Positions 1-64,000 of a DNA stretch of 64,000 nt are shown here, in pieces. Positions within the stretch are counted from its first letter, which is position 1. Each line of letters opens with the position of its first letter. The notes beneath the pieces were generated by a model. The model worked only from the letters and a program-made list of their open reading frames with translations. It ran no database searches and was not told the origin of the DNA. The position numbers were made by a program, and so were the translations under genes. Origin of the DNA: Paraburkholderia sp. HP33-1 (GTDB taxonomy: Bacteria; Pseudomonadota; Gammaproteobacteria; Burkholderiales; Burkholderiaceae); contig NZ_JAJEJR010000003.1 of assembly GCF_021390595.1 (NCBI RefSeq), positions 558,001 to 622,000 of the forward strand. Direction: 5' to 3'.

Positions 1-1
1 G

Positions 2-145
2 GAGCGTGGGCCGTACGGCGGCGGTGCCGGCAGAGCAGGCGGCGTGATATTGGTGGCTGCGCAGCTTTCAGCGCTGCTGCTTCGAGCCCTGCCAGCCCGA
101 TTTGCGCGCGAACTCGACCGACCAAAACCAGCCCTTAACGCTTGA
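2..145 (+). CDS. C-terminal fragment of an unidentified protein (5' end outside window)
   Basis: The reading frame is open from base 2 to a TGA at 143-145. The visible 47 residues contain a hydrophobic stretch rich in Val, Leu and Ala followed by a charged tail with several Arg. This would suit the C-terminus of a membrane protein, perhaps a transporter. No family can be assigned from so little sequence, and another frame is also open to a TAA nearby. The call is tentative. Confidence 0.35.
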   Translation, partial: ERGPYGGGAGRAGGVILVAAQLSALLLRALPARFARELDRPKPALNA

Positions 146-374
146 CGAATCACATAGGGGGCACGTTGCATCGGACCAAAGTCCAATACCGGCGGCAAGA
201 CGCAGCAACTAAACTGGTCGGCACGGAGCGTGAGGCATCGGAATTACGCGCCCGGAGGAGGAAAGCCGTCGGCACGCGCATCATGTCTCCCGCATCAAGC
301 CGTCGCCATCACCATCACGCCCCGTGTCACCAAATTGCAAGTATGGCTTTGCGAAATAGCTATTGGAGGCTGGC

Positions 375-779
375 ATGCAATTTCTCGGCACGGAACGTCT
401 GCTTCGGACGCGTTGCGCGCGTGCCACGTCTGCCGCGGCACTCCGGTTCAACGTCGTTGCCGCACACGCCAGCAATCCCAACCTCCTAAACGATGCGCCC
501 TTGTCATACGCGAAGCCGCGCGATATGGGTTCGATCAAGCGCGCGCTGACCGACGTCCTCAACACGAAGAGCGATGGCGAGTCCAGTCAATGGACCAACT
601 CGGACACGGGCAATAGCGTGAAGATCGACGCAATGTTGACGCCGTCCGACACAAGCCATGACGGCAAGAAGACATGCTGTCACGTTGCCGTCGCGCTTTC
701 GGCGAAAGGACAGTCGATGAACCCGCATCCTGTCTTTTGCGGCACGGGGAAGACCGACTGGGCGCTGCAAAAGCGTTGA
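375..779 (+). CDS. RT0821/Lpp0805-like small surface antigen protein
   Basis: This 134-residue protein starts at the ATG at 375, which has GGAGG six bases upstream; a TTG at 363 is a poorer choice. The N-terminus is Arg-rich then Ala-rich and could be a degenerate export signal. The second half carries the WTNSDTGNS segment and spaced Cys residues, followed by a closing Trp-containing strand. This is the pattern of the small C-terminal surface-antigen domain of the RT0821/Lpp0805 family, whose members are exported lipoproteins or envelope proteins of unknown function. The next gene, an outer-membrane barrel, starts 20 bases later, so the two probably share a transcript and an envelope role. 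The family assignment rests on a short motif. Confidence 0.6.
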   Translation: MQFLGTERLLRTRCARATSAAALRFNVVAAHASNPNLLNDAPLSYAKPRDMGSIKRALTDVLNTKSDGESSQWTNSDTGNSVKIDAMLTPSDTSHDGKKTCCHVAVALSAKGQSMNPHPVFCGTGKTDWALQKR

Positions 780-799
780 ACACGCGTTCCGGGTGCGAT

Positions 800-1648
800 A
801 TGCCAGTAGAACGAAATCACGGCCGCTTGATGCGCTGGTACCCTGGATGCGTCGCCGCAATGATGATCGCCGCGACCAGCGCGCAGGCATCGGACACCGA
901 GCCGGCTCATGCCGACGCCAATGCGCAGTGGCAATTTGCCGTCGCTCCGTATCTGTGGCTACCGTCTGTATCCGGGACGCTGCGTTTCTCGCTGCCGGGC
1001 GGGGGCGCCGATGCATCCACCGGACCGTACAACTATCTTCAGAACCTCAAATTTGCCGTCATGCTGCAAGGCGAGGCGCGCAAGGGCGACTGGAGCGTCT
1101 TCGCGGACACGATCTACCTGAACTTCGGGCGACATGAGAGTTCGGTCAATGCGACAAACGGCCAGTTCGGCCCGGGCGAAACGGCGCAGAGTGTCGAGAC
1201 GAGTTTTCGCGGCACGCTGATCCAGATAGGCGGCGGGCGCACGGTCACGCGACAGTCGTGGGGAAACATCGATTTGATCGCGGGGATACGTTATCTCGGC
1301 GTGAAGGCGACTCTCGACGCATCGCTCGTTGCGTCGCTTGGGTCGGGTGCGGGCGTGAGCCCCCAGTTGAATGTTTCGACGATCGAGAACATTTTCGACG
1401 GCATCGCGGGCATGCGCGGACGCCTGTTGATCACGGGCGACGGCCGCTGGTACGTGCCGTTCTATCTCGACGCCGGCACAGGCACGTCGAAGTTCACGTG
1501 GCAGGCGATGACAGGCATCGGCTACGCGATGAAGTGGGGCGACGTGAGCCTGACCTACCGGTATCTCGCCTTCTACGGCTCGGGTGATCAACTCGTGAGC
1601 ACGCTGCGTTTCAACGGTCCGAGCCTGAATGTGATCTTCAGGTTCTGA
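800..1648 (+). CDS. outer-membrane beta-barrel protein, function unknown
   Basis: About 282 residues from ATG 800 (an in-frame ATG at 830 is possible; neither has a clear ribosome-binding site). Residues 1-32 form a signal peptide with Arg residues, a hydrophobic Ala/Met core and an Ala-x-Ala site. The mature protein has many alternating amphipathic strands rich in Tyr, Trp, Gly and Thr, and ends in Phe (NVIFRF), the usual C-terminal signature for insertion of an outer-membrane barrel by BAM. The size suggests 8 to 12 strands. It follows the surface-antigen-like gene closely. No substrate can be inferred. Confidence 0.7.
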   Translation: MPVERNHGRLMRWYPGCVAAMMIAATSAQASDTEPAHADANAQWQFAVAPYLWLPSVSGTLRFSLPGGGADASTGPYNYLQNLKFAVMLQGEARKGDWSVFADTIYLNFGRHESSVNATNGQFGPGETAQSVETSFRGTLIQIGGGRTVTRQSWGNIDLIAGIRYLGVKATLDASLVASLGSGAGVSPQLNVSTIENIFDGIAGMRGRLLITGDGRWYVPFYLDAGTGTSKFTWQAMTGIGYAMKWGDVSLTYRYLAFYGSGDQLVSTLRFNGPSLNVIFRF

Positions 1649-2042
1649 TGCGATTTGGCCGGCTACAACCGGATCGGCCAAGCCGCCATTGACAGCGAGC
1701 CGTTGCCGTGCAAAAAACGGGGGATCTTCGCTGTGACGCAAACGCAGGCTCTGCGCCGCTGCGCGCCGACGCCAGAGCACACTTCAAGCGGGCAGCACTC
1801 GGTTCCGTATGCTCGGTTGGTTCATCGCTCGATCCGAGCACGAAGGTCTGTTATTTGAGTGGAAGGGACGCCTGAATGTCCCAGCGATCGCGTGCTCGAA
1901 TGACCGTTCCTGGCCGCAGGACTAAACCGCTCGCGCGGTAGGGGCTACGGTCAGACGCCGGTGGTCAGGGAGAGGCCGGCATCGCGGTTCCGTATGTTGG
2001 CGAATGAGGCAATCCGCCTCGTTCTCCAGCAGGAGCCGAATC

Positions 2043-2918
2043 ATGACCTCCTCACAGTCAAACGTCAGTCCGCTGCGCCAGCGCATGATCGACGACATGC
2101 GCATGCGCCAGCTTGCCCCCAAGACGCAGGACATCTATCTGCACATTGTGCGTGAGTTCGCCCGGTTTCTCGGGCGCTCACCTGACACGGCCACCGTCGA
2201 GGACCTGCGGCGCTACCAGCTCTATCTGGTCGACCACGGCACCTCGGCCGTGTCCCTGAACCATGCGATCACCGGCCTGAAGTTCTTCTTCACAGTCACG
2301 CTCGACCGGCCCGAGCTGATGGTCAGGATGCAACCCGTGCGCGTGCCCCGCGTATTACCCGTCGTGCTCAGCCCCGATGAAGTGCGGCGGCTCATCGAGG
2401 CCGCCGGCAACCTGAAGCACCAGACCGCGCTGTCGGTCGCGTACGGCGCGGGGCTACGTGCCAGCGAAGTGGTCGCGCTGAAGGTCACCGACGTTGACAG
2501 CGAACGCATGACACTGCGTATCGAGCAGGGCAAGGGCCGCCGTGACCGCTACGCCATGCTCTCGCCGGTGCTGCTTGAGCGTCTGCGTGTGTGGTGGCGC
2601 GTGGCCCGTACGCAGGGCAGGATGCTCGATGGTGGGTGGCTGTTTCCCGGGCTCGACCCGCTCGATCCATTAAGCACGCGACAGCTGAACCGTGCCATTC
2701 ATGCCGCCGCCGAGGCTGCGAACATCGACAAGCGCGTGTCCATGCACACGCTGCGCCATAGCTTCGCGACACACCTGCTCGAACAGAAGGTGGACATCCG
2801 CGTGATCCAGGTGCTGCTCGGCCATGCGAAGCTCGAGAACACCGCGCTCTACGTCCAGGTGGCCACCGACCTGCTGCACGAGGTCACCAGTCCGCTGGAC
2901 CGTCTGCCCTCCGAGTAG
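2043..2918 (+). CDS. tyrosine recombinase/integrase of the IS91-like element, copy 1
   Basis: A 291-residue XerC/D-type recombinase. The start chosen is ATG 2043, preceded by CAGGAG at good spacing; an upstream in-frame ATG at 2004 lacks a site. The N-terminal SAM-like core-binding domain spans roughly residues 10-95. The catalytic domain shows the Arg of GLRASE (about 138), HTLRHS (about 235-238), LGHAKLE (about 259-263) and the nucleophile Tyr in TALY (about 270), so all expected catalytic positions are present. It lies 21 bases upstream of the HUH transposase and is probably co-transcribed. Its role in the element is not established; it might resolve cointegrates or circular intermediates. 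Confidence 0.9.
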   Translation: MTSSQSNVSPLRQRMIDDMRMRQLAPKTQDIYLHIVREFARFLGRSPDTATVEDLRRYQLYLVDHGTSAVSLNHAITGLKFFFTVTLDRPELMVRMQPVRVPRVLPVVLSPDEVRRLIEAAGNLKHQTALSVAYGAGLRASEVVALKVTDVDSERMTLRIEQGKGRRDRYAMLSPVLLERLRVWWRVARTQGRMLDGGWLFPGLDPLDPLSTRQLNRAIHAAAEAANIDKRVSMHTLRHSFATHLLEQKVDIRVIQVLLGHAKLENTALYVQVATDLLHEVTSPLDRLPSE

Positions 2919-2939
2919 GCCCGCGCGCTGTCACGCCTC

Positions 2940-4109
2940 ATGCTGGAGGTTGCGGACATCTTCCGCAGCCACGGGCCAGCGTGGCGAGCCACGGCACACC
3001 TGAGCCTGGGGCAGCTGAAGGTCATGTCGGCCATCGAACGGTGCCGCACGGCGGCACTGGGCGGACATGTGCTGCGCTGTTCAGGCTGCGCAAGGTCAGA
3101 GGTGTCCTTCAACTCCTGTCGCAACCGGCATTGCCCGAAGTGCCAGGCCAGCGCCGCACACCGCTGGCTGGAGGCACGCCAGGCCGACCTGCTACCCGTC
3201 GAATACTTCCACGTCGTCTTCACGCTGCCCGCGCCCGTCAGTGCGATCGCCTGGTACAACAAACGGATCATCTACGGCCTGCTGCTCGACATCGCCGCCG
3301 ACACGCTGCGCACGATCGCCGCCGATCCCAGGCATCTCGGCGCCCAGATTGGCGCCACCCTCGTACTGCACACCTGGGGCTCGGCGCTCACGCATCACCC
3401 GCATGTGCACGGCATCGTCCCCGGTGGCGGGCTGTCGCCTGACGGTGAGCGCTGGATTGCGTGCCGGCCCGGCTTCTTCCTGCCCGTGCGCGTGCTCTCA
3501 CGCCTGTTCCGCCGGCGCTTCCTCGAAGCGCTCGAAGTGGCCCACCGGCATGGCCAGCTGCAGTTCTTCGGCGAGTACACCAGGCTCGCTGATCCCGCTT
3601 CCTTTGCCCGGTGGCTTGCGCCGCTGCGTAGCTGCGAATGGGTGGTCTACGCCAAGCGCCCGTTCGCCGGACCGAAGGCGGTGCTCGAGTACCTCTCCCG
3701 CTACACGCACCGCGTCGCCATCTCCAACCAGCGCCTGATCGCCTTCGATGAGCGTGGCGTGACGTTCCGCTGGAAGGATTACCGTACGAAGGGACGCACC
3801 CGCTACAAGACCATGACGCTGGAGGCCGGCGAATTCATGCGCCGCTTCCTGCTCCATGTGCTGCCCGGTGGTTTCCATCGGATCCGTCACTACGGGCTGC
3901 TCGCCAACCCGGTGCGCCGCGCCAGTCTCGCGAAGGTGCGCGATCTGCTGCACGTCGCACCCGGGGTCAGCCCGTCACCGCACGACACCGTCATCGCAGT
4001 CCGGACCGTGTTCATCTGCCGGCGCTGCGGCGCACCGATGATCGTCGTCGATATCCTCGCGCGCAGCGCCCCGATCCGCGCACCACCGATGTGCCGGGGT
4101 CAGACATGA
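2940..4109 (+). CDS. IS91-family HUH (Y2) transposase, copy 1
   Basis: A 389-residue rolling-circle transposase. The N-terminal zinc-binding region has CSGC and CRNRHCPKCQ (residues about 43-70). The HUH motif is in HHPHVHG (about 152-157). The paired catalytic tyrosines are in YLSRYTHRVAIS (about 251 and 255), typical of IS91. A second Cys pair, CRRCG, lies near the C-terminus. The length fits the family (about 370-420). The enzyme nicks the element's ori end and drives replicative, one-ended transposition, which can carry neighbouring DNA along. Nothing indicates inactivation. Confidence 0.93.
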   Translation: MLEVADIFRSHGPAWRATAHLSLGQLKVMSAIERCRTAALGGHVLRCSGCARSEVSFNSCRNRHCPKCQASAAHRWLEARQADLLPVEYFHVVFTLPAPVSAIAWYNKRIIYGLLLDIAADTLRTIAADPRHLGAQIGATLVLHTWGSALTHHPHVHGIVPGGGLSPDGERWIACRPGFFLPVRVLSRLFRRRFLEALEVAHRHGQLQFFGEYTRLADPASFARWLAPLRSCEWVVYAKRPFAGPKAVLEYLSRYTHRVAISNQRLIAFDERGVTFRWKDYRTKGRTRYKTMTLEAGEFMRRFLLHVLPGGFHRIRHYGLLANPVRRASLAKVRDLLHVAPGVSPSPHDTVIAVRTVFICRRCGAPMIVVDILARSAPIRAPPMCRGQT

Positions 4110-4380
4110 GCGCAACGGTTCCCCGATATCTGAACCGACCGTCGGCTTTGCGGCAACGCGGCCCACGAGCGGACGTTTGCGCCTGGCGCTTCGCAAAGCG
4201 CCTCCCTCGTCTGCTTCACCATCGTGATTGCCCGACAGCGCCGCTTCGCTACGGCTTCCGCGCCTGTCCAGCATCCCGCCTGGCCGCACCGCATCCGACA
4301 TCGCTGAGCATCCTGACCTATCAATCGCCATAGCGGCGAGTTCCGACCACATCGGAGCACTCCGCGGTTTCCTCCATCGG

Positions 4381-4452
4381 GTTTATTCGACGCCTGCCGG
4401 CACGCGCGGAAGCATTCACATTCCTGCGGCCGATGGCAGGCATCGAATAAAC
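4381..4452. repeat. long inverted repeat near the right end of IS91-like copy 1
   Basis: The 18-nt arms GTTTATTCGACGCCTGCC (4381-4398) and GGCAGGCATCGAATAAAC (4435-4452) are complementary at 17 of 18 positions, with a 36-nt GC-rich loop. The element ends seven bases later. In IS91 elements the end downstream of the transposase is the origin and holds secondary structure recognised by the transposase, so this is a good candidate for the ori hairpin. It could also act as a transcription terminator. The same structure is at 9617-9688 in copy 2. Confidence 0.7.
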
Positions 4453-4543
4453 CTTAACGCACTCGGCGCTGATTGCGCCTGGGGCGAAACGTACCGCGAT
4501 CTTCGCCCGCGCGGCCGACTACGCGTTTCCCGGCCGACTTCGG

Positions 4544-5347
4544 TCAGGGCTTCGCATTGTCCGGCGTGGTGCTCCTGGCCGCAGCGAAGCGGTTTTGCAC
4601 AGCGACGAGTTGGTCATCAGTGGTCGCTACCAGCCACAAACGTGCTTGCTCCACCATGTGGCGGTTGTGGTCCTTCAGCGGGCCCATAGTGGCGGCAGCC
4701 TTCCAGACCACCGGGCCGATTCGGCTTTTCCTGCCCGAGGGCGCGCCCACCAGCAGGCAGTAAGGTCCAAGAGGAAGCGATACGAACGGAAGGGCCGGAC
4801 TGGCGCGCACGCGCCAGTCGATGAAGGGCGCCTCGCTGATGAGCAGCGGTATGGGCAACCCGTAAAGCACACTGAAATCGTACAGCGCCAGTTGCTCCCG
4901 TACACGCGCGTAGACGCGCCGGATATCATCGAAAACCGCCGCACGGATTTCCTCTTCGAACATGGGCTCCTGCGCATAGCGTGTGAAGGCCTCCTGGGCG
5001 TCCCTCTGATATGCGCTGAACAGGCCGAGTTCCACGCAGTCCGCCACTGCGCGCTGGACCTCCACCACAGAGCCGGCTTCTTCCGGCTTGCCCAACTGCG
5101 CGGCCCTCAAAAACCGACCAAGTCCCGCCTCCTGGATCGCAGGACCACCGGCGGACACATCGTCCTCACCATCCTTATCGAGCGGAACGTAAACGTATTC
5201 TTCGTTCGCGAAGTGCGACTTCTTGCCTTCGTCAAACTTGATTTCGCCATTGATGCAGTCCAAATAGCGAGTACCGACTCGGCCATGCTCCCAAACCCAA
5301 TTCTTCAGGAGCGGACGTAGTGGATGCAGCCTGTCGTGATTTGCCAT
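4544..5347 (-). CDS. DUF4238-like protein
   Basis: A 267-residue protein read from ATG 5347, chosen because GGAG sits eight bases upstream; the frame is open further upstream, but that part looks non-coding. The N-terminus starts with a short LRPLLKNWVW segment. The middle is acidic and helical. The second half has a proline/hydrophobic segment with SEAPFIDWR, followed by PFVSLPLGPYCLLVGA and a C-terminal helix beginning with N-x3-M near residue 236. This order resembles DUF4238 proteins, whose function is unknown and which often occur on mobile DNA. It is the last of three minus-strand genes between the two IS91-like elements. The family call is by pattern only. Confidence 0.5.
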   Translation of the reverse strand: MANHDRLHPLRPLLKNWVWEHGRVGTRYLDCINGEIKFDEGKKSHFANEEYVYVPLDKDGEDDVSAGGPAIQEAGLGRFLRAAQLGKPEEAGSVVEVQRAVADCVELGLFSAYQRDAQEAFTRYAQEPMFEEEIRAAVFDDIRRVYARVREQLALYDFSVLYGLPIPLLISEAPFIDWRVRASPALPFVSLPLGPYCLLVGAPSGRKSRIGPVVWKAAATMGPLKDHNRHMVEQARLWLVATTDDQLVAVQNRFAAARSTTPDNAKP

Positions 5348-5556
5348 TGAAATCTCCAAGTGTCCCAGTATAGTTTTCAAATGGTCACTTGACCGAACCC
5401 GGTCCGATGCTGAACCGACGTTGGTGCCATCGCCGACACGACTGCATTCGGCAGAAGTCGATCCGTTGCGGTCATCCGATTCCACCGCGGTCGGACACTC
5501 ATCGGGCAATCGAAGTCGCGAGTTCGACAAGTTCTCTCTTCGGCAATTGGTGAAAG

Positions 5557-6183
5557 TCAACTCGCTCCACAGCCTTTGGCAAATACGAGTCGAGTCCAAG
5601 TCACGTTCATGCGCCGGTTCACTCGTTGGACGGATTCCGATCGAACGACGAGCTTCGGTTGCAAACCTTGAACGTTCGCCAGTTGGATGGTCTCGTCGGG
5701 CGAGACGTCAAACATTCGCCGTCCCTCTGGGATCCGGCCATGTCGCAAAGACATGATCAGCAATGCGCCGTTAGACAGCAGACGAGCTACGTTCGGCATC
5801 GCGCGACGACGCTCTTCCTCGTCGAGATGCATCCAAACGGCCGTCAGCATCACGATGTCGAAATGTCCCGTCGTCGCGCGCAAGGCGGCCAGTTCCGGAA
5901 GGCTATCGTCGAGCCATTCGATCCGCGATGACGGATGCAGCTTGACGCCAGCCGCCCGGAACTCGTCGACCGGCTCGACGGCAACTACTTTATGCCCCAT
6001 CGCCGCAAGCGCTGCCGCGTCAGTTCCTATACCTGCTCCAACGTCGAGCACACTGGACGGGCGGGTGGGGATCAGATGCAAAACGGCCGCGTGGAGTTCA
6101 TCAGACGAGATGTTCTGCCATTGACTGATCAGTGATTGAGCGGCCTCTGCGTAGCCCTCCGTACCGCTTGCATTGATAGACAC
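5557..6183 (-). CDS. class I SAM-dependent methyltransferase
   Basis: A 208-residue protein starting at GTG 6183, with GGAG upstream. The SAM-binding motif I is VLDVGAGIGTDAAALAAMGH (about residues 45-64), followed by an acidic strand end (VVAVEP, motif II) and a downstream FDIVMLTAVWMHLDEEE segment typical of motif IV/V in methyltransferase domains of the Methyltransf_11/25 type. The protein is small and has no extra substrate domain, so the target cannot be read; small metabolites are common for this group. It lies between the hydrolase gene (117 bp upstream) and the DUF4238-like gene (209 bp downstream), all on the same strand within the IS91-bracketed segment. Confidence 0.85.
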   Translation of the reverse strand: MSINASGTEGYAEAAQSLISQWQNISSDELHAAVLHLIPTRPSSVLDVGAGIGTDAAALAAMGHKVVAVEPVDEFRAAGVKLHPSSRIEWLDDSLPELAALRATTGHFDIVMLTAVWMHLDEEERRRAMPNVARLLSNGALLIMSLRHGRIPEGRRMFDVSPDETIQLANVQGLQPKLVVRSESVQRVNRRMNVTWTRLVFAKGCGAS

Positions 6184-6300
6184 TGGCGACTCTCCATTCT
6201 GGTGATCCGCGAAGCTTGCCGGATGGTCAACAATCTGAGTCAGTGGGACGAACTTTCGGGACTGGCCGACCGTCGCCCCACGTGATTCGCTGCAGCCGAC

Positions 6301-7032
6301 CTATTCGGTCAAAAATCGCTTGATCGCTGCTGAAAAAGCGACGTCGTTGTCGAGCATCATTAGATGGCCGCTGTCGGCTAGTGTGTGATCGCCAGCGCAT
6401 TTTTCCAGTGCCCAGTCTGGGACGTTCCACCCTTTGCGAGAATGCTCACCGGAAAGCAAATACACCGGGTGCCGATCGAAGACCTGTTCGAGTACGGCAA
6501 GGTAGTTATCGTCGCCCGTTGTGGTGATAACCGACCGCCCCATCGCGCGAAGCGTGGACGCTGGCTGGTGAGCAAGCCAGCGGAGCGCGACCTCAATCAG
6601 ATGCGGCGCAGGTGCGGTAACCGAACCACTGATCCAGGCTAACGGGTCAGAGCGGAACTCGTTCATCATGGCGTCGGCCTCATTCGAACTCATCCGTCCG
6701 ACCGACGCCGACCAGAACGCATCGTCCAATGTGAAGTTCCCTTCGACATTGACAATCCTGCGGACGTACTCGGGGTACGTATGGGCGAACAGCATGGCGA
6801 TCGCACCGCCAACGGAATGACCAACTACGTCGACGGGCTTGCTCCCGAAGCGGGTGTCAACAAAGGCTCGCAGGTGTTCGACCTGGCCGGGTAGCGATAT
6901 GGCATCCAGGGACGCGGATTGGTGCTCGCCGTAGCCGAGCAGATCGGGGGCCACGTGCGGAGACTCGTAGCTGGCGACATCCAGTGTGCCGATGAAGCCA
7001 TGAATGAAGACGACTGGCAAGGTATTGCTCAT
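6301..7032 (-). CDS. alpha/beta-fold hydrolase
   Basis: A 243-residue cytoplasmic protein. The oxyanion-hole HG is in VVFIHGFIG (about residue 11). The nucleophile elbow is GHSVGG (Ser about residue 72), and the catalytic His is probably that of DSGHLMMLD near the C-terminus. A cap region lies between about residues 120 and 180. This is the layout of esterase/lyase-like members of the Abhydrolase_1 family. It is the first of three minus-strand genes in the passenger segment between the IS91-like copies. The substrate is unknown. Confidence 0.88.
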   Translation of the reverse strand: MSNTLPVVFIHGFIGTLDVASYESPHVAPDLLGYGEHQSASLDAISLPGQVEHLRAFVDTRFGSKPVDVVGHSVGGAIAMLFAHTYPEYVRRIVNVEGNFTLDDAFWSASVGRMSSNEADAMMNEFRSDPLAWISGSVTAPAPHLIEVALRWLAHQPASTLRAMGRSVITTTGDDNYLAVLEQVFDRHPVYLLSGEHSRKGWNVPDWALEKCAGDHTLADSGHLMMLDNDVAFSAAIKRFLTE

Positions 7033-7278
7033 GCTTGTTAGATGGGAGCTCTATATGTCGTTAGGCCGGTATCCGCGACCGGCCATGAGGTGGAACCATT
7101 GTGAAAATTGTCGCCAATCCTGGCCGCTGTGTCGACCGTCCGTTCATGGCCGAAGGACTAAACCGCTCGCGCGGTAGGGGCTACGGTCAGACGCCGGTGG
7201 TCAGGGAGAGGCCGGCATCGCGGTTCCGTATGTTGGCGAATGAGGCAATCCGCCTCGTTCTCCAGCAGGAGCCGAATC

Positions 7279-8154
7279 ATGACCTCCTCACAGTCAAACG
7301 TCAGTCCGCTGCGCCAGCGCATGATCGACGACATGCGCATGCGCCAGCTTGCCCCCAAGACGCAGGACATCTATCTGCACATTGTGCGTGAGTTCGCCCG
7401 GTTTCTCGGGCGCTCACCTGACACGGCCACCGTCGAGGACCTGCGGCGCTACCAGCTCTATCTGGTCGACCACGGCACCTCGGCCGTGTCCCTGAACCAT
7501 GCGATCACCGGCCTGAAGTTCTTCTTCACAGTCACGCTCGACCGGCCCGAGCTGATGGTCAGGATGCAACCCGTGCGCGTGCCCCGCGTATTACCCGTCG
7601 TGCTCAGCCCCGATGAAGTGCGGCGGCTCATCGAGGCCGCCGGCAACCTGAAGCACCAGACCGCGCTGTCGGTCGCGTACGGCGCGGGGCTACGTGCCAG
7701 CGAAGTGGTCGCGCTGAAGGTCACCGACGTTGACAGCGAACGCATGACACTGCGTATCGAGCAGGGCAAGGGCCGCCGTGACCGCTACGCCATGCTCTCG
7801 CCGGTGCTGCTTGAGCGTCTGCGTGTGTGGTGGCGCGTGGCCCGTACGCAGGGCAGGATGCTCGATGGTGGGTGGCTGTTTCCCGGGCTCGACCCGCTCG
7901 ATCCATTAAGCACGCGACAGCTGAACCGTGCCATTCATGCCGCCGCCGAGGCTGCGAACATCGACAAGCGCGTGTCCATGCACACGCTGCGCCATAGCTT
8001 CGCGACACACCTGCTCGAACAGAAGGTGGACATCCGCGTGATCCAGGTGCTGCTCGGCCATGCGAAGCTCGAGAACACCGCGCTCTACGTCCAGGTGGCC
8101 ACCGACCTGCTGCACGAGGTCACCAGTCCGCTGGACCGTCTGCCCTCCGAGTAG
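7279..8154 (+). CDS. tyrosine recombinase/integrase of the IS91-like element, copy 2
   Basis: Identical in sequence to the recombinase at 2043-2918: 291 residues, same ATG start with CAGGAG upstream, and catalytic Arg, HxxR, His and Tyr all present. It appears intact and is followed by the transposase after 21 bases. Confidence 0.9.
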   Translation: MTSSQSNVSPLRQRMIDDMRMRQLAPKTQDIYLHIVREFARFLGRSPDTATVEDLRRYQLYLVDHGTSAVSLNHAITGLKFFFTVTLDRPELMVRMQPVRVPRVLPVVLSPDEVRRLIEAAGNLKHQTALSVAYGAGLRASEVVALKVTDVDSERMTLRIEQGKGRRDRYAMLSPVLLERLRVWWRVARTQGRMLDGGWLFPGLDPLDPLSTRQLNRAIHAAAEAANIDKRVSMHTLRHSFATHLLEQKVDIRVIQVLLGHAKLENTALYVQVATDLLHEVTSPLDRLPSE

Positions 8155-8175
8155 GCCCGCGCGCTGTCACGCCTC

Positions 8176-9345
8176 ATGCTGGAGGTTGCGGACATCTTCC
8201 GCAGCCACGGGCCAGCGTGGCGAGCCACGGCACACCTGAGCCTGGGGCAGCTGAAGGTCATGTCGGCCATCGAACGGTGCCGCACGGCGGCACTGGGCGG
8301 ACATGTGCTGCGCTGTTCAGGCTGCGCAAGGTCAGAGGTGTCCTTCAACTCCTGTCGCAACCGGCATTGCCCGAAGTGCCAGGCCAGCGCCGCACACCGC
8401 TGGCTGGAGGCACGCCAGGCCGACCTGCTACCCGTCGAATACTTCCACGTCGTCTTCACGCTGCCCGCGCCCGTCAGTGCGATCGCCTGGTACAACAAAC
8501 GGATCATCTACGGCCTGCTGCTCGACATCGCCGCCGACACGCTGCGCACGATCGCCGCCGATCCCAGGCATCTCGGCGCCCAGATTGGCGCCACCCTCGT
8601 ACTGCACACCTGGGGCTCGGCGCTCACGCATCACCCGCATGTGCACGGCATCGTCCCCGGTGGCGGGCTGTCGCCTGACGGTGAGCGCTGGATTGCGTGC
8701 CGGCCCGGCTTCTTCCTGCCCGTGCGCGTGCTCTCACGCCTGTTCCGCCGGCGCTTCCTCGAAGCGCTCGAAGTGGCCCACCGGCATGGCCAGCTGCAGT
8801 TCTTCGGCGAGTACACCAGGCTCGCTGATCCCGCTTCCTTTGCCCGGTGGCTTGCGCCGCTGCGTAGCTGCGAATGGGTGGTCTACGCCAAGCGCCCGTT
8901 CGCCGGACCGAAGGCGGTGCTCGAGTACCTCTCCCGCTACACGCACCGCGTCGCCATCTCCAACCAGCGCCTGATCGCCTTCGATGAGCGTGGCGTGACG
9001 TTCCGCTGGAAGGATTACCGTACGAAGGGACGCACCCGCTACAAGACCATGACGCTGGAGGCCGGCGAATTCATGCGCCGCTTCCTGCTCCATGTGCTGC
9101 CCGGTGGTTTCCATCGGATCCGTCACTACGGGCTGCTCGCCAACCCGGTGCGCCGCGCCAGTCTCGCGAAGGTGCGCGATCTGCTGCACGTCGCACCCGG
9201 GGTCAGCCCGTCACCGCACGACACCGTCATCGCAGTCCGGACCGTGTTCATCTGCCGGCGCTGCGGCGCACCGATGATCGTCGTCGATATCCTCGCGCGC
9301 AGCGCCCCGATCCGCGCACCACCGATGTGCCGGGGTCAGACATGA
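8176..9345 (+). CDS. IS91-family HUH (Y2) transposase, copy 2
   Basis: Identical to the transposase at 2940-4109: 389 residues, N-terminal zinc-binding Cys cluster, HPHVHG HUH motif and the YLSRY tyrosine pair. It appears intact, so both elements can be regarded as potentially active. Confidence 0.93.
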   Translation: MLEVADIFRSHGPAWRATAHLSLGQLKVMSAIERCRTAALGGHVLRCSGCARSEVSFNSCRNRHCPKCQASAAHRWLEARQADLLPVEYFHVVFTLPAPVSAIAWYNKRIIYGLLLDIAADTLRTIAADPRHLGAQIGATLVLHTWGSALTHHPHVHGIVPGGGLSPDGERWIACRPGFFLPVRVLSRLFRRRFLEALEVAHRHGQLQFFGEYTRLADPASFARWLAPLRSCEWVVYAKRPFAGPKAVLEYLSRYTHRVAISNQRLIAFDERGVTFRWKDYRTKGRTRYKTMTLEAGEFMRRFLLHVLPGGFHRIRHYGLLANPVRRASLAKVRDLLHVAPGVSPSPHDTVIAVRTVFICRRCGAPMIVVDILARSAPIRAPPMCRGQT

Positions 9346-9616
9346 GCGCAACGGTTCCCCGATATCTGAACCGACCGTCGGCTTTGCGGCAACGCGGCCC
9401 ACGAGCGGACGTTTGCGCCTGGCGCTTCGCAAAGCGCCTCCCTCGTCTGCTTCACCATCGTGATTGCCCGACAGCGCCGCTTCGCTACGGCTTCCGCGCC
9501 TGTCCAGCATCCCGCCTGGCCGCACCGCATCCGACATCGCTGAGCATCCTGACCTATCAATCGCCATAGCGGCGAGTTCCGACCACATCGGAGCACTCCG
9601 CGGTTTCCTCCATCGG

Positions 9617-9688
9617 GTTTATTCGACGCCTGCCGGCACGCGCGGAAGCATTCACATTCCTGCGGCCGATGGCAGGCATCGAATAAAC
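9617..9688. repeat. long inverted repeat near the right end of IS91-like copy 2
   Basis: Arms at 9617-9634 and 9671-9688 match the structure at 4381-4452: 18 nt, one mismatch, 36-nt loop, seven bases before the element's end. Confidence 0.7.
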
Positions 9689-9695
9689 CTTAACG

Positions 9696-10127
9696 GCTAC
9701 TGCCTGACGCGGTCGGCCGTGGTCGACCCATTTAAGTCAGTCAGAGAACGCTCCCGACCGGCTGGTCTCATCTCGACAAGGGACGATCGCTGGTGGTGCT
9801 TCGTCCTACCGCCGGGCACTCAGGACACCCGTGCCTGTGCAAACCATAGATCCTTGAATTGGGCAGCCGCTTACTTAACAGAGCATGTATGGATGGGAAC
9901 CCCTGAGTGCTCGGTGCTTTGCCTCCCAAAGGCGGACCGGCTGCTATCGGGGCCGCTTATATCGCCTAGAATCTATTAGGTTCCGGTTCGTAAGGGTCGG
10001 CCCCTCCGCTAGATGACAAGCGGCGGACCGATGCGTTGGTATCGCAAACTCGTGACCCGAAGCGAAGTGCAGGTAACCACGCCCATGAAAATGGGGCGAA
10101 GCGTGCCTGATCACACCTTGTACCGTC
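9696..10127. other. 432-bp stretch with no supported gene
   Basis: This lies between the end of IS91-like copy 2 and the ABC-transporter operon. Short open frames on both strands have no recognisable protein features and no ribosome-binding sites. It presumably holds the promoter of the downstream operon, but I see no convincing -35/-10 pair. Confidence 0.5.
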
Positions 10128-10898
10128 ATGGAACTCATCGCGGTGAATAGCCTCAAGAAGGTCTACGGGACGCGAGACGGTCCGGTGATCGCATTGCAGG
10201 ACATTCGCTTCGCGATCGAAAAGGGGCAATTCGTTGCCATCGTCGGCCCGTCGGGTTGCGGGAAGTCCACACTCCTCAAGATCCTGATCGGCCTAATTCC
10301 AGCTTCACAGGGCGAGGCGCGACTCAGCGGTACTGCGATCGCTGGACCACGCCGGGACATTGGCGTCGTCTTTCAATCACCGGTGCTGTTTCCCTGGCGT
10401 ACGGTGCTCGACAATGTCCTGCTTCCCGTCGACGTGCAGCGCCTTGGCCGCGACAAGCTCAGGGCGCGCGCGATGAACCTGCTCTCCCTCGTCGGTCTCC
10501 AGGGTTTCGAGAAACGCTATCCGCAGGAGCTGTCTGGCGGCATGCAGCAGCGTGCGGCCATGGTGCGAGCGCTTATTCATGAACCCACCATCCTGTTTAT
10601 GGATGAGCCGTTTGGTGCACTGGATGCGATGACTCGGGAGCAGATGAACCTGCAGTTGCAGCATATCTGGCTCGAGCGGAAGGAGACCGTACTTTTTATC
10701 ACGCACTCGATCCCCGAGGCGGTCTTCCTTGCAGACCGCGTGCTGGTGATGACGCCGCGCCCCGGACATATCGTAGATGACGTCGTCGTCGACCTCGCGC
10801 GGCCACGCTGCCTCGATGTGATGACGACGCCTGATTTTGGTCGGCATGTGAAACGGATCCGAGACCATTTCAAAACCACAGGCGACCTCGCAGTATGA
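10128..10898 (+). CDS. ABC transporter ATP-binding protein, nitrate/sulfonate/taurine type
   Basis: A 256-residue ATPase. Walker A is GPSGCGKST (residues 40-48), the Q-loop is in VVFQSPVLFPW, the signature is LSGGMQQR (about 130), and Walker B is ILFMDEPFGALD (about 155-166), followed by the switch His in FITHSIPEAVFLADR. The FPWRTVLDNVLLP segment and the length are typical of the SsuB/TauB group that energises NMT1-type uptake systems. Its stop overlaps the permease start by four bases. The substrate is decided by the binding protein two genes on, and none can be named. Confidence 0.92.
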   Translation: MELIAVNSLKKVYGTRDGPVIALQDIRFAIEKGQFVAIVGPSGCGKSTLLKILIGLIPASQGEARLSGTAIAGPRRDIGVVFQSPVLFPWRTVLDNVLLPVDVQRLGRDKLRARAMNLLSLVGLQGFEKRYPQELSGGMQQRAAMVRALIHEPTILFMDEPFGALDAMTREQMNLQLQHIWLERKETVLFITHSIPEAVFLADRVLVMTPRPGHIVDDVVVDLARPRCLDVMTTPDFGRHVKRIRDHFKTTGDLAV

Positions 10899-11689
10899 GT
10901 CGCCCGCCCAAATCGCTGCTGCGGCTGCTCCTCGTGCTCGCTGTGCTCGCCGCTTGGGAGGGTACGGTTCGCCTCTTCGAAATTTCTGCCTATATCGTGC
11001 CGGCGCCGTCGAAAGTCTTCGTCGCCCTATACCACGGCATTGCATCAATGCTCTACGTTCGCCACCTTTGGATAACCCTCATCGAGACGCTTCTCGGCTT
11101 CGTTGCCGGTTCCGTCGTGGCGCTCGTCCTCGGGACGCTCATTGCGTTGAGCCGGCGCTGCGAGTACTTTCTCTATCCCTTCATTCTCATGTTCCAGGCA
11201 ATGCCAAAGGTGGCGTTAGCTCCTCTCATCATTATCTGGTTCGGTCTGGGACTCAGTTCGAAGGTCACCCAAGCCTCCCTGACTGCCTTCTTTCCGCTCA
11301 TGGTCAACACCATTGCTGGCCTCCGGTCTGCCGACGAGGATCGTGTTGCACTAATGCGCTCGCTCGACGCTTCGGAAATGCAGATATTCAGGATGCTGCG
11401 CATGCCGGGTGCACTGCCGTACATTTTTGCGGGCTTCGAGATTGCCATGATGCTATCGCTCATCGGTGCAATTGTCGCGGAGTTCGTCGGCGCGCAAAAA
11501 GGACTTGGCGTCCTACTCATGAGCATGACGTTCACGATGGACGCCGCCGGACAGTTTTCGGTTCTCTTCGTTCTTTCCCTGCTGGGGCTGGTACTGCACA
11601 CCATCATCGTCATCATCCGCAAACGGCTGCTTTTCTGGGACAGGTCGCAGGACAGGATTCCCGATGTGCCGGTCGAGGGAGAAATCTGA
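10895..11689 (+). CDS. ABC transporter permease, SsuC/TauC-like
   Basis: A 264-residue inner-membrane protein with about six hydrophobic segments. The cytoplasmic EAA-type loop, contacting the ATPase, is in the region MRSLDASEMQIFRMLRMPGALPYIFAG (about residues 150-176) with the expected conserved Gly. The family's usual length is 250-280. It overlaps the ATPase gene by four bases and the following binding-protein gene by one base (TGATG), so translation is probably coupled. Confidence 0.9.
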   Translation: MSRPPKSLLRLLLVLAVLAAWEGTVRLFEISAYIVPAPSKVFVALYHGIASMLYVRHLWITLIETLLGFVAGSVVALVLGTLIALSRRCEYFLYPFILMFQAMPKVALAPLIIIWFGLGLSSKVTQASLTAFFPLMVNTIAGLRSADEDRVALMRSLDASEMQIFRMLRMPGALPYIFAGFEIAMMLSLIGAIVAEFVGAQKGLGVLLMSMTFTMDAAGQFSVLFVLSLLGLVLHTIIVIIRKRLLFWDRSQDRIPDVPVEGEI

Positions 11690-12750
11690 TGAAGCGCTTC
11701 TACTTGCTTGCTGCAACCGCATTTTTACTGGGCATTGCCGGATTTGACGCTGCGGCTCAGACCACCGTACGGGTTGGCTGGTGCGCGCGCACTATCACCA
11801 CTGCCGCAGCCCCGTTCGCCGTTGCCATGAAGATGGGCTGGTATGCGCACGACGGAATCTCGGTCGAACTGGTTCCGGTGGCCGGGACCGACTGCGTCAA
11901 GCTCGTCGCGACAAAGATAATTCCTTACGCACTCGCTTCTGTCGAACCGCTCGCCATTCTCCGTTCGCAAGGCGTGAAGGCAAAGATTTTCTACACCGCC
12001 TACCAGGGAAACATTTTCGGTATTGCTGTTCCTCAGAGTAGCTCCATCAAGAAAATCGCTGACTTGAAGGGGAAGACCATCGGCGTCACCGCAATGAGTT
12101 CGGTCGGAACTCTCATCGCGCGGGCTCTGGCTACCAGCGCAGGGCTCAATCCAGATCTCGACATCCACATTGTCGTAGCTGGCGAGGGGGCGCAAACGGC
12201 AGCGCTGCTTCGCGCAGGCCAGATCGATGCCTTGAGCCAGTTCGATACGCAGTATGCGCTGGTCGAAAATGCCGGGGTCAAGCTTCGGCGTCTTTCCACC
12301 AGCGAGATCGAGCGGTTTCCATCAAACGGCTTCCTTGCTCTCGAAGAGACTTTACGAACCAACCGCCAACAGGCGGTTGCACTCGCTCAAGGCTACGCCA
12401 AGGGTACCGTGTTCACCATTGCCAACCCCGAGGCGGCGATTCGTATTCTCTGGGAAATCTATCCTGAGACCAAGCCGACTGGTATTGACGAGGCGACGGC
12501 GCTTCGCGATGGGATGAAGACGCTTGAAGCACGCATCACGAATTTGAAGCTCGAGAAGTCCGGTGTGTCTAAATGGGGGGAGAGTTCCGAGAAGAACTAC
12601 TCGGCGTACACCGACTTCATGCAGAAGTGGGGTATCACCAAGGTGAAGGTTCCGGCGAACGAGCTCATCACGAATGACCTTATCGATGAGATCAACGACT
12701 TCAGTCAGGCCAAGATCATTGCCATGACGAAGGCGTACAAGGATAAGTGA
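11689..12750 (+). CDS. ABC transporter substrate-binding protein, NMT1/SsuA-like
   Basis: A 353-residue periplasmic protein from ATG 11689, which overlaps the permease stop. Residues 1-23 are a signal peptide (MKRF, hydrophobic core, AAAQ cleavage site). The mature part fits the NMT1/THI5-like fold: an early VRVGWCAR strand, FAVAMKMGWYAHDGISVEL, and later LKGKTIGVTAMSSVGTL, which corresponds to the ligand-binding loop of this family. Such proteins bind aromatic and aliphatic sulfonates, nitrate, pyrimidine precursors or other small organic anions; the specific ligand cannot be told. An apparent much longer frame starting inside the permease is rejected because it would fuse unrelated sequence to the signal peptide. 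Confidence 0.9.
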   Translation: MKRFYLLAATAFLLGIAGFDAAAQTTVRVGWCARTITTAAAPFAVAMKMGWYAHDGISVELVPVAGTDCVKLVATKIIPYALASVEPLAILRSQGVKAKIFYTAYQGNIFGIAVPQSSSIKKIADLKGKTIGVTAMSSVGTLIARALATSAGLNPDLDIHIVVAGEGAQTAALLRAGQIDALSQFDTQYALVENAGVKLRRLSTSEIERFPSNGFLALEETLRTNRQQAVALAQGYAKGTVFTIANPEAAIRILWEIYPETKPTGIDEATALRDGMKTLEARITNLKLEKSGVSKWGESSEKNYSAYTDFMQKWGITKVKVPANELITNDLIDEINDFSQAKIIAMTKAYKDK

Positions 12751-13103
12751 GGCTGGGTGTGTTTGCCGCCTGGTGACTTTCCTCTGTCGTGCAATATGCG
12801 TTATCTCGTCAAGAGCGAGCGGACATTAGCGAATGAGCGCTATCGGCGAGGTGCCAGGTGCGCTAAGGGCCATCGGACTGGAAAGTCGAATCATCATCGG
12901 GGGAGCGTCTCATGTGAGTCCGCGAGCGGCCAGTCGCGAATTTCCATTGAACGGCTCTTCATGGCCGACCCCGGTCCGACGCAGGCCTCGATCAATCGCT
13001 GATTGCAGCGAATATGCGGAAGGCATAAGTCGATCCTAAGCCGCCCTTCAGCTTAATCAAAAGCAGCCGTTAAACGACAAAATTCCAACAGAGCTCAAGA
13101 ATA
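12751..13103. other. 353-bp intergenic stretch
   Basis: No gene is supported. It contains CTTCATGGCCGA near 12959, resembling a short core motif seen at several other intergenic places in the window (for example beside both IS91-like elements). The remainder shows nothing recognisable. Confidence 0.4.
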
Positions 13104-13415
13104 ATGAAAAGGAAGTTGCTGGTTTTCCTGCTCGTACTATTGTCGACTTTCGCATTCGCCCGGGGGGGCGGCGGCGGAGGTCACGGCGGAGGCCATGGCA
13201 GCAGCCACGGCAGTGAAGGGGGGCATGGGTCGCCCGGCTGGCATGAAGAAGAACCACAGCCGCCAGGTCGTCCATCACACTTCTACCACGCGGGCCACGT
13301 CAACAACGCGTCCGATACGGATGAAACAGGCGGCGACTCGTTCTGGCACAACGTCGTAATAGGGCTTCTGGCTGTACTCTCCGCCTTGGCCATCGTCATA
13401 ATTCTGCTTCGCTGA
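13104..13415 (+). CDS. small Gly/His-rich membrane or secreted protein
   Basis: A 103-residue protein. Residues 1-19 are a hydrophobic signal or anchor (MKRKLLVFLLVLL...). Residues 20-45 are an array of Gly, His and Ser with repeated GHG units, a plausible metal-binding or flexible segment. An acidic/Pro stretch follows, and residues about 80-102 form a C-terminal hydrophobic helix (VVIGLLAVLSALAIVIILL) ending in Arg. With cleavage, the product would be a short periplasmic Gly/His segment tethered by its C-terminal helix. The ribosome-binding site is weak. Coding potential is supported by the two hydrophobic ends in one frame. Function unknown. Confidence 0.6.
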   Translation: MKRKLLVFLLVLLSTFAFARGGGGGGHGGGHGSSHGSEGGHGSPGWHEEEPQPPGRPSHFYHAGHVNNASDTDETGGDSFWHNVVIGLLAVLSALAIVIILLR

Positions 13416-13514
13416 CTTCCCCCCAAACGTGAATCGGTCATAAAAGGGGCGCGCCAACATTACGCTTGCCATGGGGTGTTGACGATCTGAGCGGCAATGT
13501 TGAAGGACCGCTTT

Positions 13515-13610
13515 TGGCCGGCAGTACGAGTTCACCCACCTTGCCGGAAAGCCGCCGTTGAAGACTCCAACGTCGGCTCTGTGGAACGTGCATGGAACTG
13601 GTGCTTTCGG
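13515..13610. repeat. dispersed intergenic repeat, copy A
   Basis: These 96 bases match 19877-19972 at 86 positions without a gap, starting with TGGCCG and including AGTTCACCCACC and GTTGAAGACTCC. The copies lie in intergenic DNA in the same orientation. It appears to be a genome-wide repeat family of this group of bacteria, and no coding potential is evident. Confidence 0.75.
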
Positions 13611-13954
13611 CGAGTTCGTCTATTCCCGGCGGCATCAAATAGCCGCGACTTTTCATCTTCAATGACTAACTCCTCACGCATTCTGACGAAAATAAGCCGA
13701 TGACGTCACGTGAGACCTGAGCGTCTCTTGTTAGAAGCCTCAAAGATCTGTTCGGGGTAGCGGGGCCGATCGCAGATTGATACGTTCGGAGGCAATCATG
13801 CCGATTGCATTGGGCAATAGTGCATCTCCAAAACAGCCATTCGCGATGACCCTGCCCTTCAAGGCATTGTTATACTGAGGGTGAAAATTACAGGCAACTA
13901 AACGATCAGCTGTCGTTTATCAACAAGCTGTTAAAGGTCGGGTCAATAAAAATC

Positions 13955-14692
13955 ATGAATACCCTTGCCAAAAATACAGTCGTGCGCGCTACCGCTTTTC
14001 TGGTTCCAATATTATTTACATGCGGCACGTCCGCAGCCGATTCGCAACGCGATCCTATCGCCGTGCTCAACTCCCTGGTCGATCGTATATACGTTTTGGG
14101 AGAAACGAGCGGCAACGTCGACGATATGATCACCGCCGAAGCAAAGGCTGCCGATGAAGTCCGCCAATATGTGGCGAGTGGTGCGACCGACGGACTTCTT
14201 GCGCAGGAAAAGGGCAAGCAGTCTCCTCTGCAGACTGCTGCCTACATGGGCTACCCGAACGTTGTTGCGGCGCTGCTCACATCCAATCTTGTAAGAGCCC
14301 ACATCAATGACGCCGATGAGATGGGGCTGACACCTTGGATTGCCGCGAATTTTTCTATGAGACAGAGTTTGTGGGCATGCAATCCTGCCGTATTCGACAA
14401 TCCTTTCAAGTTTGTGCCGTTGTTTGTAACACAAGCTTATTACGTATCTAATCCAACACCTCCGTATAAGAAGACACGCGAAGTGCTGGAAGAAGCAGGA
14501 GCAGCCTCCGACCTGGCTAAGGCAAAGGAGGTGTGGCTCACAAACTGCAAAAACCAATCAGAGGAGGCAAAGATCAAGGTGCAAGCCAGCAACGACCTGC
14601 AGAAAACCGTCCAAGAGCTTGGTGCAAATGATTTGACATCCCTGTTGGTGAAGCTTCGAAAGAAGGCCACAGAGGCACAAAAGAAGCAGTAA
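13955..14692 (+). CDS. exported ankyrin-repeat-like protein
   Basis: A 245-residue protein with a signal peptide (residues 1-28, ending TCGTSAADS). Residues about 85-130 contain an ankyrin-like helix-turn-helix unit, QSPLQTAAYMGYPNVVAALL, followed by a second partial unit with DEMGLTPWIAANF. The C-terminal 70 residues are Lys/Glu-rich and probably helical or coiled. Two Cys (near residues 147 and 194) could form a disulfide in the periplasm. The gene stands alone, with lower GC by eye than its neighbours. The ribosome-binding site is poor. A role in protein-protein contact in the periplasm is possible; no specific function is known. Confidence 0.7.
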   Translation: MNTLAKNTVVRATAFLVPILFTCGTSAADSQRDPIAVLNSLVDRIYVLGETSGNVDDMITAEAKAADEVRQYVASGATDGLLAQEKGKQSPLQTAAYMGYPNVVAALLTSNLVRAHINDADEMGLTPWIAANFSMRQSLWACNPAVFDNPFKFVPLFVTQAYYVSNPTPPYKKTREVLEEAGAASDLAKAKEVWLTNCKNQSEEAKIKVQASNDLQKTVQELGANDLTSLLVKLRKKATEAQKKQ

Positions 14693-14831
14693 CCGGTCCA
14701 CCCGACGCCCCTGACCGTCCGCTCTTCCAGGCTGGCAATTTCCGCTTTGGATCGGGCACGGCAGATCGCGTCAGGCGACTGTACGTTCGATGCAAGCCAG
14801 CGCATTCGATGTCGACCTGCCGTTAGCAGGT

Positions 14832-14970
14832 TGTCTCAAACTCTCTTGTTGCAAGATTTCTGCCCGAATGACGCTGAGGTGCATTTGTGTCGAACTCTAT
14901 TTCTGTCGAGTGAGTGCATGTTTGTCGCTAGGTCTCTGATTTCATAGGGCATCATGTGTCAAACTCTATT
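14832..14970. repeat. three short direct repeats, possibly an IS21-type terminal remnant
   Basis: Near-copies of TGTCNAACTCT occur at 14832-14844, 14888-14898 and 14957-14967, the last two extended by ATT. They lie in a 408-bp gap (14693-15100) with no supported gene. Iterated repeats of this kind mark ends of IS21-family elements, but no transposase is present, so this is at best a relic. Confidence 0.35.
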
Positions 14971-15100
14971 GTTCCTTCACAGCAGGGTGCGGGCAACACG
15001 GGGAAGTGTTCCCAAAACGTTCAACCTTAGTGAACGTGAAAGCAAGCTCAATTAGACAAGTCGAAAAAGCAGTCAGACCAAAAACCTGAGGTAGAAAAAT

Positions 15101-15934
15101 ATGGCAGAAAACATGGTAGAGAACCGGTTGCGCAAAGACGCGCGGGCGAAGTTTTTGGTCCCCGCGTGCGCGGCTTTCGCAGCACTCATTGTCGGGATCT
15201 CAAGCGTCCACGTTGTGCCAGCGGGCCACCGCGGCGTCATCAAGGTCTTTGGCGACGTCCAGGACATCCCACTGGCCGAGGGTATTCACTTCCTGAACCC
15301 GGTTGCGCGCGTGGTCGACTTCAACGTGCGCTTCCAGAGCGCGACGGCGGCGAAGGCGGAAGGCGGCACCTCGGATCTGCAGGAGGTGTTCGAAGACATC
15401 ACCGTGAACTATGAATACGACCCTGCGCATGCGCCCTACGTGTACAACAACTTTGGCGACGACGCAGACATCGAAGCCAAGTTCATCGTTCCAGCGCTCT
15501 ATGAGTCCTTCAAGGCAGTCACGTCACAATACACGGCAGAGCAACTTGTGACGCAACGCGCGCAGGTTTCGCAGGCGATCGTCCAGAAGCTTCAGGCAAA
15601 ACTAGCCAAATACCAGATTATCGTTAGCGATATCAACGTTCAGAACTTCCACTTCGATTCGCAATTCGCAGAGGCAGTGCGCCAAAAGGTGGTGGCCGGG
15701 CAGTTGCGTCTCACCGCCGAGCAAAACCTTGAGACGGCACGAGTCACGGCGCAGCAGAAGATCGTCGAGGCTGAAGGCCAAGCCAAGGCGATTGCCATCC
15801 AGGCCCAAGCGATCCAACAGCAAGGCGGAACGGAGTACGTCGCCCTTGAAGCCGTGAAGAAATGGGACGGACATCTTCCGACTCAGTGGTCGGGAGCGGC
15901 TATCCCATTCGTGAACTTCGCCACGCAGAAGTAG
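15101..15934 (+). CDS. SPFH-domain (prohibitin/stomatin-like) membrane protein
   Basis: A 277-residue protein. Residues about 20-42 are a single N-terminal transmembrane anchor. The SPFH core follows, with VVPAGHRGVIKVFGDV (about 40-55), IHFLNP and VDFNVRFQ, all typical of the prohibitin subgroup. Residues about 170-245 form a long Ala/Gln/Glu-rich coiled coil (RLTAEQNLETARVTAQQK and AEGQAKAIAIQ) that mediates oligomerisation. Bacterial members form ring-like assemblies at the inner membrane and often influence membrane proteases or microdomains. It has no operon partner here. Family assignment is secure; the specific role is not. Confidence 0.9.
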   Translation: MAENMVENRLRKDARAKFLVPACAAFAALIVGISSVHVVPAGHRGVIKVFGDVQDIPLAEGIHFLNPVARVVDFNVRFQSATAAKAEGGTSDLQEVFEDITVNYEYDPAHAPYVYNNFGDDADIEAKFIVPALYESFKAVTSQYTAEQLVTQRAQVSQAIVQKLQAKLAKYQIIVSDINVQNFHFDSQFAEAVRQKVVAGQLRLTAEQNLETARVTAQQKIVEAEGQAKAIAIQAQAIQQQGGTEYVALEAVKKWDGHLPTQWSGAAIPFVNFATQK

Positions 15935-16200
15935 GTGGTGTCGGTCGTAGCGGTCTACTTGGGCCTCGGTCTAAAGGGCGCGGGGACCGAGGTCGCAGTC
16001 TTCGCAGCGATCGCGGTAATGATCGCTCTGTCGCGCATGGCATAGGAAAAGCACATAACAATGCGAACTAGACCGGGGGTATCGATCACGAAAGGCCCGC
16101 CCGAAGCCTCTGCATTTTATTGAAGCGTTCGCAACGTCGGTTCCTGTTGGTGCTCACCGGTCGTTCGCGAACGGCAGGAGACGTTCCCGACCTGGATACG

Positions 16201-17625
16201 CTAGATACTGGCTAGCCTCTTCAACCGCATCGCGCTAAAGAGGCACCCCAACAGTGCGCAGGCGCCGCCGAGGCACACCGCCATCCGGGAGCCCGAAGCG
16301 GGCCACCAATGAAAACATTGGGCAACCAGTCCAGCCCCAAGGGTCTGTCCCATCAGCCGTGAGATTGCCACAATGGCACTTGCGCCACCGCTGCGCGCGG
16401 CAGTCGCACCACTCATGATTTCGCGCATGTTCGGCGACTGAAACAGTCCGAAACCGATCCCGCAAACGCCAAGACGAGCGGCTATACCCAAGCTCGAAAC
16501 ACTACCGCTCATCGTCGCCAGCAAGGCCATCCCAAGCGCCAGAAGGACGAGTCCCACACTGCAGAGCACACCGGATGGATATCTATCGCTAAGCGGAGCG
16601 ACGACCACCGCCATGACGGCCACCAGCAGAGGCCACGCTGCAATCACGAAACCGGTTCGGGCGACCGGCATGCCGAAGGCGCCCTGAAGGAGAAACGGTA
16701 GCGAAACAAGCGCCAGCGATTGGGTTGCGAAAGCGCAAATAGAAGTTAGCGACGACAGTCTCACTGTCCGAATCGCCATGAGATCGACCGCAAGCATTGG
16801 CGCGGGATGTCCGCGTTGCTTTCGCATCAGGACAATGGCACAGGCTATGGACGCCAGCATGCAGACAATCGCAAGGACGCTTCCGCCTCCATTCTCCATC
16901 GTGCAGATGCCGAACATCAAAAGCCCAAAGAATGCCGTGCACAATGCTGCAGATGCAGATTCAAATCGATGCCTTCCGCCCGCGACATCCGGAAGATAAA
17001 GGACAGCAAGAACTATTGCCGTCGCAGCCACTGGCACGTTGACGCGAAACAGCCAATGCCAGCTCGCGAACGTGAGGACGGTCGATGCGGCGACTGGGCC
17101 AAGCGTAAATCCAATGGCGACGACCAGAGCATTCGTACTCAGGCCTCGCCCCAGCATCGTTGGAGGATGGATGTGTCGAATAAATGCGGCGATGACACTC
17201 ATGATTGCGGCCGCGCCCACACCCTGCATCGCGCGCCCGACGACAAGTAATGCGAGGGTCGAAGAAGCGCCGCAGATCGCCGACGCGACACCGAAAAGCG
17301 CCAGTCCGCCGATAAACACCCTTCGATAACCTATGGATTCTCCAAGTGCAGCACATGGCAACAGTGCTGCAATCATCGCAATCTGATAGGCATTGGTTAC
17401 CCAGATGATCGTGGCCTCGGTTGAGTGCAGATCGATAGCGATTTCAGGCAGCGCCGTGTTTGCAATGGTGGTGTCCAGTGCCGCGAGAATCGCCGCGGTC
17501 ATCAATGCCGCCATGCACATGCGTCGTCGTGCGGTCGAAACCATTTCCTCTTGTGCCGCGGCTTCACCCGGAGCCTGGTGCCTTGGCGTGCTCGCCTGAT
17601 TTTCCAACACCGTGCTCGTGTTCAT
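16201..17625 (-). CDS. MFS transporter, DHA2 (14-TMS) type
   Basis: About 474 residues from ATG 17625, which overlaps the upstream aminotransferase stop as ATGA; ATG 17637 in the same frame is also possible. The N-terminal 35 residues are hydrophilic. Then TM1 carries the DHA2-like motif LDTTIANTALPEIA, and the motif A loop GYRRVFIGG and motif C region around GPVAASTVLTFASWHWLFRVNVP are visible. About 14 hydrophobic segments follow. DHA2 proteins usually export drugs or metabolites by proton antiport. Translational coupling with a branched-chain aminotransferase suggests export of a related amino acid, keto acid or antimetabolite, but this is inference. Confidence 0.85.
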   Translation of the reverse strand: MNTSTVLENQASTPRHQAPGEAAAQEEMVSTARRRMCMAALMTAAILAALDTTIANTALPEIAIDLHSTEATIIWVTNAYQIAMIAALLPCAALGESIGYRRVFIGGLALFGVASAICGASSTLALLVVGRAMQGVGAAAIMSVIAAFIRHIHPPTMLGRGLSTNALVVAIGFTLGPVAASTVLTFASWHWLFRVNVPVAATAIVLAVLYLPDVAGGRHRFESASAALCTAFFGLLMFGICTMENGGGSVLAIVCMLASIACAIVLMRKQRGHPAPMLAVDLMAIRTVRLSSLTSICAFATQSLALVSLPFLLQGAFGMPVARTGFVIAAWPLLVAVMAVVVAPLSDRYPSGVLCSVGLVLLALGMALLATMSGSVSSLGIAARLGVCGIGFGLFQSPNMREIMSGATAARSGGASAIVAISRLMGQTLGAGLVAQCFHWWPASGSRMAVCLGGACALLGCLFSAMRLKRLASI

Positions 17626-18686
17626 TTCACGCGCCATGTCCAGTTGAAATCATCCGCAACCACGCCGCGCTGAATACCTACTAATTCGTCTCGCAGTGCA
17701 TCGGTCAATGGTCCCCCCGGAATCGGGAATTCGCCGTCTTTGAACCGGACCTTGCCGATCGATGCGATCACCGCTGCTGTTCCACAGGCGAATGCTTCGG
17801 TCAGGCGGCCAGTTGCAGCATCTTCTCGCCATTGATCGAAGGAGTAAGGACGTTCCTCGACGTGGAGGCCTCGCTTTTTCGCAATGCTGATGATGGAGTC
17901 ACGTGTGATGCCGGGCAAAATTGTGCCGAGCGAAGGGGTCACCAGCACGCCGGATACAACAAAGAAGACGTTCATTCCGCCGAGTTCTTCGAGCCACCGA
18001 CCTTCGGCGGCGTCGAGAAATGCAACCTGGTCGCAGTCGTGACGGGTGGCTTCTGCCTGAGCGATCAATCCCGCAGCATAGTTTCCGCCGCATTTGGCTG
18101 CGCCCGTGCCACCTTTTGCCGCCCGCGTGTAGTGCTCCGAGACCCATACAGTAATCGGCTTGGCGCCGCCCTTGAAATAGGCGCCAGCGGGACTGGCGAT
18201 CACGCAAAACGTGAACCGGTTAGCCGGGCGCACGCCCAGGAATAACTCAGTGGCGAACATGAAGGGGCGCAGATACAGGCTCGTTCCTTCGCCTTTGGGA
18301 ACCCATGCGCTGTCTACGCGGAGAAGTCGCTCGATGGCCTCGACGAAGACGGCTTCCGGAATCGTCGGCATCGTCATTCGGGTTGCCGAGGCGTTGAACC
18401 GGTGCGCGTTGTCCGCAGGTCGGAACAAGGCTACGGTACCGTCCGGTTGCGCGTAGGCTTTCATGCCCTCGAAGATTTCCTGGGCGTAATGCAGGACGGC
18501 AGAAGCTGGGTCGAGCGAAAACGGTTCACGAGGACGAACCCTGGCGTCGTGCCATCCGTCTTCGCTTGTCCACTGAATCGTCACCATATGGTCAGTGAAC
18601 ACCTTTCCAATCTTGGGGGTATGTAACGCTTCCTCGCGTTGTTCTGCAGGCGTGGGCTGGGTCGTCGACGTTGTCGAGAATTGCAT
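17622..18686 (-). CDS. ilvE: branched-chain amino acid aminotransferase
   Basis: A 354-residue fold-type IV PLP enzyme from ATG 18686. The PLP-binding Lys is in GAAKCGGNYAAGL (about residue 186), and the downstream QVAFLDAAEGRWLEELGGMNVFFV contains the conserved Glu and Asn near the cofactor. YLRPFMFATE and the GITRDSII segment are also typical. The length (about 350-365) and sequence match the longer bacterial/eukaryotic-type BCAT group rather than the 309-residue E. coli type. It transfers amino groups between Val/Leu/Ile and 2-oxoglutarate in the cytoplasm. Pairing with an efflux-type MFS gene and a divergent LysR regulator suggests an accessory rather than the housekeeping copy. Confidence 0.9.
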   Translation of the reverse strand: MQFSTTSTTQPTPAEQREEALHTPKIGKVFTDHMVTIQWTSEDGWHDARVRPREPFSLDPASAVLHYAQEIFEGMKAYAQPDGTVALFRPADNAHRFNASATRMTMPTIPEAVFVEAIERLLRVDSAWVPKGEGTSLYLRPFMFATELFLGVRPANRFTFCVIASPAGAYFKGGAKPITVWVSEHYTRAAKGGTGAAKCGGNYAAGLIAQAEATRHDCDQVAFLDAAEGRWLEELGGMNVFFVVSGVLVTPSLGTILPGITRDSIISIAKKRGLHVEERPYSFDQWREDAATGRLTEAFACGTAAVIASIGKVRFKDGEFPIPGGPLTDALRDELVGIQRGVVADDFNWTWRVK

Positions 18687-18827
18687 GTTGAACACTCTGA
18701 TTATGAAGCGGAGGGGCTGAACTGACTGGTGATCCTTCGCCCCCAACCTTGAACGCCGCGCTGGCACGGCATGAGCGCTATGCTCCGCTCCTGGTCATCT
18801 CGTGTCCAATATCGTTTTGTCTCTGAT

Positions 18828-18846
18828 TGATACATAATTCGTATCA
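18828..18846. promoter_or_regulatory. LysR-type operator (T-N11-A palindrome) at the LysR start codon
   Basis: TGATAC-N7-GTATCA is a perfect 6-bp inverted repeat with LysR spacing. Its last base is the A of the LysR gene's ATG, so regulator binding would block its own transcription or translation start. It lies in the 159-bp divergent region upstream of the aminotransferase-MFS operon, where it probably serves as the recognition site for control of both directions. Confidence 0.65.
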
Positions 18847-19751
18847 TGGATCTCCGCAGACTCAGATACTTTGTGGTTCTGGCCGAAACCCTGCATTTTG
18901 GCCGTGCGGCTTTGCGCCTGAATATCGCGCAGCCGCCTCTCAGCCATCAAATTCGCGTGCTGGAGGAGGAACTTGGCGCGCGCCTGTTCGATCGGAGCAA
19001 TCGTCGCGTTGAATTGACGGCGGCGGGGATGGCACTGCTGCCAGAAGCGCGCGCGCTGCTGGCCCAAGCAGAAAAGGCAAGTACGATTGCCGCGCGTGTT
19101 GAGCGTGGCGAGCTAGGGGAGCTTCGAATTGGCTTCACCAGCGCGGCGGCGCTGACACACGTGATCCCGCGCCTGATACTTGCCTACCGTCGTGATTGGC
19201 CGGGGGTGCGGTTGAGCATCCACGAATTGACGACACAGGGACAGTTAACCGCAATGCTTGAGCGACGCCTCGACTTTGCGTTTATTCGTGGAACAGTTGC
19301 GCCGGATTTGCCGCCCGCGTTTGGCGCGGTGCGCTTGTTTGAAGACGCTTTTGTTGCCGCGCTTCCGCCCCGGCACCCATGCGCCGATGGTAAAGGCCCG
19401 CTTTCCGTAAAGGCCCTGGCCAATGAGCCATTTGTCATGTATCCGGCTGACAGCGGCACGGGGGCATACGAGCAGGTGATGTCGCTATGCCGCCATGCGG
19501 GCTTCGCCCCCCAGGTCGTCCAGGAAGCTCTCTCTGCCCCCACGATGGTCGGTCTGGTTGCGGCTGGACTGGGCGTAGCGCTGGTGCCGGAATCATTCCA
19601 GCGCATCGAGGCAAACGAAGTGACCTTTAGACCGTTGCGTGATAGCCAGGCCAAGTCGGCGATGTGGCTAGTCTTCCGTGCTGACGAAGTCGCCGTTCGC
19701 GAAGCTGCATTCCTGGAGCTTGCCGGAGTTGTCAAAAGACCGGGGCGTTAG
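18846..19751 (+). CDS. LysR-family transcriptional regulator
   Basis: A 301-residue protein with the canonical opening MDLRRLRYFVVLAE and winged helix-turn-helix through residue about 60 (RAALRLNIAQPPLSHQIRVLEEELG). Residues about 90-295 form the periplasmic-binding-protein-like effector domain. There is no Shine-Dalgarno sequence; instead a LysR box abuts the start codon. It is divergent from the branched-chain aminotransferase/MFS pair and so is the likely regulator of that pair. The inducer is unknown; an amino-acid-like molecule would fit the context. Confidence 0.92.
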   Translation: MDLRRLRYFVVLAETLHFGRAALRLNIAQPPLSHQIRVLEEELGARLFDRSNRRVELTAAGMALLPEARALLAQAEKASTIAARVERGELGELRIGFTSAAALTHVIPRLILAYRRDWPGVRLSIHELTTQGQLTAMLERRLDFAFIRGTVAPDLPPAFGAVRLFEDAFVAALPPRHPCADGKGPLSVKALANEPFVMYPADSGTGAYEQVMSLCRHAGFAPQVVQEALSAPTMVGLVAAGLGVALVPESFQRIEANEVTFRPLRDSQAKSAMWLVFRADEVAVREAAFLELAGVVKRPGR

Positions 19752-19780
19752 ATGGCACGGTCTTAGGTCGCATTGCAGCC

Positions 19781-19801
19781 GGCCTGGTCGTTGACCAGGC
19801 C
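19781..19801 (+). terminator. hairpin 30 bp after the LysR gene
   Basis: GGCCTGGTC-GTT-GACCAGGCC is a perfect 9-bp stem with a 3-base loop, placed just after the LysR stop. There is only a weak T-rich tail, so termination may be inefficient or factor-dependent. Confidence 0.45.
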
Positions 19802-19876
19802 ATACGTTTCGACCGCTATCTTCAGCAAAGCAGCGGCTCGAATGTACTGATTCTCGCGGTGACGAACGGCAGGAAG

Positions 19877-19972
19877 TGGCCGACAGTACGCGTTCACCCA
19901 CCTCGCCGGAAAGCTGCCGTTGAAGACTCCAGCGTCAACTCCGTGGAACGTGCACGGAACTGGTGCTCTCGG
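19877..19972. repeat. dispersed intergenic repeat, copy B
   Basis: Second copy of the repeat at 13515-13610, 86 of 96 bases identical and ungapped. It sits in the gap between the LysR gene and the SDR gene (19752-20272), where no gene is otherwise supported. Confidence 0.75.
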
Positions 19973-20272
19973 CCAGTTGGAGTCGCACAACTCAACGTCG
20001 CGACTGCCCGTTCACGAATGGATATGAGCCAGTGGCGGTCGTCGTGACACCGCTAACGATCTGGATTTGAGAAGAAGACGCATGGTTGAACGAGAGGCCG
20101 TGGTCGCTTGTTCTACAATGTAATAGCAGGGAAATCGAAGTCAATTCTGCGTCAACGGCGACCACTGCCGAATCAAGGACACGGAGCGCAACGATCCCAC
20201 GATGGAATGAGGCCGCGCTACGCGCGCGGAAAAGCGCCAGGACAAGTGGGAAAAACAGGAAAGGAGGAGCAC

Positions 20273-21175
20273 ATGGCGAAGCGAGTGATTGTGACCGGTG
20301 GCAGCGGCCTGGCCGGAAAATGGGTCGTCCAGAACCTGGTCGAGCACGGTTACGAGGTGATGAATCTTGATCGCGTACCCATGGCAGCGCGCACGGCGCG
20401 CACGTTGATCACGGACATCACCGATGCGGGCCAGGTATTCAATGCGCTGGCATCGAGCACGGCGCCGGGAGAATTCGTCGACGACCTCGAACCAAAGCCG
20501 ATCGACGCGATTGTGCATTTTGCGGCGATCCCTCGCATCATGATAACGCCTGACAACGAGGTCTACCGGATCAACGTGATGGGCACGTACAACATCCTCG
20601 ACGCAGCGTCGAAGCTTGGCATCCGCAAGGTGATCGTCGCATCGAGCGAAACCACATACGGTATGGTGTTCGCGCACCGGGATCGCAGTCCAGAGTACTT
20701 CCCGCTCGACGAGGAATACCCGGTGAACCCGATGGACAGCTATGCAACGTCAAAGGTTATCAACGAAGTGACGGCGAAGGCGTTCCACGCGCGCACCGGC
20801 TCTGACATTTACTGCTTTCGTATTGGCAACGTGCTCGAACCCAGCGACTACGCGAAGTTTCCGGAGTGGCTCAAGGATCCAGCACTGCGCAAGAGGATTG
20901 CGTGGAGCTATATCGACGGCCGCGATCTCGCGAGCGCGTGCCGGCTCGCCATCGAAAAGGACGGCCTCGGTTTTCAGGTCATGAACGTCGCGGCCGACGA
21001 CGTGTCGTCCGACGTACCCACCGCGGAACTGCTCCAACGCTACTACCCCGGCGTGCCGCTCAAAAAGCAACTAGGCGAGTTCGAGACCCTGCTCAGCAAC
21101 GAGAAGCTCAAGCGCCTGCTTGGGTGGAAACAGCAACACTACTGGCGCGACGAGGCGAAAAGGATCGTCCAGTAG
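20273..21175 (+). CDS. NAD(P)-dependent epimerase/dehydratase (extended SDR)
   Basis: A 300-residue enzyme starting at ATG 20273, with AAGGAGG at ideal spacing. The Rossmann motif is VTGGSGLAGKWV (about residues 6-17); the acidic NAD-binding residue follows at the end of strand 2 (MNLDRVP). The catalytic pair is in SYATSK (Tyr about 152, Lys about 156), preceded by ASSETTYG with the catalytic Ser. The DAIVHFAAIP segment is typical of nucleotide-sugar and uronate dehydrogenase-type members. The substrate cannot be read; a sugar or sugar acid is plausible given the nearby arabinofuranoside locus on the other side of the IS1182-family insertion. Confidence 0.85.
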   Translation: MAKRVIVTGGSGLAGKWVVQNLVEHGYEVMNLDRVPMAARTARTLITDITDAGQVFNALASSTAPGEFVDDLEPKPIDAIVHFAAIPRIMITPDNEVYRINVMGTYNILDAASKLGIRKVIVASSETTYGMVFAHRDRSPEYFPLDEEYPVNPMDSYATSKVINEVTAKAFHARTGSDIYCFRIGNVLEPSDYAKFPEWLKDPALRKRIAWSYIDGRDLASACRLAIEKDGLGFQVMNVAADDVSSDVPTAELLQRYYPGVPLKKQLGEFETLLSNEKLKRLLGWKQQHYWRDEAKRIVQ

Positions 21176-21248
21176 GCATGGCGGCCCGGCACCAAGCCGG
21201 CCAACCGCGCCGTGCAGGTCTTCATGGACTGCTGTGCAACGACGGAGC

Positions 21249-21272
21249 CCCCTACCGCGCGAGCGGTTTAGT
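21249..21272 (-). repeat. solo fragment of the IS91-like element's left end
   Basis: These 24 bases are the exact reverse complement of 1921-1944 (and 7157-7180), the tip of the IS91-like element upstream of its recombinase gene. No other part of the element is nearby. The fragment is bordered by an imperfect inverted repeat (TGCAACGACGGAG on one side, CTCCGTCCGTTGCA on the other). It is 56 bp upstream of IS1182-family copy A. Confidence 0.7.
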
Positions 21273-21328
21273 TCGCCGACCCACTCCGTCCGTTGCATCC
21301 CATAGACGCCGACGACAGCTTTCGAACG

Positions 21329-22938
21329 GATTGTGTTGAAAAAGTCGCCCGGCATGCGGATTGTTGGGTATCCTGGAAGCCATCGATCGACGGGAGTGAT
21401 TCGTCATGATGGGTCAACTGGGCAGCGGACAGGACAAACTCTTCTACTCGTTCAACCTCGATAGTCACGTCCCTCGCGAGCACCTGTTGAGAGGCATCGA
21501 TCACTTTCTTGATCTGCGTGATCTACGCCAGCATCTTGCGCCGTTCTACAGTCCCATGGGACGGCCATCGATTGATCCGGAGCTCATGATCCGCATGTTG
21601 ATTGTGGGCTACTGTTTCGGCATCCGGTCCGAGCGCAGGCTATGCGAAGAAGTGCATCTGAATCTGGCGTATCGATGGTTCTGCCGCCTGGGCCTGGAGG
21701 ACGCCGTACCCGAACACTCGACATTCTCCAAGAACCGCCACGGTCGCTTCCGCGATAGCGATGTGCTGCGCCATGTGTTCGAGTCGGTACTGGGTCGGTG
21801 CATGTCCGAAGGGCTCGTAAAGGGTGAAGGATTCGCGATTGACGCGAGCATCATCAGAGCCGACGCGAGTTCTGTACGCGGTGTTCCGGGTTCTGAACCC
21901 ATCGACTGGGGTTGTGTCAAGGGCCAAAGCCGTGCCGTGCGGGAGTATCTGGAAGCGTTGGAAGAAGCGAATCCAGCAGGCACCGAAGCGGCGGAGATGA
22001 CAGAGTCATCGACGCCTCCAAAGAGGATATCCCTGACGGATCCCGCTGCGAGCTGGACAGCCGCCAAGGGTGGCTTGCCGTTCTTCGCCTACTCGACCAA
22101 TTATCTGATTGACCTGCAAGCAGGGATCATCGTTGACGTCGAGGCGACGCCCGCGAACCGTTCCCACGAAGTGGAATCAACCAGGACGATGATTGATCGC
22201 GTTGAGCAGCGGCGCGATCTCAAACCTCGACGTCTTGCAGGCGACACCGCGTATGGCTCAGCAGCGATGCTTGCCTGGATGATCGAAGAGAAGGAAATTG
22301 CACCACATGTTCCGGTCTGGGATAAAACGACGCGCAAGGACAATACATTGTCCAGCAGCGAGTTCCGATGGGATGAACTCGCTAATGAATATCGCTGTCC
22401 TACCGGGCACGCACTACGCAGTGATCGGCGCAAATTCAGGAATCCGCGCTCGCGCATCACGAAGGCAGACACGATCATCTATCGGGCAAGCCCGCTCGAC
22501 TGCGGGAGCTGTTCGATGAAGGAGCGCTGCTGCCCGAATACACCATTCCGCAAGATTGCCCGCAGCATCCATGAAGCTGCACGCGACGAGGCCAGGCGTA
22601 TTGCGAAGACGCCTGAATACAAGCGATCTTGCCGTGAGCGAAAGAAGGTGGAAATGCTCTTTGCGCATCTCAAACGCATCCTGAAACTGGACCGTTTGCG
22701 ACTGCGAGGTCCAAGCGGTGCTCATGATGAGTTCCTGATGGCAGCGACTGCGCAAAACCTGCGAAGAATGGCCAAGCGGTTCATGCCTGGAAGCAAGCAG
22801 ATGAACCAGACCGTTGCATGACGAGCAACGGGGGACCGTTGCCTCGTTCAAGGTCGCCGCTTCGCCGATCGCCACAACTCGAAAACGTGCTGCGAACTCC
22901 TGCGTCTCCGACCAAAACAAGACTTTTTCAACACAATC
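21329..22938 (+). mobile_element. IS1182-family insertion sequence, copy A (1610 bp)
   Basis: The terminal inverted repeats are GATTGTGTTGAAAAAGTC (21329-21346) and its exact complement (22921-22938). A 5-bp direct repeat GAACG flanks the element (21324-21328 and 22939-22943), consistent with a target-site duplication from a simple insertion. One intact transposase gene fills most of it. An inverted copy with identical length and transposase lies at 41503-43112. Confidence 0.92.
21406..22821 (+). CDS. IS1182-family transposase, copy A
   Basis: A 471-residue DDE transposase. The N-terminal region (about 40-110) has YSPMGRPSIDPELMIRMLIVGYCFGIRSERRLCEEV, the DUF772-type domain common to these proteins. 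The catalytic core contains IDASIIRADAS and the GDTAYGS segment with acidic residues, and the C-terminal EMLFAHLKRILKLDRLRLRG region carries the final Glu. A zinc-type cluster (CGSCSMKERCCP) lies near residue 370. It appears full length and intact. The start ATG has GGAG upstream. Confidence 0.93.
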   Translation: MMGQLGSGQDKLFYSFNLDSHVPREHLLRGIDHFLDLRDLRQHLAPFYSPMGRPSIDPELMIRMLIVGYCFGIRSERRLCEEVHLNLAYRWFCRLGLEDAVPEHSTFSKNRHGRFRDSDVLRHVFESVLGRCMSEGLVKGEGFAIDASIIRADASSVRGVPGSEPIDWGCVKGQSRAVREYLEALEEANPAGTEAAEMTESSTPPKRISLTDPAASWTAAKGGLPFFAYSTNYLIDLQAGIIVDVEATPANRSHEVESTRTMIDRVEQRRDLKPRRLAGDTAYGSAAMLAWMIEEKEIAPHVPVWDKTTRKDNTLSSSEFRWDELANEYRCPTGHALRSDRRKFRNPRSRITKADTIIYRASPLDCGSCSMKERCCPNTPFRKIARSIHEAARDEARRIAKTPEYKRSCRERKKVEMLFAHLKRILKLDRLRLRGPSGAHDEFLMAATAQNLRRMAKRFMPGSKQMNQTVA

Positions 22939-23344
22939 GAACGTAGAGCGGTCATCGCTTTGCCAGCGGGAGCGAGCACCTCCTCAGCTTATGCAGGCTT
23001 GAGCCACGGTGCGTTGAGCGCGTATGCGCATCGAGGCAATACCGTTCGCTCGCGCAACGCAGGGAAGCGAGTCAGACCGGCGCGCGCCAACAGCGTGTCG
23101 AACCTACAACCTGAAACTGCTCATGCCTGTATGCAGTTTCTTTGCTTGATCGTCCAGCGACCGTGCCGCTCCTGTCGCCCACTTCGGCCGCCCGATTTAT
23201 GTTCGCACGGATGTCGGTCAACCTTTCGTCGTATCTGCGCCGCAGGCGCGGCGGCAACCCCATCACTCCGCGACCAGCAGAGAGCGGGTGCCTAATATCT
23301 AATCGTTGAAGTGACAACCTGCGCGAAAATTTCCGCGCGTCCTC
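22939..23344. other. 406-bp stretch with no supported gene
   Basis: Between IS1182-family copy A and the AraC-type gene. Short open frames here are Arg/Ala-rich with no domain signature. Part of this DNA was probably contiguous with 21176-21328 before the insertion. Confidence 0.4.
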
Positions 23345-24181
23345 TCAGGCTGTATTGACATGAACCCGTAAATGCAGCCGTCGGAATGCATTCGGCGTCA
23401 TACCTTTACTTTTCTTGAAAAGTCTCCGGAAATATCCGCTGTCCTCGAATCCGCATTCGTAGGCGACCTGCGCGATCGTCAACCGGTCTTCGGCAAGAAC
23501 GATCGCGGCATGCAGCATGCGACGTTCATGGACAGCGTCGGTCAGCGTGTGGCCATAGACGGCTCGATACACGCGTCCGAGATAGTCCGCGTTGCAGCCG
23601 AGGTGCGCCGCAATCGACGAGGCACTGATCGCCTCATGAAAGTGCGTACGGATCCATCGGTCGGCGCTAGCCGCCAACTGCTGGGGCGCCCCGTCGACAG
23701 CAGTAGCGGCGACGCGCGAGCGCTTCAGTTCCCAGAGCATCTGCAGGATCGTAAGGCTGTCCGGCAATGATTGGACGCCATAGATTTGCTGATCGTTCAG
23801 CAGGCGTTGGAACATCCCCGACAGGTGATCTGGCCTTTCGACCCGTGCGTGCTGTGGAATTTCCAACAGCACACGGGAAGCCGATTCGGCCAAAGGCGTT
23901 TCAGGCACGGTGAAATGCACCCAGTAAAACTTGAGTTCGGGGGCAAACGGTGACGTGCCGCCGTGCAACCGGCCAGGCCAGAGCAGCAATGTTTCCCCCG
24001 CATTCACCTCGAATTGCTGACCGTCCTCATGAAGCTTGAGGCACCCCTGCCGGACATAGATCAGTTCGTATGACTGGATTCTCCGCGACGGATGCACACC
24101 CAGGCCGCGCGATACGAAAAGGCCGCCGTTACTGGCTTCGATAGGCGGCAACCAGGCGAGGCGGAGTGCAGAATCTGACAT
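23345..24181 (-). CDS. AraC-family transcriptional regulator
   Basis: A 278-residue regulator. The N-terminal half is a cupin-like sugar-sensing domain with YELIYVRQGCLKLHEDGQQFEVNAGETLLLWPG (about residues 38-70). The C-terminal half has two helix-turn-helix motifs: ISASSIAAHLGCNADYLGRVYRAVYG and LTIAQVAYECGFEDSGYFRRLFKKSKG, the latter being the AraC signature. It is divergent from the binding-protein/permease/GH127 operon at 24422, 240 bp away, and is the obvious candidate activator of that operon in response to arabinose or an arabino-oligosaccharide. Confidence 0.92.
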   Translation of the reverse strand: MSDSALRLAWLPPIEASNGGLFVSRGLGVHPSRRIQSYELIYVRQGCLKLHEDGQQFEVNAGETLLLWPGRLHGGTSPFAPELKFYWVHFTVPETPLAESASRVLLEIPQHARVERPDHLSGMFQRLLNDQQIYGVQSLPDSLTILQMLWELKRSRVAATAVDGAPQQLAASADRWIRTHFHEAISASSIAAHLGCNADYLGRVYRAVYGHTLTDAVHERRMLHAAIVLAEDRLTIAQVAYECGFEDSGYFRRLFKKSKGMTPNAFRRLHLRVHVNTA

Positions 24182-24421
24182 GGGCAGAAAAGTCGGAATT
24201 GTCCTGTTTTACTGCGGATTCTTCATCTTGCGATGGCAAACGGGGCGTGTCAATCTCTGCGGACTGGGTGTTCGCGGAAGCCCGGTAAAAGCTGCTGCAA
24301 CGCACAAAGATCGAAAAAAGCACATTTTCCCGGAGTTTGGCGGCACGTCGCGAACGGCGAAGCCAGCATGAGGGCTCGGAGAACGTCGCAAGACGCGTGT
24401 CGATAACAAGAGGAGACATCC

Positions 24422-25666
24422 ATGAATCGATGCAAGCGGTGGCTTGGGCGGTTGGCATGCGTGGTAGTGTTCGTCGCGACCCACGCACGGGCCGACGATG
24501 GCATTTCCTTCTGGGTGCGGGCAGCGGATGCGGGGTTCGTCACTCCGCTGGTCGCCACATGGAATCAAGGTCATCCGACCAAGGTGAATCTGACCATCAT
24601 CCCGAGCGATGACTTCGTCACCAAGTTCGGCACCGCGTCGGCAGGAGGCGCCGCGCCCGACGTGATCGCCATCGACCTGATTTTCGTGCCCGAATTTGCG
24701 CGGGCGGGCCAGTTGACCGACATTACGGACCAAGCCAAAAAGCTGCCTTTCTACCAGACCCTCAGTCCCTCTCATCTTCGGCTCGGGAGTTACCAGGGCA
24801 AGCAATATGCGTTGCCTTTCAGCGCGGAAAGTTCGATGTTGCTGTACAACAAGAGCCTCTTCAAACGCGCAGGACTAAATCCCGACCAGCCGCCGAAGAC
24901 GTGGGCCGAACTCGAAGCCGACGCCAAAAAGATCACCGCGCTCGGCAACGGAGTCAAGGGTTTCTATTTTTCCGGTGCGTGCGGCGGCTGCAACATCTTT
25001 ACGATGACGCCCTATGTCTGGGCGTCCGGTGGCGACCTGTTCTCAGCAGACGGCAAGACGGCGACGCTCAATAATCCCGCGCTCGAAGGCACGCTTGCCA
25101 TGTATCGCCGTATGTGGGAAGCGGGCGATATTCCAGCGAGCGCGAAAACGGACAGCGGCGCCAACTTCATCAACGCGTTCCTGACTGGCAAGATCGGCAT
25201 GGTCGGTTCCGGTGCATTTTCAATCGGCATCCTGAAGAAAACGCATCCTGAGATCGACTTCGGCCTCGCCTATCTGCCCGGACAGAATGGCGGCTGGGCG
25301 AGCTTCGCCGGTGGTGACTCGATCGCCATCCCGGTGGGCTCGCAGCACAAGCAGGACGCGCTCGAATTCATCAAGTGGAGCCTCAGCGAACAAGTCCAGG
25401 TCGATCAGTTTGCGAAGAACGGCAGTATTCCCGTGCGTGTCGACCTCGCCGACAACGCCTATAGCAAGCTGGACAGCCGCTATCTGCTCGCCGCCACGGC
25501 GATGAGCAAAGGTCGCACGCCGTACAGCGCAAAGTTCAATCAGTTGATCAACGATCCGAACGGCCCCTGGCTCGCCATGATTCAGGAGGCGGTTTTCGGC
25601 AAGGGCGTCGATGCGGCCGTCTCGACTGCGCAGGCACGCTTCACCGAGATCCTGAACGCCCAGTAG
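24422..25666 (+). CDS. ABC sugar transporter substrate-binding protein (first system)
   Basis: A 414-residue periplasmic protein with AGAGGAG upstream of ATG 24422. Residues 1-24 form a signal peptide ending ARADD. The mature protein fits the SBP_bac_1 (maltose-binding-like) family, with features such as DVIAIDLIFVPEFARAGQLTDIT, YALPFSAESSMLLYNKSLF and PPKTWAELEADAKKI. These families capture oligosaccharides and sugar phosphates. It is the first gene of an operon with two permeases and a GH127 enzyme, so an arabinofuranose-containing oligosaccharide is the likely ligand (inference). No lipobox is present. Confidence 0.92.
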   Translation: MNRCKRWLGRLACVVVFVATHARADDGISFWVRAADAGFVTPLVATWNQGHPTKVNLTIIPSDDFVTKFGTASAGGAAPDVIAIDLIFVPEFARAGQLTDITDQAKKLPFYQTLSPSHLRLGSYQGKQYALPFSAESSMLLYNKSLFKRAGLNPDQPPKTWAELEADAKKITALGNGVKGFYFSGACGGCNIFTMTPYVWASGGDLFSADGKTATLNNPALEGTLAMYRRMWEAGDIPASAKTDSGANFINAFLTGKIGMVGSGAFSIGILKKTHPEIDFGLAYLPGQNGGWASFAGGDSIAIPVGSQHKQDALEFIKWSLSEQVQVDQFAKNGSIPVRVDLADNAYSKLDSRYLLAATAMSKGRTPYSAKFNQLINDPNGPWLAMIQEAVFGKGVDAAVSTAQARFTEILNAQ

Positions 25667-25680
25667 GAGGCGCTAAGACA

Positions 25681-26625
25681 ATGGACGTGCTGAACGAAGC
25701 GCCGCCCGGCGGCACCCGTTTCGCGCCGCCGGGCAAGCTCCGGAAGCAGCGTGGGGGAACGGGCCGCCGCGGGCGCGCTGGATACTGGTTCGTGCTGCCT
25801 TGCCTGACCTTTACGGCGGTATTTTTTCTCCTGCCGTTGGCAATGACGATCGGCATGTCGTTCTACCACTGGCCACTGATGGGCGTGCCCTCGTTTGCGG
25901 GAATTCGCAACTATTTCGACCTGCTGCACGACGCGTCGTTCTGGGGCGCGCTGTGGTTTACGACCGAGTACACGCTGCTCGTCACGCCAGCGATCTTCGT
26001 GGTGGCTTTCGCGCTGGCGTTGCTGGTGAATCAGGCAAGCCGCTTTGTCGGCATCTTCCGGACTGCGTTTTTCTTGCCGGTCGTCATCGGCATGACGACG
26101 GCGAGCCTGCTGTGGGTATGGCTGTTCAACGATCAGGTCGGCATCTTCAGTGCGATCCTGATGCAACTGGGTATCGTCAGCGAGCCGGTGCAGTGGCTCG
26201 GCGACACCCATTCGGCCCTTGCCTCGCTGATCGTCATGGTGGTGTGGAAAGCCTGCGGCTTCACGATGGTGATCCTTCTGGTCGGTATGCAGGCCATCCC
26301 GCGGGATCTCTACGAGGCAGCCCGTATCGACGGCGCGCAGTGGTGGGCGCAACAGCGCTACATCACGCTGCCGATGATGCGGCGCACCTTCGCGCTCGCG
26401 CTGATCATGGCGGTTATCGGTTCCTACCTGGCATTCGAGCAGTTCTACGTGATGACCCGAGGTGGGCCGATGAACAGCACGATCACGGTGGTGCACTGGA
26501 TCTATCGGGCTTCGTTCACGTATTTCAAGCTGGGCTACGGCGCGGCGATGTCGGTGGTGCTGCTGATCGTGTTGCTCGCACTGAGCGTGATGCAGATGGT
26601 TCTTCTGCGAGACGACGATGAGTAA
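25681..26625 (+). CDS. ABC sugar transporter permease (MalF-like, first system)
   Basis: A 314-residue inner-membrane protein with AGGAGG 14 bases after the binding-protein stop. About 40 hydrophilic, basic N-terminal residues precede six hydrophobic segments. The EAA loop with DLYEAARIDGAQWWAQQRYITLPMM (about residues 210-235) matches the consensus that contacts the ATPase. It overlaps the next permease gene by eight bases. No ATPase gene is in this operon. Confidence 0.92.
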   Translation: MDVLNEAPPGGTRFAPPGKLRKQRGGTGRRGRAGYWFVLPCLTFTAVFFLLPLAMTIGMSFYHWPLMGVPSFAGIRNYFDLLHDASFWGALWFTTEYTLLVTPAIFVVAFALALLVNQASRFVGIFRTAFFLPVVIGMTTASLLWVWLFNDQVGIFSAILMQLGIVSEPVQWLGDTHSALASLIVMVVWKACGFTMVILLVGMQAIPRDLYEAARIDGAQWWAQQRYITLPMMRRTFALALIMAVIGSYLAFEQFYVMTRGGPMNSTITVVHWIYRASFTYFKLGYGAAMSVVLLIVLLALSVMQMVLLRDDDE

Positions 26626-27562
26626 CAAGCTACGCTCCGCCGAGACTGGTTTCGGTCAGCTGCCGCCGCCAACCCCGATGCAGGCCAGCGTGCCCGCCTT
26701 GCACTATGCCGGCCACGCACGGCAACTGAAGGTGCGGCTCCAGGTGGTTCTCTACTACCTGGTCTGCGGAGTCGTCACGCTGCTCTTTCTATTTCCGATC
26801 GCCTGGTCCGCGCTCACCTCGTTCTATTCGCCTGCCGATGCGAGCGCGTCCCCGCCACGCTGGATTCCGTCCCGTCTGTCGGTCGAGAATTACCAGAACC
26901 TCGCGGGTTACGGCGAAGGGATCTGGCGTTACCTCGGCAACAGTGCGTCCGTGGCGCTGATGACGGTAGCGATGACCCTCGTACTGTCGACGCTCGGCGG
27001 TTACGGATTCTCGAGATTCCGCTTCCGGGGGCGCAATCTGATCTTCGTCGTCATCCTGGCGACGCTGATGATTCCGTTCCAGTCGATCCTCAACCCGCTC
27101 TTCGTGTTGCTGCGCTGGCTGCATCTGCAAGGTACGCTGTTTGGGCTTGCACTCGTCTACACGACGTTCCAGTTGCCGTTTGCCGTGTTCATGATGCGCA
27201 ACTCGTTCGACTCGGTTCCGCTGGAAATCGAGGATGCATCGCTAATCGATGGATGCAGTTCGCTTCAGTCGCTGCGCATGATCATGTTGCCGCTGGTGCT
27301 GCCTGGGCTCGTGACGGCCGGCCTGTTCGCCTTCTTCGGTTCCTGGAATGAACTGCTGGCTGCGCTGATCCTGCTCGGCGACGCCAGACACTACACCCTC
27401 CCGGTCATGCTGTTGAACGCGCAAAGCGGACAGCTCGGGGCGATCGACTGGGGACTGATGCAGGCCGGCATCACGATTTCGATCCTGCCGTGCGCGATTC
27501 TTTTCCTGTTGCTGCAGCGCTTTTACATCAATGGTCTGATTGCTGGTGCGGTCAAGGCATAA
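26618..27562 (+). CDS. ABC sugar transporter permease (MalG-like, first system)
   Basis: A 314-residue inner-membrane protein starting within the end of the preceding permease gene. The first 45 residues are hydrophilic, followed by six hydrophobic segments. The EAA loop reads EIEDASLIDGCSSLQSLRMIMLPLVLPG (about residues 205-232). The expected membrane topology and C-terminal placement fit MalG-type subunits. The GH127 gene begins 16 bases after its stop. Confidence 0.92.
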   Translation: MSNKLRSAETGFGQLPPPTPMQASVPALHYAGHARQLKVRLQVVLYYLVCGVVTLLFLFPIAWSALTSFYSPADASASPPRWIPSRLSVENYQNLAGYGEGIWRYLGNSASVALMTVAMTLVLSTLGGYGFSRFRFRGRNLIFVVILATLMIPFQSILNPLFVLLRWLHLQGTLFGLALVYTTFQLPFAVFMMRNSFDSVPLEIEDASLIDGCSSLQSLRMIMLPLVLPGLVTAGLFAFFGSWNELLAALILLGDARHYTLPVMLLNAQSGQLGAIDWGLMQAGITISILPCAILFLLLQRFYINGLIAGAVKA

Positions 27563-27578
27563 CCCTTTCCCATACATC

Positions 27579-29552
27579 ATGAACGACACAAGAACCTTGC
27601 GACAGCCTGTAGTAGTCGATTCCGCGTCTACCCGCTACGCGCGCGTCAAACCCGTCGCCGTCACCGCAGTCGAACTGCGCGGCGACTTCTGGGGGCGACG
27701 GTTTGCGACGAACATCGAAAAGACCCTGCCGAGCCAGTGGGACCTGCTTGAAAGCACCGGGCGGCTGAACAATTTCCGCCGGGTGTCCGGCGACCATGAC
27801 GGCCCCTTCGAAGGCATATTTTTCAACGACTCCGACTTGTACAAGTGGCTCGAAGCCGCGTCGTGGGCAGTGGCAAGCGGACCTCACGAGCTGCTGGAGA
27901 AGCGCATAGATGAAGGCATTGCCCTGATCGAACGCGCGCAGGACGAAGACGGATATATCGACAGCTATTTCAGCGTGGAACGGAAGGCGGAGCGTTGGAG
28001 CAACCTGCGCGACCTGCACGAGATGTACTGCGCAGGCCATTTGATCCAGGCTGCGGTCGCGCACCACCGGGCGACCGGAGAGAGCCGCTTGTTGAACGTG
28101 GCGACCCGTTTCGCCGATCTCTTGTGCGATCGTTTCGGCCCCGAGGCGGAAGGGAAGATGGAGGCTATCGACGGGCACGAGGAAATCGAAATGGCGCTCA
28201 TCGAACTCGCGCGCGAAACGGGCAATGACCGGTATCTCGCGCTGGCGCGCTTCTTTATCAAGGCGCGCGGTCGCGGCCTGCTCGCGGGCGGCCGATTCGG
28301 CGACGCGTATTTCCAGGACGAGGTGCCATTCGAGCAAATGGAAACACTGGCTGGGCATGCAGTGCGCGCCTTGTACATGTCGTGCGGCGTGACCGATCTC
28401 TACCTGGAGACCGGCGAAGCAGGCCTGCTACCGCGGCTTGAAACGCTGTGGGACCGGCTGGTCGCGCGTCGCATGTACATTACTGGCGGCGTCGGCGCGC
28501 GGCACGACGGCGAATCGCTCGGGGCCGACTTCGAGTTGCCGAACGGCCAGGCTTATACCGAGACTTGCGCGGCGATTGGCAGCATGATGTGGTGCCACCG
28601 GATGTTTGCCGCAACGGGAGACGCACGTTACGCCGACCTGTTCGAGTGGACGTTGTACAACGGCATGCTGCCGGGCTGGTCGCTTGGTGGGCAAGGGTAT
28701 TACTACGTGAATCCGCTGGAGGACGACGGCGGCCATCGCCGGCAACCCTGGTACTACTGTGCGTGCTGCCCGCCGAATGTCGCGCGCACGGTTGCGTCGC
28801 TGCCCGGCTACGTCTATGGGATCGATGCCGACTCGATCTACGTGCAACAGTACATGGAGAGCGATGCGCAGATCGATTTCAACGGGCGCACGGTGGCACT
28901 GCGCCAGCGCACGCGGTATCCGTGGGACGGCGCTATTGAAATCGGCGTTGATGCGCAGGGCGAGTTCGCGCTCAAGTTGCGGGTCCCCGGATGGGTCGAC
29001 GGCGCGGCTGGATTCGTGACGCCTCGCGATAGCGCAGCGGCTACAACGAGAACGCATGCGCCGATCAGGCTGACCGTCAACGGCCAACCGGTCGACGCAA
29101 ACCCGGACGCGAGCGGCCACATTGTGATCAGGCGATTATGGCAACCCGCAGATGTGGTCCGGATGACGTTGCCCATGAGCCTGCGCGCCTGGCAAAGTCA
29201 CCCGAAGGTTCCCGACAACCGCGGCCGGATCGCGTTGAGTCGCGGGCCCCTGCTGTACTGCGTCGAACGCGCCGACATGCCAGGCGTCGATCTCGACGAG
29301 CTGTATGTCGATCCACACCAACTCGAAGAGGAATGGCGAGAAGATCAACTCGATGGCGTCGTAGTGCTCAAGGGCGCTGCGCAGAAACGCGAAATCGATT
29401 CGAGCTGGTCGGGGGCACTTTACCGGCCGCTGAATCACGCGGCGGATGCAACGCAGCGCGACGATGCCACTGTGATCGCTATCCCTTACTTCGCCTGGCA
29501 TAACGGCGAAAGCGGACCCATGAAGGTCTGGCTGAACTATCGAGGGGACTGA
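27579..29552 (+). CDS. GH127 family beta-L-arabinofuranosidase (HypBA1-like)
   Basis: A 657-residue enzyme from ATG 27579, almost exactly the length of Bifidobacterium HypBA1. There is no signal peptide, so it should be cytoplasmic. The family's zinc/catalytic residues are present: Glu in the GADFELPN area (about 320), Cys in YTETCAAIG (about 334) and the Cys pair in CACCPPN (about 401-402), the first of which aligns with the nucleophile Cys of HypBA1. Other matches are SDLYKWLE, SRGPLLYCVE and a PYFAWHNGESGPMKVW tail. GH127 enzymes release L-arabinose from beta-1,2-linked arabinofuranose, as on hydroxyproline-rich plant glycoproteins. It closes the first importer operon. An unknown beta-linked substrate cannot be excluded. 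Confidence 0.9.
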   Translation: MNDTRTLRQPVVVDSASTRYARVKPVAVTAVELRGDFWGRRFATNIEKTLPSQWDLLESTGRLNNFRRVSGDHDGPFEGIFFNDSDLYKWLEAASWAVASGPHELLEKRIDEGIALIERAQDEDGYIDSYFSVERKAERWSNLRDLHEMYCAGHLIQAAVAHHRATGESRLLNVATRFADLLCDRFGPEAEGKMEAIDGHEEIEMALIELARETGNDRYLALARFFIKARGRGLLAGGRFGDAYFQDEVPFEQMETLAGHAVRALYMSCGVTDLYLETGEAGLLPRLETLWDRLVARRMYITGGVGARHDGESLGADFELPNGQAYTETCAAIGSMMWCHRMFAATGDARYADLFEWTLYNGMLPGWSLGGQGYYYVNPLEDDGGHRRQPWYYCACCPPNVARTVASLPGYVYGIDADSIYVQQYMESDAQIDFNGRTVALRQRTRYPWDGAIEIGVDAQGEFALKLRVPGWVDGAAGFVTPRDSAAATTRTHAPIRLTVNGQPVDANPDASGHIVIRRLWQPADVVRMTLPMSLRAWQSHPKVPDNRGRIALSRGPLLYCVERADMPGVDLDELYVDPHQLEEEWREDQLDGVVVLKGAAQKREIDSSWSGALYRPLNHAADATQRDDATVIAIPYFAWHNGESGPMKVWLNYRGD

Positions 29553-30223
29553 ACGGATCCCGCCTCTTGAGCCGCACGAGAAGGGCAATGCGCGAAAGCT
29601 CGGTGCGACGTCCGAGCATTGCCATTTGTTCGACAGCGAAGGGAAGGCGTTTCAGCGAAGGGTCGAAGCAGCACCAACGGCGTGATCACGTCATTCAACC
29701 TGCGAGTCGACCAATGCCTCACAGTACGCCTGCGCTCGCCTGGATCGCTTGCGCCATGGAATCGAATGAGTCTTTTCCCTGGCCGAGGGAATTGATTCCC
29801 TCCTGCCGCCACGCGCCGGCGGCAACGCCCAACCATGCGATGTCGACTGTCCGCTCATGGCCCGCACTGAGTCCAACAGCCGGGCGCAATGATCGCGTCC
29901 AGAGCGCGTATCAGTCAAAAGGCATAACCCGACCGAGATGATGGCACGAAGTGTCGGACGCCCGGATTTTTCGTGAATTGAGTCAGTAGTCTTTCACCTA
30001 TTTGGCACAGCTTTCACTTTCTGTGTAGGCAGACATCTCTGCCTGAATTGCGAGTCTGCCGCGCAATGCAATTCGCATTCCCTAATATCCGAATCTGAAT
30101 ACATCAATACCGAAATAGGGATTGGACGGATAAAACTAATCGGCATTACTATATTTTCATAATATCAAAGTAGACAAATACAGACAGAGACGGCAGTTCC
30201 GGGACATATCCCAAGGAGGCACG
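29553..30223. other. 671-bp intergenic stretch between the two sugar operons
   Basis: No gene is supported. The last 200 bases are clearly AT-richer than the surroundings and should hold the promoter of the second importer operon. A perfect inverted repeat, AGGCAGA-N4-TCTGCCT, lies at 30027-30044. A CTCATGGCCCG motif near 29854 resembles other intergenic repeats of the window. Confidence 0.5.
30027..30044. promoter_or_regulatory. candidate operator palindrome upstream of the second sugar operon
   Basis: AGGCAGA-CATC-TCTGCCT has two perfect 7-bp arms. It is 180 bp upstream of the ATPase gene, in AT-rich non-coding DNA. It could bind the GntR-type or AraC-type regulator encoded in this locus. 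A single short palindrome is weak evidence. Confidence 0.3.
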
Positions 30224-31306
30224 GTGACGGGCATTCAGCTCAACGGCGTGACAAAGCGGTATGGCGAGACGGAAGTGATCACCGGTCTCGACCTCAATAT
30301 CCACGAGGGCGAATTCCTCGTCTTTCTAGGTCCATCCGGTTGCGGTAAGTCGACGCTGCTGCGCATGATCGCCGGGCTGGAGGGCGTCAGCGAAGGGCAG
30401 ATCAGCATCGGTGGCCGGGAGGTCACCCATCTGCCGCCAGCCAGGCGCGATGTCGCGATGGTGTTCCAGCATTACGCGCTCTATCCGCACATGACGGTCT
30501 ACGACAACATGGCGTTCGGATTGCGCAACTCGGGTGTCGTCGCGAGCGAGATCGACCGGCGCATTACCGAAGCCGCCCGCATGCTCGAACTCGATCCACT
30601 GCTCAAGCGCCGCCCCGCGCAACTGTCGGGCGGTCAGCGTCAGCGGGTCGCGATCGGCCGCGCGGTGGTCAAGGAACCGCAAGCGTTTCTGTTCGACGAG
30701 CCGTTGTCGAACCTCGATGCGGCGTTGCGCACCCGCACCCGGGTCGAATTGGCGCGCATCCATCGGCGCCTCACTTCGACGATGGTGTTCGTCACGCACG
30801 ATCAGATCGAAGCAATGACGCTCGCGACGCGCATCGTCGTGATGAACCGCGGTCGCATCGAGCAAATCGGCGCGCCGCTCGATATCTACCGGCGTCCGGC
30901 CACGCGCTTCGTAGCCGGCTTCATCGGCGCACCGGCAATGAACTTCATCGATGTCGAACCGGCGGGCGAAAGCGGCGGCCGGTTGCTCGCGCGCCTGCCG
31001 GTCGACAACGTCGTGATTCCGACCACGATCGCGGCCGGCAGATTGCCGCCGGGCCAATTCACCCTCGGCATCCGCGCTGAGCATGTGGTGATCGACGCCG
31101 GCGGTGCGCTCAACGGTCGCGCTGAATTCATCGAGCGCCTCGGCGATCGTTCGCTGGCGCACGTGAGTCTGGCCAGCAATCAGATGATCGTGATCGAGAT
31201 TCCACGCGAGTACGAATTGCAGCCCGGCGACCCGCTGCGTATGAGTCTCGACGCCGCCCATCTGCACCTGTTCGACGCCAACGGGATCGCCCATCATGGC
31301 GACTGA
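30224..31306 (+). CDS. sugar ABC transporter ATP-binding protein (MalK/UgpC-like)
   Basis: A 360-residue ATPase starting at GTG 30224, with AAGGAGG upstream. Walker A is GPSGCGKST (about residues 37-45), the Q-loop is in VFQHYALYPHMTVYDNM, the signature is LSGGQRQRVAIGRA (about 133-146), Walker B is AFLFDEPLSNLD (about 153-164), and the switch His is in VFVTHDQIEAM. Residues about 240-360 form the C-terminal regulatory OB/TOBE domain of the CUT1 group. It is the only sugar-type ATPase gene in the two neighbouring importer operons, so it may energise both permease pairs. It overlaps the next gene by 11 bases. Confidence 0.95.
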   Translation: MTGIQLNGVTKRYGETEVITGLDLNIHEGEFLVFLGPSGCGKSTLLRMIAGLEGVSEGQISIGGREVTHLPPARRDVAMVFQHYALYPHMTVYDNMAFGLRNSGVVASEIDRRITEAARMLELDPLLKRRPAQLSGGQRQRVAIGRAVVKEPQAFLFDEPLSNLDAALRTRTRVELARIHRRLTSTMVFVTHDQIEAMTLATRIVVMNRGRIEQIGAPLDIYRRPATRFVAGFIGAPAMNFIDVEPAGESGGRLLARLPVDNVVIPTTIAAGRLPPGQFTLGIRAEHVVIDAGGALNGRAEFIERLGDRSLAHVSLASNQMIVIEIPREYELQPGDPLRMSLDAAHLHLFDANGIAHHGD

Positions 31307-32222
31307 GCGCTCGCTGACGGGCGCTCTGCCGAAAGCGCGGCAACGCCGTTTCGACTACCCCCTCGCGTCCTGGTCGAACGGGCTGTTCGTGTTGCCGTTC
31401 GTGACCGTCTACGTGCTGTTGCTGGTCGTGCCGCTCGCGTACGGCTGGTGGCTGAGCTTGCAGAACGTCGATCTGCTCGCCGGCACTACCGAGTTTATCG
31501 GTCTGAGGAACTATGTCGACCTCGCGTCAGATCCGATCTTTCGCGGCGCCGTGCGCAACACGTTCTACTTCGTGTTCATGACCGTGCCGATGTTCGTCGC
31601 GCTCGGTCTTGCGCTCGCGCTCGTGCTCAACCGGCCAGGCCGGTTCTGCGCCGCGCTGCGTGCGATCTTCTTCGGTTCGTCGGTGCTGTCGGTGACGATC
31701 GTCACGCTCGTCTGGAAGCTGGTATTGATGCCGGGCCGTGGACTGCTCGCCGATGTCAGCCACGCGCTGAACATTCCCGAGTACGTGCCGCTCGTTCATG
31801 AAGCCACGGCGCTGCCGATGATCGCAATCGTCACCGTGTGGTGGATCGTCGGTCTGCCGATGATGCTGTTTCTTGCCGCGCTTCAACAGATCCCGCAGGA
31901 GTTGTACGAAGCGGCCGCGCTCGATAACGCAACCCGTTGGCGCACGTTCGTATCGATCACGTTGCCGTCGATCCGGCGCACTGTCGCGCTGGTTGCGGTG
32001 ATCGAAGCGGTGTTCCAGTTCCAGTTGTTCGGTCAGGCGCAACTGCTGACCGACGGTGGCCCGAACAACGCGTCGCGACCACTTGTCCAGTTCATTTACG
32101 AATCCGGCTTTCGCCAATGGTTGTTCGGCTATTCGGCTGCCGCGGCCCAGGTGCTGTTCGCACTGATGCTGCTAGGTGTCGCCGTGCAGGCATGGATCGT
32201 ACGCAGAAAGGATCCCGTATGA
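31296..32222 (+). CDS. ABC sugar transporter permease (MalF-like, second system)
   Basis: A 308-residue inner-membrane protein overlapping the ATPase gene. The basic N-terminal 30 residues are followed by six hydrophobic segments. The EAA loop is ELYEAAALDNATRWRTFVSITLPSI (about residues 204-228). The stop overlaps the next permease start as ATGA. Together with the next gene it forms the membrane channel of the second CUT1 importer. Confidence 0.92.
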   Translation: MATERSLTGALPKARQRRFDYPLASWSNGLFVLPFVTVYVLLLVVPLAYGWWLSLQNVDLLAGTTEFIGLRNYVDLASDPIFRGAVRNTFYFVFMTVPMFVALGLALALVLNRPGRFCAALRAIFFGSSVLSVTIVTLVWKLVLMPGRGLLADVSHALNIPEYVPLVHEATALPMIAIVTVWWIVGLPMMLFLAALQQIPQELYEAAALDNATRWRTFVSITLPSIRRTVALVAVIEAVFQFQLFGQAQLLTDGGPNNASRPLVQFIYESGFRQWLFGYSAAAAQVLFALMLLGVAVQAWIVRRKDPV

Positions 32223-33106
32223 GTACCACCGCACTGGAGTCCGCTCAGCGTCCCCTCGGCCCCGAACGTTCGCGCGGGTCGTTGACCGGCCGTCTCGGCG
32301 AGCGCGTGATGCTCGGCGCCGTGGTGCTGCTCGCGCTCGTCTGGATCGCGCCGCTGGTCTGGGTGTTCGCGTTGTCGTTCAAGCCGAACGCTTTCCTGCA
32401 GCAGCATACTGATGTGCTTTTCTCGGCGCCGTTCACGCTGCAGAACTACATCAGCATCATCGGCACCTCTGCTGTAGGAGGCTGGTTGATCAACAGCGTG
32501 ATCGTCGCGCTGGGCCAGACCTTGCTGACGCTCGTCATCGCGTCGCTGGCGGGCTACGGCTTCGCGCGCACGACGTTCCCGGGCAAGCGCTGGCTGTACG
32601 TGATCTGCCTCGCGGGGCTCGCGGTTCCCGAGCAGGCGCTCGTGATTCCGCTGCATGGCATCTTCGCTTCGCTCGACTGGCACAACACGTACAGCGCACT
32701 GATCATGCCGCGGCTCGCGTCACCGTTCGGCGTGTACCTGATGACGCAGTACTTCAAGGCCGTGCCCGTTGACATCGAGGAAGCCGCGCTGCTCGACAAC
32801 GCGTCGCGCTTCAAGGTGTTCTTGCGCATCGTGTTGCCGCTGTCCATGCCGGCACAGGCGACGCTCGCGATCTTCACCTTCCTCAGCGCCTGGAACGACT
32901 ACCTGTGGCCGCTCGTGTCGGCATCGAAGCCGGAGATGTATACATTGACGATCGGCCTCGCGTCCACGCAAGGCAATTTCGCGCAATCCGAGGGCATCGG
33001 CTATCTGATGGCGCAAGCTGTTTTCGCCGGCCTGCCGATTTTCGTGCTGTATCTGTTTTTCCAGAAGTACATCGTGGCCGCCGTGGCTGGCACCACGGTG
33101 CGATGA
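32219..33106 (+). CDS. ABC sugar transporter permease (MalG-like, second system)
   Basis: A 295-residue inner-membrane protein from ATG 32219, coupled to the preceding stop. The longer upstream frame reads across the previous permease out of frame and is rejected. Six hydrophobic segments follow a 28-residue hydrophilic N-terminus; the EAA loop is DIEEAALLDNASRFKVFLRIVLPLS (about residues 180-205). The following gene, the binding protein, lies 353 bp downstream beyond a hairpin-forming tandem repeat array, an unusual gap inside an importer operon. Confidence 0.92.
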   Translation: MSTTALESAQRPLGPERSRGSLTGRLGERVMLGAVVLLALVWIAPLVWVFALSFKPNAFLQQHTDVLFSAPFTLQNYISIIGTSAVGGWLINSVIVALGQTLLTLVIASLAGYGFARTTFPGKRWLYVICLAGLAVPEQALVIPLHGIFASLDWHNTYSALIMPRLASPFGVYLMTQYFKAVPVDIEEAALLDNASRFKVFLRIVLPLSMPAQATLAIFTFLSAWNDYLWPLVSASKPEMYTLTIGLASTQGNFAQSEGIGYLMAQAVFAGLPIFVLYLFFQKYIVAAVAGTTVR

Positions 33107-33284
33107 ATCGCTGGAATACCGATGTTTCACGGCATCGGCGCCTTGTTGAGAAGAACCGGTCAAGATGTTGACCAATAAGCGGCCGCACGGTGGCGATTGG
33201 AAATACGCGGCTCATTTACTGACCATCGTTGGTGGGATCGAAGCAGGCGCTGATGCGTCAATTGCGGATCGACACGCTGAATCG

Positions 33285-33443
33285 CTAACTCCCATCGGCG
33301 TCATTTGATGGGGTGGGAATAAGCGCTGAAGCACTAACTCCCATCGACATCGTTTGATGGGATGGGAGTAAGTGCTAAAGCACTAACTCCCATCGACATC
33401 GTTTGACGGGATGGGAGTAAGTGCTAAAGCACTAACTCCCATC
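33285..33443 (+). repeat. tandem 49-bp repeat array forming strong RNA hairpins
   Basis: CTAACTCCCATCG recurs at 33285, 33334, 33383 and 33432, an exact 49-bp period: three full units plus a partial fourth. Across each unit junction, GATGGGAGT pairs with ACTCCCATC (9 bp), and inside it AGTGC pairs with GCACT around a TAAA loop. This gives 14 pairs with one A-A mismatch at 33361-33394 and 33410-33443; the first junction is more degenerate. The last hairpin ends five bases before the AGGAG site of the binding-protein gene. The array also allows alternative pairing within a unit. It could stabilise mRNA, attenuate transcription or bind a regulator. Confidence 0.88.
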
Positions 33444-33459
33444 GACACAGGAGACAATC

Positions 33460-34794
33460 ATGAAAAGATCGCTCGTACGCGGTGCGCTTTCGCTTGCCTT
33501 GCTAAGTCTGGCGGTCGGCCTCGCAGCGCCGGCCCAGGCTAAAACCGAAATTACGTTGTCGCGCTTTTTCGGCGCCTGCGACGCTGAATACGGCAATGTG
33601 AATGACGTGAACAAGGCCGCGGGGGAGTGCGGAATCATCACGACACTGGTCAACCAGTTCAATGCGACGAACAAGGAAGACATCGTCGTCAAGCCGCAGA
33701 TCATCGAATGGGCTCCGTACTATACGCAGATCGACGCGCGCATTCTGAGTCACGACGTGCCGACGATTTCGGTCATGCACGAAGCGGTACTCGGAGACTA
33801 TGTGAAGCGCAAGCTCGTCGAACCGCTTGACGACGGCTTCAGATCGGTGGGAATCGATACGAAGGACTTCACGGGCCACGCGCGCCGCGGTGTCACGTTC
33901 GACGACAAAACCTACGCATTGCCGTTCGACACGCATTCGTGGCTTTGGCACATCAACATCAATCTGTTCAGGAAGGCGGGTCTCGTCGACGCGAGCGGCA
34001 AGCCGATCCTGCCCACCACGCCTGACGAACTGCTCAAACAGGCGAAGCAGTTCAAGGACAAGACCGGCCTGCCGTATCTCACCATGCCGATCGCCAACGA
34101 GAGCGCCGCGCAGACCCGCTCGCTGTACACGATGGTCTATCAGCAGAACGGCACGCTCTTTCCGTCAGGCCCGACAAAAATCGATCCGCGCGTCACGCCC
34201 GTCACCAATGCACTGCAATTGCTGGATGGGCTGATGAAGGCGGGCGACATCACTCCGAACCTTGACTACGGCGCATCGAATCAGGCGTTCATGAACGGCA
34301 AGGCAGGCGTGCTGATCTGCGGCACATGGATGATCGAGGACCTGACCAATCTGGCGAAGCAGACGGATTCGCCGCTCGCCAACAATGGCTACGAGGTCGT
34401 CCCGTTCCCAAACCTGTTCCAGAAGAAGGCGGTATGGGCCGATGGCCACTCATGGGTGATGCTCAAGGGCGGTGCCAAGGATGACAAGAGCCGCCATGCC
34501 GCGTTCGTGTTCCTCAAGTTCCTCTACGACCACGACGCCGACTGGGCCCGCACCGGGCATCTGCCGGCCCGGCAGTCGGTGATCGATAGTGCGGCGTTCA
34601 ACGCATTGCCGCACCGCGCGGAGATCAAGGAGATCTCGTCCACCGGCTATGCGCTGCCGAACACGGTGCCGCGTCAGTTCGCGATTCAGGAAATCGTCGG
34701 CAGCGAGGTCAGTAACATGTTGACCTCAGGCAAGCCGATTGCCGCCGTCGAGCAAGACGCACAAGACCGTGTCAACAAGCTGTTGTCGAGGTAG
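33460..34794 (+). CDS. ABC sugar transporter substrate-binding protein (second system)
   Basis: A 444-residue periplasmic protein with AGGAG upstream of ATG 33460. Residues 1-26 are a signal peptide ending AQAK. The mature protein is SBP_bac_1-like, with YALPFDTHSWLWHINI, GVLICGTWMIEDL and a later WADGHSWVMLKGG. Two Cys near the N-terminus of the mature part (ACDAEYG and GECGII) may form a disulfide. It ends the importer part of the operon and precedes GH51. The placement after the permeases, behind the hairpin array, suggests differential expression of this most abundant component. Confidence 0.92.
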   Translation: MKRSLVRGALSLALLSLAVGLAAPAQAKTEITLSRFFGACDAEYGNVNDVNKAAGECGIITTLVNQFNATNKEDIVVKPQIIEWAPYYTQIDARILSHDVPTISVMHEAVLGDYVKRKLVEPLDDGFRSVGIDTKDFTGHARRGVTFDDKTYALPFDTHSWLWHININLFRKAGLVDASGKPILPTTPDELLKQAKQFKDKTGLPYLTMPIANESAAQTRSLYTMVYQQNGTLFPSGPTKIDPRVTPVTNALQLLDGLMKAGDITPNLDYGASNQAFMNGKAGVLICGTWMIEDLTNLAKQTDSPLANNGYEVVPFPNLFQKKAVWADGHSWVMLKGGAKDDKSRHAAFVFLKFLYDHDADWARTGHLPARQSVIDSAAFNALPHRAEIKEISSTGYALPNTVPRQFAIQEIVGSEVSNMLTSGKPIAAVEQDAQDRVNKLLSR

Positions 34795-34907
34795 TGGCCG
34801 CGCGGCTGCCGCAAACTCGACCGAATTCGATCGAAACCAAGCGAACTCAATAGCCGGCGTGCCGCGTCGGGCGGCACGCGCAGGCATCTTCAACAGGACC
34901 TATCACA

Positions 34908-36428
34908 ATGATTGCTTCCCGCCTTGTCGTCGACCGGGATTTCGTCGTCGCGGACCTTGACCGGCGCGTGTTCGGTACGTTCGTCGAACATATGGGCCGT
35001 TGCGTCTATACCGGCATCTATGAGCCGGATCACCCCGATGCGGACGAGTGTGGCTATCGAAAAGACGTGATGGCGCTGACCCGCGAACTCGGACCGACCA
35101 TCGTCCGTTATCCTGGCGGCAACTTTCTGTCAGGCTATAACTGGGAGGACGGCGTCGGCCCGAAAGCGCAGCGGCCGAAGCGGCTTGATCTCGCATGGTA
35201 TTCGGTCGAGACCAATCAGTTCGGCACCAACGAATTCATCGACTGGTGCCGCGAACTCGATATCGAGCCGATGTACGGCGTCAACCTCGGCACGCGCGGA
35301 CCGGACGAAGCGCGCCGGTTCGTCGAGTATTGCAATCATCCTGGCGGCACCACGCTGTCGGACTTGCGTCACGAACACGGCTATGCGAAGCCGCATGACA
35401 TCAAGTTCTGGTGCCTCGGCAACGAGATGGACGGGCCTTGGCAAATCGGCCGCAAGACCGCCGACGAGTACGGTCGCACCGCGCTCGAAACGGCCAAGCT
35501 GATGCGCGCGGTGGACCCCACCATCCAGCTCGCGGCGTGCGGCTCGTCGAACCATGAGATGGCGACCTATGGCGCGTGGGAAGACCGCGTGCTCGAACAC
35601 TGCTTCGATCAGGTCGACTTCATCTCGTTGCATACGTACTTCGAGAACCGTCATGACTCGACCGCGGAATTCTTCGGCAACATCGACGTGATGGATCTGT
35701 TCATCAAGGAGATCGTGGCCGTCGCGGACAGTGTGGCGGCGCGCAAGCATTCGACCAAACGCATCATGCTGTCGTTCGATGAATGGAACGTCTGGTACAA
35801 GGCCCGCACGATCAACGATCTGCGCAAGCCGGGCTGGCCAACCGCGCCGCGCCTGATCGAAGAGATCTACAACGCCGAGGACGCGCTGGTGGTCGGCGGC
35901 GCGCTGATCACGATGATGAACAACGCGGATCGCGTCAAGACGGCTTGCCTCGCGCAACTCGTCAACGTGATTGGACCGATCATGACCGAGCCGGGCGGTG
36001 CCGCCTGGCGGCAGACGATCTTTTATCCGTTCTCGCAGGCATCGAAGTTCGGGCATGGTCGCGTGCTCAAGCCGGTGATCGAATCGCCGGCCTACGCGGC
36101 CGAAACCTTCCCTGAGATCGCCTACCTGTGCGCCGCCGTGGTCGACGACCGCGCGAGCGGCACCACGACGATCTTCGCGTTGAACCGGCACCTGACCGAC
36201 GAGATGGACCTCAGCATCGAATTGCGCGGCCTCGGCGTGGAGCGCACGCTCGATCACGCGCTCGAACTTCACCACCCGAACATGAAGGCGGTGAATACGC
36301 GCGAAGCGCCGCTGACGGTCGTTCCCGCGACCAACGAGAATGTCTCGGTCGATGGCGAAAAACTGACGGCGCGTCTGAAACCCGGTTCGTGGAACGTGAT
36401 CGTCACGACCGCGGCAAAGCGCGGCTAG
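34908..36428 (+). CDS. GH51 alpha-L-arabinofuranosidase
   Basis: A 506-residue enzyme without a signal peptide, thus cytoplasmic. The catalytic acid/base Glu is in WCLGNEMDGPWQ (about residue 172), and the nucleophile Glu is in SFDEWNVWY (about 292). The substrate-binding segment VRYPGGNFLSGYNWEDGVGP and the C-terminal beta domain are typical of GH51. Length fits (about 500). It removes alpha-1,2/1,3/1,5-linked L-arabinofuranose from oligosaccharides. Located downstream of the second importer and 34 bases upstream of a GntR gene, it is a natural partner of the GH127 enzyme for mixed-linkage arabino-oligosaccharides. Confidence 0.95.
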   Translation: MIASRLVVDRDFVVADLDRRVFGTFVEHMGRCVYTGIYEPDHPDADECGYRKDVMALTRELGPTIVRYPGGNFLSGYNWEDGVGPKAQRPKRLDLAWYSVETNQFGTNEFIDWCRELDIEPMYGVNLGTRGPDEARRFVEYCNHPGGTTLSDLRHEHGYAKPHDIKFWCLGNEMDGPWQIGRKTADEYGRTALETAKLMRAVDPTIQLAACGSSNHEMATYGAWEDRVLEHCFDQVDFISLHTYFENRHDSTAEFFGNIDVMDLFIKEIVAVADSVAARKHSTKRIMLSFDEWNVWYKARTINDLRKPGWPTAPRLIEEIYNAEDALVVGGALITMMNNADRVKTACLAQLVNVIGPIMTEPGGAAWRQTIFYPFSQASKFGHGRVLKPVIESPAYAAETFPEIAYLCAAVVDDRASGTTTIFALNRHLTDEMDLSIELRGLGVERTLDHALELHHPNMKAVNTREAPLTVVPATNENVSVDGEKLTARLKPGSWNVIVTTAAKRG

Positions 36429-36462
36429 ATGGCTCGCACGGGACGTCTACGAAGGAGGGGTG

Positions 36463-37206
36463 ATGTTCGAGCGTGAGCCCGTCGTAGGGACGATGACCGC
36501 GCAGGTCGCGCGGATCGTCGGCATGAGGATCGTCTCGGGCGAATTCGGCCCAGGCGATCTGCTCCCTGTCGAAAGCGAGTTGTGCACCGAGTACCGCGTG
36601 AGTCGCACGACGGTGCGCGAGGCGATCAAACAGCTTACCGGCAAGCGCCTGATCGAAGTGACGCCGAAGATCGGCACGCGCGTGTTGCCGTTCTCGGACT
36701 GGAATCTGCTTGACCGTGACGTGCTCGCGTGGCGGCTCAATGCGCAGTTCGATTCGAAGATCGTCGAGGACATCTTCGAGATGCGCCTCTGCTTCGAGCC
36801 GCGCGCGAGCTTTCTGGCGGCGCGGCACGGCAGTGACGACGACTTTCAGTTAATCGAGCGCCGCTATCGCGAGCTGGCCAGCGCGTATGCATCGCCGTCG
36901 GTGCAGTCGGATGTGCGCGCGGTGGGCGAGGCGGTGCTGGAGTTTCATATGGCGATCATCGCAATGTCGCAGAACGGCATGTTCATCACGATCGGCAGTG
37001 CGATCAAGGCGGCGTTGCGGGTGTCGTCGGAGATGCTGCTGCGGCAGGCGGCGCGGCCCAGCGAAGATATCGAATTGCATGACGCCGTGCGTCGCCGGAT
37101 CGTTTCGCGCGAAGCACAGGCCGCGTCCGCCGCGATGACGCGGCTGCTCGAAGCATCGCGCGAAAGGATGCTGCGCTACACGATCAGACCGAAGAACACG
37201 GTGTGA
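36463..37206 (+). CDS. GntR-family (FadR subgroup) transcriptional regulator
   Basis: About 247 residues from ATG 36463, preceded closely by AAGGAGG; a GTG at 36460 is equally placed. The N-terminal winged helix (residues about 10-75) has GEFGPGDLLPVESELCTEYRVSRTTVREAIKQL. The C-terminal helical FCD effector domain (about 95-230) carries AVGEAVLEFHMAIIAMSQN and LHDAVRRRIVSR, with potential metal-binding His. It follows GH51 by 34 bases in the same operon, so it probably represses the operon and is relieved by a catabolic intermediate. Confidence 0.92.
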   Translation: MFEREPVVGTMTAQVARIVGMRIVSGEFGPGDLLPVESELCTEYRVSRTTVREAIKQLTGKRLIEVTPKIGTRVLPFSDWNLLDRDVLAWRLNAQFDSKIVEDIFEMRLCFEPRASFLAARHGSDDDFQLIERRYRELASAYASPSVQSDVRAVGEAVLEFHMAIIAMSQNGMFITIGSAIKAALRVSSEMLLRQAARPSEDIELHDAVRRRIVSREAQAASAAMTRLLEASRERMLRYTIRPKNTV

Positions 37207-37303
37207 CGCCCAGACGGCTTCTGCGGAATGCGGCCGTGTGGAAACTGTTTTCTTTGCCGGAGACGAGGTCGCCAGTCCGATCAATCGAGTTTCGTTTTCA
37301 CGG

Positions 37304-37550
37304 CATCTCAAGGAGGCGCTACGGAAGCGCATGCACGAACCGATTCCAGTGCAAGGGCAATGGCTCAGGCAGGTGGTTCGCGGATACTTCGCGTATCACG
37401 CGGTGCCTACCAACTCGCGGGCACTCCTCGCATTCCGGCATCACGTCACCGATCTATGGCGACGCACGCTCCGGCGGCGCAGTCAAAAGGACGCCATGAC
37501 GTGGGAGCGAATGAGACGAATCGGCGCTTCGCCGTCAAACACCCCGGTTG
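37304..37550 (+). pseudogene. fragment of a group II intron reverse transcriptase/maturase
   Basis: The translated segment LRKRMHEPIPVQGQWLRQVV, then RGYFAYHAVPTNSRALLAFR and VTDLWRRTLRRRSQK with TWERM, matches the C-terminal part of bacterial group II intron-encoded proteins. After TWERMRRI the family's next block (with PRILHPWP) is missing, and RFAVKHPG appears in another frame, indicating an internal deletion plus frameshift. The N-terminal RT domain is absent. The fragment lies between the GntR gene and the DctA gene. Confidence 0.75.
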
Positions 37551-37602
37551 TCTCAGATTGGTTTGTCATGGCGGCGATTCAGAATAAGGTTGGCTCGGCG
37601 AT

Positions 37603-38958
37603 TCAGTGCGTGTGGGGCCGGATGATGACGTCGTTCGGGTGTGTGAGGCCCGCCGGTCCGTCGTCGATGGACTCCAGTGTTTCGAGGCTCGTGTCAGAAC
37701 GATTGAGCATCGCACGGGCTTGATTCATGTCGAGCGCACCCTCCCAACGCGCAACCACAATGGTCGCCACCCCGTTGCCGATAAGATTGGTAACCGCACG
37801 CGCCTCGTTGAGAAATCGGTCGACTCCCAGCAGCAGCACCAGCCCGGACACAGGAATCTTGTGCATCGTGGCGAGCGTAGCCGCCAGTGCAACGAATCCC
37901 GCTCCGGCCACACCAGCCGAGCCTTTCGAGGTCAGCAGCAACACGCCAAGCAACAGCAACTGATCCCAGATCGTCAGATTAATATTCATCGCCTGTGCGA
38001 CAAAGATCGACGCCATCGTCAGGTAGATTGCCGTGCCATCAGCATTAAACGTATAGCCCGTTGGCAACACCATCCCGACAACAGGGCGCGAGCAACCCAT
38101 CTTTTCCATCTTGATGAGCATCTGGGGGAGAACCGCTTCGGTAGAGGCCGTACCGAGGGTGATGAAAATCTCGTCCTTGATGTAGCGAAGATACTTCCAC
38201 AACGACAACCCGCTCAGACTCATGACGAGACCGAGCACGACAACCACGAAGAAGATTGAGGTCAGGTAAAGACACAGCATCAGCTGACCAAACGATGCCA
38301 GCGTGCCGATTCCGTACTTCGCGATGGTGAACGCCATGCCGCCAAACGCACCGACAGGCGCGACATACATCACGATTCGTACGACCCCGAACATGCCCTG
38401 AAGGAACATATCGAGCATGTCAACTAAAGGCGCGGTGCGGGGGCCGAGCTTCGCGAGAGCAATCGCGAGCAGCAGCGAGAAGAATATGATCGGCAAGATC
38501 TCTCCATTCGCAAACGCTCCAACAATACTGTTGGGAACGATGCTCATGAGGAATTCAAGCATGCCGTGTTGTTGTGCTGCGTGGGTGTAGGTGGAGATCG
38601 CCGAACTGTCGATATGAGCCGGGTCGATGTTCATACCGCTGCCTGGCTTGATGACGTTGACGATGATAAGACCGGCAGCGAGCGCAATCGTCGAGGCGAT
38701 TTCGAAGTAGACGACCGCCTTCACACCAACCCGGCCGGCCTCATGAAGGTCACTCATGCGGGCGATGCCGACTACGACCGACGCAAAAATGATCGGCGCA
38801 AGCAGCATCCGGATCAGTTTGATGAACAGATCGCCGAGTGGCTTAAGTTGAGAACCGATGTCAGGGTAGAAATGGCCGACGAGCACACCAGCGATAATTC
38901 CAATCAAAACCTGTACGTAAAGCCTGGAAAGAGATTTTCCGATTCTTGAAACCAGCAT
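37603..38958 (-). CDS. dctA: C4-dicarboxylate transporter, DctA-like
   Basis: A 451-residue inner-membrane symporter of the DAACS family (usual length 420-450), with AGGAGAC upstream of ATG 38958. Typical segments are FIKLIRMLLAPIIFASVVVGI, SIVPNSIVGAFANGEILPII, the Ser/Thr-rich TLGTASTEAVLPQMLIKME re-entrant loop and PTGYTFNADGTAIYLTMA with the substrate/cation-binding residues. DctA proteins import succinate, fumarate, malate and related acids with protons or sodium. Downstream of TarD on the same strand, it may bring in tartrate. Confidence 0.92.
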   Translation of the reverse strand: MLVSRIGKSLSRLYVQVLIGIIAGVLVGHFYPDIGSQLKPLGDLFIKLIRMLLAPIIFASVVVGIARMSDLHEAGRVGVKAVVYFEIASTIALAAGLIIVNVIKPGSGMNIDPAHIDSSAISTYTHAAQQHGMLEFLMSIVPNSIVGAFANGEILPIIFFSLLLAIALAKLGPRTAPLVDMLDMFLQGMFGVVRIVMYVAPVGAFGGMAFTIAKYGIGTLASFGQLMLCLYLTSIFFVVVVLGLVMSLSGLSLWKYLRYIKDEIFITLGTASTEAVLPQMLIKMEKMGCSRPVVGMVLPTGYTFNADGTAIYLTMASIFVAQAMNINLTIWDQLLLLGVLLLTSKGSAGVAGAGFVALAATLATMHKIPVSGLVLLLGVDRFLNEARAVTNLIGNGVATIVVARWEGALDMNQARAMLNRSDTSLETLESIDDGPAGLTHPNDVIIRPHTH

Positions 38959-39084
38959 GACCGTCTCCTATCTATGCCTGGCATCTTTTGATGAAGTCAG
39001 GTCGAGCACCGCAGCGACATTTACCGCTGCGGCGAGCACGGCCCTCATTTCGCCTGCGTTCCATTGATCTGTTTTTATGAACGC

Positions 39085-39107
39085 CGCGCCGACGCTTTGT
39101 CGGCGCG
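39085..39107. terminator. hairpin between TarD and DctA genes
   Basis: CGCGCCGAC-GCTTT-GTCGGCGCG forms a 9-bp GC-rich stem with a 5-base loop in the 165-bp gap. In the direction of these minus-strand genes no U-tract follows, so it may be a partial terminator or an mRNA-stabilising or processing structure rather than a classical terminator. Confidence 0.4.
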
Positions 39108-39123
39108 TTTGCCGCTTGACCGC

Positions 39124-40290
39124 TTATGCAGACAGCTTTTGCATCTCGGCGTAGAGATCGGCCTTTCCTTCAAAGCCGATGCCGGGCAGATCGGGCATTG
39201 TGATATAGCCGCCGTCCACCTTTACGCCATCGGGGAAGCCGCCGTACGGCTGGAACAGATCCGGATACGATTCGTTGCCGCCCAGACCGAGTCCGGCAGC
39301 GATATTCAGCGACATCTGGTGACCACCGTGCGGAATGCAGCGGGTCCGCGACCAGCCGTGCTGATGCAGCATGTCGAGCGTGCGCAGGTACTCGACGAGC
39401 CCGTAGCTCAGCGCGCAATCGAATTGCAGCCAGTCACGGTCGGGGCGCATACCGCCGTAGCGGATCAGGTTGCGGGCGTCTTGCATCGAGAACAGGTCTT
39501 CACCCGTCGCCATCGGCTTGTCGTAGTAATTGCGCAGCGTCGCCTGCAACTCGAAGTCGAGCGGATCGCCCGGTTCCTCGTACCAGAACAGGTCGTATTG
39601 CGACAGCGCCTTTGCGTACTGGATAGCCGTGTCGAGATCGAAGCGGCCATTCGCATCGACGGCAAGCTTCTGACCATCCTGCAGCACGCTAAGAATTGAG
39701 TCGATGCGGCGCAGATCTTCATCGAGCGAAGCGCCACCGATCTTCTTCTTGACGACCGTATAGCCCCGGTCGATGTAGCTGCGCATTTCGTCTTTCAGCT
39801 TTCCGTGATCCTGGCCCGGGTAGTAGTAGCCGCCTGCTGCGTACACGAAGATCTTACGGTTCGGTCGACCATTGCCGTAGCGGTCGGCGAGCAACTGGAA
39901 CAGCGGCTTGCCTTCAATTTTCGCGACGGCATCCCAGACAGCCATGTCGATCGTGCCGATCGCGACCGAACGCTCACCATGACCACCGGGCTTTTCGTTG
40001 GTGAACATCGTTGCCCAGATCTTGTGGGGGTCGAGGTTGTCGCCTGCGTCGTCGACGAGGCTGGCGGGATCAGCTTCAAGAATGCGCGGGATGAAGCGCT
40101 CGCGCATGAGCTTGCCCTGGCCGTAGCGACCATTGGAGTTAAAGCCGTAACCCACCACCGGCTTGCCGTCCCGGATGACATCCGTCACCACGGCGACGAG
40201 ACTCAGCGTCATGTTGCTGAAGTCAATGTAGGCATTCCGGATCGGGGAGCTGATCGGAACGGTCTTTTCGCGGATTTCAACGATTCTCAT
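39124..40290 (-). CDS. tarD: D(-)-tartrate dehydratase, enolase superfamily
   Basis: A 388-residue enzyme with AGGAGAC upstream of ATG 40290. It has the mandelate-racemase-like layout: the catalytic KKK segment in VVKKKIGG (about residue 183), metal ligands in VDANGRF, WYEEPGDP and ATGEDLFS (about 213, 239 and 265), and the catalytic His in RCIPHGGHQM (about 322). Overall sequence, length and these positions agree with the characterised Bradyrhizobium tartrate dehydratase TarD, which converts D-tartrate to oxaloacetate. DctA downstream and a divergent LysR gene upstream complete a small tartrate-use module. Identification is from memory of that sequence; activity on another diacid sugar is possible. 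Confidence 0.88.
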   Translation of the reverse strand: MRIVEIREKTVPISSPIRNAYIDFSNMTLSLVAVVTDVIRDGKPVVGYGFNSNGRYGQGKLMRERFIPRILEADPASLVDDAGDNLDPHKIWATMFTNEKPGGHGERSVAIGTIDMAVWDAVAKIEGKPLFQLLADRYGNGRPNRKIFVYAAGGYYYPGQDHGKLKDEMRSYIDRGYTVVKKKIGGASLDEDLRRIDSILSVLQDGQKLAVDANGRFDLDTAIQYAKALSQYDLFWYEEPGDPLDFELQATLRNYYDKPMATGEDLFSMQDARNLIRYGGMRPDRDWLQFDCALSYGLVEYLRTLDMLHQHGWSRTRCIPHGGHQMSLNIAAGLGLGGNESYPDLFQPYGGFPDGVKVDGGYITMPDLPGIGFEGKADLYAEMQKLSA

Positions 40291-40421
40291 GACGGTGTCT
40301 CCTGAGTTTTGGCACGTATTGCATGTGTTGGGGGCTGCAATGGAACGTAGCTTATCCGCGAAATCTGCCGCTATACTTCGCCTAAATTCATTTCAATTTT
40401 TACCCTGGGTGAATAGCGAAG

Positions 40422-41381
40422 ATGGCGACTGATATTGCATCTGATTTCGATTTTTTCATTCTTCTTGCCCGGTTGAAGAGCATGTCTGGTGCGGCCCGCG
40501 CACTCGATCTGACCCCACCGGCTGCGACCAAACGGCTAGGCCTGATTGAGCAGAAACTCGGGGTGCGGCTGGTCAACAGGACAACCCGGAACGTCAGCCT
40601 GACGCCCGAAGGCGAAACGTATTTGCGCTACGCGACTCAAATCGTCGGACAAGTCCGGCAGATGGAGGAGGAGATATCGGGGACCCGTACCGATCCTCAC
40701 GGTCTTCTGCGTATCAACGCGACGTTGGGATTCGGGCGCACAACCATCGCGCCTTTGGTGTCTGATTTCGCCAGGCGATTTCCCAAGGTGGAGATCCAGT
40801 TCGAAGTGACTGACCGCCCCATTGATCTGGTTGCTGATGGGTTTGATATGGCGATCCGTTTCGGTGAACTGCCGGACAGCCGCCTTAGCGCTCGGCGCAT
40901 CATGACTAACCGTCGGTTTCTTTGCGCCTCGCCGAAGTACCTGGAGCGCTTTGGGACGCCCGAGCGGGTCGAAGATCTGGTTCAGCACCGTTGCATCATC
41001 CATCGCCAGAATGACGACGCATATGGCGTTTGGAGATACATACGGGACGATCACCTTGAAACGCTCAAAGTTACGGGAGCGCTTTCAAGCAACGACGGCG
41101 ATATAGTGTTGCGGTGGGCGCTCGACGGTCATGGAATTTTGATTCGGTCCGAATGGGATCTGGCGAAATATGTTCAGAGCGGCCGGTTGAAGCTTGTGTT
41201 ACCGGATACTCGGTTGCCTTCGGCCGACCTGTTTGTCTATTACCCCAGCCAGCGAAACCAGACGGCACGTGCCCGGGCATTCATTGATTTTTTGATCGAC
41301 CACTTTCAGGCGCCCTTTGTTCCGGTAGAGACGGGTGCTTTGATTTACGCTCAAAAAAAGAGAGCTGGACGAAAAGTCTGA
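40422..41381 (+). CDS. LysR-family transcriptional regulator (tartrate module)
   Basis: A 319-residue regulator, divergent from tarD (131 bp apart). The winged helix-turn-helix covers residues about 10-65 (MSGAARALDLTPPAATKRLGLIEQ). The effector domain has the FDMAIRFGELPDSRLSARRI segment that is characteristic of the CrgA/PP2 subgroup of LysR proteins. The intergenic region has an ATTCA-N19-TGAAT pair that could be an operator, but it is weak. By position it should control tarD-dctA in response to tartrate. Confidence 0.9.
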   Translation: MATDIASDFDFFILLARLKSMSGAARALDLTPPAATKRLGLIEQKLGVRLVNRTTRNVSLTPEGETYLRYATQIVGQVRQMEEEISGTRTDPHGLLRINATLGFGRTTIAPLVSDFARRFPKVEIQFEVTDRPIDLVADGFDMAIRFGELPDSRLSARRIMTNRRFLCASPKYLERFGTPERVEDLVQHRCIIHRQNDDAYGVWRYIRDDHLETLKVTGALSSNDGDIVLRWALDGHGILIRSEWDLAKYVQSGRLKLVLPDTRLPSADLFVYYPSQRNQTARARAFIDFLIDHFQAPFVPVETGALIYAQKKRAGRKV

Positions 41382-41502
41382 GTCGTTGATAGTCGTAACG
41401 TTGATGGTCCGCCATATGCCGCGAAGGCTTGAAAGCATTTCCGCTATTGGTCGAAAAGCACAGTTGCGGTGCTCACTTAGACTGGATGGCAGGCGTCGTC
41501 AG

Positions 41503-43112
41503 GATTGTGTTGAAAAAGTCTTGTTTTGGTCGGAGACGCAGGAGTTCGCAGCACGTTTTCGAGTTGTGGCGATCGGCGAAGCGGCGACCTTGAACGAGGC
41601 AACGGTCCCCCGTTGCTCGTCATGCAACGGTCTGGTTCATCTGCTTGCTTCCAGGCATGAACCGCTTGGCCATTCTTCGCAGGTTTTGCGCAGTCGCTGC
41701 CATCAGGAACTCATCATGAGCACCGCTTGGACCTCGCAGTCGCAAACGGTCCAGTTTCAGGATGCGTTTGAGATGCGCAAAGAGCATTTCCACCTTCTTT
41801 CGCTCACGGCAAGATCGCTTGTATTCAGGCGTCTTCGCAATACGCCTGGCCTCGTCGCGTGCAGCTTCATGGATGCTGCGGGCAATCTTGCGGAATGGTG
41901 TATTCGGGCAGCAGCGCTCCTTCATCGAACAGCTCCCGCAGTCGAGCGGGCTTGCCCGATAGATGATCGTGTCTGCCTTCGTGATGCGCGAGCGCGGATT
42001 CCTGAATTTGCGCCGATCACTGCGTAGTGCGTGCCCGGTAGGACAGCGATATTCATTAGCGAGTTCATCCCATCGGAACTCGCTGCTGGACAATGTATTG
42101 TCCTTGCGCGTCGTTTTATCCCAGACCGGAACATGTGGTGCAATTTCCTTCTCTTCGATCATCCAGGCAAGCATCGCTGCTGAGCCATACGCGGTGTCGC
42201 CTGCAAGACGTCGAGGTTTGAGATCGCGCCGCTGCTCAACGCGATCAATCATCGTCCTGGTTGATTCCACTTCGTGGGAACGGTTCGCGGGCGTCGCCTC
42301 GACGTCAACGATGATCCCTGCTTGCAGGTCAATCAGATAATTGGTCGAGTAGGCGAAGAACGGCAAGCCACCCTTGGCGGCTGTCCAGCTCGCAGCGGGA
42401 TCCGTCAGGGATATCCTCTTTGGAGGCGTCGATGACTCTGTCATCTCCGCCGCTTCGGTGCCTGCTGGATTCGCTTCTTCCAACGCTTCCAGATACTCCC
42501 GCACGGCACGGCTTTGGCCCTTGACACAACCCCAGTCGATGGGTTCAGAACCCGGAACACCGCGTACAGAACTCGCGTCGGCTCTGATGATGCTCGCGTC
42601 AATCGCGAATCCTTCACCCTTTACGAGCCCTTCGGACATGCACCGACCCAGTACCGACTCGAACACATGGCGCAGCACATCGCTATCGCGGAAGCGACCG
42701 TGGCGGTTCTTGGAGAATGTCGAGTGTTCGGGTACGGCGTCCTCCAGGCCCAGGCGGCAGAACCATCGATACGCCAGATTCAGATGCACTTCTTCGCATA
42801 GCCTGCGCTCGGACCGGATGCCGAAACAGTAGCCCACAATCAACATGCGGATCATGAGCTCCGGATCAATCGATGGCCGTCCCATGGGACTGTAGAACGG
42901 CGCAAGATGCTGGCGTAGATCACGCAGATCAAGAAAGTGATCGATGCCTCTCAACAGGTGCTCGCGAGGGACGTGACTATCGAGGTTGAACGAGTAGAAG
43001 AGTTTGTCCTGTCCGCTGCCCAGTTGACCCATCATGACGAATCACTCCCGTCGATCGATGGCTTCCAGGATACCCAACAATCCGCATGCCGGGCGACTTT
43101 TTCAACACAATC
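41503..43112 (-). mobile_element. IS1182-family insertion sequence, copy B (1610 bp)
   Basis: Inverted relative to copy A and of identical length. The ends show the same 18-bp inverted repeats. The flanks carry their own 5-bp duplication GTCAG (41498-41502 and 43113-43117). The transposase is identical in sequence to that of copy A. The matched duplication shows an independent insertion and no inversion between the copies since. Confidence 0.92.
41620..43035 (-). CDS. IS1182-family transposase, copy B
   Basis: A 471-residue DDE transposase, identical to the one at 21406-22821 and apparently intact. Confidence 0.93.
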   Translation of the reverse strand: MMGQLGSGQDKLFYSFNLDSHVPREHLLRGIDHFLDLRDLRQHLAPFYSPMGRPSIDPELMIRMLIVGYCFGIRSERRLCEEVHLNLAYRWFCRLGLEDAVPEHSTFSKNRHGRFRDSDVLRHVFESVLGRCMSEGLVKGEGFAIDASIIRADASSVRGVPGSEPIDWGCVKGQSRAVREYLEALEEANPAGTEAAEMTESSTPPKRISLTDPAASWTAAKGGLPFFAYSTNYLIDLQAGIIVDVEATPANRSHEVESTRTMIDRVEQRRDLKPRRLAGDTAYGSAAMLAWMIEEKEIAPHVPVWDKTTRKDNTLSSSEFRWDELANEYRCPTGHALRSDRRKFRNPRSRITKADTIIYRASPLDCGSCSMKERCCPNTPFRKIARSIHEAARDEARRIAKTPEYKRSCRERKKVEMLFAHLKRILKLDRLRLRGPSGAHDEFLMAATAQNLRRMAKRFMPGSKQMNQTVA

Positions 43113-43293
43113 GTCAGGCAAGCAGACATCGATCAGCGAGCGAGAATAGGCCGCTTGTGGCCGGTTGTACGCGCTGAGCCATGACGCTACAAAGCTGCCG
43201 CCGGTGAACGGCGAACGTTCTTGAACGGCGGCTCACGGCGAAGTTGGTCCGCAAATCGCCTCGCTATTCAAGTCAGCACGCTCAGGCAACAGA

Positions 43294-43983
43294 CTACTCC
43301 TTATTCAGATAGTTTTTTTCAAGAAATTCTGACCTGAAATTCTGTGGCGGAGTGGGAATGTCGGGTCGACCCTCCGGCGTAAAGTCCATGAGATTCCAAT
43401 ACGGCCACACCGTGTCAACATGATTCCCTGACAATTCAGTTCCCCAGAAATGAAAAATCTTTCCAACCAGTCTCCTGAATACGTGCATCACTGGCCATTG
43501 CATATCATCAGAGTCTCCCTGGCATTTGTAATCGGCCTGATAGGCGGAGCCCGATCCAGAAACCAGTGCAATCTGCGACCAACCACGCTGTTTGGCCCAT
43601 GTATTGATTCGATCAGCCGGGGCTTTGGCAATCGCTACGAACGCAGCATGTTGAGTGACCTGATACCACGTGCGATCGAACCCATCGACCAGCGACGTAC
43701 ACGATGGACAGGGATTGTCCCAGTTCGGACCGAACATAAATGAATAAATGAGCAGGGTGTTTTTATCTCCAAATAGCTCGGAGAATTTCACGCTCTTGCC
43801 CACTTTCCCATCGTTGGCCCATTGGAAGACGTAGTCCTCTTTCAACTGCCCGCCCTGAGGAAGATCACGGCGTTGTTTCGCGACTGATCTCACTTTGTCG
43901 ACAAGTTCTTGTTCTTCTTTAAGCAATAAGTCACGCGCATCGCGATACTCCCTGCTTTCGTTTGGATACCGTAATTCATTCAT
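43294..43983 (-). CDS. DUF899 family thioredoxin-like protein
   Basis: A 229-residue protein starting at ATG 43983, with AGGAGGAG upstream; the frame is open further but the extension looks non-coding. Features typical of DUF899 are the early helix EELVDKVRSVAKQRRDLP, then LFGDKNTLLIYSFMFG and CPSCTSLVDGF with a CxxC at about residues 92-95, in the thioredoxin active-site position, and a C-terminal DTVWPYWNLMDFTPEGR segment. These proteins are predicted redox proteins of unknown function. It is divergent from the methyltransferase/esterase fusion gene. Confidence 0.88.
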   Translation of the reverse strand: MNELRYPNESREYRDARDLLLKEEQELVDKVRSVAKQRRDLPQGGQLKEDYVFQWANDGKVGKSVKFSELFGDKNTLLIYSFMFGPNWDNPCPSCTSLVDGFDRTWYQVTQHAAFVAIAKAPADRINTWAKQRGWSQIALVSGSGSAYQADYKCQGDSDDMQWPVMHVFRRLVGKIFHFWGTELSGNHVDTVWPYWNLMDFTPEGRPDIPTPPQNFRSEFLEKNYLNKE

Positions 43984-44257
43984 GGTCGGCTCCTCCTGGA
44001 AACTGATATTTGGGTTCCATGCTCTCCAGGACACATCGAATGACGTGATGTAAACCCGGGGCAGGTAAACCCCATTCGAGTGTACTCTCAATGGTTGCTC
44101 GGGATAGTCAGTTTGCCCGATGGCGACTAACTGACGAAGACTCGCCGCGGATGCCGGCCGGCGGTATGCTCGTTGCTGAAGCGTGGAAGACAGCGGTCCC
44201 GCGCGGCGCTGCCCCATTGGGTGTCGCGCGGGCTGCTGCGCTCGCGAGGAGGCTGCA

Positions 44258-46249
44258 ATGAGCGATTTCGACGATGCGCGCGCGTGGATGGTCGAGCGAC
44301 AGATCGTGCGCCGCGGCGTGCGCGACGACTACGTGATCGCGGCGATGCGGCGCGTGCCGCGCGAAGCATTCGTGCCGCCCGATCTGCGTGATTTCGCGTA
44401 TGACGATACGCCGCTGCCGATCGGCGGCGAGCAGTCGATCTCGCAGCCGTTCATCGTCGCGAAGATGCTCGCAGCCGCCGAACTGCAGCCTGGCGATCGC
44501 GTGCTCGACATCGGTACTGGCTCCGGCTACGCGGCCGCGCTTGCAGCGGAGATTGCGGGCCGGGTGGATTCGATCGAACGCGACGCGAGCCTCGCCGAGA
44601 GCGCGCGCGAGCGCCTGCAGCGGCTTGGCTACGAGAACGTCGAAGTGCATGTCGGCGACGGCACCGTGGGTCTTGCCGCGCATGCGCCGTATAACGCGAT
44701 CATCGCGGCGGCGGGCGGACCGCATGTGCCGCAGGCTCTGCGCGCGCAACTGGCGCCGGGCGGGCGCCTCGTGATGCCGGTCGGCAGCAGCCTGAACCAT
44801 CAGCGGCTCGTCAAGATCGTGCGGCGCGGCGAACACGACTACGACGAACAAACGTTGTGTGACGTGCGCTTCGTGCCTCTCGTCGGCGACGATGGCTGGC
44901 CGGAGCCAAGGGGCGCGTCGCGCGCGAATTCGCGGCCTGCGCCAACGCCCACGCTGGAAGTTGCGATTCGCGACGCGGCCGAGCCGTTGCCCGACATCGA
45001 TTCCCCGGAATTCGCGGGGTTTATCGACCGCTTCGCCGAGCGGCGGGTCGTGCTGCTTGGTGAGGCCACTCACGGCACGTCGGAGTTTTATCGCGCGCGG
45101 GCGGCGATCACGCGACGCCTCGTCGAGCGACACGGCTTTTCGATGATCGCGGTCGAGGCCGACTGGCCCGACGCCGCGATCATCGACCGGCATGTGCGCG
45201 CTCGACCGATGCCCGTCGAGCGGCCCCGACCGTTTTGCCGCTTTCCGGCCTGGATGTGGCGCAACACGGACTTCATGGGATTCGTCGCGTGGCTGCGCTC
45301 GCACAATGCAGCGCACCGCGAGCGCGAGATACGCTTTTACGGGCTCGACATCTACAGCCTGTCTGAATCGCTGGATGCCGTGCTGCACTACCTCGACAGC
45401 GTCGACCCGGCGGCGGCGCGCATCGCTCGCGCGCGCTTTGCGTGCCTCAGTCCGTGGCAGAAAGATCTGGCCGTGTATGGACGGGCCGCATTGAGCGGCG
45501 GCTACGCGCAGTGCGAGGAACACGTGGTCGCGCAGCTCGTCGATCTGCTCAAAAGCCGGCTCGACTATGCGCAGAAAGACGGCGAATGCCCCCTCGACGC
45601 GGCGCTGAACTCGCGGCTCGTCGCGATCGCCAGGCATTACTATCGCGCGATGTATTACGGCGACCCGCAAAGCTGGAATCTGCGCGAGACGCACATGTTC
45701 GACACGCTCCGTCTTGCGCTCGACAGGCACGGGTCGCAAGCGCGTCTGGTCGTGTGGGCGCACAACTCGCATATCGGCGACGCGAGTGCCACGCAGATGG
45801 GCCGCGAGCAGGACGAGCTCAATCTGGGCGAGCTGTGCCGCGCACATTTCGGCGACGCGGCGGCGCTGATCGGGTTTGGCACGCACAGCGGCACGGTCGC
45901 CGCGGCGAGCGAGTGGGGTGGACCGATGGAGGTGAAAAGTGTGCTGCCGTCGCTCGAGGGCAGCGTCGAATTCAGCATGCACGGCACGGGCCTCGCGCGC
46001 TTCCTGCTCGATCTGCGGCCCGGCGTGCACGACGCGGCGCGCGAACGGTTGCGCGTGCCGCTGCTGGAGCGCTTCATCGGCGTCATCTATCGTCCGGAGA
46101 CCGACCGGGATTGCCACTACGCGCAAGCGTCGTTGGCCGGGCAGTTCGATGCGTTCGTGTGGTTCGATCGCACGAGCGCGGTCACTGCGCTGCCCGTTTC
46201 CGCCGACGAAAAGGACAGCACGGCGCAGACTTTTCCATTTGGCGTGTGA
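44258..46249 (+). CDS. fusion: protein-L-isoaspartate O-methyltransferase + erythromycin esterase-like domain
   Basis: A 663-residue protein from ATG 44258, with GAGGAGG upstream. Residues about 1-215 are a PIMT domain: PIGGEQSISQPFIVAKML (substrate/SAM region), VLDIGTGSGYAAALAAEIAG (motif I) and LVMPVGSS. After a short linker with PAPTPT, residues about 250-650 are an erythromycin-esterase-family domain with VVLLGEATHGTSEFY (Glu/His), IAVEADWPDAA and VVWAHNSHIGDA (His). PIMT repairs isoaspartyl residues; the Ere fold hydrolyses esters or lactones. The domain pair is in frame without stops. It may be a repair or detoxification enzyme; actual macrolide activity is unproven. Confidence 0.9.
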   Translation: MSDFDDARAWMVERQIVRRGVRDDYVIAAMRRVPREAFVPPDLRDFAYDDTPLPIGGEQSISQPFIVAKMLAAAELQPGDRVLDIGTGSGYAAALAAEIAGRVDSIERDASLAESARERLQRLGYENVEVHVGDGTVGLAAHAPYNAIIAAAGGPHVPQALRAQLAPGGRLVMPVGSSLNHQRLVKIVRRGEHDYDEQTLCDVRFVPLVGDDGWPEPRGASRANSRPAPTPTLEVAIRDAAEPLPDIDSPEFAGFIDRFAERRVVLLGEATHGTSEFYRARAAITRRLVERHGFSMIAVEADWPDAAIIDRHVRARPMPVERPRPFCRFPAWMWRNTDFMGFVAWLRSHNAAHREREIRFYGLDIYSLSESLDAVLHYLDSVDPAAARIARARFACLSPWQKDLAVYGRAALSGGYAQCEEHVVAQLVDLLKSRLDYAQKDGECPLDAALNSRLVAIARHYYRAMYYGDPQSWNLRETHMFDTLRLALDRHGSQARLVVWAHNSHIGDASATQMGREQDELNLGELCRAHFGDAAALIGFGTHSGTVAAASEWGGPMEVKSVLPSLEGSVEFSMHGTGLARFLLDLRPGVHDAARERLRVPLLERFIGVIYRPETDRDCHYAQASLAGQFDAFVWFDRTSAVTALPVSADEKDSTAQTFPFGV

Positions 46250-46292
46250 GGCCGGTCGGCACGCACTGGCTCATGAACGAGGTTGTACAGGG

Positions 46293-47027
46293 CTACGCCG
46301 CAGGCGCAACCGACGCCCCGACAATCCCATGCTTCGCAAGCGATTGCGCAACAAAACCCGAAGCCTTCATCTGTTCGACGAACGCGTGCAACGCGTGAGC
46401 CGCGGCCTCGCCTCGGCTCTTCGGCACGCCCATCGCCTGCCGGATCACCATGAAGCGCTCGTCGAGCAGCCGCAGCCCGGCGGTTTGCCTGGCATCTGCT
46501 TCGAGTTGCTGTTTCACGCCTGCCGCCACTTCCAGATGCTGCTCGATGAACGTCGGCACGACACTCGGCGAGCTCGGTGCGCGCACGATCTGCGCGGCTT
46601 TCAGCTCGCGCGTCAGAAACAGATCGTACGCACTGCCTTTGCCGACGACGACCCGGTTGTGCGCCTGATCCACATCCTGATTGGATCGCACCGGCGAGTC
46701 GTCGCGCACCAGATAGAAGCCTTCGATCAACACATACGGCGCCGTGAACGCGATCGTCTCGCCGCGCAACGGATCGATCGCGAAGAAGCCGAAATCCGCG
46801 CGTTCCTCGCTGACCGCCTGCACCGATTTGCCGGCTGTATCGAAGACCACCAGCTCCAGTTCGACGTTGAGTGCGGCGGCGAACGCGCGCGCGAGATCGA
46901 CTGATACGCCGCACGGCTCGCCGGAGTCGGCGTGACGATTGACGAGGATCGGATTGCCGAGATTGATCGACGCGCGCAGCTTACCCGTGGGCGTGAACGC
47001 GGCGACGACGGAGGGATCGATGGTCAT
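46293..47027 (-). CDS. SBP_bac_3-type solute-binding protein lacking a visible signal peptide
   Basis: A 244-residue protein with the amino-acid-binding fold: ASINLGNPILV, GVSVDLARAFAAALNVELELVVFDTAGK, then ADFGFFAIDPLRGETIAFTAPYV. It begins directly with MTIDPSVVAAFTPTGKLRAS and has no hydrophobic export signal, unlike normal periplasmic members. No ABC permease or ATPase is nearby. It lies 95 bp downstream of the MFS gene and may belong to the glucarate-type operon. It could be a cytoplasmic binding or sensor protein, or the true start could lie elsewhere, though the upstream sequence offers no signal peptide. Confidence 0.75.
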   Translation of the reverse strand: MTIDPSVVAAFTPTGKLRASINLGNPILVNRHADSGEPCGVSVDLARAFAAALNVELELVVFDTAGKSVQAVSEERADFGFFAIDPLRGETIAFTAPYVLIEGFYLVRDDSPVRSNQDVDQAHNRVVVGKGSAYDLFLTRELKAAQIVRAPSSPSVVPTFIEQHLEVAAGVKQQLEADARQTAGLRLLDERFMVIRQAMGVPKSRGEAAAHALHAFVEQMKASGFVAQSLAKHGIVGASVAPAA

Positions 47028-47122
47028 GAGGGCTCTCGTGGTGACCGCGTTCGGGGCGAAGCGCGGGCTCAGGGTGCAAGGATTTCGCTATTGTGCGCGA
47101 GAGCCCGCGGCGTTGATCAATT

Positions 47123-48412
47123 TCAATCCCGCAGCTTCACCGCCGTCATGCGCGGCATCAGCAGATGAATGATGCCCAACGCAACCAGATACGCCGATGC
47201 GCCGACCGTAAAGAGCGCCCAATACTGCCCGGTGCGCTGCAAGGTCTCGCCGATCACGCCGGAGTAGAAGAACGACCCGACCATCCCTGCCACGCCGCCG
47301 ATACCGATCACCGTGCCGACCAGCCGCTTCGGAAACACGTCGCCGACCGTCGTGACGAGGTTCGCCGACCATCCCTGGTGCGCTGCTGCAGCGAGACCAA
47401 CCGCGAACACGGCGTACCACAGGCTCTGGAAATACGACAAGGTGGCGATCGGCACCACGCACAACGCACAAATGAGCATTGTGAGCTTGCGCGCGAAATT
47501 CGGCCTGTTGGTGCGCGCCATCAAGCGCGACGACAGCCAGCCGCCCGCCACGCTGCCGACCGATGCCATTGTATAGATGGCGATCAGCGGCAGGCCCATC
47601 TTGCCGATGTCGATATGGCGGGACTCGTTGAGCCACTTGGGCAGCCAGAACAGATAGAACCACCACACCGGATCGGTCAGCAGCTTGCCGAAGACAAACG
47701 CCCACGTCTCACGGTATTTGAGCACCGACAACCAGCTGACTTTCTGTTCGACGATTTCTTCGCGATCCGCATTGATGTAGTCGAGCTCTTCCTTCGTCAC
47801 CGACGGATGCTGCGAAGGTTGCCTATAAACCAGCATCCAGACGGCCAGCCAGATGAAGCCGGTCGCGCCGCCCACGATGAACGTCGCGCGCCAGCCCCAC
47901 ATGACCGCGGCGATCGGCACGAAGGCCGGCGCGACGATTCCGCCGATCGTCGCGCCCATGTTCCAGAAGCCCGTCGCCAGCGCGCGTTCCTTCTTCGGAA
48001 ACCACGTGGCGGTCGTGCGGATCGCAACCGGAAAATTGGCCGCTTCGCCAAAACCGAGCAGACCGCGCACAGCCGCGAAGCCCGGCACGGTCGATGCCAC
48101 CGCGTGCAGCATCGCCGCGAGACTCCACATCGCCATCGCGCTGCCGTAGACCTTCTTCGTGCTGAAGCGGTCCGCGATCCGGCCGAAGATGGCGAGGCCC
48201 ACCGCATAGGTGACCGTAAACACCATCACGGTCTGCGCGTACTGCACCTGATTCCAGCCGATATCCTTTTGCAGCAGCGGCGCGAGCAGCCCGAGCATCT
48301 GACGATCCATGTAGTTGATCGTCGTCGCGGCGAAGATCATCGCGCAGATCGTCCATCGGTATCGACCGACGGCCGTACTTGCGGCGGCCGCCGTGGCGTC
48401 TAGTGTTTTCAT
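47123..48412 (-). CDS. MFS transporter, ACS family (hexuronate/ExuT-like)
   Basis: A 429-residue protein with about 12 transmembrane segments. TM1 carries TTINYMDRQMLGLLAP, a hallmark of the anion:cation symporter (ACS) family; RIADRFSTKKVYG is the motif A loop. It is closest in style to ExuT-type uronate transporters. It is the distal transporter in the operon led by a glucarate-type dehydratase, starting 49 bp after the previous transporter gene. The likely cargo is a sugar acid. Confidence 0.88.
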   Translation of the reverse strand: MKTLDATAAAASTAVGRYRWTICAMIFAATTINYMDRQMLGLLAPLLQKDIGWNQVQYAQTVMVFTVTYAVGLAIFGRIADRFSTKKVYGSAMAMWSLAAMLHAVASTVPGFAAVRGLLGFGEAANFPVAIRTTATWFPKKERALATGFWNMGATIGGIVAPAFVPIAAVMWGWRATFIVGGATGFIWLAVWMLVYRQPSQHPSVTKEELDYINADREEIVEQKVSWLSVLKYRETWAFVFGKLLTDPVWWFYLFWLPKWLNESRHIDIGKMGLPLIAIYTMASVGSVAGGWLSSRLMARTNRPNFARKLTMLICALCVVPIATLSYFQSLWYAVFAVGLAAAAHQGWSANLVTTVGDVFPKRLVGTVIGIGGVAGMVGSFFYSGVIGETLQRTGQYWALFTVGASAYLVALGIIHLLMPRMTAVKLRD

Positions 48413-48461
48413 CGAGTCTCCTGAAGGTTTTTGGAAATGGTGTCGATTCGGTTCGGTACGA

Positions 48462-49790
48462 TCAATGCGCGGAGGCGGGCAATCCTTCGCGCGGGGTCAT
48501 GCGGGAGAAGAACACGACGCCGGCTGCCACCACCGACATCACCGCGAGTCCAGTGAGGCCGCCCTCGATCGAGCCGGTCTTCTGTTCGAGGAAGCCGAAG
48601 GTCGCCGGCGCGACGAAGCCGCCGAGATTGCCGATCGAGTTGATGAGCGCCAACACCGCCGCGGAAATCCGCGCGTCGAGATAGCCCTGCGGAATCGGCC
48701 AGAACAGCGAAGAGGCCGCCTTGAAGCCGATCGCCGCGAAGCAGATCGCGACGAACGAGAACAGCGGGCCGCCCTGGCCGGCCGCATACATGCCAAGCGC
48801 GGCGATCAGCAGCACGCACGCGACCCACGCTTGCTGAAACTTGAAGCGCGCCGCGAGCGTCGCGAACAGATACATCGCCGCGATCGAGATCAGCCAAGGA
48901 ATCGAGTTGAACAGGCCGACCTGGAAATCGTTGAAACGGCCCATCTTGCGGATGATGCTGGGCAGCCAGAAGGTCGCGCCGTAGATGGTCAGCGACACCG
49001 CGAAGTAGATCAGGCAAAAGATCAGGATTTGCGGATCGCGCAGCAGCGTGCCCAGCGATGGTTTGAGCGGGTGCGCGGCGGCGCGCTGGCGTTGCTCTTC
49101 GTCCACCGCATCGAGCACCGCGTCCTGCTCGGCGCGAGTAAGCCAGGCGGCGTCGCGCGGCTTCGAGTCGAGCCACAGCAGGACGAAGCCGGCGAGCACG
49201 ACCGAGAACATGCCTTCGATCACGAACATCCACTGCCAACCGCGCAGCCCCGCGCCTTCGATCAGCATCAGCCCGCCGGAGATCGGCCCGGATAGCACCG
49301 ACGCGAGCGCCGAGCCGCTCAGGAAGATCGCCATTGCCTTGCCGCGCTCGTTGCTCGGCAGCCATTGCGTGAAGTAGTAGATGACGCCGGGAAAGAAACC
49401 CGCTTCGGCCGCGCCGAGCACGAGCCGCATCGCATAGAACGAAGTCTCGCCGCGCACGAACGCCATGCCGGCCGCGGCCAAACCCCAGGTGAGCATGATA
49501 CGCGCGAGCCACAGCTTCGCACCGAAGCGCTGCAGCAGGATGTTCGAAGGCACTTCGAAGATCGCATAGCTGACGAAGAAGAGACCCGCGCCCAGCCCAT
49601 AAGCCGCCGCGCCGATGCCGAGATCGGCGCTCAGATGCTGGCGCACGAAGCCGATGTTCACGCGGTCGATGTAGTTGACGACGAACATCACGACGAACAG
49701 CGGCAGCACGCGCCACTTGATCTTGCGCACCGCGCCCGCCAGCGCGTCGGCGCGCTCGGGCCGTGCCGCATCGGCAATCGGACTGCTCAT
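48462..49790 (-). CDS. MFS transporter, ACS family (sugar acid/TtuB-like)
   Basis: A 442-residue protein with 12 predicted transmembrane segments, MFVVNYIDRVNIGFV in TM1 and LGAAEAGFFPGVIYYFTQWLP, which are typical of ACS members carrying tartrate, phthalate, glucarate or hydroxyphenylacetate. The central loop (about 210-245) is charged. The gene lies between the dehydratase gene (100 bp upstream) and a second MFS gene. Two MFS uptake proteins in one operon suggests two related substrates, or substrate and product. Confidence 0.9.
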   Translation of the reverse strand: MSSPIADAARPERADALAGAVRKIKWRVLPLFVVMFVVNYIDRVNIGFVRQHLSADLGIGAAAYGLGAGLFFVSYAIFEVPSNILLQRFGAKLWLARIMLTWGLAAAGMAFVRGETSFYAMRLVLGAAEAGFFPGVIYYFTQWLPSNERGKAMAIFLSGSALASVLSGPISGGLMLIEGAGLRGWQWMFVIEGMFSVVLAGFVLLWLDSKPRDAAWLTRAEQDAVLDAVDEEQRQRAAAHPLKPSLGTLLRDPQILIFCLIYFAVSLTIYGATFWLPSIIRKMGRFNDFQVGLFNSIPWLISIAAMYLFATLAARFKFQQAWVACVLLIAALGMYAAGQGGPLFSFVAICFAAIGFKAASSLFWPIPQGYLDARISAAVLALINSIGNLGGFVAPATFGFLEQKTGSIEGGLTGLAVMSVVAAGVVFFSRMTPREGLPASAH

Positions 49791-49890
49791 GGGGTTGTCT
49801 CCTTCGATGACGACGCGCGTGGCGCGTCGCGGGTCACACGCTGCGAGCCGTTGTTCCCTGCGGCGCGTAGGCGCGGATCATAAGCGCGAA

Positions 49891-51165
49891 TTAAAAGCGC
49901 GGGTTCTTGCCGGTGAAGCCCGGCTCGTACTTGCGCATTTGCGTCAGGTCATCGCGATTGCGCACGCCGCACGACAGATACTGCGCGTGCAGCTCGGCGA
50001 GGCGCTCGCGGTCGAGTTCGACGCCGAGGCCCGGCGCGGTGGGCACACGCACCGAACCGTTGTCGAACTTCACGCGGCCGCCCTTGATCACTTCTTCTTC
50101 CTGCCAGGGGTAGTGCGTGTCGCAAGCGTAGGTCAGGTTGGGGATGCTTGCCGCGACGTGCGTCATCGCCATCAGGCTGATGCCGAGGTGCGAGTTCGAG
50201 TGCATCGACATGCCGAGATCCCACAGCTTGCACATGCGGGCGAGCGTCTGCGTCGCACGCAGGCCGCCCCAGTAGTGATGGTCCGACAGCAGCACCTTGA
50301 CCGAACCGATCCCGGCGCCGCGCCGGAAGTCCTGCATCGTCGTGATCACCATGTTGGTGGCGAGCGGCAAGCGCGTGTGCTTCGCCAGTTCGGCCATCCC
50401 TTCGAGACCCGGACACGGATCTTCGTAGTACTCGAGCAGCTCGTCGAGTTCCGGGGCGGCCGCGATGCTGGTTTCGAGCGTCCAGTTGGCGTTCGGATCG
50501 AGGCGCAGCGGCACGCCCGGAAACGCCTGATGCAGCGCGCGCATGCAAGCGATTTCGTGTGCCGGTTCGAACACGCCGCCCTTCAGCTTGATGCTCTGGA
50601 AACCGTACAGTTCGATCATCCGGCGCGCTTGCGCGACGATCTGCTCGGGGCTCAGGCCTTCGCCCCATGCGTCGGGCGCGTAGGGCTTGTCGACGTGCTC
50701 GGCGTATTTGAAGAACAGGTAGGCGCTGTAGGGCACCGCATCGCGCACCTTGCCGCCGAGCAGATCCACGATCGGCGCGCCGACGATCTGCCCTTGCAGA
50801 TCGAGCATCGCGACTTCGAGCGTGCTGATGACTTTCGGCGCGTTCTTCGCCGAATGCGAGCCGGGCGCGAGCTCGAATTCGACCGCGCCTGGGCTCGCCT
50901 TGATGGTGGCCCGCACGCGCTCTTCCATGATATTGAGGTCGAACGGCGACAGGCCGAGCACCAGCGACTTCGCCTGTTCGAGCACGCGCAGCATCGGTTC
51001 GTCGCCGTAGGTCTCGGAGATGCCGACGCGGCCGTCGCTCGTCTCCAGCTCGACGATGGCGCGTAGCGCCCAAGGTTCGTGGATTCCGGCGGCGTTGAGC
51101 AGCGGGCCGTCGCGGAAGGCGATCGGGGTGATGCGCACCTGTGTGATGGTGATGTCGCGAGTCAT
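49891..51165 (-). CDS. glucarate dehydratase-family enzyme (enolase superfamily)
   Basis: A 424-residue enzyme from ATG 51165; a longer frame upstream is unlikely. The GlucD-type signatures are present: KLKGG with catalytic Lys (about residue 193), metal ligands in LRLDPNANW, YEDPCPGLEG and ATNMVI, and the catalytic Asp/His pair in LLSDHHYWGG and MHSNSHLGIS (His about 327). The length is slightly shorter than classic GudD (about 445). It likely dehydrates a C6 acid sugar such as D-glucarate or a relative. It heads an operon with two MFS transporters, and a GntR gene is divergent. Confidence 0.88.
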   Translation of the reverse strand: MTRDITITQVRITPIAFRDGPLLNAAGIHEPWALRAIVELETSDGRVGISETYGDEPMLRVLEQAKSLVLGLSPFDLNIMEERVRATIKASPGAVEFELAPGSHSAKNAPKVISTLEVAMLDLQGQIVGAPIVDLLGGKVRDAVPYSAYLFFKYAEHVDKPYAPDAWGEGLSPEQIVAQARRMIELYGFQSIKLKGGVFEPAHEIACMRALHQAFPGVPLRLDPNANWTLETSIAAAPELDELLEYYEDPCPGLEGMAELAKHTRLPLATNMVITTMQDFRRGAGIGSVKVLLSDHHYWGGLRATQTLARMCKLWDLGMSMHSNSHLGISLMAMTHVAASIPNLTYACDTHYPWQEEEVIKGGRVKFDNGSVRVPTAPGLGVELDRERLAELHAQYLSCGVRNRDDLTQMRKYEPGFTGKNPRF

Positions 51166-51215
51166 GATGGCAATCGGCAAGGGAACAAGGGGAATACGAT
51201 GTCGCCGATGGTAAA

Positions 51216-51233
51216 GCACTAATGTATTAGTGC
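51216..51233. promoter_or_regulatory. perfect palindrome, candidate GntR operator
   Basis: GCACTAA-TGTA-TTAGTGC has 7-bp perfect arms around a 4-base centre. It lies in the 210-bp region between the divergent dehydratase and GntR genes, 50 bp from the dehydratase start. Another partial copy, TTAGTG, follows at 51235, and GTACTAGTGCCTC lies near 51314. The size and position fit a FadR/GntR dimer site repressing both directions. Confidence 0.6.
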
Positions 51234-51375
51234 GTTAGTGGGGTAAATACGCATCTCCCGTTTTGGTGGAATTGCGCTCGCGAGCCCGCTGGAAGGGGCA
51301 GGCGTCGGCTATAGTACTAGTGCCTCAGCGGGCGGCCACGCCGGTTCCGCCTGCTTCCATGCTTCAGCTTCTGCC

Positions 51376-52080
51376 ATGAAAAACCACGCTACCTCGTCGG
51401 TGGTGAAGCGGCTCGACCGCTCCCGCCACGCCGCGCCGCAAGTATTCGAACGACTGCGCGAAATGATCCTTTCCCTCGAACTGACGCCGGGCACGGTGCT
51501 CTCGCGCACGGAACTGGCGAACCAGTACGGCTTGAGCCAGACGCCCGTGCGCGACGCGCTGATGAAGCTCGGCGAGGAAGGTCTTGTCGACATCTATCCG
51601 CAGCACGCGACGGTCGTTAGTCAGATCAACGTGACGTCCGCGTTGCAGGCGCATTTCCTGCGCCGCTCGATCGAACTGGAAGTGGTGCGTACGCTCGCGG
51701 AGCAGCGCGACGCGGCGCTGATCGCCCAGTTGCGCGCTACGATTGCGCGGCAAACGGAACTGCTCGACCTGAAGAACTACGAGCAGTTCTCGCTGCTCGA
51801 TCAGGCGTTTCATCGGCAGATGTACGAGGCGGCGGGTGTGCCGCAGCTATGGGATCTGGTGCGTCGGCTGAGCGGTCATATCGACCGGCTGCGGCGCCTC
51901 CATTTGCCGGTGGAGGGCAAGACGATGGCGGTAGTGCGAGACCATACCGAGATCGTCGATGCAATCGGCAAGGGCGATGTCGAGGCCGCGCAGGCGGCGC
52001 TGCGCAAGCATTTGTCGGGGACGCTGAACCAGATCGATCAGATCAGGACCAGTCATCCGAATTTTCTGGCGGATGAGTGA
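51376..52080 (+). CDS. GntR-family (FCD) transcriptional regulator
   Basis: A 234-residue regulator. The winged helix (residues about 18-85) has LELTPGTVLSRTELANQYGLSQTPVRDALMKLGEEGLVDIYP. The FCD domain (about 95-225) has FSLLDQAFHRQMYEAAG and DHTEIVDAIGKGDVEAAQAALRKHL, with His and Asp residues typical of the metal-binding effector pocket. It is divergent from the glucarate-type operon with a perfect palindrome between them, and so is the probable repressor responding to a sugar acid. Confidence 0.93.
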   Translation: MKNHATSSVVKRLDRSRHAAPQVFERLREMILSLELTPGTVLSRTELANQYGLSQTPVRDALMKLGEEGLVDIYPQHATVVSQINVTSALQAHFLRRSIELEVVRTLAEQRDAALIAQLRATIARQTELLDLKNYEQFSLLDQAFHRQMYEAAGVPQLWDLVRRLSGHIDRLRRLHLPVEGKTMAVVRDHTEIVDAIGKGDVEAAQAALRKHLSGTLNQIDQIRTSHPNFLADE

Positions 52081-52138
52081 GGGGGCGGGTAGGGCGGCTG
52101 CGGCCTTCCTCTCGCGTTGATCGAACATCCACCTGACC

Positions 52139-53200
52139 ATGAATTCGAGACTTAGCGCGGTATTGACTGCCCTCACCGCCGCGGCGCTGTTCGGCGCCGC
52201 GACGCCCTTGGCCAAAGCCCTGCTCGGCTCGATGTCACCGTTCATGGTCGCGGGCCTGTTCTACCTCGGGAGCGGCCTTGGCCTCGGCGTCGGCATCATC
52301 ACCCGCCGGATGCGACGGCCGCCGGCGCAAGCCGCGAATCAGCACCGGATTCGCAGAGATGAGTTGCCGTGGCTTGCCGGCGCGATCGTCGCCGGCGGTG
52401 TCGCCGGACCGGCGCTGCTGATGCTGGGTCTATCGAGCACCCCGGCCGCAACGAGTTCGCTGCTGCTGAATCTCGAAGGCGTGCTGACTGCCGTCATTGC
52501 GTGGGTGGTGTTCCGGGAGAACGTCGACCTGCAAGTGTTTCTCGGCATGGTTGCGATCGTCGCCGGAGGAGTGATGTTGTCCTGGACACCCGGAGAAGCG
52601 GGTGTGCCTGCCGGTGCGCTGCTGATCGTCGGAGCATGTCTGTGCTGGGCGGTCGACAACAATCTCACGCGCAAGGTGTCCGCGAATGACGCGATGGTGA
52701 TCGCCTGCCTGAAAGGTCTGATCGCCGGTCCCGTGAATCTTGTGATCGCTTTTGCGACCGGAGCATCACTGCCGCCAGCCATCACACTGGGTGCTGCCAT
52801 GCTCACAGGGCTTGCCGGCTACGGAGTGAGTCTTGTTCTATTCGTCGTCGCGCTTCGTCAGCTTGGGACGGCACGGACCGGCGCCTACTTCTCGGTTGCG
52901 CCGTTGTTTGGGGTCGGCATTTCGCTGCTTATCTGGCCGGAGCAGCCGTCCGTCATCTTCTGGATTGCCGCGGCGTTGATGGCGCTTGGCATCTGGCTTC
53001 ATGTACGCGAGCGGCACGAGCATGAGCATAGGCACGAACTGATGGAGCACTCGCACCGGCACCGGCATGACGAACATCACCAGCACGAACACGATTTTCC
53101 GTATGACGGTGACGAGCCCCACACCCATCCCCACGTCCATCTGCCCATCACGCATTCGCACGCGCATTTCCCGGATATTCACCATCGTCATCAGCATTAG
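52139..53200 (+). CDS. EamA/DMT-family transporter with a His-rich C-terminal tail
   Basis: A 353-residue protein. Residues 1-290 hold about ten hydrophobic segments in two EamA halves, with the characteristic TPLAKALLGSMSPFMVAGLFYLG start, and SSLLLNLEGVLTAVIAWVVFRE. The final 61 residues contain 23 His, mostly as HxH and HH pairs, with interspersed Asp and Glu, and would lie on one side of the membrane. Such tails bind nickel, zinc or cobalt in metal transporters. A metal export or storage role is plausible, though DMT proteins usually carry metabolites. No operon partner is evident; the GntR gene ends 58 bp upstream. Confidence 0.85.
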   Translation: MNSRLSAVLTALTAAALFGAATPLAKALLGSMSPFMVAGLFYLGSGLGLGVGIITRRMRRPPAQAANQHRIRRDELPWLAGAIVAGGVAGPALLMLGLSSTPAATSSLLLNLEGVLTAVIAWVVFRENVDLQVFLGMVAIVAGGVMLSWTPGEAGVPAGALLIVGACLCWAVDNNLTRKVSANDAMVIACLKGLIAGPVNLVIAFATGASLPPAITLGAAMLTGLAGYGVSLVLFVVALRQLGTARTGAYFSVAPLFGVGISLLIWPEQPSVIFWIAAALMALGIWLHVRERHEHEHRHELMEHSHRHRHDEHHQHEHDFPYDGDEPHTHPHVHLPITHSHAHFPDIHHRHQH

Positions 53201-53397
53201 TCAGTCAATCGGCACGGCTGGGTGTCGGCTATTCGGCCACGCCCGGCGGGCCGAAAGCTCAAGTTCAATAGTTCGGAACCCTTTCGTATTCAACCGAGGC
53301 GCTCCCATCGGCACAGGTTTAGACTTAAGTGGCGAAGCAGCCGGCCCGCGAGCGCAGGAACGCGGCACTTTAGTCTTCTTGCTTGATACCTACGACC

Positions 53398-54417
53398 ATG
53401 CGGCGATCGACTGTCGGGATTCTGATTGCCCTGGCTATATACGCCCTGGGTTACGCGATGACCACCGGCAACATCGGCCTCGCGCAGGCACAAGCACAGC
53501 CGCCGTCGTTCGAGAGCTTCGCCGTTCCGACCGGCAGTGCGCCGCATGACGTCGCGCCGGCGCATGACGGCACCGTGTGGTACACCGCGCAGGCGCAGGG
53601 AGCGCTCGGGCGACTGGACCCGCGCAGCGGCAAAATCGACAAAATTGCGCTCGGCGCCGGATCGGCCCCGCATGGTGTTATCGTCGGTCCCGATAGCGCG
53701 GCGTGGGTCACCGACGGCGGCCTGAACGCGATTGTGCGCGTCGATCCGAAGACGCTCGCCGTCACGCGTTTTCCGCTGCCCAAGGACCGGCCGGATGCCA
53801 ATCTGAACACCGCCGTGTTCGACAAGCAGGGGCATCTGTGGTTTACCGGGCAAAGTGGCATCTACGGCGAGCTCGATCCCGAGCGAGCCCGAATGCGCGT
53901 CTTTGATGCACCACGCGGCCCAGGGGCCTACGGTATCTGCGTGACCCGCTCAGGGGAGCTGTATTTCGCGTCACTGGCGGGGAATTATCTCGGTCACATC
54001 GACCCCGCGACGGGTGCGGCGCAGGTCATCGACCCGCCAACGTCGAAGCAGGGCGCGCGCCGCGTCTGGTCCGATTCCAGGGGGCGCGTCTGGGTCAGCG
54101 AGTGGAACGCCGGCAAGGTCGGCGTATTCGATCCCGCCACGCATCAATGGCGCGAATGGCGACTGCCCGGCGACGATCCGCACGCGTATGCGATTTTTGT
54201 CGACGACCAGGATATCGTCTGGCTCAGTGAATGGAGCGCTAACGCGCTAGTGCGCTTTGACCCGCGTGCCGAGCGGTTCGACGTGTTGCCGCTGCCGCGT
54301 GACCACGCGAACGTGCGTGAGATGATGGGCCGTCCGGGCGAGGTGTGGCTGTCCGAGTCGGGTACCGATCACCTGTTGCTCTACAGGTCCCGTGTGGCCG
54401 ATGTGAGAGGGCAGTGA
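53398..54417 (+). CDS. Vgb (virginiamycin B lyase)-like beta-propeller, exported
   Basis: A 339-residue protein from ATG 53398. Residues 1-32 are a signal peptide with hydrophobic core IALAIYALGYA and AQAQAQ site. The rest has about six to seven repeats of the type GxVWxxxxxxGxLGRLDPxxG (for example TVWYTAQAQGALGRLDPRSG and RVWVSEWNAGKVGVFDP), a propeller of the streptogramin-lyase family. Vgb opens the streptogramin B ring, but most relatives in environmental bacteria have unknown roles. Here the export signal, unlike cytoplasmic Vgb, argues for a periplasmic activity. Confidence 0.85.
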   Translation: MRRSTVGILIALAIYALGYAMTTGNIGLAQAQAQPPSFESFAVPTGSAPHDVAPAHDGTVWYTAQAQGALGRLDPRSGKIDKIALGAGSAPHGVIVGPDSAAWVTDGGLNAIVRVDPKTLAVTRFPLPKDRPDANLNTAVFDKQGHLWFTGQSGIYGELDPERARMRVFDAPRGPGAYGICVTRSGELYFASLAGNYLGHIDPATGAAQVIDPPTSKQGARRVWSDSRGRVWVSEWNAGKVGVFDPATHQWREWRLPGDDPHAYAIFVDDQDIVWLSEWSANALVRFDPRAERFDVLPLPRDHANVREMMGRPGEVWLSESGTDHLLLYRSRVADVRGQ

Positions 54418-54432
54418 CGACGCAAAAACGGC

Positions 54433-54852
54433 CTACAGCAGCTGAAGTGTTCGCGGATCGGCTTCTCCGCCGAAATACTTGCGCAAAGCTTCGACGAATA
54501 CTTCGTTGTCGTTCGTGGCGCGTGCAAACAGGCTGACGGACGAGCGAAACTTGAGGTCATCCGGATACCCGAAAATTTCCTCGATGGAGCGGTCGCTGAC
54601 GAGGTTGACCAGTTGCGTCGTTTCGCGCAGCCGTGGACCGAGTATCGGGTGGTGCAGATAGGCTTGCGCTTCGGCTAGCGACGCAAGCGCGAATCGCTGC
54701 GCCATTGCGCTGGTTCCGAGCCCCTGTATTTGAGGAAACACGAACCACATCCAGTGGCTTCGCTTACGTCCATGCCTCAATTCGTCGCATACCTGGGCAT
54801 ACACCGGATCCTGGGCATCGACAAAGCGCTGAAGGTCATAGGGATCGTCCAT
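54433..54852 (-). CDS. DUF1810 family protein
   Basis: A 139-residue cytoplasmic protein starting at ATG 54852. It has the family pattern: an early YDLQRFVDAQDPVYAQVCDELRHGRKRSHWMWFVFPQI, then LGTSAMAQRFALASLAEAQAYLHHPILGPRLRE and the closing KFRSSVSLFARA. Length fits the family (about 140). Function unknown. It runs convergently with the Vgb-like gene, with 15 bp between the stops. Confidence 0.92.
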   Translation of the reverse strand: MDDPYDLQRFVDAQDPVYAQVCDELRHGRKRSHWMWFVFPQIQGLGTSAMAQRFALASLAEAQAYLHHPILGPRLRETTQLVNLVSDRSIEEIFGYPDDLKFRSSVSLFARATNDNEVFVEALRKYFGGEADPRTLQLL

Positions 54853-54999
54853 TTCGTACTCCGCTCGTACTCCGGCTGATACCGGCGTGGAGACTTCTGA
54901 ACAGTGTGAAAGGAGACATACGAGTTCGGCTGCCGGCCGCATACTATTCAGATGATACGTCGATCGTGGAGCGGTCCCCTGACCTTTCGGAGACATACC

Positions 55000-55680
55000 A
55001 TGCGCAAACTCATCATGGGCATCGTCGAATTCCGCGAGAAAATGCTGCCCCAATACGCGCAGAGGTTCAGCGAACTGGCGCTCGCGCAGACACCTGATGC
55101 TCTTTTCATCACGTGTTCGGACAGCCGGGTTGTGCCGGACCTGCTTGCCTCGACCCATCCGGGCGATCTGTTCACGATGCGCAACGTCGGCAACCTGATA
55201 CCACCGGCGACTGCGGACGGCGTCTCTACTGGTGATCTTTCCGAGGCGAGCGCGATCGAGTACGCAGTGCTGGTGTTAAAAGTCGCGAATATTGTTGTGT
55301 GCGGGCATTCCGAGTGCGGTGCAATGAAGTCCGTGTATACGCGCAACGCCAAGCTGAAAGCGCCGAACCTCGATAAATGGCTGTACCACGCCAACAACGC
55401 AGCGTTTCGCCTCGAACACGAAGGTCCGCTCGACGAAAGTCTGAAGCCGCACGATCAATTGTCGCAACTCAACGTGCTTGTGCAGATTGAGCATTTGATG
55501 ACATACCCGATCGTCCGCCAGCAGGTCGCTGCCGGGGCACTGGTACTGAGCGGCTGGTGGTTCGACATTGCGACTGGCGACATGTATGCCTATGAGCGCG
55601 CGAGCCGCTCTTTCACGGTCATCGACCGCGCAATGGCTGAGCGGATGATTACGCGCCTTGCGTCACGGGCAAAGGCATAA
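55000..55680 (+). CDS. beta-class carbonic anhydrase
   Basis: A 226-residue enzyme from ATG 55000, preceded by CGGAGA. Zinc ligands are Cys in ITCSDSRVVPD (about 39, with the Asp/Arg dyad), His in CGHSECGA (about 102) and Cys in the same motif (about 105). It hydrates carbon dioxide to bicarbonate in the cytoplasm, supporting carboxylases. The gene is divergent from DUF1810 and upstream of a CYTH-CHAD gene (60 bp). Confidence 0.93.
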   Translation: MRKLIMGIVEFREKMLPQYAQRFSELALAQTPDALFITCSDSRVVPDLLASTHPGDLFTMRNVGNLIPPATADGVSTGDLSEASAIEYAVLVLKVANIVVCGHSECGAMKSVYTRNAKLKAPNLDKWLYHANNAAFRLEHEGPLDESLKPHDQLSQLNVLVQIEHLMTYPIVRQQVAAGALVLSGWWFDIATGDMYAYERASRSFTVIDRAMAERMITRLASRAKA

Positions 55681-55740
55681 CGTCGGCAGCCGCGCGGATC
55701 TGATGTAGTGTGATAGTTCCGAGCGTACACGGGGATCCTT

Positions 55741-57270
55741 ATGGAGCGGGAGCTAAAGCTAAGGGTCGCGAAAGAAGGTCTTGACGCGTTGCGTCACGCG
55801 CCTCTGCTCGCAAAAGCGAACAGCGCGCCCGAGGCTCCTCAACTGCTGACGAGCACGTATTTCGACACGCCCGCGCTCGCGTTTCATGGGATCAAGGCTT
55901 CGCTGCGGGTGCGTACCGTCGGCAACGACAGAGTGCAGACGTTGAAGGTGGAGAGGGCGGTGCACGTGGGACTTTTCGACAGGGACGAGTTCGAGGTGCC
56001 GGTCGAGAGCGACGTCCCCGATCTCAAGCGACTGCACGATCAGGTTCCTGCTGACACCGAGTGCGGCAAGCTGATTCGCGACGAAAGCATTGCCGCGCAG
56101 CTGGAACCAGTGTTTGTCACGCGAATCAACCGATCGGTCTTTCCTCTGCGCATACCGTCCGGTGACGAACTCGAGATCGCGCTCGACGAGGGGACCGTCG
56201 ACGCGAAGTCGGGTTCGGTGCCCATCGCTGCGGTAGAACTGGAACTGAAGCAGGGAGAGCCGGAAAGCCTGTACAACGTCGCGCTCGAGTTGCTCGAAGC
56301 CGTGCCGCTGCGCATCGATCATCTCAGCAAGGCTGATCTCGGATACGCACTGCTTGGAACCGGGCACGGCAAGGCGGTCAAGGCGCAACCGGTGCAACTG
56401 GACAAACGTGCTTCTGTCGAGGACGCATTCTCCGCTATCGCGCGCAACTGTCTGGATCAGGTTCAAGCGAACGAATGCGGAGTCGTGTCCGGCCACGATC
56501 CGTCGAGCGTTCATCAGATGCGCGTGGGGCTTCGTCGTTTGCGTTCGGCCTTTGACCTGTTTGCGAAGGTCATTCCCGCATCTGCCGGCCTAGACGAGGA
56601 ATTGCGCTGGATTGCCTCGGAACTGGGTGCCGCGCGCGATTGGGAAGTGCTGGCGGGATCGACGCTTGATCATGCCGGCATCAATGGCAATGCGGACGAG
56701 ATCCTGCCTGTCAGGCAGGCGTGCGAAAAGATTGCCGTCGACAACCGCGAGCGCGCCGCTGCCGCGGTCGAGTCGGTTCGCTACACGCGGCTTGCGCTCC
56801 AGCTCGCGCTCTGGTTGAACCGGAAGGGTTGGCGAGACGGCATGTCCGACGAACAGCGCGAAGAGATCGGCAGCCCAGCGAAGCAGTTCGCCGAGGATGT
56901 TCTGCGTCGCCGGCACAGGAAACTGATCAAGCGCGGCAAGGGCCTCGCGGATCTCGACGATCATCTTCGTCATCGCGCCCGCATCGCAGCAAAGAAAGTT
57001 CGCTATGCCACCGAGTTTTTCGCGTCGCTGTTCCCGAGGCGGGCCGTCTGCCACTATGTCGACGCGCTGAGCGCGCTTCAGGATGATCTGGGCTGGCGCA
57101 ACGACGCGGTTGTCGCGCATCAGCTTCTGACGGCGCTATCGCGAACTTCCCCCGAGTCGGTGTCAGGCGCGGCCTTTGTGCGAGGCTTTCTCGCTTCTCG
57201 CGTCGCTGCGGATCATCGGACTCTGAAGAAACTATGGAAGCGTTTCAGACGCCTGTCACCACCGCGCTAG
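55741..57270 (+). CDS. CYTH-CHAD domain protein (inorganic triphosphatase-like)
   Basis: A 509-residue protein. The N-terminal CYTH domain (residues about 1-205) begins with ERELKL, the ExExK triphosphate-binding motif, and later has paired acidic/basic strands (VELELKQGEPESL). After a linker, the CHAD domain (about 225-505) is helical with conserved His and basic residues (SSVHQMRVGLRRLRSAFDLF, RHRARIAAKKVRYATEFF). CYTH enzymes cleave inorganic triphosphate or act on nucleotides; CHAD domains bind polyphosphate. Located between carbonic anhydrase and a PstS gene, it points to phosphate/polyphosphate metabolism. Confidence 0.92.
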   Translation: MERELKLRVAKEGLDALRHAPLLAKANSAPEAPQLLTSTYFDTPALAFHGIKASLRVRTVGNDRVQTLKVERAVHVGLFDRDEFEVPVESDVPDLKRLHDQVPADTECGKLIRDESIAAQLEPVFVTRINRSVFPLRIPSGDELEIALDEGTVDAKSGSVPIAAVELELKQGEPESLYNVALELLEAVPLRIDHLSKADLGYALLGTGHGKAVKAQPVQLDKRASVEDAFSAIARNCLDQVQANECGVVSGHDPSSVHQMRVGLRRLRSAFDLFAKVIPASAGLDEELRWIASELGAARDWEVLAGSTLDHAGINGNADEILPVRQACEKIAVDNRERAAAAVESVRYTRLALQLALWLNRKGWRDGMSDEQREEIGSPAKQFAEDVLRRRHRKLIKRGKGLADLDDHLRHRARIAAKKVRYATEFFASLFPRRAVCHYVDALSALQDDLGWRNDAVVAHQLLTALSRTSPESVSGAAFVRGFLASRVAADHRTLKKLWKRFRRLSPPR

Positions 57271-57432
57271 CTGGGCAGCGCGGTCGTTGCGCGTTCAATC
57301 GCGAAACCGTCCGGACGACACGCAAAACGCGACGCAATCGATAGCACGATTCAATTGGAATTCGACCTGTCAACGTTCTGTAATGGGCCGTATTCAGCGA
57401 TGTCCCGGTACAAGAACCGACGGGAGACATTT

Positions 57433-58470
57433 GTGAAAGCATTGGGCGCCGTCATGGCTGTTCTGATTGGCTGTTCATGCGCCGCCACGGCCTATGCAGC
57501 CGATATTACGGGAGCCGGCAGTACGTTCGCCGCTCCTCTCTACACGCGGTGGGCCGCCGACTACCAGAAGTCGGGCGGAAGCAAAGTGATCTATCAGGGC
57601 ACGGGTTCATCCGCTGGACTCAAAGAGGTCATCGCCCGGGAAGTCGACTTTGCAGGATCGGACGCGCCACTGACCGACGATCAACTGACCCAAAACGGCT
57701 TGCGGCAATTTCCGACCGTGATCGGCGGCGTGGTGCCGGTCGTCAATCTTCCGGGGCTCAAAGCCGGCGAAGTGATGCTGACGGGGCCGGTCATCGCCGA
57801 AATTTTTCTTGGCAAGATTCAGTTCTGGGACGACCCCGCGATCGTACGGCTGAACCCAAAGATCAAGATGCCCAATTATCCGATTGCGGTGGTGCGTCGC
57901 CAGGATGGCTCGGGCACGACGCTCATCTGGACTCACTACCTCGCGCAGGTGAGTCCGGAATGGAAGCGCAGGGTCGGCGAGGGCACTAGCGTGCGATGGC
58001 CGCTCGGCATCGGCGGCAAAGGCAACGAGGGCGTTGCCACGTACGTCGGCTATCTGCCTGGCGCAATAGGCTATGTCGCGTGGGATTTCACGAAACAGAA
58101 TCGCCTGAGGTACCTTGCCTTGACCAATGCGGCGGGCTACGTCGTTCAGCCAGGCGCCCCAACGTTCAAGGCAGCGGCGGCGAGTGCCGACTGGTCGGGC
58201 TCACTCTCTCAATTGCTGACCAACCAGCCGGGCAAGGATGCCTGGCCGGTAATGGGCGCGACCTATGTGTTGCTTCCCGCAACGCCGGTCAAGCCGGGCC
58301 ACGACGAAGCCACATTGAAGTTTTTCGACTGGGCGTTCAGTCATGGCGGACCGACGATCAGCGCGCTGGACTACGTCCCTCTCCCAGACCCGGTCGTGAC
58401 GAAGATCCGCTCGCAATGGTCCGCCAATGCGGACGAAAAGACGGTGCACAAAGCGCTCGCGGTCCCATGA
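57433..58470 (+). CDS. pstS: phosphate ABC transporter substrate-binding protein (PstS)
   Basis: About 345 residues from GTG 57433, which has GGGAGA at good spacing; ATG 57400 in frame is possible. The signal peptide follows (KALGAVMAVLIGCSCAATAYA). The mature start DITGAGSTFAAPLYTRWAADY is a PstS hallmark, with GSSAGLKEVIAREVDFAGSDAPL and RQDGSGTTLIWTHYLA forming the phosphate site. No pstCAB follows, so this is either an additional PstS or a stand-alone sensor. It lies 162 bp after the CYTH-CHAD gene and may respond to the same phosphate signal. Confidence 0.92.
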   Translation: MKALGAVMAVLIGCSCAATAYAADITGAGSTFAAPLYTRWAADYQKSGGSKVIYQGTGSSAGLKEVIAREVDFAGSDAPLTDDQLTQNGLRQFPTVIGGVVPVVNLPGLKAGEVMLTGPVIAEIFLGKIQFWDDPAIVRLNPKIKMPNYPIAVVRRQDGSGTTLIWTHYLAQVSPEWKRRVGEGTSVRWPLGIGGKGNEGVATYVGYLPGAIGYVAWDFTKQNRLRYLALTNAAGYVVQPGAPTFKAAAASADWSGSLSQLLTNQPGKDAWPVMGATYVLLPATPVKPGHDEATLKFFDWAFSHGGPTISALDYVPLPDPVVTKIRSQWSANADEKTVHKALAVP

Positions 58471-58551
58471 GCCAGGGGCTGCCCTGGTATCGCCGCGGGC
58501 AGGCTGCGCGGCGTAGTATGGCTTTATGCGACGTGCATACAGGGGCCTACG

Positions 58552-59262
58552 ATGTACCAGAGCTCGATAAAACATTGTCGTCAGGACGAGTGGAGTGAGC
58601 TTGTCCTGATCGTGATGAAGACGAGCCTGTCGGTGGCCCACGAACTGCGATTGCCACCTGACGCAGTTCTAGACTGTGCGGCCAGGCATTTGCACTTCCG
58701 GGACTTCCCGTGTTTTGCGTGGGCGATGCAGGGCGCTGCGCGCGCGCACGCGTGCTGTTGCGGGCGCGACGCCATTCGCCCCGCGGATGTTGCTTACCTC
58801 AAGACCCTCGCCGCGCACCACGATATCAACAGGAACGCGCTCGCGTGTATGCCGGCGATGCACACAGTCGGCCTTCAGGGCCATGTTGGAGTGCCTGATC
58901 AGGTGTACGAAAAGGTCGAAGCGGCCATTCAGAAGCTGAAGGACGACGTGCAGCGCGTCTTTTCTCCGGGGAGCGGCGTTTTCAGCAGGGCGGACATCGA
59001 AGGCGCAGCGGGCTTCGCAAAGGCGCTCGGGGCGATCATGCCCGCCGGCGACAATCCGGACGCCTTCGAGCGCACGTTTGCCACGGTTTTGCACGTGCGA
59101 TTTTCCGCACAACTCCACCTCGTGCCTGGCGACACGGATCACGTATTGCGTGTTCTGGGTGTCGATCGACTTCTGACGTCGGGGCATCTGCCGTCTGCGC
59201 CGACCGGATGGATGCAGCGCGTCAAAGACGCGGTGCATGACCATGACAGGTTGCACGGCTAA
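58552..59262 (+). CDS. protein of unknown function, Cys/His-rich N-terminal half
   Basis: About 236 residues from ATG 58552 (an in-frame ATG at 58615 would give 215). There is no signal peptide. The N-terminal half has HACCCGRDA and further His/Cys, and PADVAYLKTLAAHHDI, which might bind a metal. The C-terminal half is helical with EKVEAAIQKLKDDVQRVFSPG and an LHVRFSAQLHLVPGDTDHVLRVLG stretch. I do not recognise the family. It follows PstS by 81 bp and could share its transcript. Confidence 0.55.
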   Translation: MYQSSIKHCRQDEWSELVLIVMKTSLSVAHELRLPPDAVLDCAARHLHFRDFPCFAWAMQGAARAHACCCGRDAIRPADVAYLKTLAAHHDINRNALACMPAMHTVGLQGHVGVPDQVYEKVEAAIQKLKDDVQRVFSPGSGVFSRADIEGAAGFAKALGAIMPAGDNPDAFERTFATVLHVRFSAQLHLVPGDTDHVLRVLGVDRLLTSGHLPSAPTGWMQRVKDAVHDHDRLHG

Positions 59263-59950
59263 GACGGTGTCGCGGCGGTTTTTGTCGCGCACCGGGTATC
59301 TTCCTTCTGTGATCGTGCGGTTCTTGCGGCATTGCGCAATGGCGATGGACCGCAGGCGGCGGCCCTCGTCGCGAGGCATATCCACGATAGCCGCGATCGG
59401 CTGTTGAAGCTGCTGACAGAAGGCCACCGTAGCCTGAGGGCACGTGGGCTCGCAGTCAGGCGGCGCTGATTGCGTCAAGACTTCGCTAAACGTATAAGAC
59501 AAAAAAGTTAAAGGAGACGATTCACGCCAATCAGCAAAAGACCATGCCCATCTCCGGCCGAGAAATCGAAAAGTTCAGGAACTCATGTGCGAGATCGCCT
59601 CGTCTTGCAATCTGCGCTCAGTAACATATGCTCATTTGCAGAGCGCGTTTAAGGTTCTTTTTCCGGAACCACGGTGCAAGGGAGTGCCCACAGGCGCAAG
59701 GCGTCCCGGCAAAGCAAAACAGCGCCGTCGCAGCGCGCCTGACGTGTCTCCGTTCACCCGTGAAGCGTTCGCATGAGTGGTGGACTCGATCTTCAACCAG
59801 TATGCGAAATGGCTAGACGTGGCTGATTCAAATGCTGGCGTACCGCTTCCGCAATCATGAAATCAGGTTTCTGTCACTGACGCGTTGGTGATGTGCGCCG
59901 CTCGCGTGTCGGTGAACGGCGCGAACATCAATATATAAGGAGTCCTGGAG
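59263..59950. other. 688-bp stretch with no supported gene
   Basis: Short open frames are Arg-rich and lack ribosome-binding sites or domain features. The last bases (AAGGAGTCCTGGAG) form the ribosome-binding region of the PTS gene. The promoter of the PTS operon is expected here, but I see no clear operator. Confidence 0.45.
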
Positions 59951-62491
59951 ATGCAAGCTCCTCAGCGTCCTCTGCGCGTCGAGTTGATGGCGCCACTCTC
60001 GGGCGTACTGGTGCCTCTCGATAGCGTGCCCGATCCGGTCTTCGCCCAGAAGATGGTCGGCGATGGCGTGTCGATTGATCCGACTTCGGATGAACTGCTG
60101 TCACCGCTTGCCGGCAAGGTCACGCAACTTCATAGCTCCGGCCACGCCATCACGATCACCGGCGACAACGGTCTGCAAGTGCTGCTGCATATCGGGCTCG
60201 ACACGGTGTTGCTGCGCGGTGAGGGCTTCATGCCGCTGGTCAAGGAAGGCGACGCCGTCGCGGCGGGCACGCCGCTGATCCGCTTCGACCCGATCGTGGT
60301 CGGCGCAAAGGCAGCCAGCCTGCTCACGCAAATGGTGATCGCCAACGGCGAGCTCGTCACGCGCTACGTTCCCGCGCACGGCCTTGTCGTCGCCGGCACC
60401 GACGTCGCGCTATACGTCGAAATGGTCGGGAGCATGGAGGACAAGGATACGGCCGGCACCAGCGGCGCCATCCTCTCCGACGAGATCACGCTGCCGAATC
60501 CGGCGGGACTGCATGCGCGGCCCGCTGCGCTCGTCGCGGTCGAAGCAAAGAAATACCAGTCGCAGATTCGGCTCCTGCGCGGCGACGATAGCGTAAATGC
60601 GAAGTCCGTCGTCGCGATCATGGGACTCGCAACGAAGTTTGGCGACAAGCTGCGCGTCGAGGCCCGCGGTCCCGACGCGGGTGAGGCGGCGAGCAGCGTC
60701 GCGCGTCTGCTGGCCGAGGGCTCGGGCGAAAAGCCCGGCGACGCACCTGCGCCGGCTGCGGCACCTGCGCCCGCTGCGCCGGTGCCAGCGCCAAGCCAGG
60801 CGGCTCCCGCCGACGCCGACGAATACATCGGCGTATCCGCTTCGCCTGGGCTTTCCGTCGGCAAGATCGTGCAGTTCCGCCAGCAGGTCATCGAGGTGAA
60901 CGAAGCGGGCGAGTCGCCGCAACGCGAACGCGCGCAACTCGAAGCGGCACGACATCAGGCGCGCCAGCAGATCGAAGCGCTCAAGGCGACGCTCACCGAT
61001 CCGTCGAAGGCGCAGATTCTGGAGGCGCATCTCGAACTGCTGGACGATCCCGACCTGAACGACACCGCGATCGGTAGCATCAGCGCAGGCAAGAGCGCCG
61101 GGTTCGCGTGGCGCGATGCGTTCCAGACGCAGGCAAGCATGCTCGAAAAGCTCGACAATCCGCTGCTGCGCGAACGCGCCGGCGATATCCGCGATGTCGG
61201 CCGTCGTGTGCTCGCGCTGCTCGCCGGCGCGAAGCAGGCGCCGATCGACGTGCCCGACGAGTCGATTCTGATCGCCGAGGAACTCTCGCCGTCCGACACG
61301 ACATCGCTCGATCGCAGCAAGGTGCTCGGCTTTTGCACGACCACCGGCGGCGCGACGAGCCACGTCGCGATCCTCGCGCGCTCGCTTGGCATTCCGGCGA
61401 TTTGCGGTATCGACCCACGCGCGCTGCAACTCGCCGACGGCACGCCGGTCGTGCTGGACGGTTCGCGCGGCAGCTTGCGGCGCAACCCGAGCGCCGACGA
61501 ACTAGAGAAGGCGCGCGAACGCATCAGACGCCAGGCCACCAAACGCGAAGACGACAAGCTCGCGGCGAGCAAGCTCGCAATGACGGCCGACGGCCACCGG
61601 GTCGAAGTCGTCGCGAACATCCGCAATGCGCAGGAAGCGCGCGACGCGGTCGAGGCCGGCGCCGAAGGCGTAGGTCTGTTGCGTTCCGAGTTCCTGTTCG
61701 ACGCGCGAGACACCGCGCCATCCGAAGACGAACAGGCCACCGAATATTGCGCCGTCGCAACTGCGCTGGGCCGCGAGCGTCCGCTCGTGGTCCGCACGCT
61801 CGACGTCGGCGGCGACAAACCGCTCTCGTATCTGCCGCTGCCGAAGGAAGACAACCCGTTTCTCGGTCTGCGCGGTGTGCGCGTGAGTCTGGAGCGTCCC
61901 GACATCTTCCGCACGCAACTGCGCGCGATCCTGCGCGCGGCGCCGCTTGGCAATCTGCACGTGATGTTCCCGATGATCGCCACGGTCGAGGAAGTGCGGG
62001 CGGCGCGCAAAATCCTGCTCGAGGAAGCCGGCGATCACGCGGCGAGCGTGAAGGTGGGCGTCATGATCGAGGTTCCAGCCGCCGCGCTGATCGCCGAGCC
62101 GCTCGCACGCGAAGTCGACTTCTTCTCGATCGGCACGAATGACCTGACGCAATACACGCTCGCGATGGACCGCGGCCATCCGCAACTCGCGAAGCAGGCC
62201 GACGCACTCCACCCGGCGGTGCTGCGCCTGATCGGCATGACGGTCGATGGTGCGCACCAGCACGGCAAATGGGTCGGCATATGCGGCGGCATCGCCTCGG
62301 ATGCGATGGCGGTGCCGGTACTCGTGGGCCTTGGCATCGACGAGCTTTCGGTGAGCATTCCCGCAGTCGGTTCGATCAAGGCCCAGCTTGCACGCGTGAC
62401 GCTCGACGAATCACGCACACTCGCCGCCGAGGTGCTGCGTCTGGGCACTGCCGCCGAAGTCCGTGCGCATCTGTCACGCTTTGCCGATTGA
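59951..62491 (+). CDS. PTS multiphosphoryl transfer protein, IIA-HPr-EI fusion
   Basis: An 846-residue protein. The IIA(Glc)-type domain (about 1-155) has the phospho-His in LLHIGLDTV (about 80). HPr (about 170-255) has the phospho-His in [13 protein letters not shown] (about 187). An Ala/Pro linker leads to Enzyme I (about 285-846), with phospho-His in [14 protein letters not shown] (about 471), PEP-binding LRSEFLF, and the C-terminal GICGGIASD with the catalytic Cys (about 775). It carries phosphate from PEP all the way to IIA in one chain, as in NagF-type systems. Its stop is 22 bp before a IIC-IIB gene. GlcNAc is the likely sugar, by similarity of the pair to Burkholderiaceae NagF/NagE. 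Confidence 0.95.
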
Positions 62492-62513
62492 GCGGATCAA
62501 CAGGAGACCAGCC

Positions 62514-64000
62514 ATGTTCTCGCATGCCTTCGGAGTCCTCCAGAAAATCGGCAAATCGCTGATGCTTCCAGTCGCCGTGCTCCCCGTGGCCGGCCTGCTG
62601 CTCGGTCTCGGCTCCACCGACTTTCACGGTTACGTGCCGGCCATCGTGCTCGCACTGATGAAGAACTCGGGCGACGTGATCTTCGCCAACCTGCCGCTGA
62701 TCTTCGCCATCGGCGTCGCGCTCGGCTTCACCGAGAACGATGGCGTATCGGGCGTCGCCGCAACGATCGGGTTTCTCGTGATGACGGCGACGTTGGGTGT
62801 GATCGCCAAGATAGAGGGCCTCGAACCCGACATGATCATGGGCATTCCGTCGATCCAGACCGGCGTGTTCGGCGGCATCCTCGCCGGTGGTCTGGCGGCC
62901 TGGATGTTCAACCGCTACTTCCGCATCGCATTGCCGCCGTATCTTGGCTTCTTCGCCGGCAAGCGCTTCGTGCCCATCGTGACGGCGATCGGCGCAATCG
63001 TGCTCGGTGCGATCCTGTCCTTCGTGTGGCCGCCGATCGGCAGCGCAATCAAGGCCTTCTCGCATTGGGCGGCGGTTTCGGACCCGCGCACCGCCGCCAC
63101 CATCTACGGTTTCGTAGAGCGCCTGCTGATTCCGTTCGGCCTGCATCACATCTGGAACGTGCCGTTCTTCTTCGAAATGGGCAGCTATGTCGATCCGACG
63201 ACCGGCAACACGGTTCACGGTGACATCACCCGATATTTCGCGGGCGACCGAACCGCGGGCATCCTGTCAGGCGCGTTCCTGTTCAAGATGTTCGGCCTGC
63301 CTGCCGCCGCGATTGCGATCTGGCATTGCGCGAAGCCGGAGAAGAAGGTGGCCGTCGGCGGCATGATGGTTTCGGCCGCGCTGACTTCTTTCCTCACCGG
63401 CATCACCGAGCCGATCGAATTTGCATTCCTGTTCGTCGCGCCGGTCCTTTACCTCATTCACGCCTGCCTCGCGGCGTCGGCGCAGTTCGTGGCCAACACC
63501 CTGGGCATGCGCATGGGCTTCACGTTCTCGCAAGGCGGCATCGACTTTCTGATGTTCAACCTGATTGGCGGGAAGGCCACGCACGCCTGGTACGTTTTCA
63601 TCCTTGGTCCGATCTACGCGGTGATCTATTACGGGGTGTTCCGCTTCGTGATCACCCGCTTCAACCTCAAGACACCCGGCCGCGAGGACGACACGGAGGA
63701 CACGGCGGCGGTTGCCGCGGGCGGCGAGGGGGGACGGTCGCGCGAACTCGTGCTCGCTTTTGGCGGCCGCTCCAATATCACGAGTCTCGACGCATGCATC
63801 ACGCGGCTGCGCATCTCCGTGAAAGACCCGGCGCGCGTCGACGAACACAAGCTCAAGGCACTAGGCGCCGCGGGTGTGGTGCGAGTGGGCAACGGTGTGC
63901 AGGCGATCTTCGGGCCGTTGTCGGAGAACATGAAAACCGACATGCAGGAGTATCTGAAGACAGCGGGCGCGGACGCGGATCTGCCGCCGGCCGGCGCGCC
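62514..64000 (+). CDS. nagE: PTS IIC-IIB transporter, N-acetylglucosamine type (3' end outside window)
   Basis: The frame is open from ATG 62514 (AGGAGA upstream) to the window's end, giving about 495 visible residues. Residues about 1-385 are the IIC channel with repeated hydrophobic segments, including the conserved [18 protein letters not shown] and [18 protein letters not shown]. Residues about 410-490 are the IIB domain with the phosphorylated Cys in [15 protein letters not shown] (about 427). No stop codon is visible. It receives phosphate from the IIA of the preceding fusion protein and imports sugar as the 6-phosphate. The order with the fusion gene matches GlcNAc systems; glucose is the alternative. 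Confidence 0.9.

Follow-up and report, generated by a model that had tools for sequence, protein, structure and literature searches.

Neighbouring GH127 and GH51 importer modules in Paraburkholderia sp. HP33-1 and the likely scavenging of short β-L-arabinofuranosides

The genome of the soil bacterium Paraburkholderia sp. HP33-1 carries, within the 64,000-nucleotide stretch analysed here (the window), two neighbouring, separately inherited gene sets, each apparently serving the import of a small plant arabinose sugar and its cleavage in the cytoplasm. Module A comprises an AraC-family regulator, a solute-binding protein (SBP1), two permeases and a GH127 enzyme; module B comprises an ATPase, two permeases, a second binding protein (SBP2), a GH51 enzyme and a GntR regulator. 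It is likely that module A serves as a scavenger of free short β-L-arabinofuranosides, beside a module B that imports and cleaves α-arabinosides.

Gene content of the two modules

A sequence-only reading of positions 23345-37206 described two adjacent CUT1-type importer operons, one ending in GH127 and the other in GH51, with AraC and GntR regulators. The observation is confirmed: after the AraC gene come an operon of the order SBP-TMD-TMD-GH127 and a second of the order ATPase-TMD-TMD-SBP-GH51-GntR, and both regulators have Pfam support. The AraC gene (23345..24181, minus strand; HTH_18 72.5 bits, AraC_binding 37.6 bits) is divergent from SBP1, as it is in six orthologous loci of the genus. 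On the plus strand follow SBP1 (24422..25666), a periplasmic protein of the same family as the Bifidobacterium longum β-arabinobiose-binding protein (BABP); two CUT1 permeases (25681..26625 and 26618..27562, both PF00528); and the GH127 cysteine glycosidase (27579..29552). The listed GH127 frame begins at a TTG at 27540, but the ATG at 27579 is taken as the start, and residue numbers count from it.

A junction (29556..29988), almost without homology to relatives of either module, separates these genes from module B. The latter, also on the plus strand, consists of a MalK/UgpC-type ATPase (30224..31306; NCBIfam UgpC subfamily, 477 bits, cut-off 432); two CUT1 permeases (31296..32222 and 32216..33106, both PF00528); SBP2 (33460..34794, SBP_bac_8); an ArfA-type GH51 α-L-arabinofuranosidase (34908..36428); and an FCD-type GntR regulator (36460..37206; PF00392 and PF07729). 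Read by eye rather than with a predictor, the N-termini of SBP1 and SBP2 show a signal-peptide-like stretch; those of GH127 and GH51 show none, in agreement with the earlier statement that neither enzyme has a signal peptide.

Positions 23345-37206 hold one ATPase gene, not two, and the GH127 operon has none. The module B ATPase is possibly shared with module A, whose importer would probably be powered by it or by another MalK-type ATPase. In genome G002, the gene immediately after GH127 encodes a MalK/UgpC-type ATPase.

Each module has its own conserved upstream region. The AraC-SBP1 intergenic region (24182..24421), aligned across 10 orthologous regions, contains the conserved blocks AAAGTCGGAAT, TTCTTCATCTTG and TGTCAA, which are probable regulator or promoter sites. 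The region upstream of module B (29989..30223, plus strand), aligned across 14 orthologous upstream regions, contains a conserved TTTTCATAATAYCAA block, a probable promoter or operator.

Distribution in the genus

Module A is intact in all seven genus genomes that carry it (six plus the window). Module B, GntR included, is intact in all 17 copies examined (16 genus genomes plus the window); GH51 matches strongly in 20 genomes, of which G083, G137 and G138 did not enter this survey. In four of the five module A genomes that have both modules, the two lie on different contigs. Their divergence is discordant: in G077 module A matches at 68-77% and module B at 94-97%, and in G060 the figures are 89-96% and 79-87%. 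Module A homology stops by 29555 in genus relatives, with the exception of locus L015 (to 29685, at 79.5%), and module B homology begins between 29989 and 30215.

Some pairing of the GH127 operon with the GH51 module nevertheless finds support. Within the genus, GH127 and GH51 occur together more often than expected: GH51 is present in five of seven module A genomes, compared with 20 in the full set of 144 (Fisher p 0.0006, without correction for relatedness). Among loci gathered across phyla by their binding proteins, a GH51 above 100 bits was found in none of the 80 surveyed. In genome G036, a different GH127 cassette immediately precedes module B and points the same way; its AraC and GH127 are 49% and 39% identical to those of the window, and a GPH symporter replaces the ABC importer. 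That so unlike a GH127 cassette precedes a GH51 module suggests that the pairing is selected.

The sequence-only reading went further and saw one functional locus, importing extensin-type arabino-oligosaccharides with both linkages and using one enzyme for each. The genus co-occurrence and the G036 arrangement fit such a locus; the separate contigs, the discordant divergence, the lack of GH51 in the surveyed loci, and the separate binding proteins and conserved upstream regions do not, and neither does the removal of the α cap outside the cell in B. longum (PMC7263609). A single functional locus is thus improbable. The arrangement is better described as two separate modules, adjacent, among the genomes seen, in this strain only.

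Two 1610-bp IS1182 copies flank the modules from outside, at 21329..22938 (plus strand) and 41503..43112 (minus strand). They are 100% identical, inverted, and enclose 18.6 kb with both modules, as would be expected if both were cargo of a composite transposon and adjacent only through joint movement. However, the 5-bp target duplications differ between the copies, GAACG at one and GTCAG at the other, with none common to the outer ends, so the copies were inserted singly; eight near-full-length copies, these two included, are present in the genome. Joint movement as a composite transposon is very hard to credit.

A link of the modules to nodulation was also considered and rejected. NodA was found in three of the seven module A genomes, compared with 26 in the whole set of 144 (p 0.11; a G095 fragment, a 55-aa frame, was removed from an initial 27), and this strain's genome has no NodA match. 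Among the genomes with module B, 8 of 20 have it (p 0.011, with no correction for relatedness or for running two tests).

The binding protein of module A

An indication of the module A ligand comes from SBP1. Its best PDB match by sequence is the β-arabinobiose-binding protein 6LCE (219 bits; next, 111 bits). A fold search with the predicted model (pLDDT 86.6) also ranks 6LCE first (E 7e-36, against 4e-29 for the next). Together with the two CUT1 permeases and the GH127 gene downstream, this places module A with BABP-type importers by family and gene order.

The survey of loci, anchored on SBP sequences alone, covered Burkholderiales, Ktedonobacteria and Actinobacteria. The order SBP-TMD-TMD-GH127 is found in 71 of 80 loci (71 of the 75 evaluable); five loci end too early to judge, three have GH127 elsewhere in the locus, and one lacks it. 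A GH121-like gene is present in 29 of the 80, though in none of the Burkholderiales or Ktedonobacteria loci surveyed. Two such genes that were scanned score 835 and 545 bits with NF041578, both below its full-length cut-off of 3200, and one matches PDB 6m5a at 341 bits. The conserved gene order and the GH121-like neighbours make a ligand of the β-arabinobiose type likely.

The actinobacterial and ktedonobacterial modules share with the window the four-gene order and an SBP subfamily marked by C187, C190 and R339. They differ in that many are flanked by GH121-like or GH43 genes or by a second, distant PF07944 enzyme, and in that five of six listed actinobacterial loci have an upstream gene whose N-terminus, read by eye, looks LacI-like. 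To our knowledge, BABP is the sole characterised member of these modules. In keeping with a β-arabinobiose-type ligand, it falls inside the actinobacterial module clade in an SBP tree (quick method without bootstrap; 47 rows, a chosen subset of loci).

In some residues BABP departs from this pattern. SBP1 is 34-35% identical to it, ranking 83rd of 90 among the BABP relatives collected here, and thus is one of the more distant. The residues C187, C190 and R339 are kept by every one of the 83 module SBPs; the corresponding BABP residues are S, A and N. In a 14-row alignment, BABP keeps 57 of 63 invariant columns and differs at C187, C190, T194, R339, L342 and N345. The ligand of BABP, the only one characterised, may therefore not carry over, and the reference pair BABP-HypBA1 suggests itself as atypical for the module.

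The GH127 enzyme

The enzyme matches the PF07944 catalytic domain at 353 bits (cut-off 24.9, far over chance), with the Cys3-Glu zinc site and acid/base Glu of GH127 (clan GH-P). Residues matched to HypBA1 are H147, Y150, H200, R263, E312 (acid/base), E328, C330, C396 (nucleophile) and C397; every residue assigned a catalytic or substrate role in HypBA1 is kept, though such residues are family-wide. The HypBA1-type Cys/Glu zinc residues first noted by eye are thus present, but they cannot establish HypBA1 specificity, because BT1003, an aceric-acid hydrolase, has them as well (PMC10850190).

A tree of 48 rows, a chosen subset of loci (quick method without bootstrap), joins HypBA1 with Geobacillus stearothermophilus Ara127N (4qjy), the best PDB match of the window enzyme, and with the G036 GH127 (99 SH-aLRT). 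The window enzyme lies in a separate Burkholderiales clade (100) and is accordingly not classed as a HypBA1 orthologue.

Could module A take some other β-linked sugar, such as a pectin fragment, with aceric acid or without, or an arabinoside attached to hydroxyproline, with a GH127 of matching specificity? The enzyme scores higher against BT1003 (459 bits) than against HypBA1 (335 bits); six columns, in an alignment made with a faster setting, set module GH127s apart from the HypBA1/4qjy/G036 group; and the invariant Cys pair and R339 of module SBPs are absent from BABP. Against this, the score with the NCBIfam model for aceric acid hydrolase, 473 bits, falls below the curated cut-off of 950, so that assignment is rejected; BT1003 joins HypBA1 and 4qjy, away from the window (98 SH-aLRT; HypBA1 and BT1003 are long branches); many loci with GH121-like genes have SBPs with the same Cys pair; and the HypBA1 residues are retained. 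Another sugar is an unlikely ligand. The GH127 is probably a cytoplasmic β-L-arabinofuranosidase.

The module B enzyme and its neighbours

The GH51 exceeds the curated cut-off of NCBIfam NF051901 (821 bits against 625) and has both catalytic glutamates, E173 in GNEMDG and E292 in FDEWNVW, so that the catalytic residues claimed earlier are in place in both enzymes. Its best PDB match is 1pz3 (622 bits), which comes from the same species as Ara127N; both belong to an arabinan cluster. The enzyme is probably cytoplasmic. SBP2 has a weak best PDB match by sequence (39.7 bits) and a predicted structure of pLDDT 34.

In two module B loci that were scanned, a nearby gene resembles L-arabinonate dehydratase (834 and 839 bits, model cut-off 882), and two further loci have nearby ORFs of the same cluster. 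A first longest-ORF pass over the flanks contained antisense ORFs and served as a guide only. The genome of this strain has a 95% relative of the dehydratase-like gene, with no other arabinose genes recognised beside it among the 8 of 14 ORFs scanned in that stretch.

Comparison with known Hyp systems

According to two reports (PMC7263609, PMC8106489), the B. longum cluster BLLJ_0208-0213 encodes the BABP importer, HypBA1 (GH127), HypBA2 (GH121) and HypAA (GH43); HypAA takes off the α cap outside the cell, and the binding protein binds β-arabinobiose only. Module A has the gene order of BLLJ_0208-0211, and SBP1 and BABP are one family in sequence and fold; an intracellular GH127 would be a further likeness. 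Thus the first proposal that the GH127 operon takes up β-arabinofuranosides and hydrolyses them in the cytoplasm is supported by the 6LCE match and the GH121-like neighbours elsewhere, but the proposed import of capped extensin oligosaccharides is unsupported.

The differences from B. longum are the lack of a GH121 match in the genome, the lack of an adjacent GH43, the AraC regulator, the other GH127 lineage, and the Cys pair and R339 of SBP1. That GH121 is missing, as had been claimed, holds well beyond the locus: NF041578 matches none of 144 genus genomes, this one included, at E 0.001 (one of 14 control genomes matched, under the cut-off). The genome's single GH43 lies ~490 kb away and has a xylosidase-type C-terminal domain, which agrees with the earlier implication that the locus has none. 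With neither extracellular GH121 nor in-cluster GH43, a full bifidobacterial Hyp system is rejected. The genome has one PF07944 gene; no second such enzyme was found in it. That Pfam family also includes GH146 (PMC7263609).

The locus had also been called a proteobacterial counterpart of the Hyp system. This stands for the importer-enzyme core, but not as a first: Xanthomonas euvesicatoria XeHypAA, XeHypBA2 and XeHypBA1 are already published as enzymes for hydroxyproline-linked arabinosides (PMC6085000), and XeHypBA1 is now classed as GH146 (PMC10850190). The Xanthomonas set comprises three degradation enzymes, and the main text of that paper never uses the word "transporter"; the window has an importer-plus-GH127 module. 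A literature search thin on subscription journals returned no title or abstract describing a system of this kind in Paraburkholderia.

Proposed working and implications

In the favoured reading, module A would import a short free β-linked L-arabinofuranoside, most likely β-1,2-arabinobiose such as plant hydroxyproline-rich glycoproteins yield. The GH127 would split the imported sugar in the cytoplasm through its zinc-bound cysteine nucleophile. Module B would import an α-arabinofuranosyl oligosaccharide, from which GH51 would take off L-arabinose. As searches of the genome gave no GH121 and no further PF07944 enzyme, the strain is probably unable to free β-arabinobiose from glycoprotein itself; presumably other organisms or plant turnover would release it for the strain to scavenge.

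A further idea, which we regard as quite doubtful, is that the Burkholderiales and Ktedonobacteria branch of the module, whose binding protein has the Cys pair and R339 missing from BABP, takes β-arabinosides with hydroxyproline or a short peptide still attached. B. longum, in which the GH127 lineage differs and the binding protein is altered, would then be a derived exception and not the model. If true, soil bacteria without GH121 could feed directly on extensin fragments and arabinosylated plant peptides.

The range of a glycan-uptake system known from gut bifidobacteria now takes in Burkholderiales of soil, Ktedonobacteria and numerous actinobacteria. Its distribution suggests a division of labour, in which GH121-bearing actinobacteria would free β-arabinobiose and Paraburkholderia without GH121 would scavenge it.

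Gene content of the two operons

Every gene named in the sequence-only reading is present where it was placed. Operon 1 encodes a solute-binding protein (SBP1; 24422-25666), two CUT1 permeases and GH127, with a divergent AraC gene; this operon has no ATPase gene. Operon 2 encodes an ATPase, two permeases, a second binding protein (SBP2) and GH51, followed by a GntR gene. We refer to operon 1 plus the AraC gene as module A, and to operon 2 as module B. A 49-bp repeat with self-complementary ACTCCCATC/GATGGGAGT arms is present in about 3.5 tandem copies between permease 2 and SBP2 (33276-33447); the corresponding intergenic stretch is mostly unaligned in relatives.

The genome holds one GH51 gene (PF06964) and one PF07944 gene. 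GH51 retains both catalytic glutamates (E173 and E292) and scores above the cut-off of the ArfA model. E338 is the zinc glutamate of HypBA1, the Bifidobacterium longum GH127. The residues that PMC10850190 and PMC8106489 name for HypBA1 are present in the window GH127 as H147, Y150, H200, R263, E312, E328, C330, C396 and C397. All 77 module GH127s (92 rows minus four references, seven distant enzymes and four duplicates) share the same catalytic, zinc and substrate residues. BT1003, an aceric-acid hydrolase (PMC10850190), has them as well, so active-site residues cannot decide specificity. The window enzyme scores 494 bits with Geobacillus GH127 (4qjy), 459 with BT1003 and 335 with HypBA1. In the tree, HypBA1 lies outside the module GH127 group and clusters with 4qjy and a Paraburkholderia gene from genome G036. 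BT1003 joins this cluster; both HypBA1 and BT1003 have long branches.

Two modules rather than one locus

The region had been read as a single locus. This view is not upheld: the modules are adjacent only in the window, each is intact elsewhere, their divergence is discordant, and each has its own conserved upstream blocks. GH127 matches occur in 9 of 144 genus genomes (and in 8 of 398 genomes of a family-wide sample). Setting aside a weak match (G071, E 7e-4) and G036, which carries another lineage, leaves seven module A genomes, and all seven, window included, have the module intact from AraC to GH127. GH51 matches occur in 21 of the 144; one (G123) is weak, and among the remaining 20 strong ones module B is intact from ATPase to GntR in all 17 examined, window included. 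The modules lie on different contigs in G002, G042, G060 and G077, and no GH51 match was found in module A genomes G066 and G098. Compared with the window, G077 is 68-77% identical in module A and 94-97% in module B, and G060 is 89-96% and 79-87% identical, respectively. DNA homology stops by 29555 in module A relatives (29685 in locus L015) and starts at 29989 or later in module B relatives; the conserved upstream blocks are separate. GH51 copies in four genomes (G083, G093, G137 and G138) each contain one in-frame stop codon, which may point to gene decay in some members of the genus or to assembly errors.

Identical, inverted 1610-bp IS1182 copies (21329-22938 and 41503-43112) flank both modules. 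They have 18-bp terminal repeats, and each has its own 5-bp target duplication, so they inserted separately; the genome holds eight near-full-length copies. A 2564-bp direct duplication (1896-4459 and 7132-9695; 99.8% identical) encodes, in its first copy, a phage-integrase-family recombinase and an IS91-type transposase. The interval 37603-41381 encodes a DctA transporter, a mandelate-racemase/enolase-family protein and a LysR-like regulator (the last identified by eye), a set that may serve to import and dehydrate a hydroxy acid or sugar acid.

Pairing of the modules

Within the genus the two modules show a non-random pairing; their adjacency was seen only in the window. GH51 is present in five of the seven module A genomes versus 20 of all 144 genomes (Fisher p 0.0006, kinship ignored). 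In G036 (L019:6408-10931), module B is immediately preceded, in matching orientation, by a different cassette of an AraC gene, a GPH symporter gene and a 4qjy-group GH127 gene; its AraC and GH127 are 49% and 39% identical to those of the window. Two histories would explain this: two origins of the juxtaposition, or replacement of importer and enzyme at an existing one. Both point to selection for joint alpha- and beta-arabinosidase uptake.

Close to module B, the G036 locus and L131 each carry an L-arabinonate-dehydratase-like gene (834 and 839 bits, below the model's cut-off of 882), and a 95% relative is encoded away from module B in the window's own genome. Genome G002 has a MalK/UgpC-type ATPase gene immediately 3' of GH127, which fits the idea that module A's ATPase is supplied from outside its core.

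Module A across bacteria

Species genomes of the genome_contigs set were searched with an alignment of binding proteins alone (five from Burkholderiales plus BABP, the beta-arabinobiose-binding protein of B. longum); the presence of GH127 played no part in the selection. Of 137 confirmed loci the 80 best were retained. Of these, 71 have binding protein, two permeases and GH127 in order on one strand; three have GH127 elsewhere in the locus, one has none, and in five the DNA is too short to judge. Hosts of these 80 are Burkholderiales, Ktedonobacteria and many Actinobacteria. Operon 1 matches the first four genes of the B. longum Hyp cluster as given in PMC7263609: binding protein (BLLJ_0208), permeases (0209 and 0210), GH127 (0211), GH121 (0212) and GH43 (0213).

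GH121-like genes, putative beta-arabinobiosidases, lie within the flanks covered for 29 of the 80 loci (L099:5197-8523 and 28 others among L048-L127), in Streptomyces, Micromonospora, Actinoplanes, Herbidospora, Microbacterium and others; no such gene turned up in those of the 80 loci that come from Burkholderiales or Ktedonobacteria. Restricting the count to the 55 loci from L060 upward that exceed 20.5 kb, one of which (L081) is from Burkholderiales, gives 25. The model of HypBA2, the B. longum GH121, gives two of these genes 835 and 545 bits, both below the full-length cut-off of 3200, and PDB 6m5a matches one at 341 bits. PMC7263609 places the GH121 members then known mostly in bifidobacteria and Xanthomonas, a distribution that these actinobacterial loci widen. 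A GH43 probe matches in 19 of the 80 loci, and 12 encode a second, distant PF07944 enzyme (above 200 bits), putatively GH146-like; PF07944 includes both GH146 and GH127 (PMC7263609).

Ligand and physiological role

The best PDB match of SBP1 is 6LCE (219 bits; next, 111), which is BABP (PMC12345172 and PMC8106489). An SBP1 model computed from 14 sequences (pLDDT 86.6) likewise ranks 6LCE first in a fold search (E 7e-36; next protein, 4e-29). The nearest SBP1 relatives among named loci in the best 80 of 137 are from Paraburkholderia nodosa and P. guartelaensis (95-96%); the window itself comes from a Paraburkholderia. It is the association with GH121-like genes in Actinobacteria that most strongly supports a beta-arabinobiose-type ligand.

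BABP lies on a long branch inside the actinobacterial binding-protein clade, beside one Propionibacteriaceae and one Bifidobacteriaceae module. A Cys-x-x-Cys pair (C187 and C190) and R339 are invariant in all 83 module binding proteins (90 rows minus BABP, two non-module proteins and four duplicate genomes) and have no counterpart in BABP, which differs at all three. The long branch and these differences, the grouping of HypBA1 and the BT1003 residues oppose a simple carry-over from B. longum, in which enzyme lineage and binding protein both appear to have changed.

In agreement with the claim that the system lacks GH121, none of the 144 genus genomes, this one included, has a match (in the search control, one of 14 control genomes matched, below cut-off). 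The genome's single GH43 is of xylosidase type, about 490 kb away. With no GH121, one PF07944 gene and this GH43, the strain seems unable to free beta-arabinobiose from glycoprotein, barring an enzyme of a family other than those searched. Hydroxyproline-arabinoside degradation is known in a proteobacterium, Xanthomonas (PMC6085000); the main text of that paper mentions no transporter. That both enzymes cut a single imported, capped extensin oligosaccharide, as had been proposed, is possible and unsupported. Our conclusion instead is that module A putatively scavenges short, free beta-arabinosides; the GH51 module would handle alpha-linked oligosaccharides through an importer of its own.
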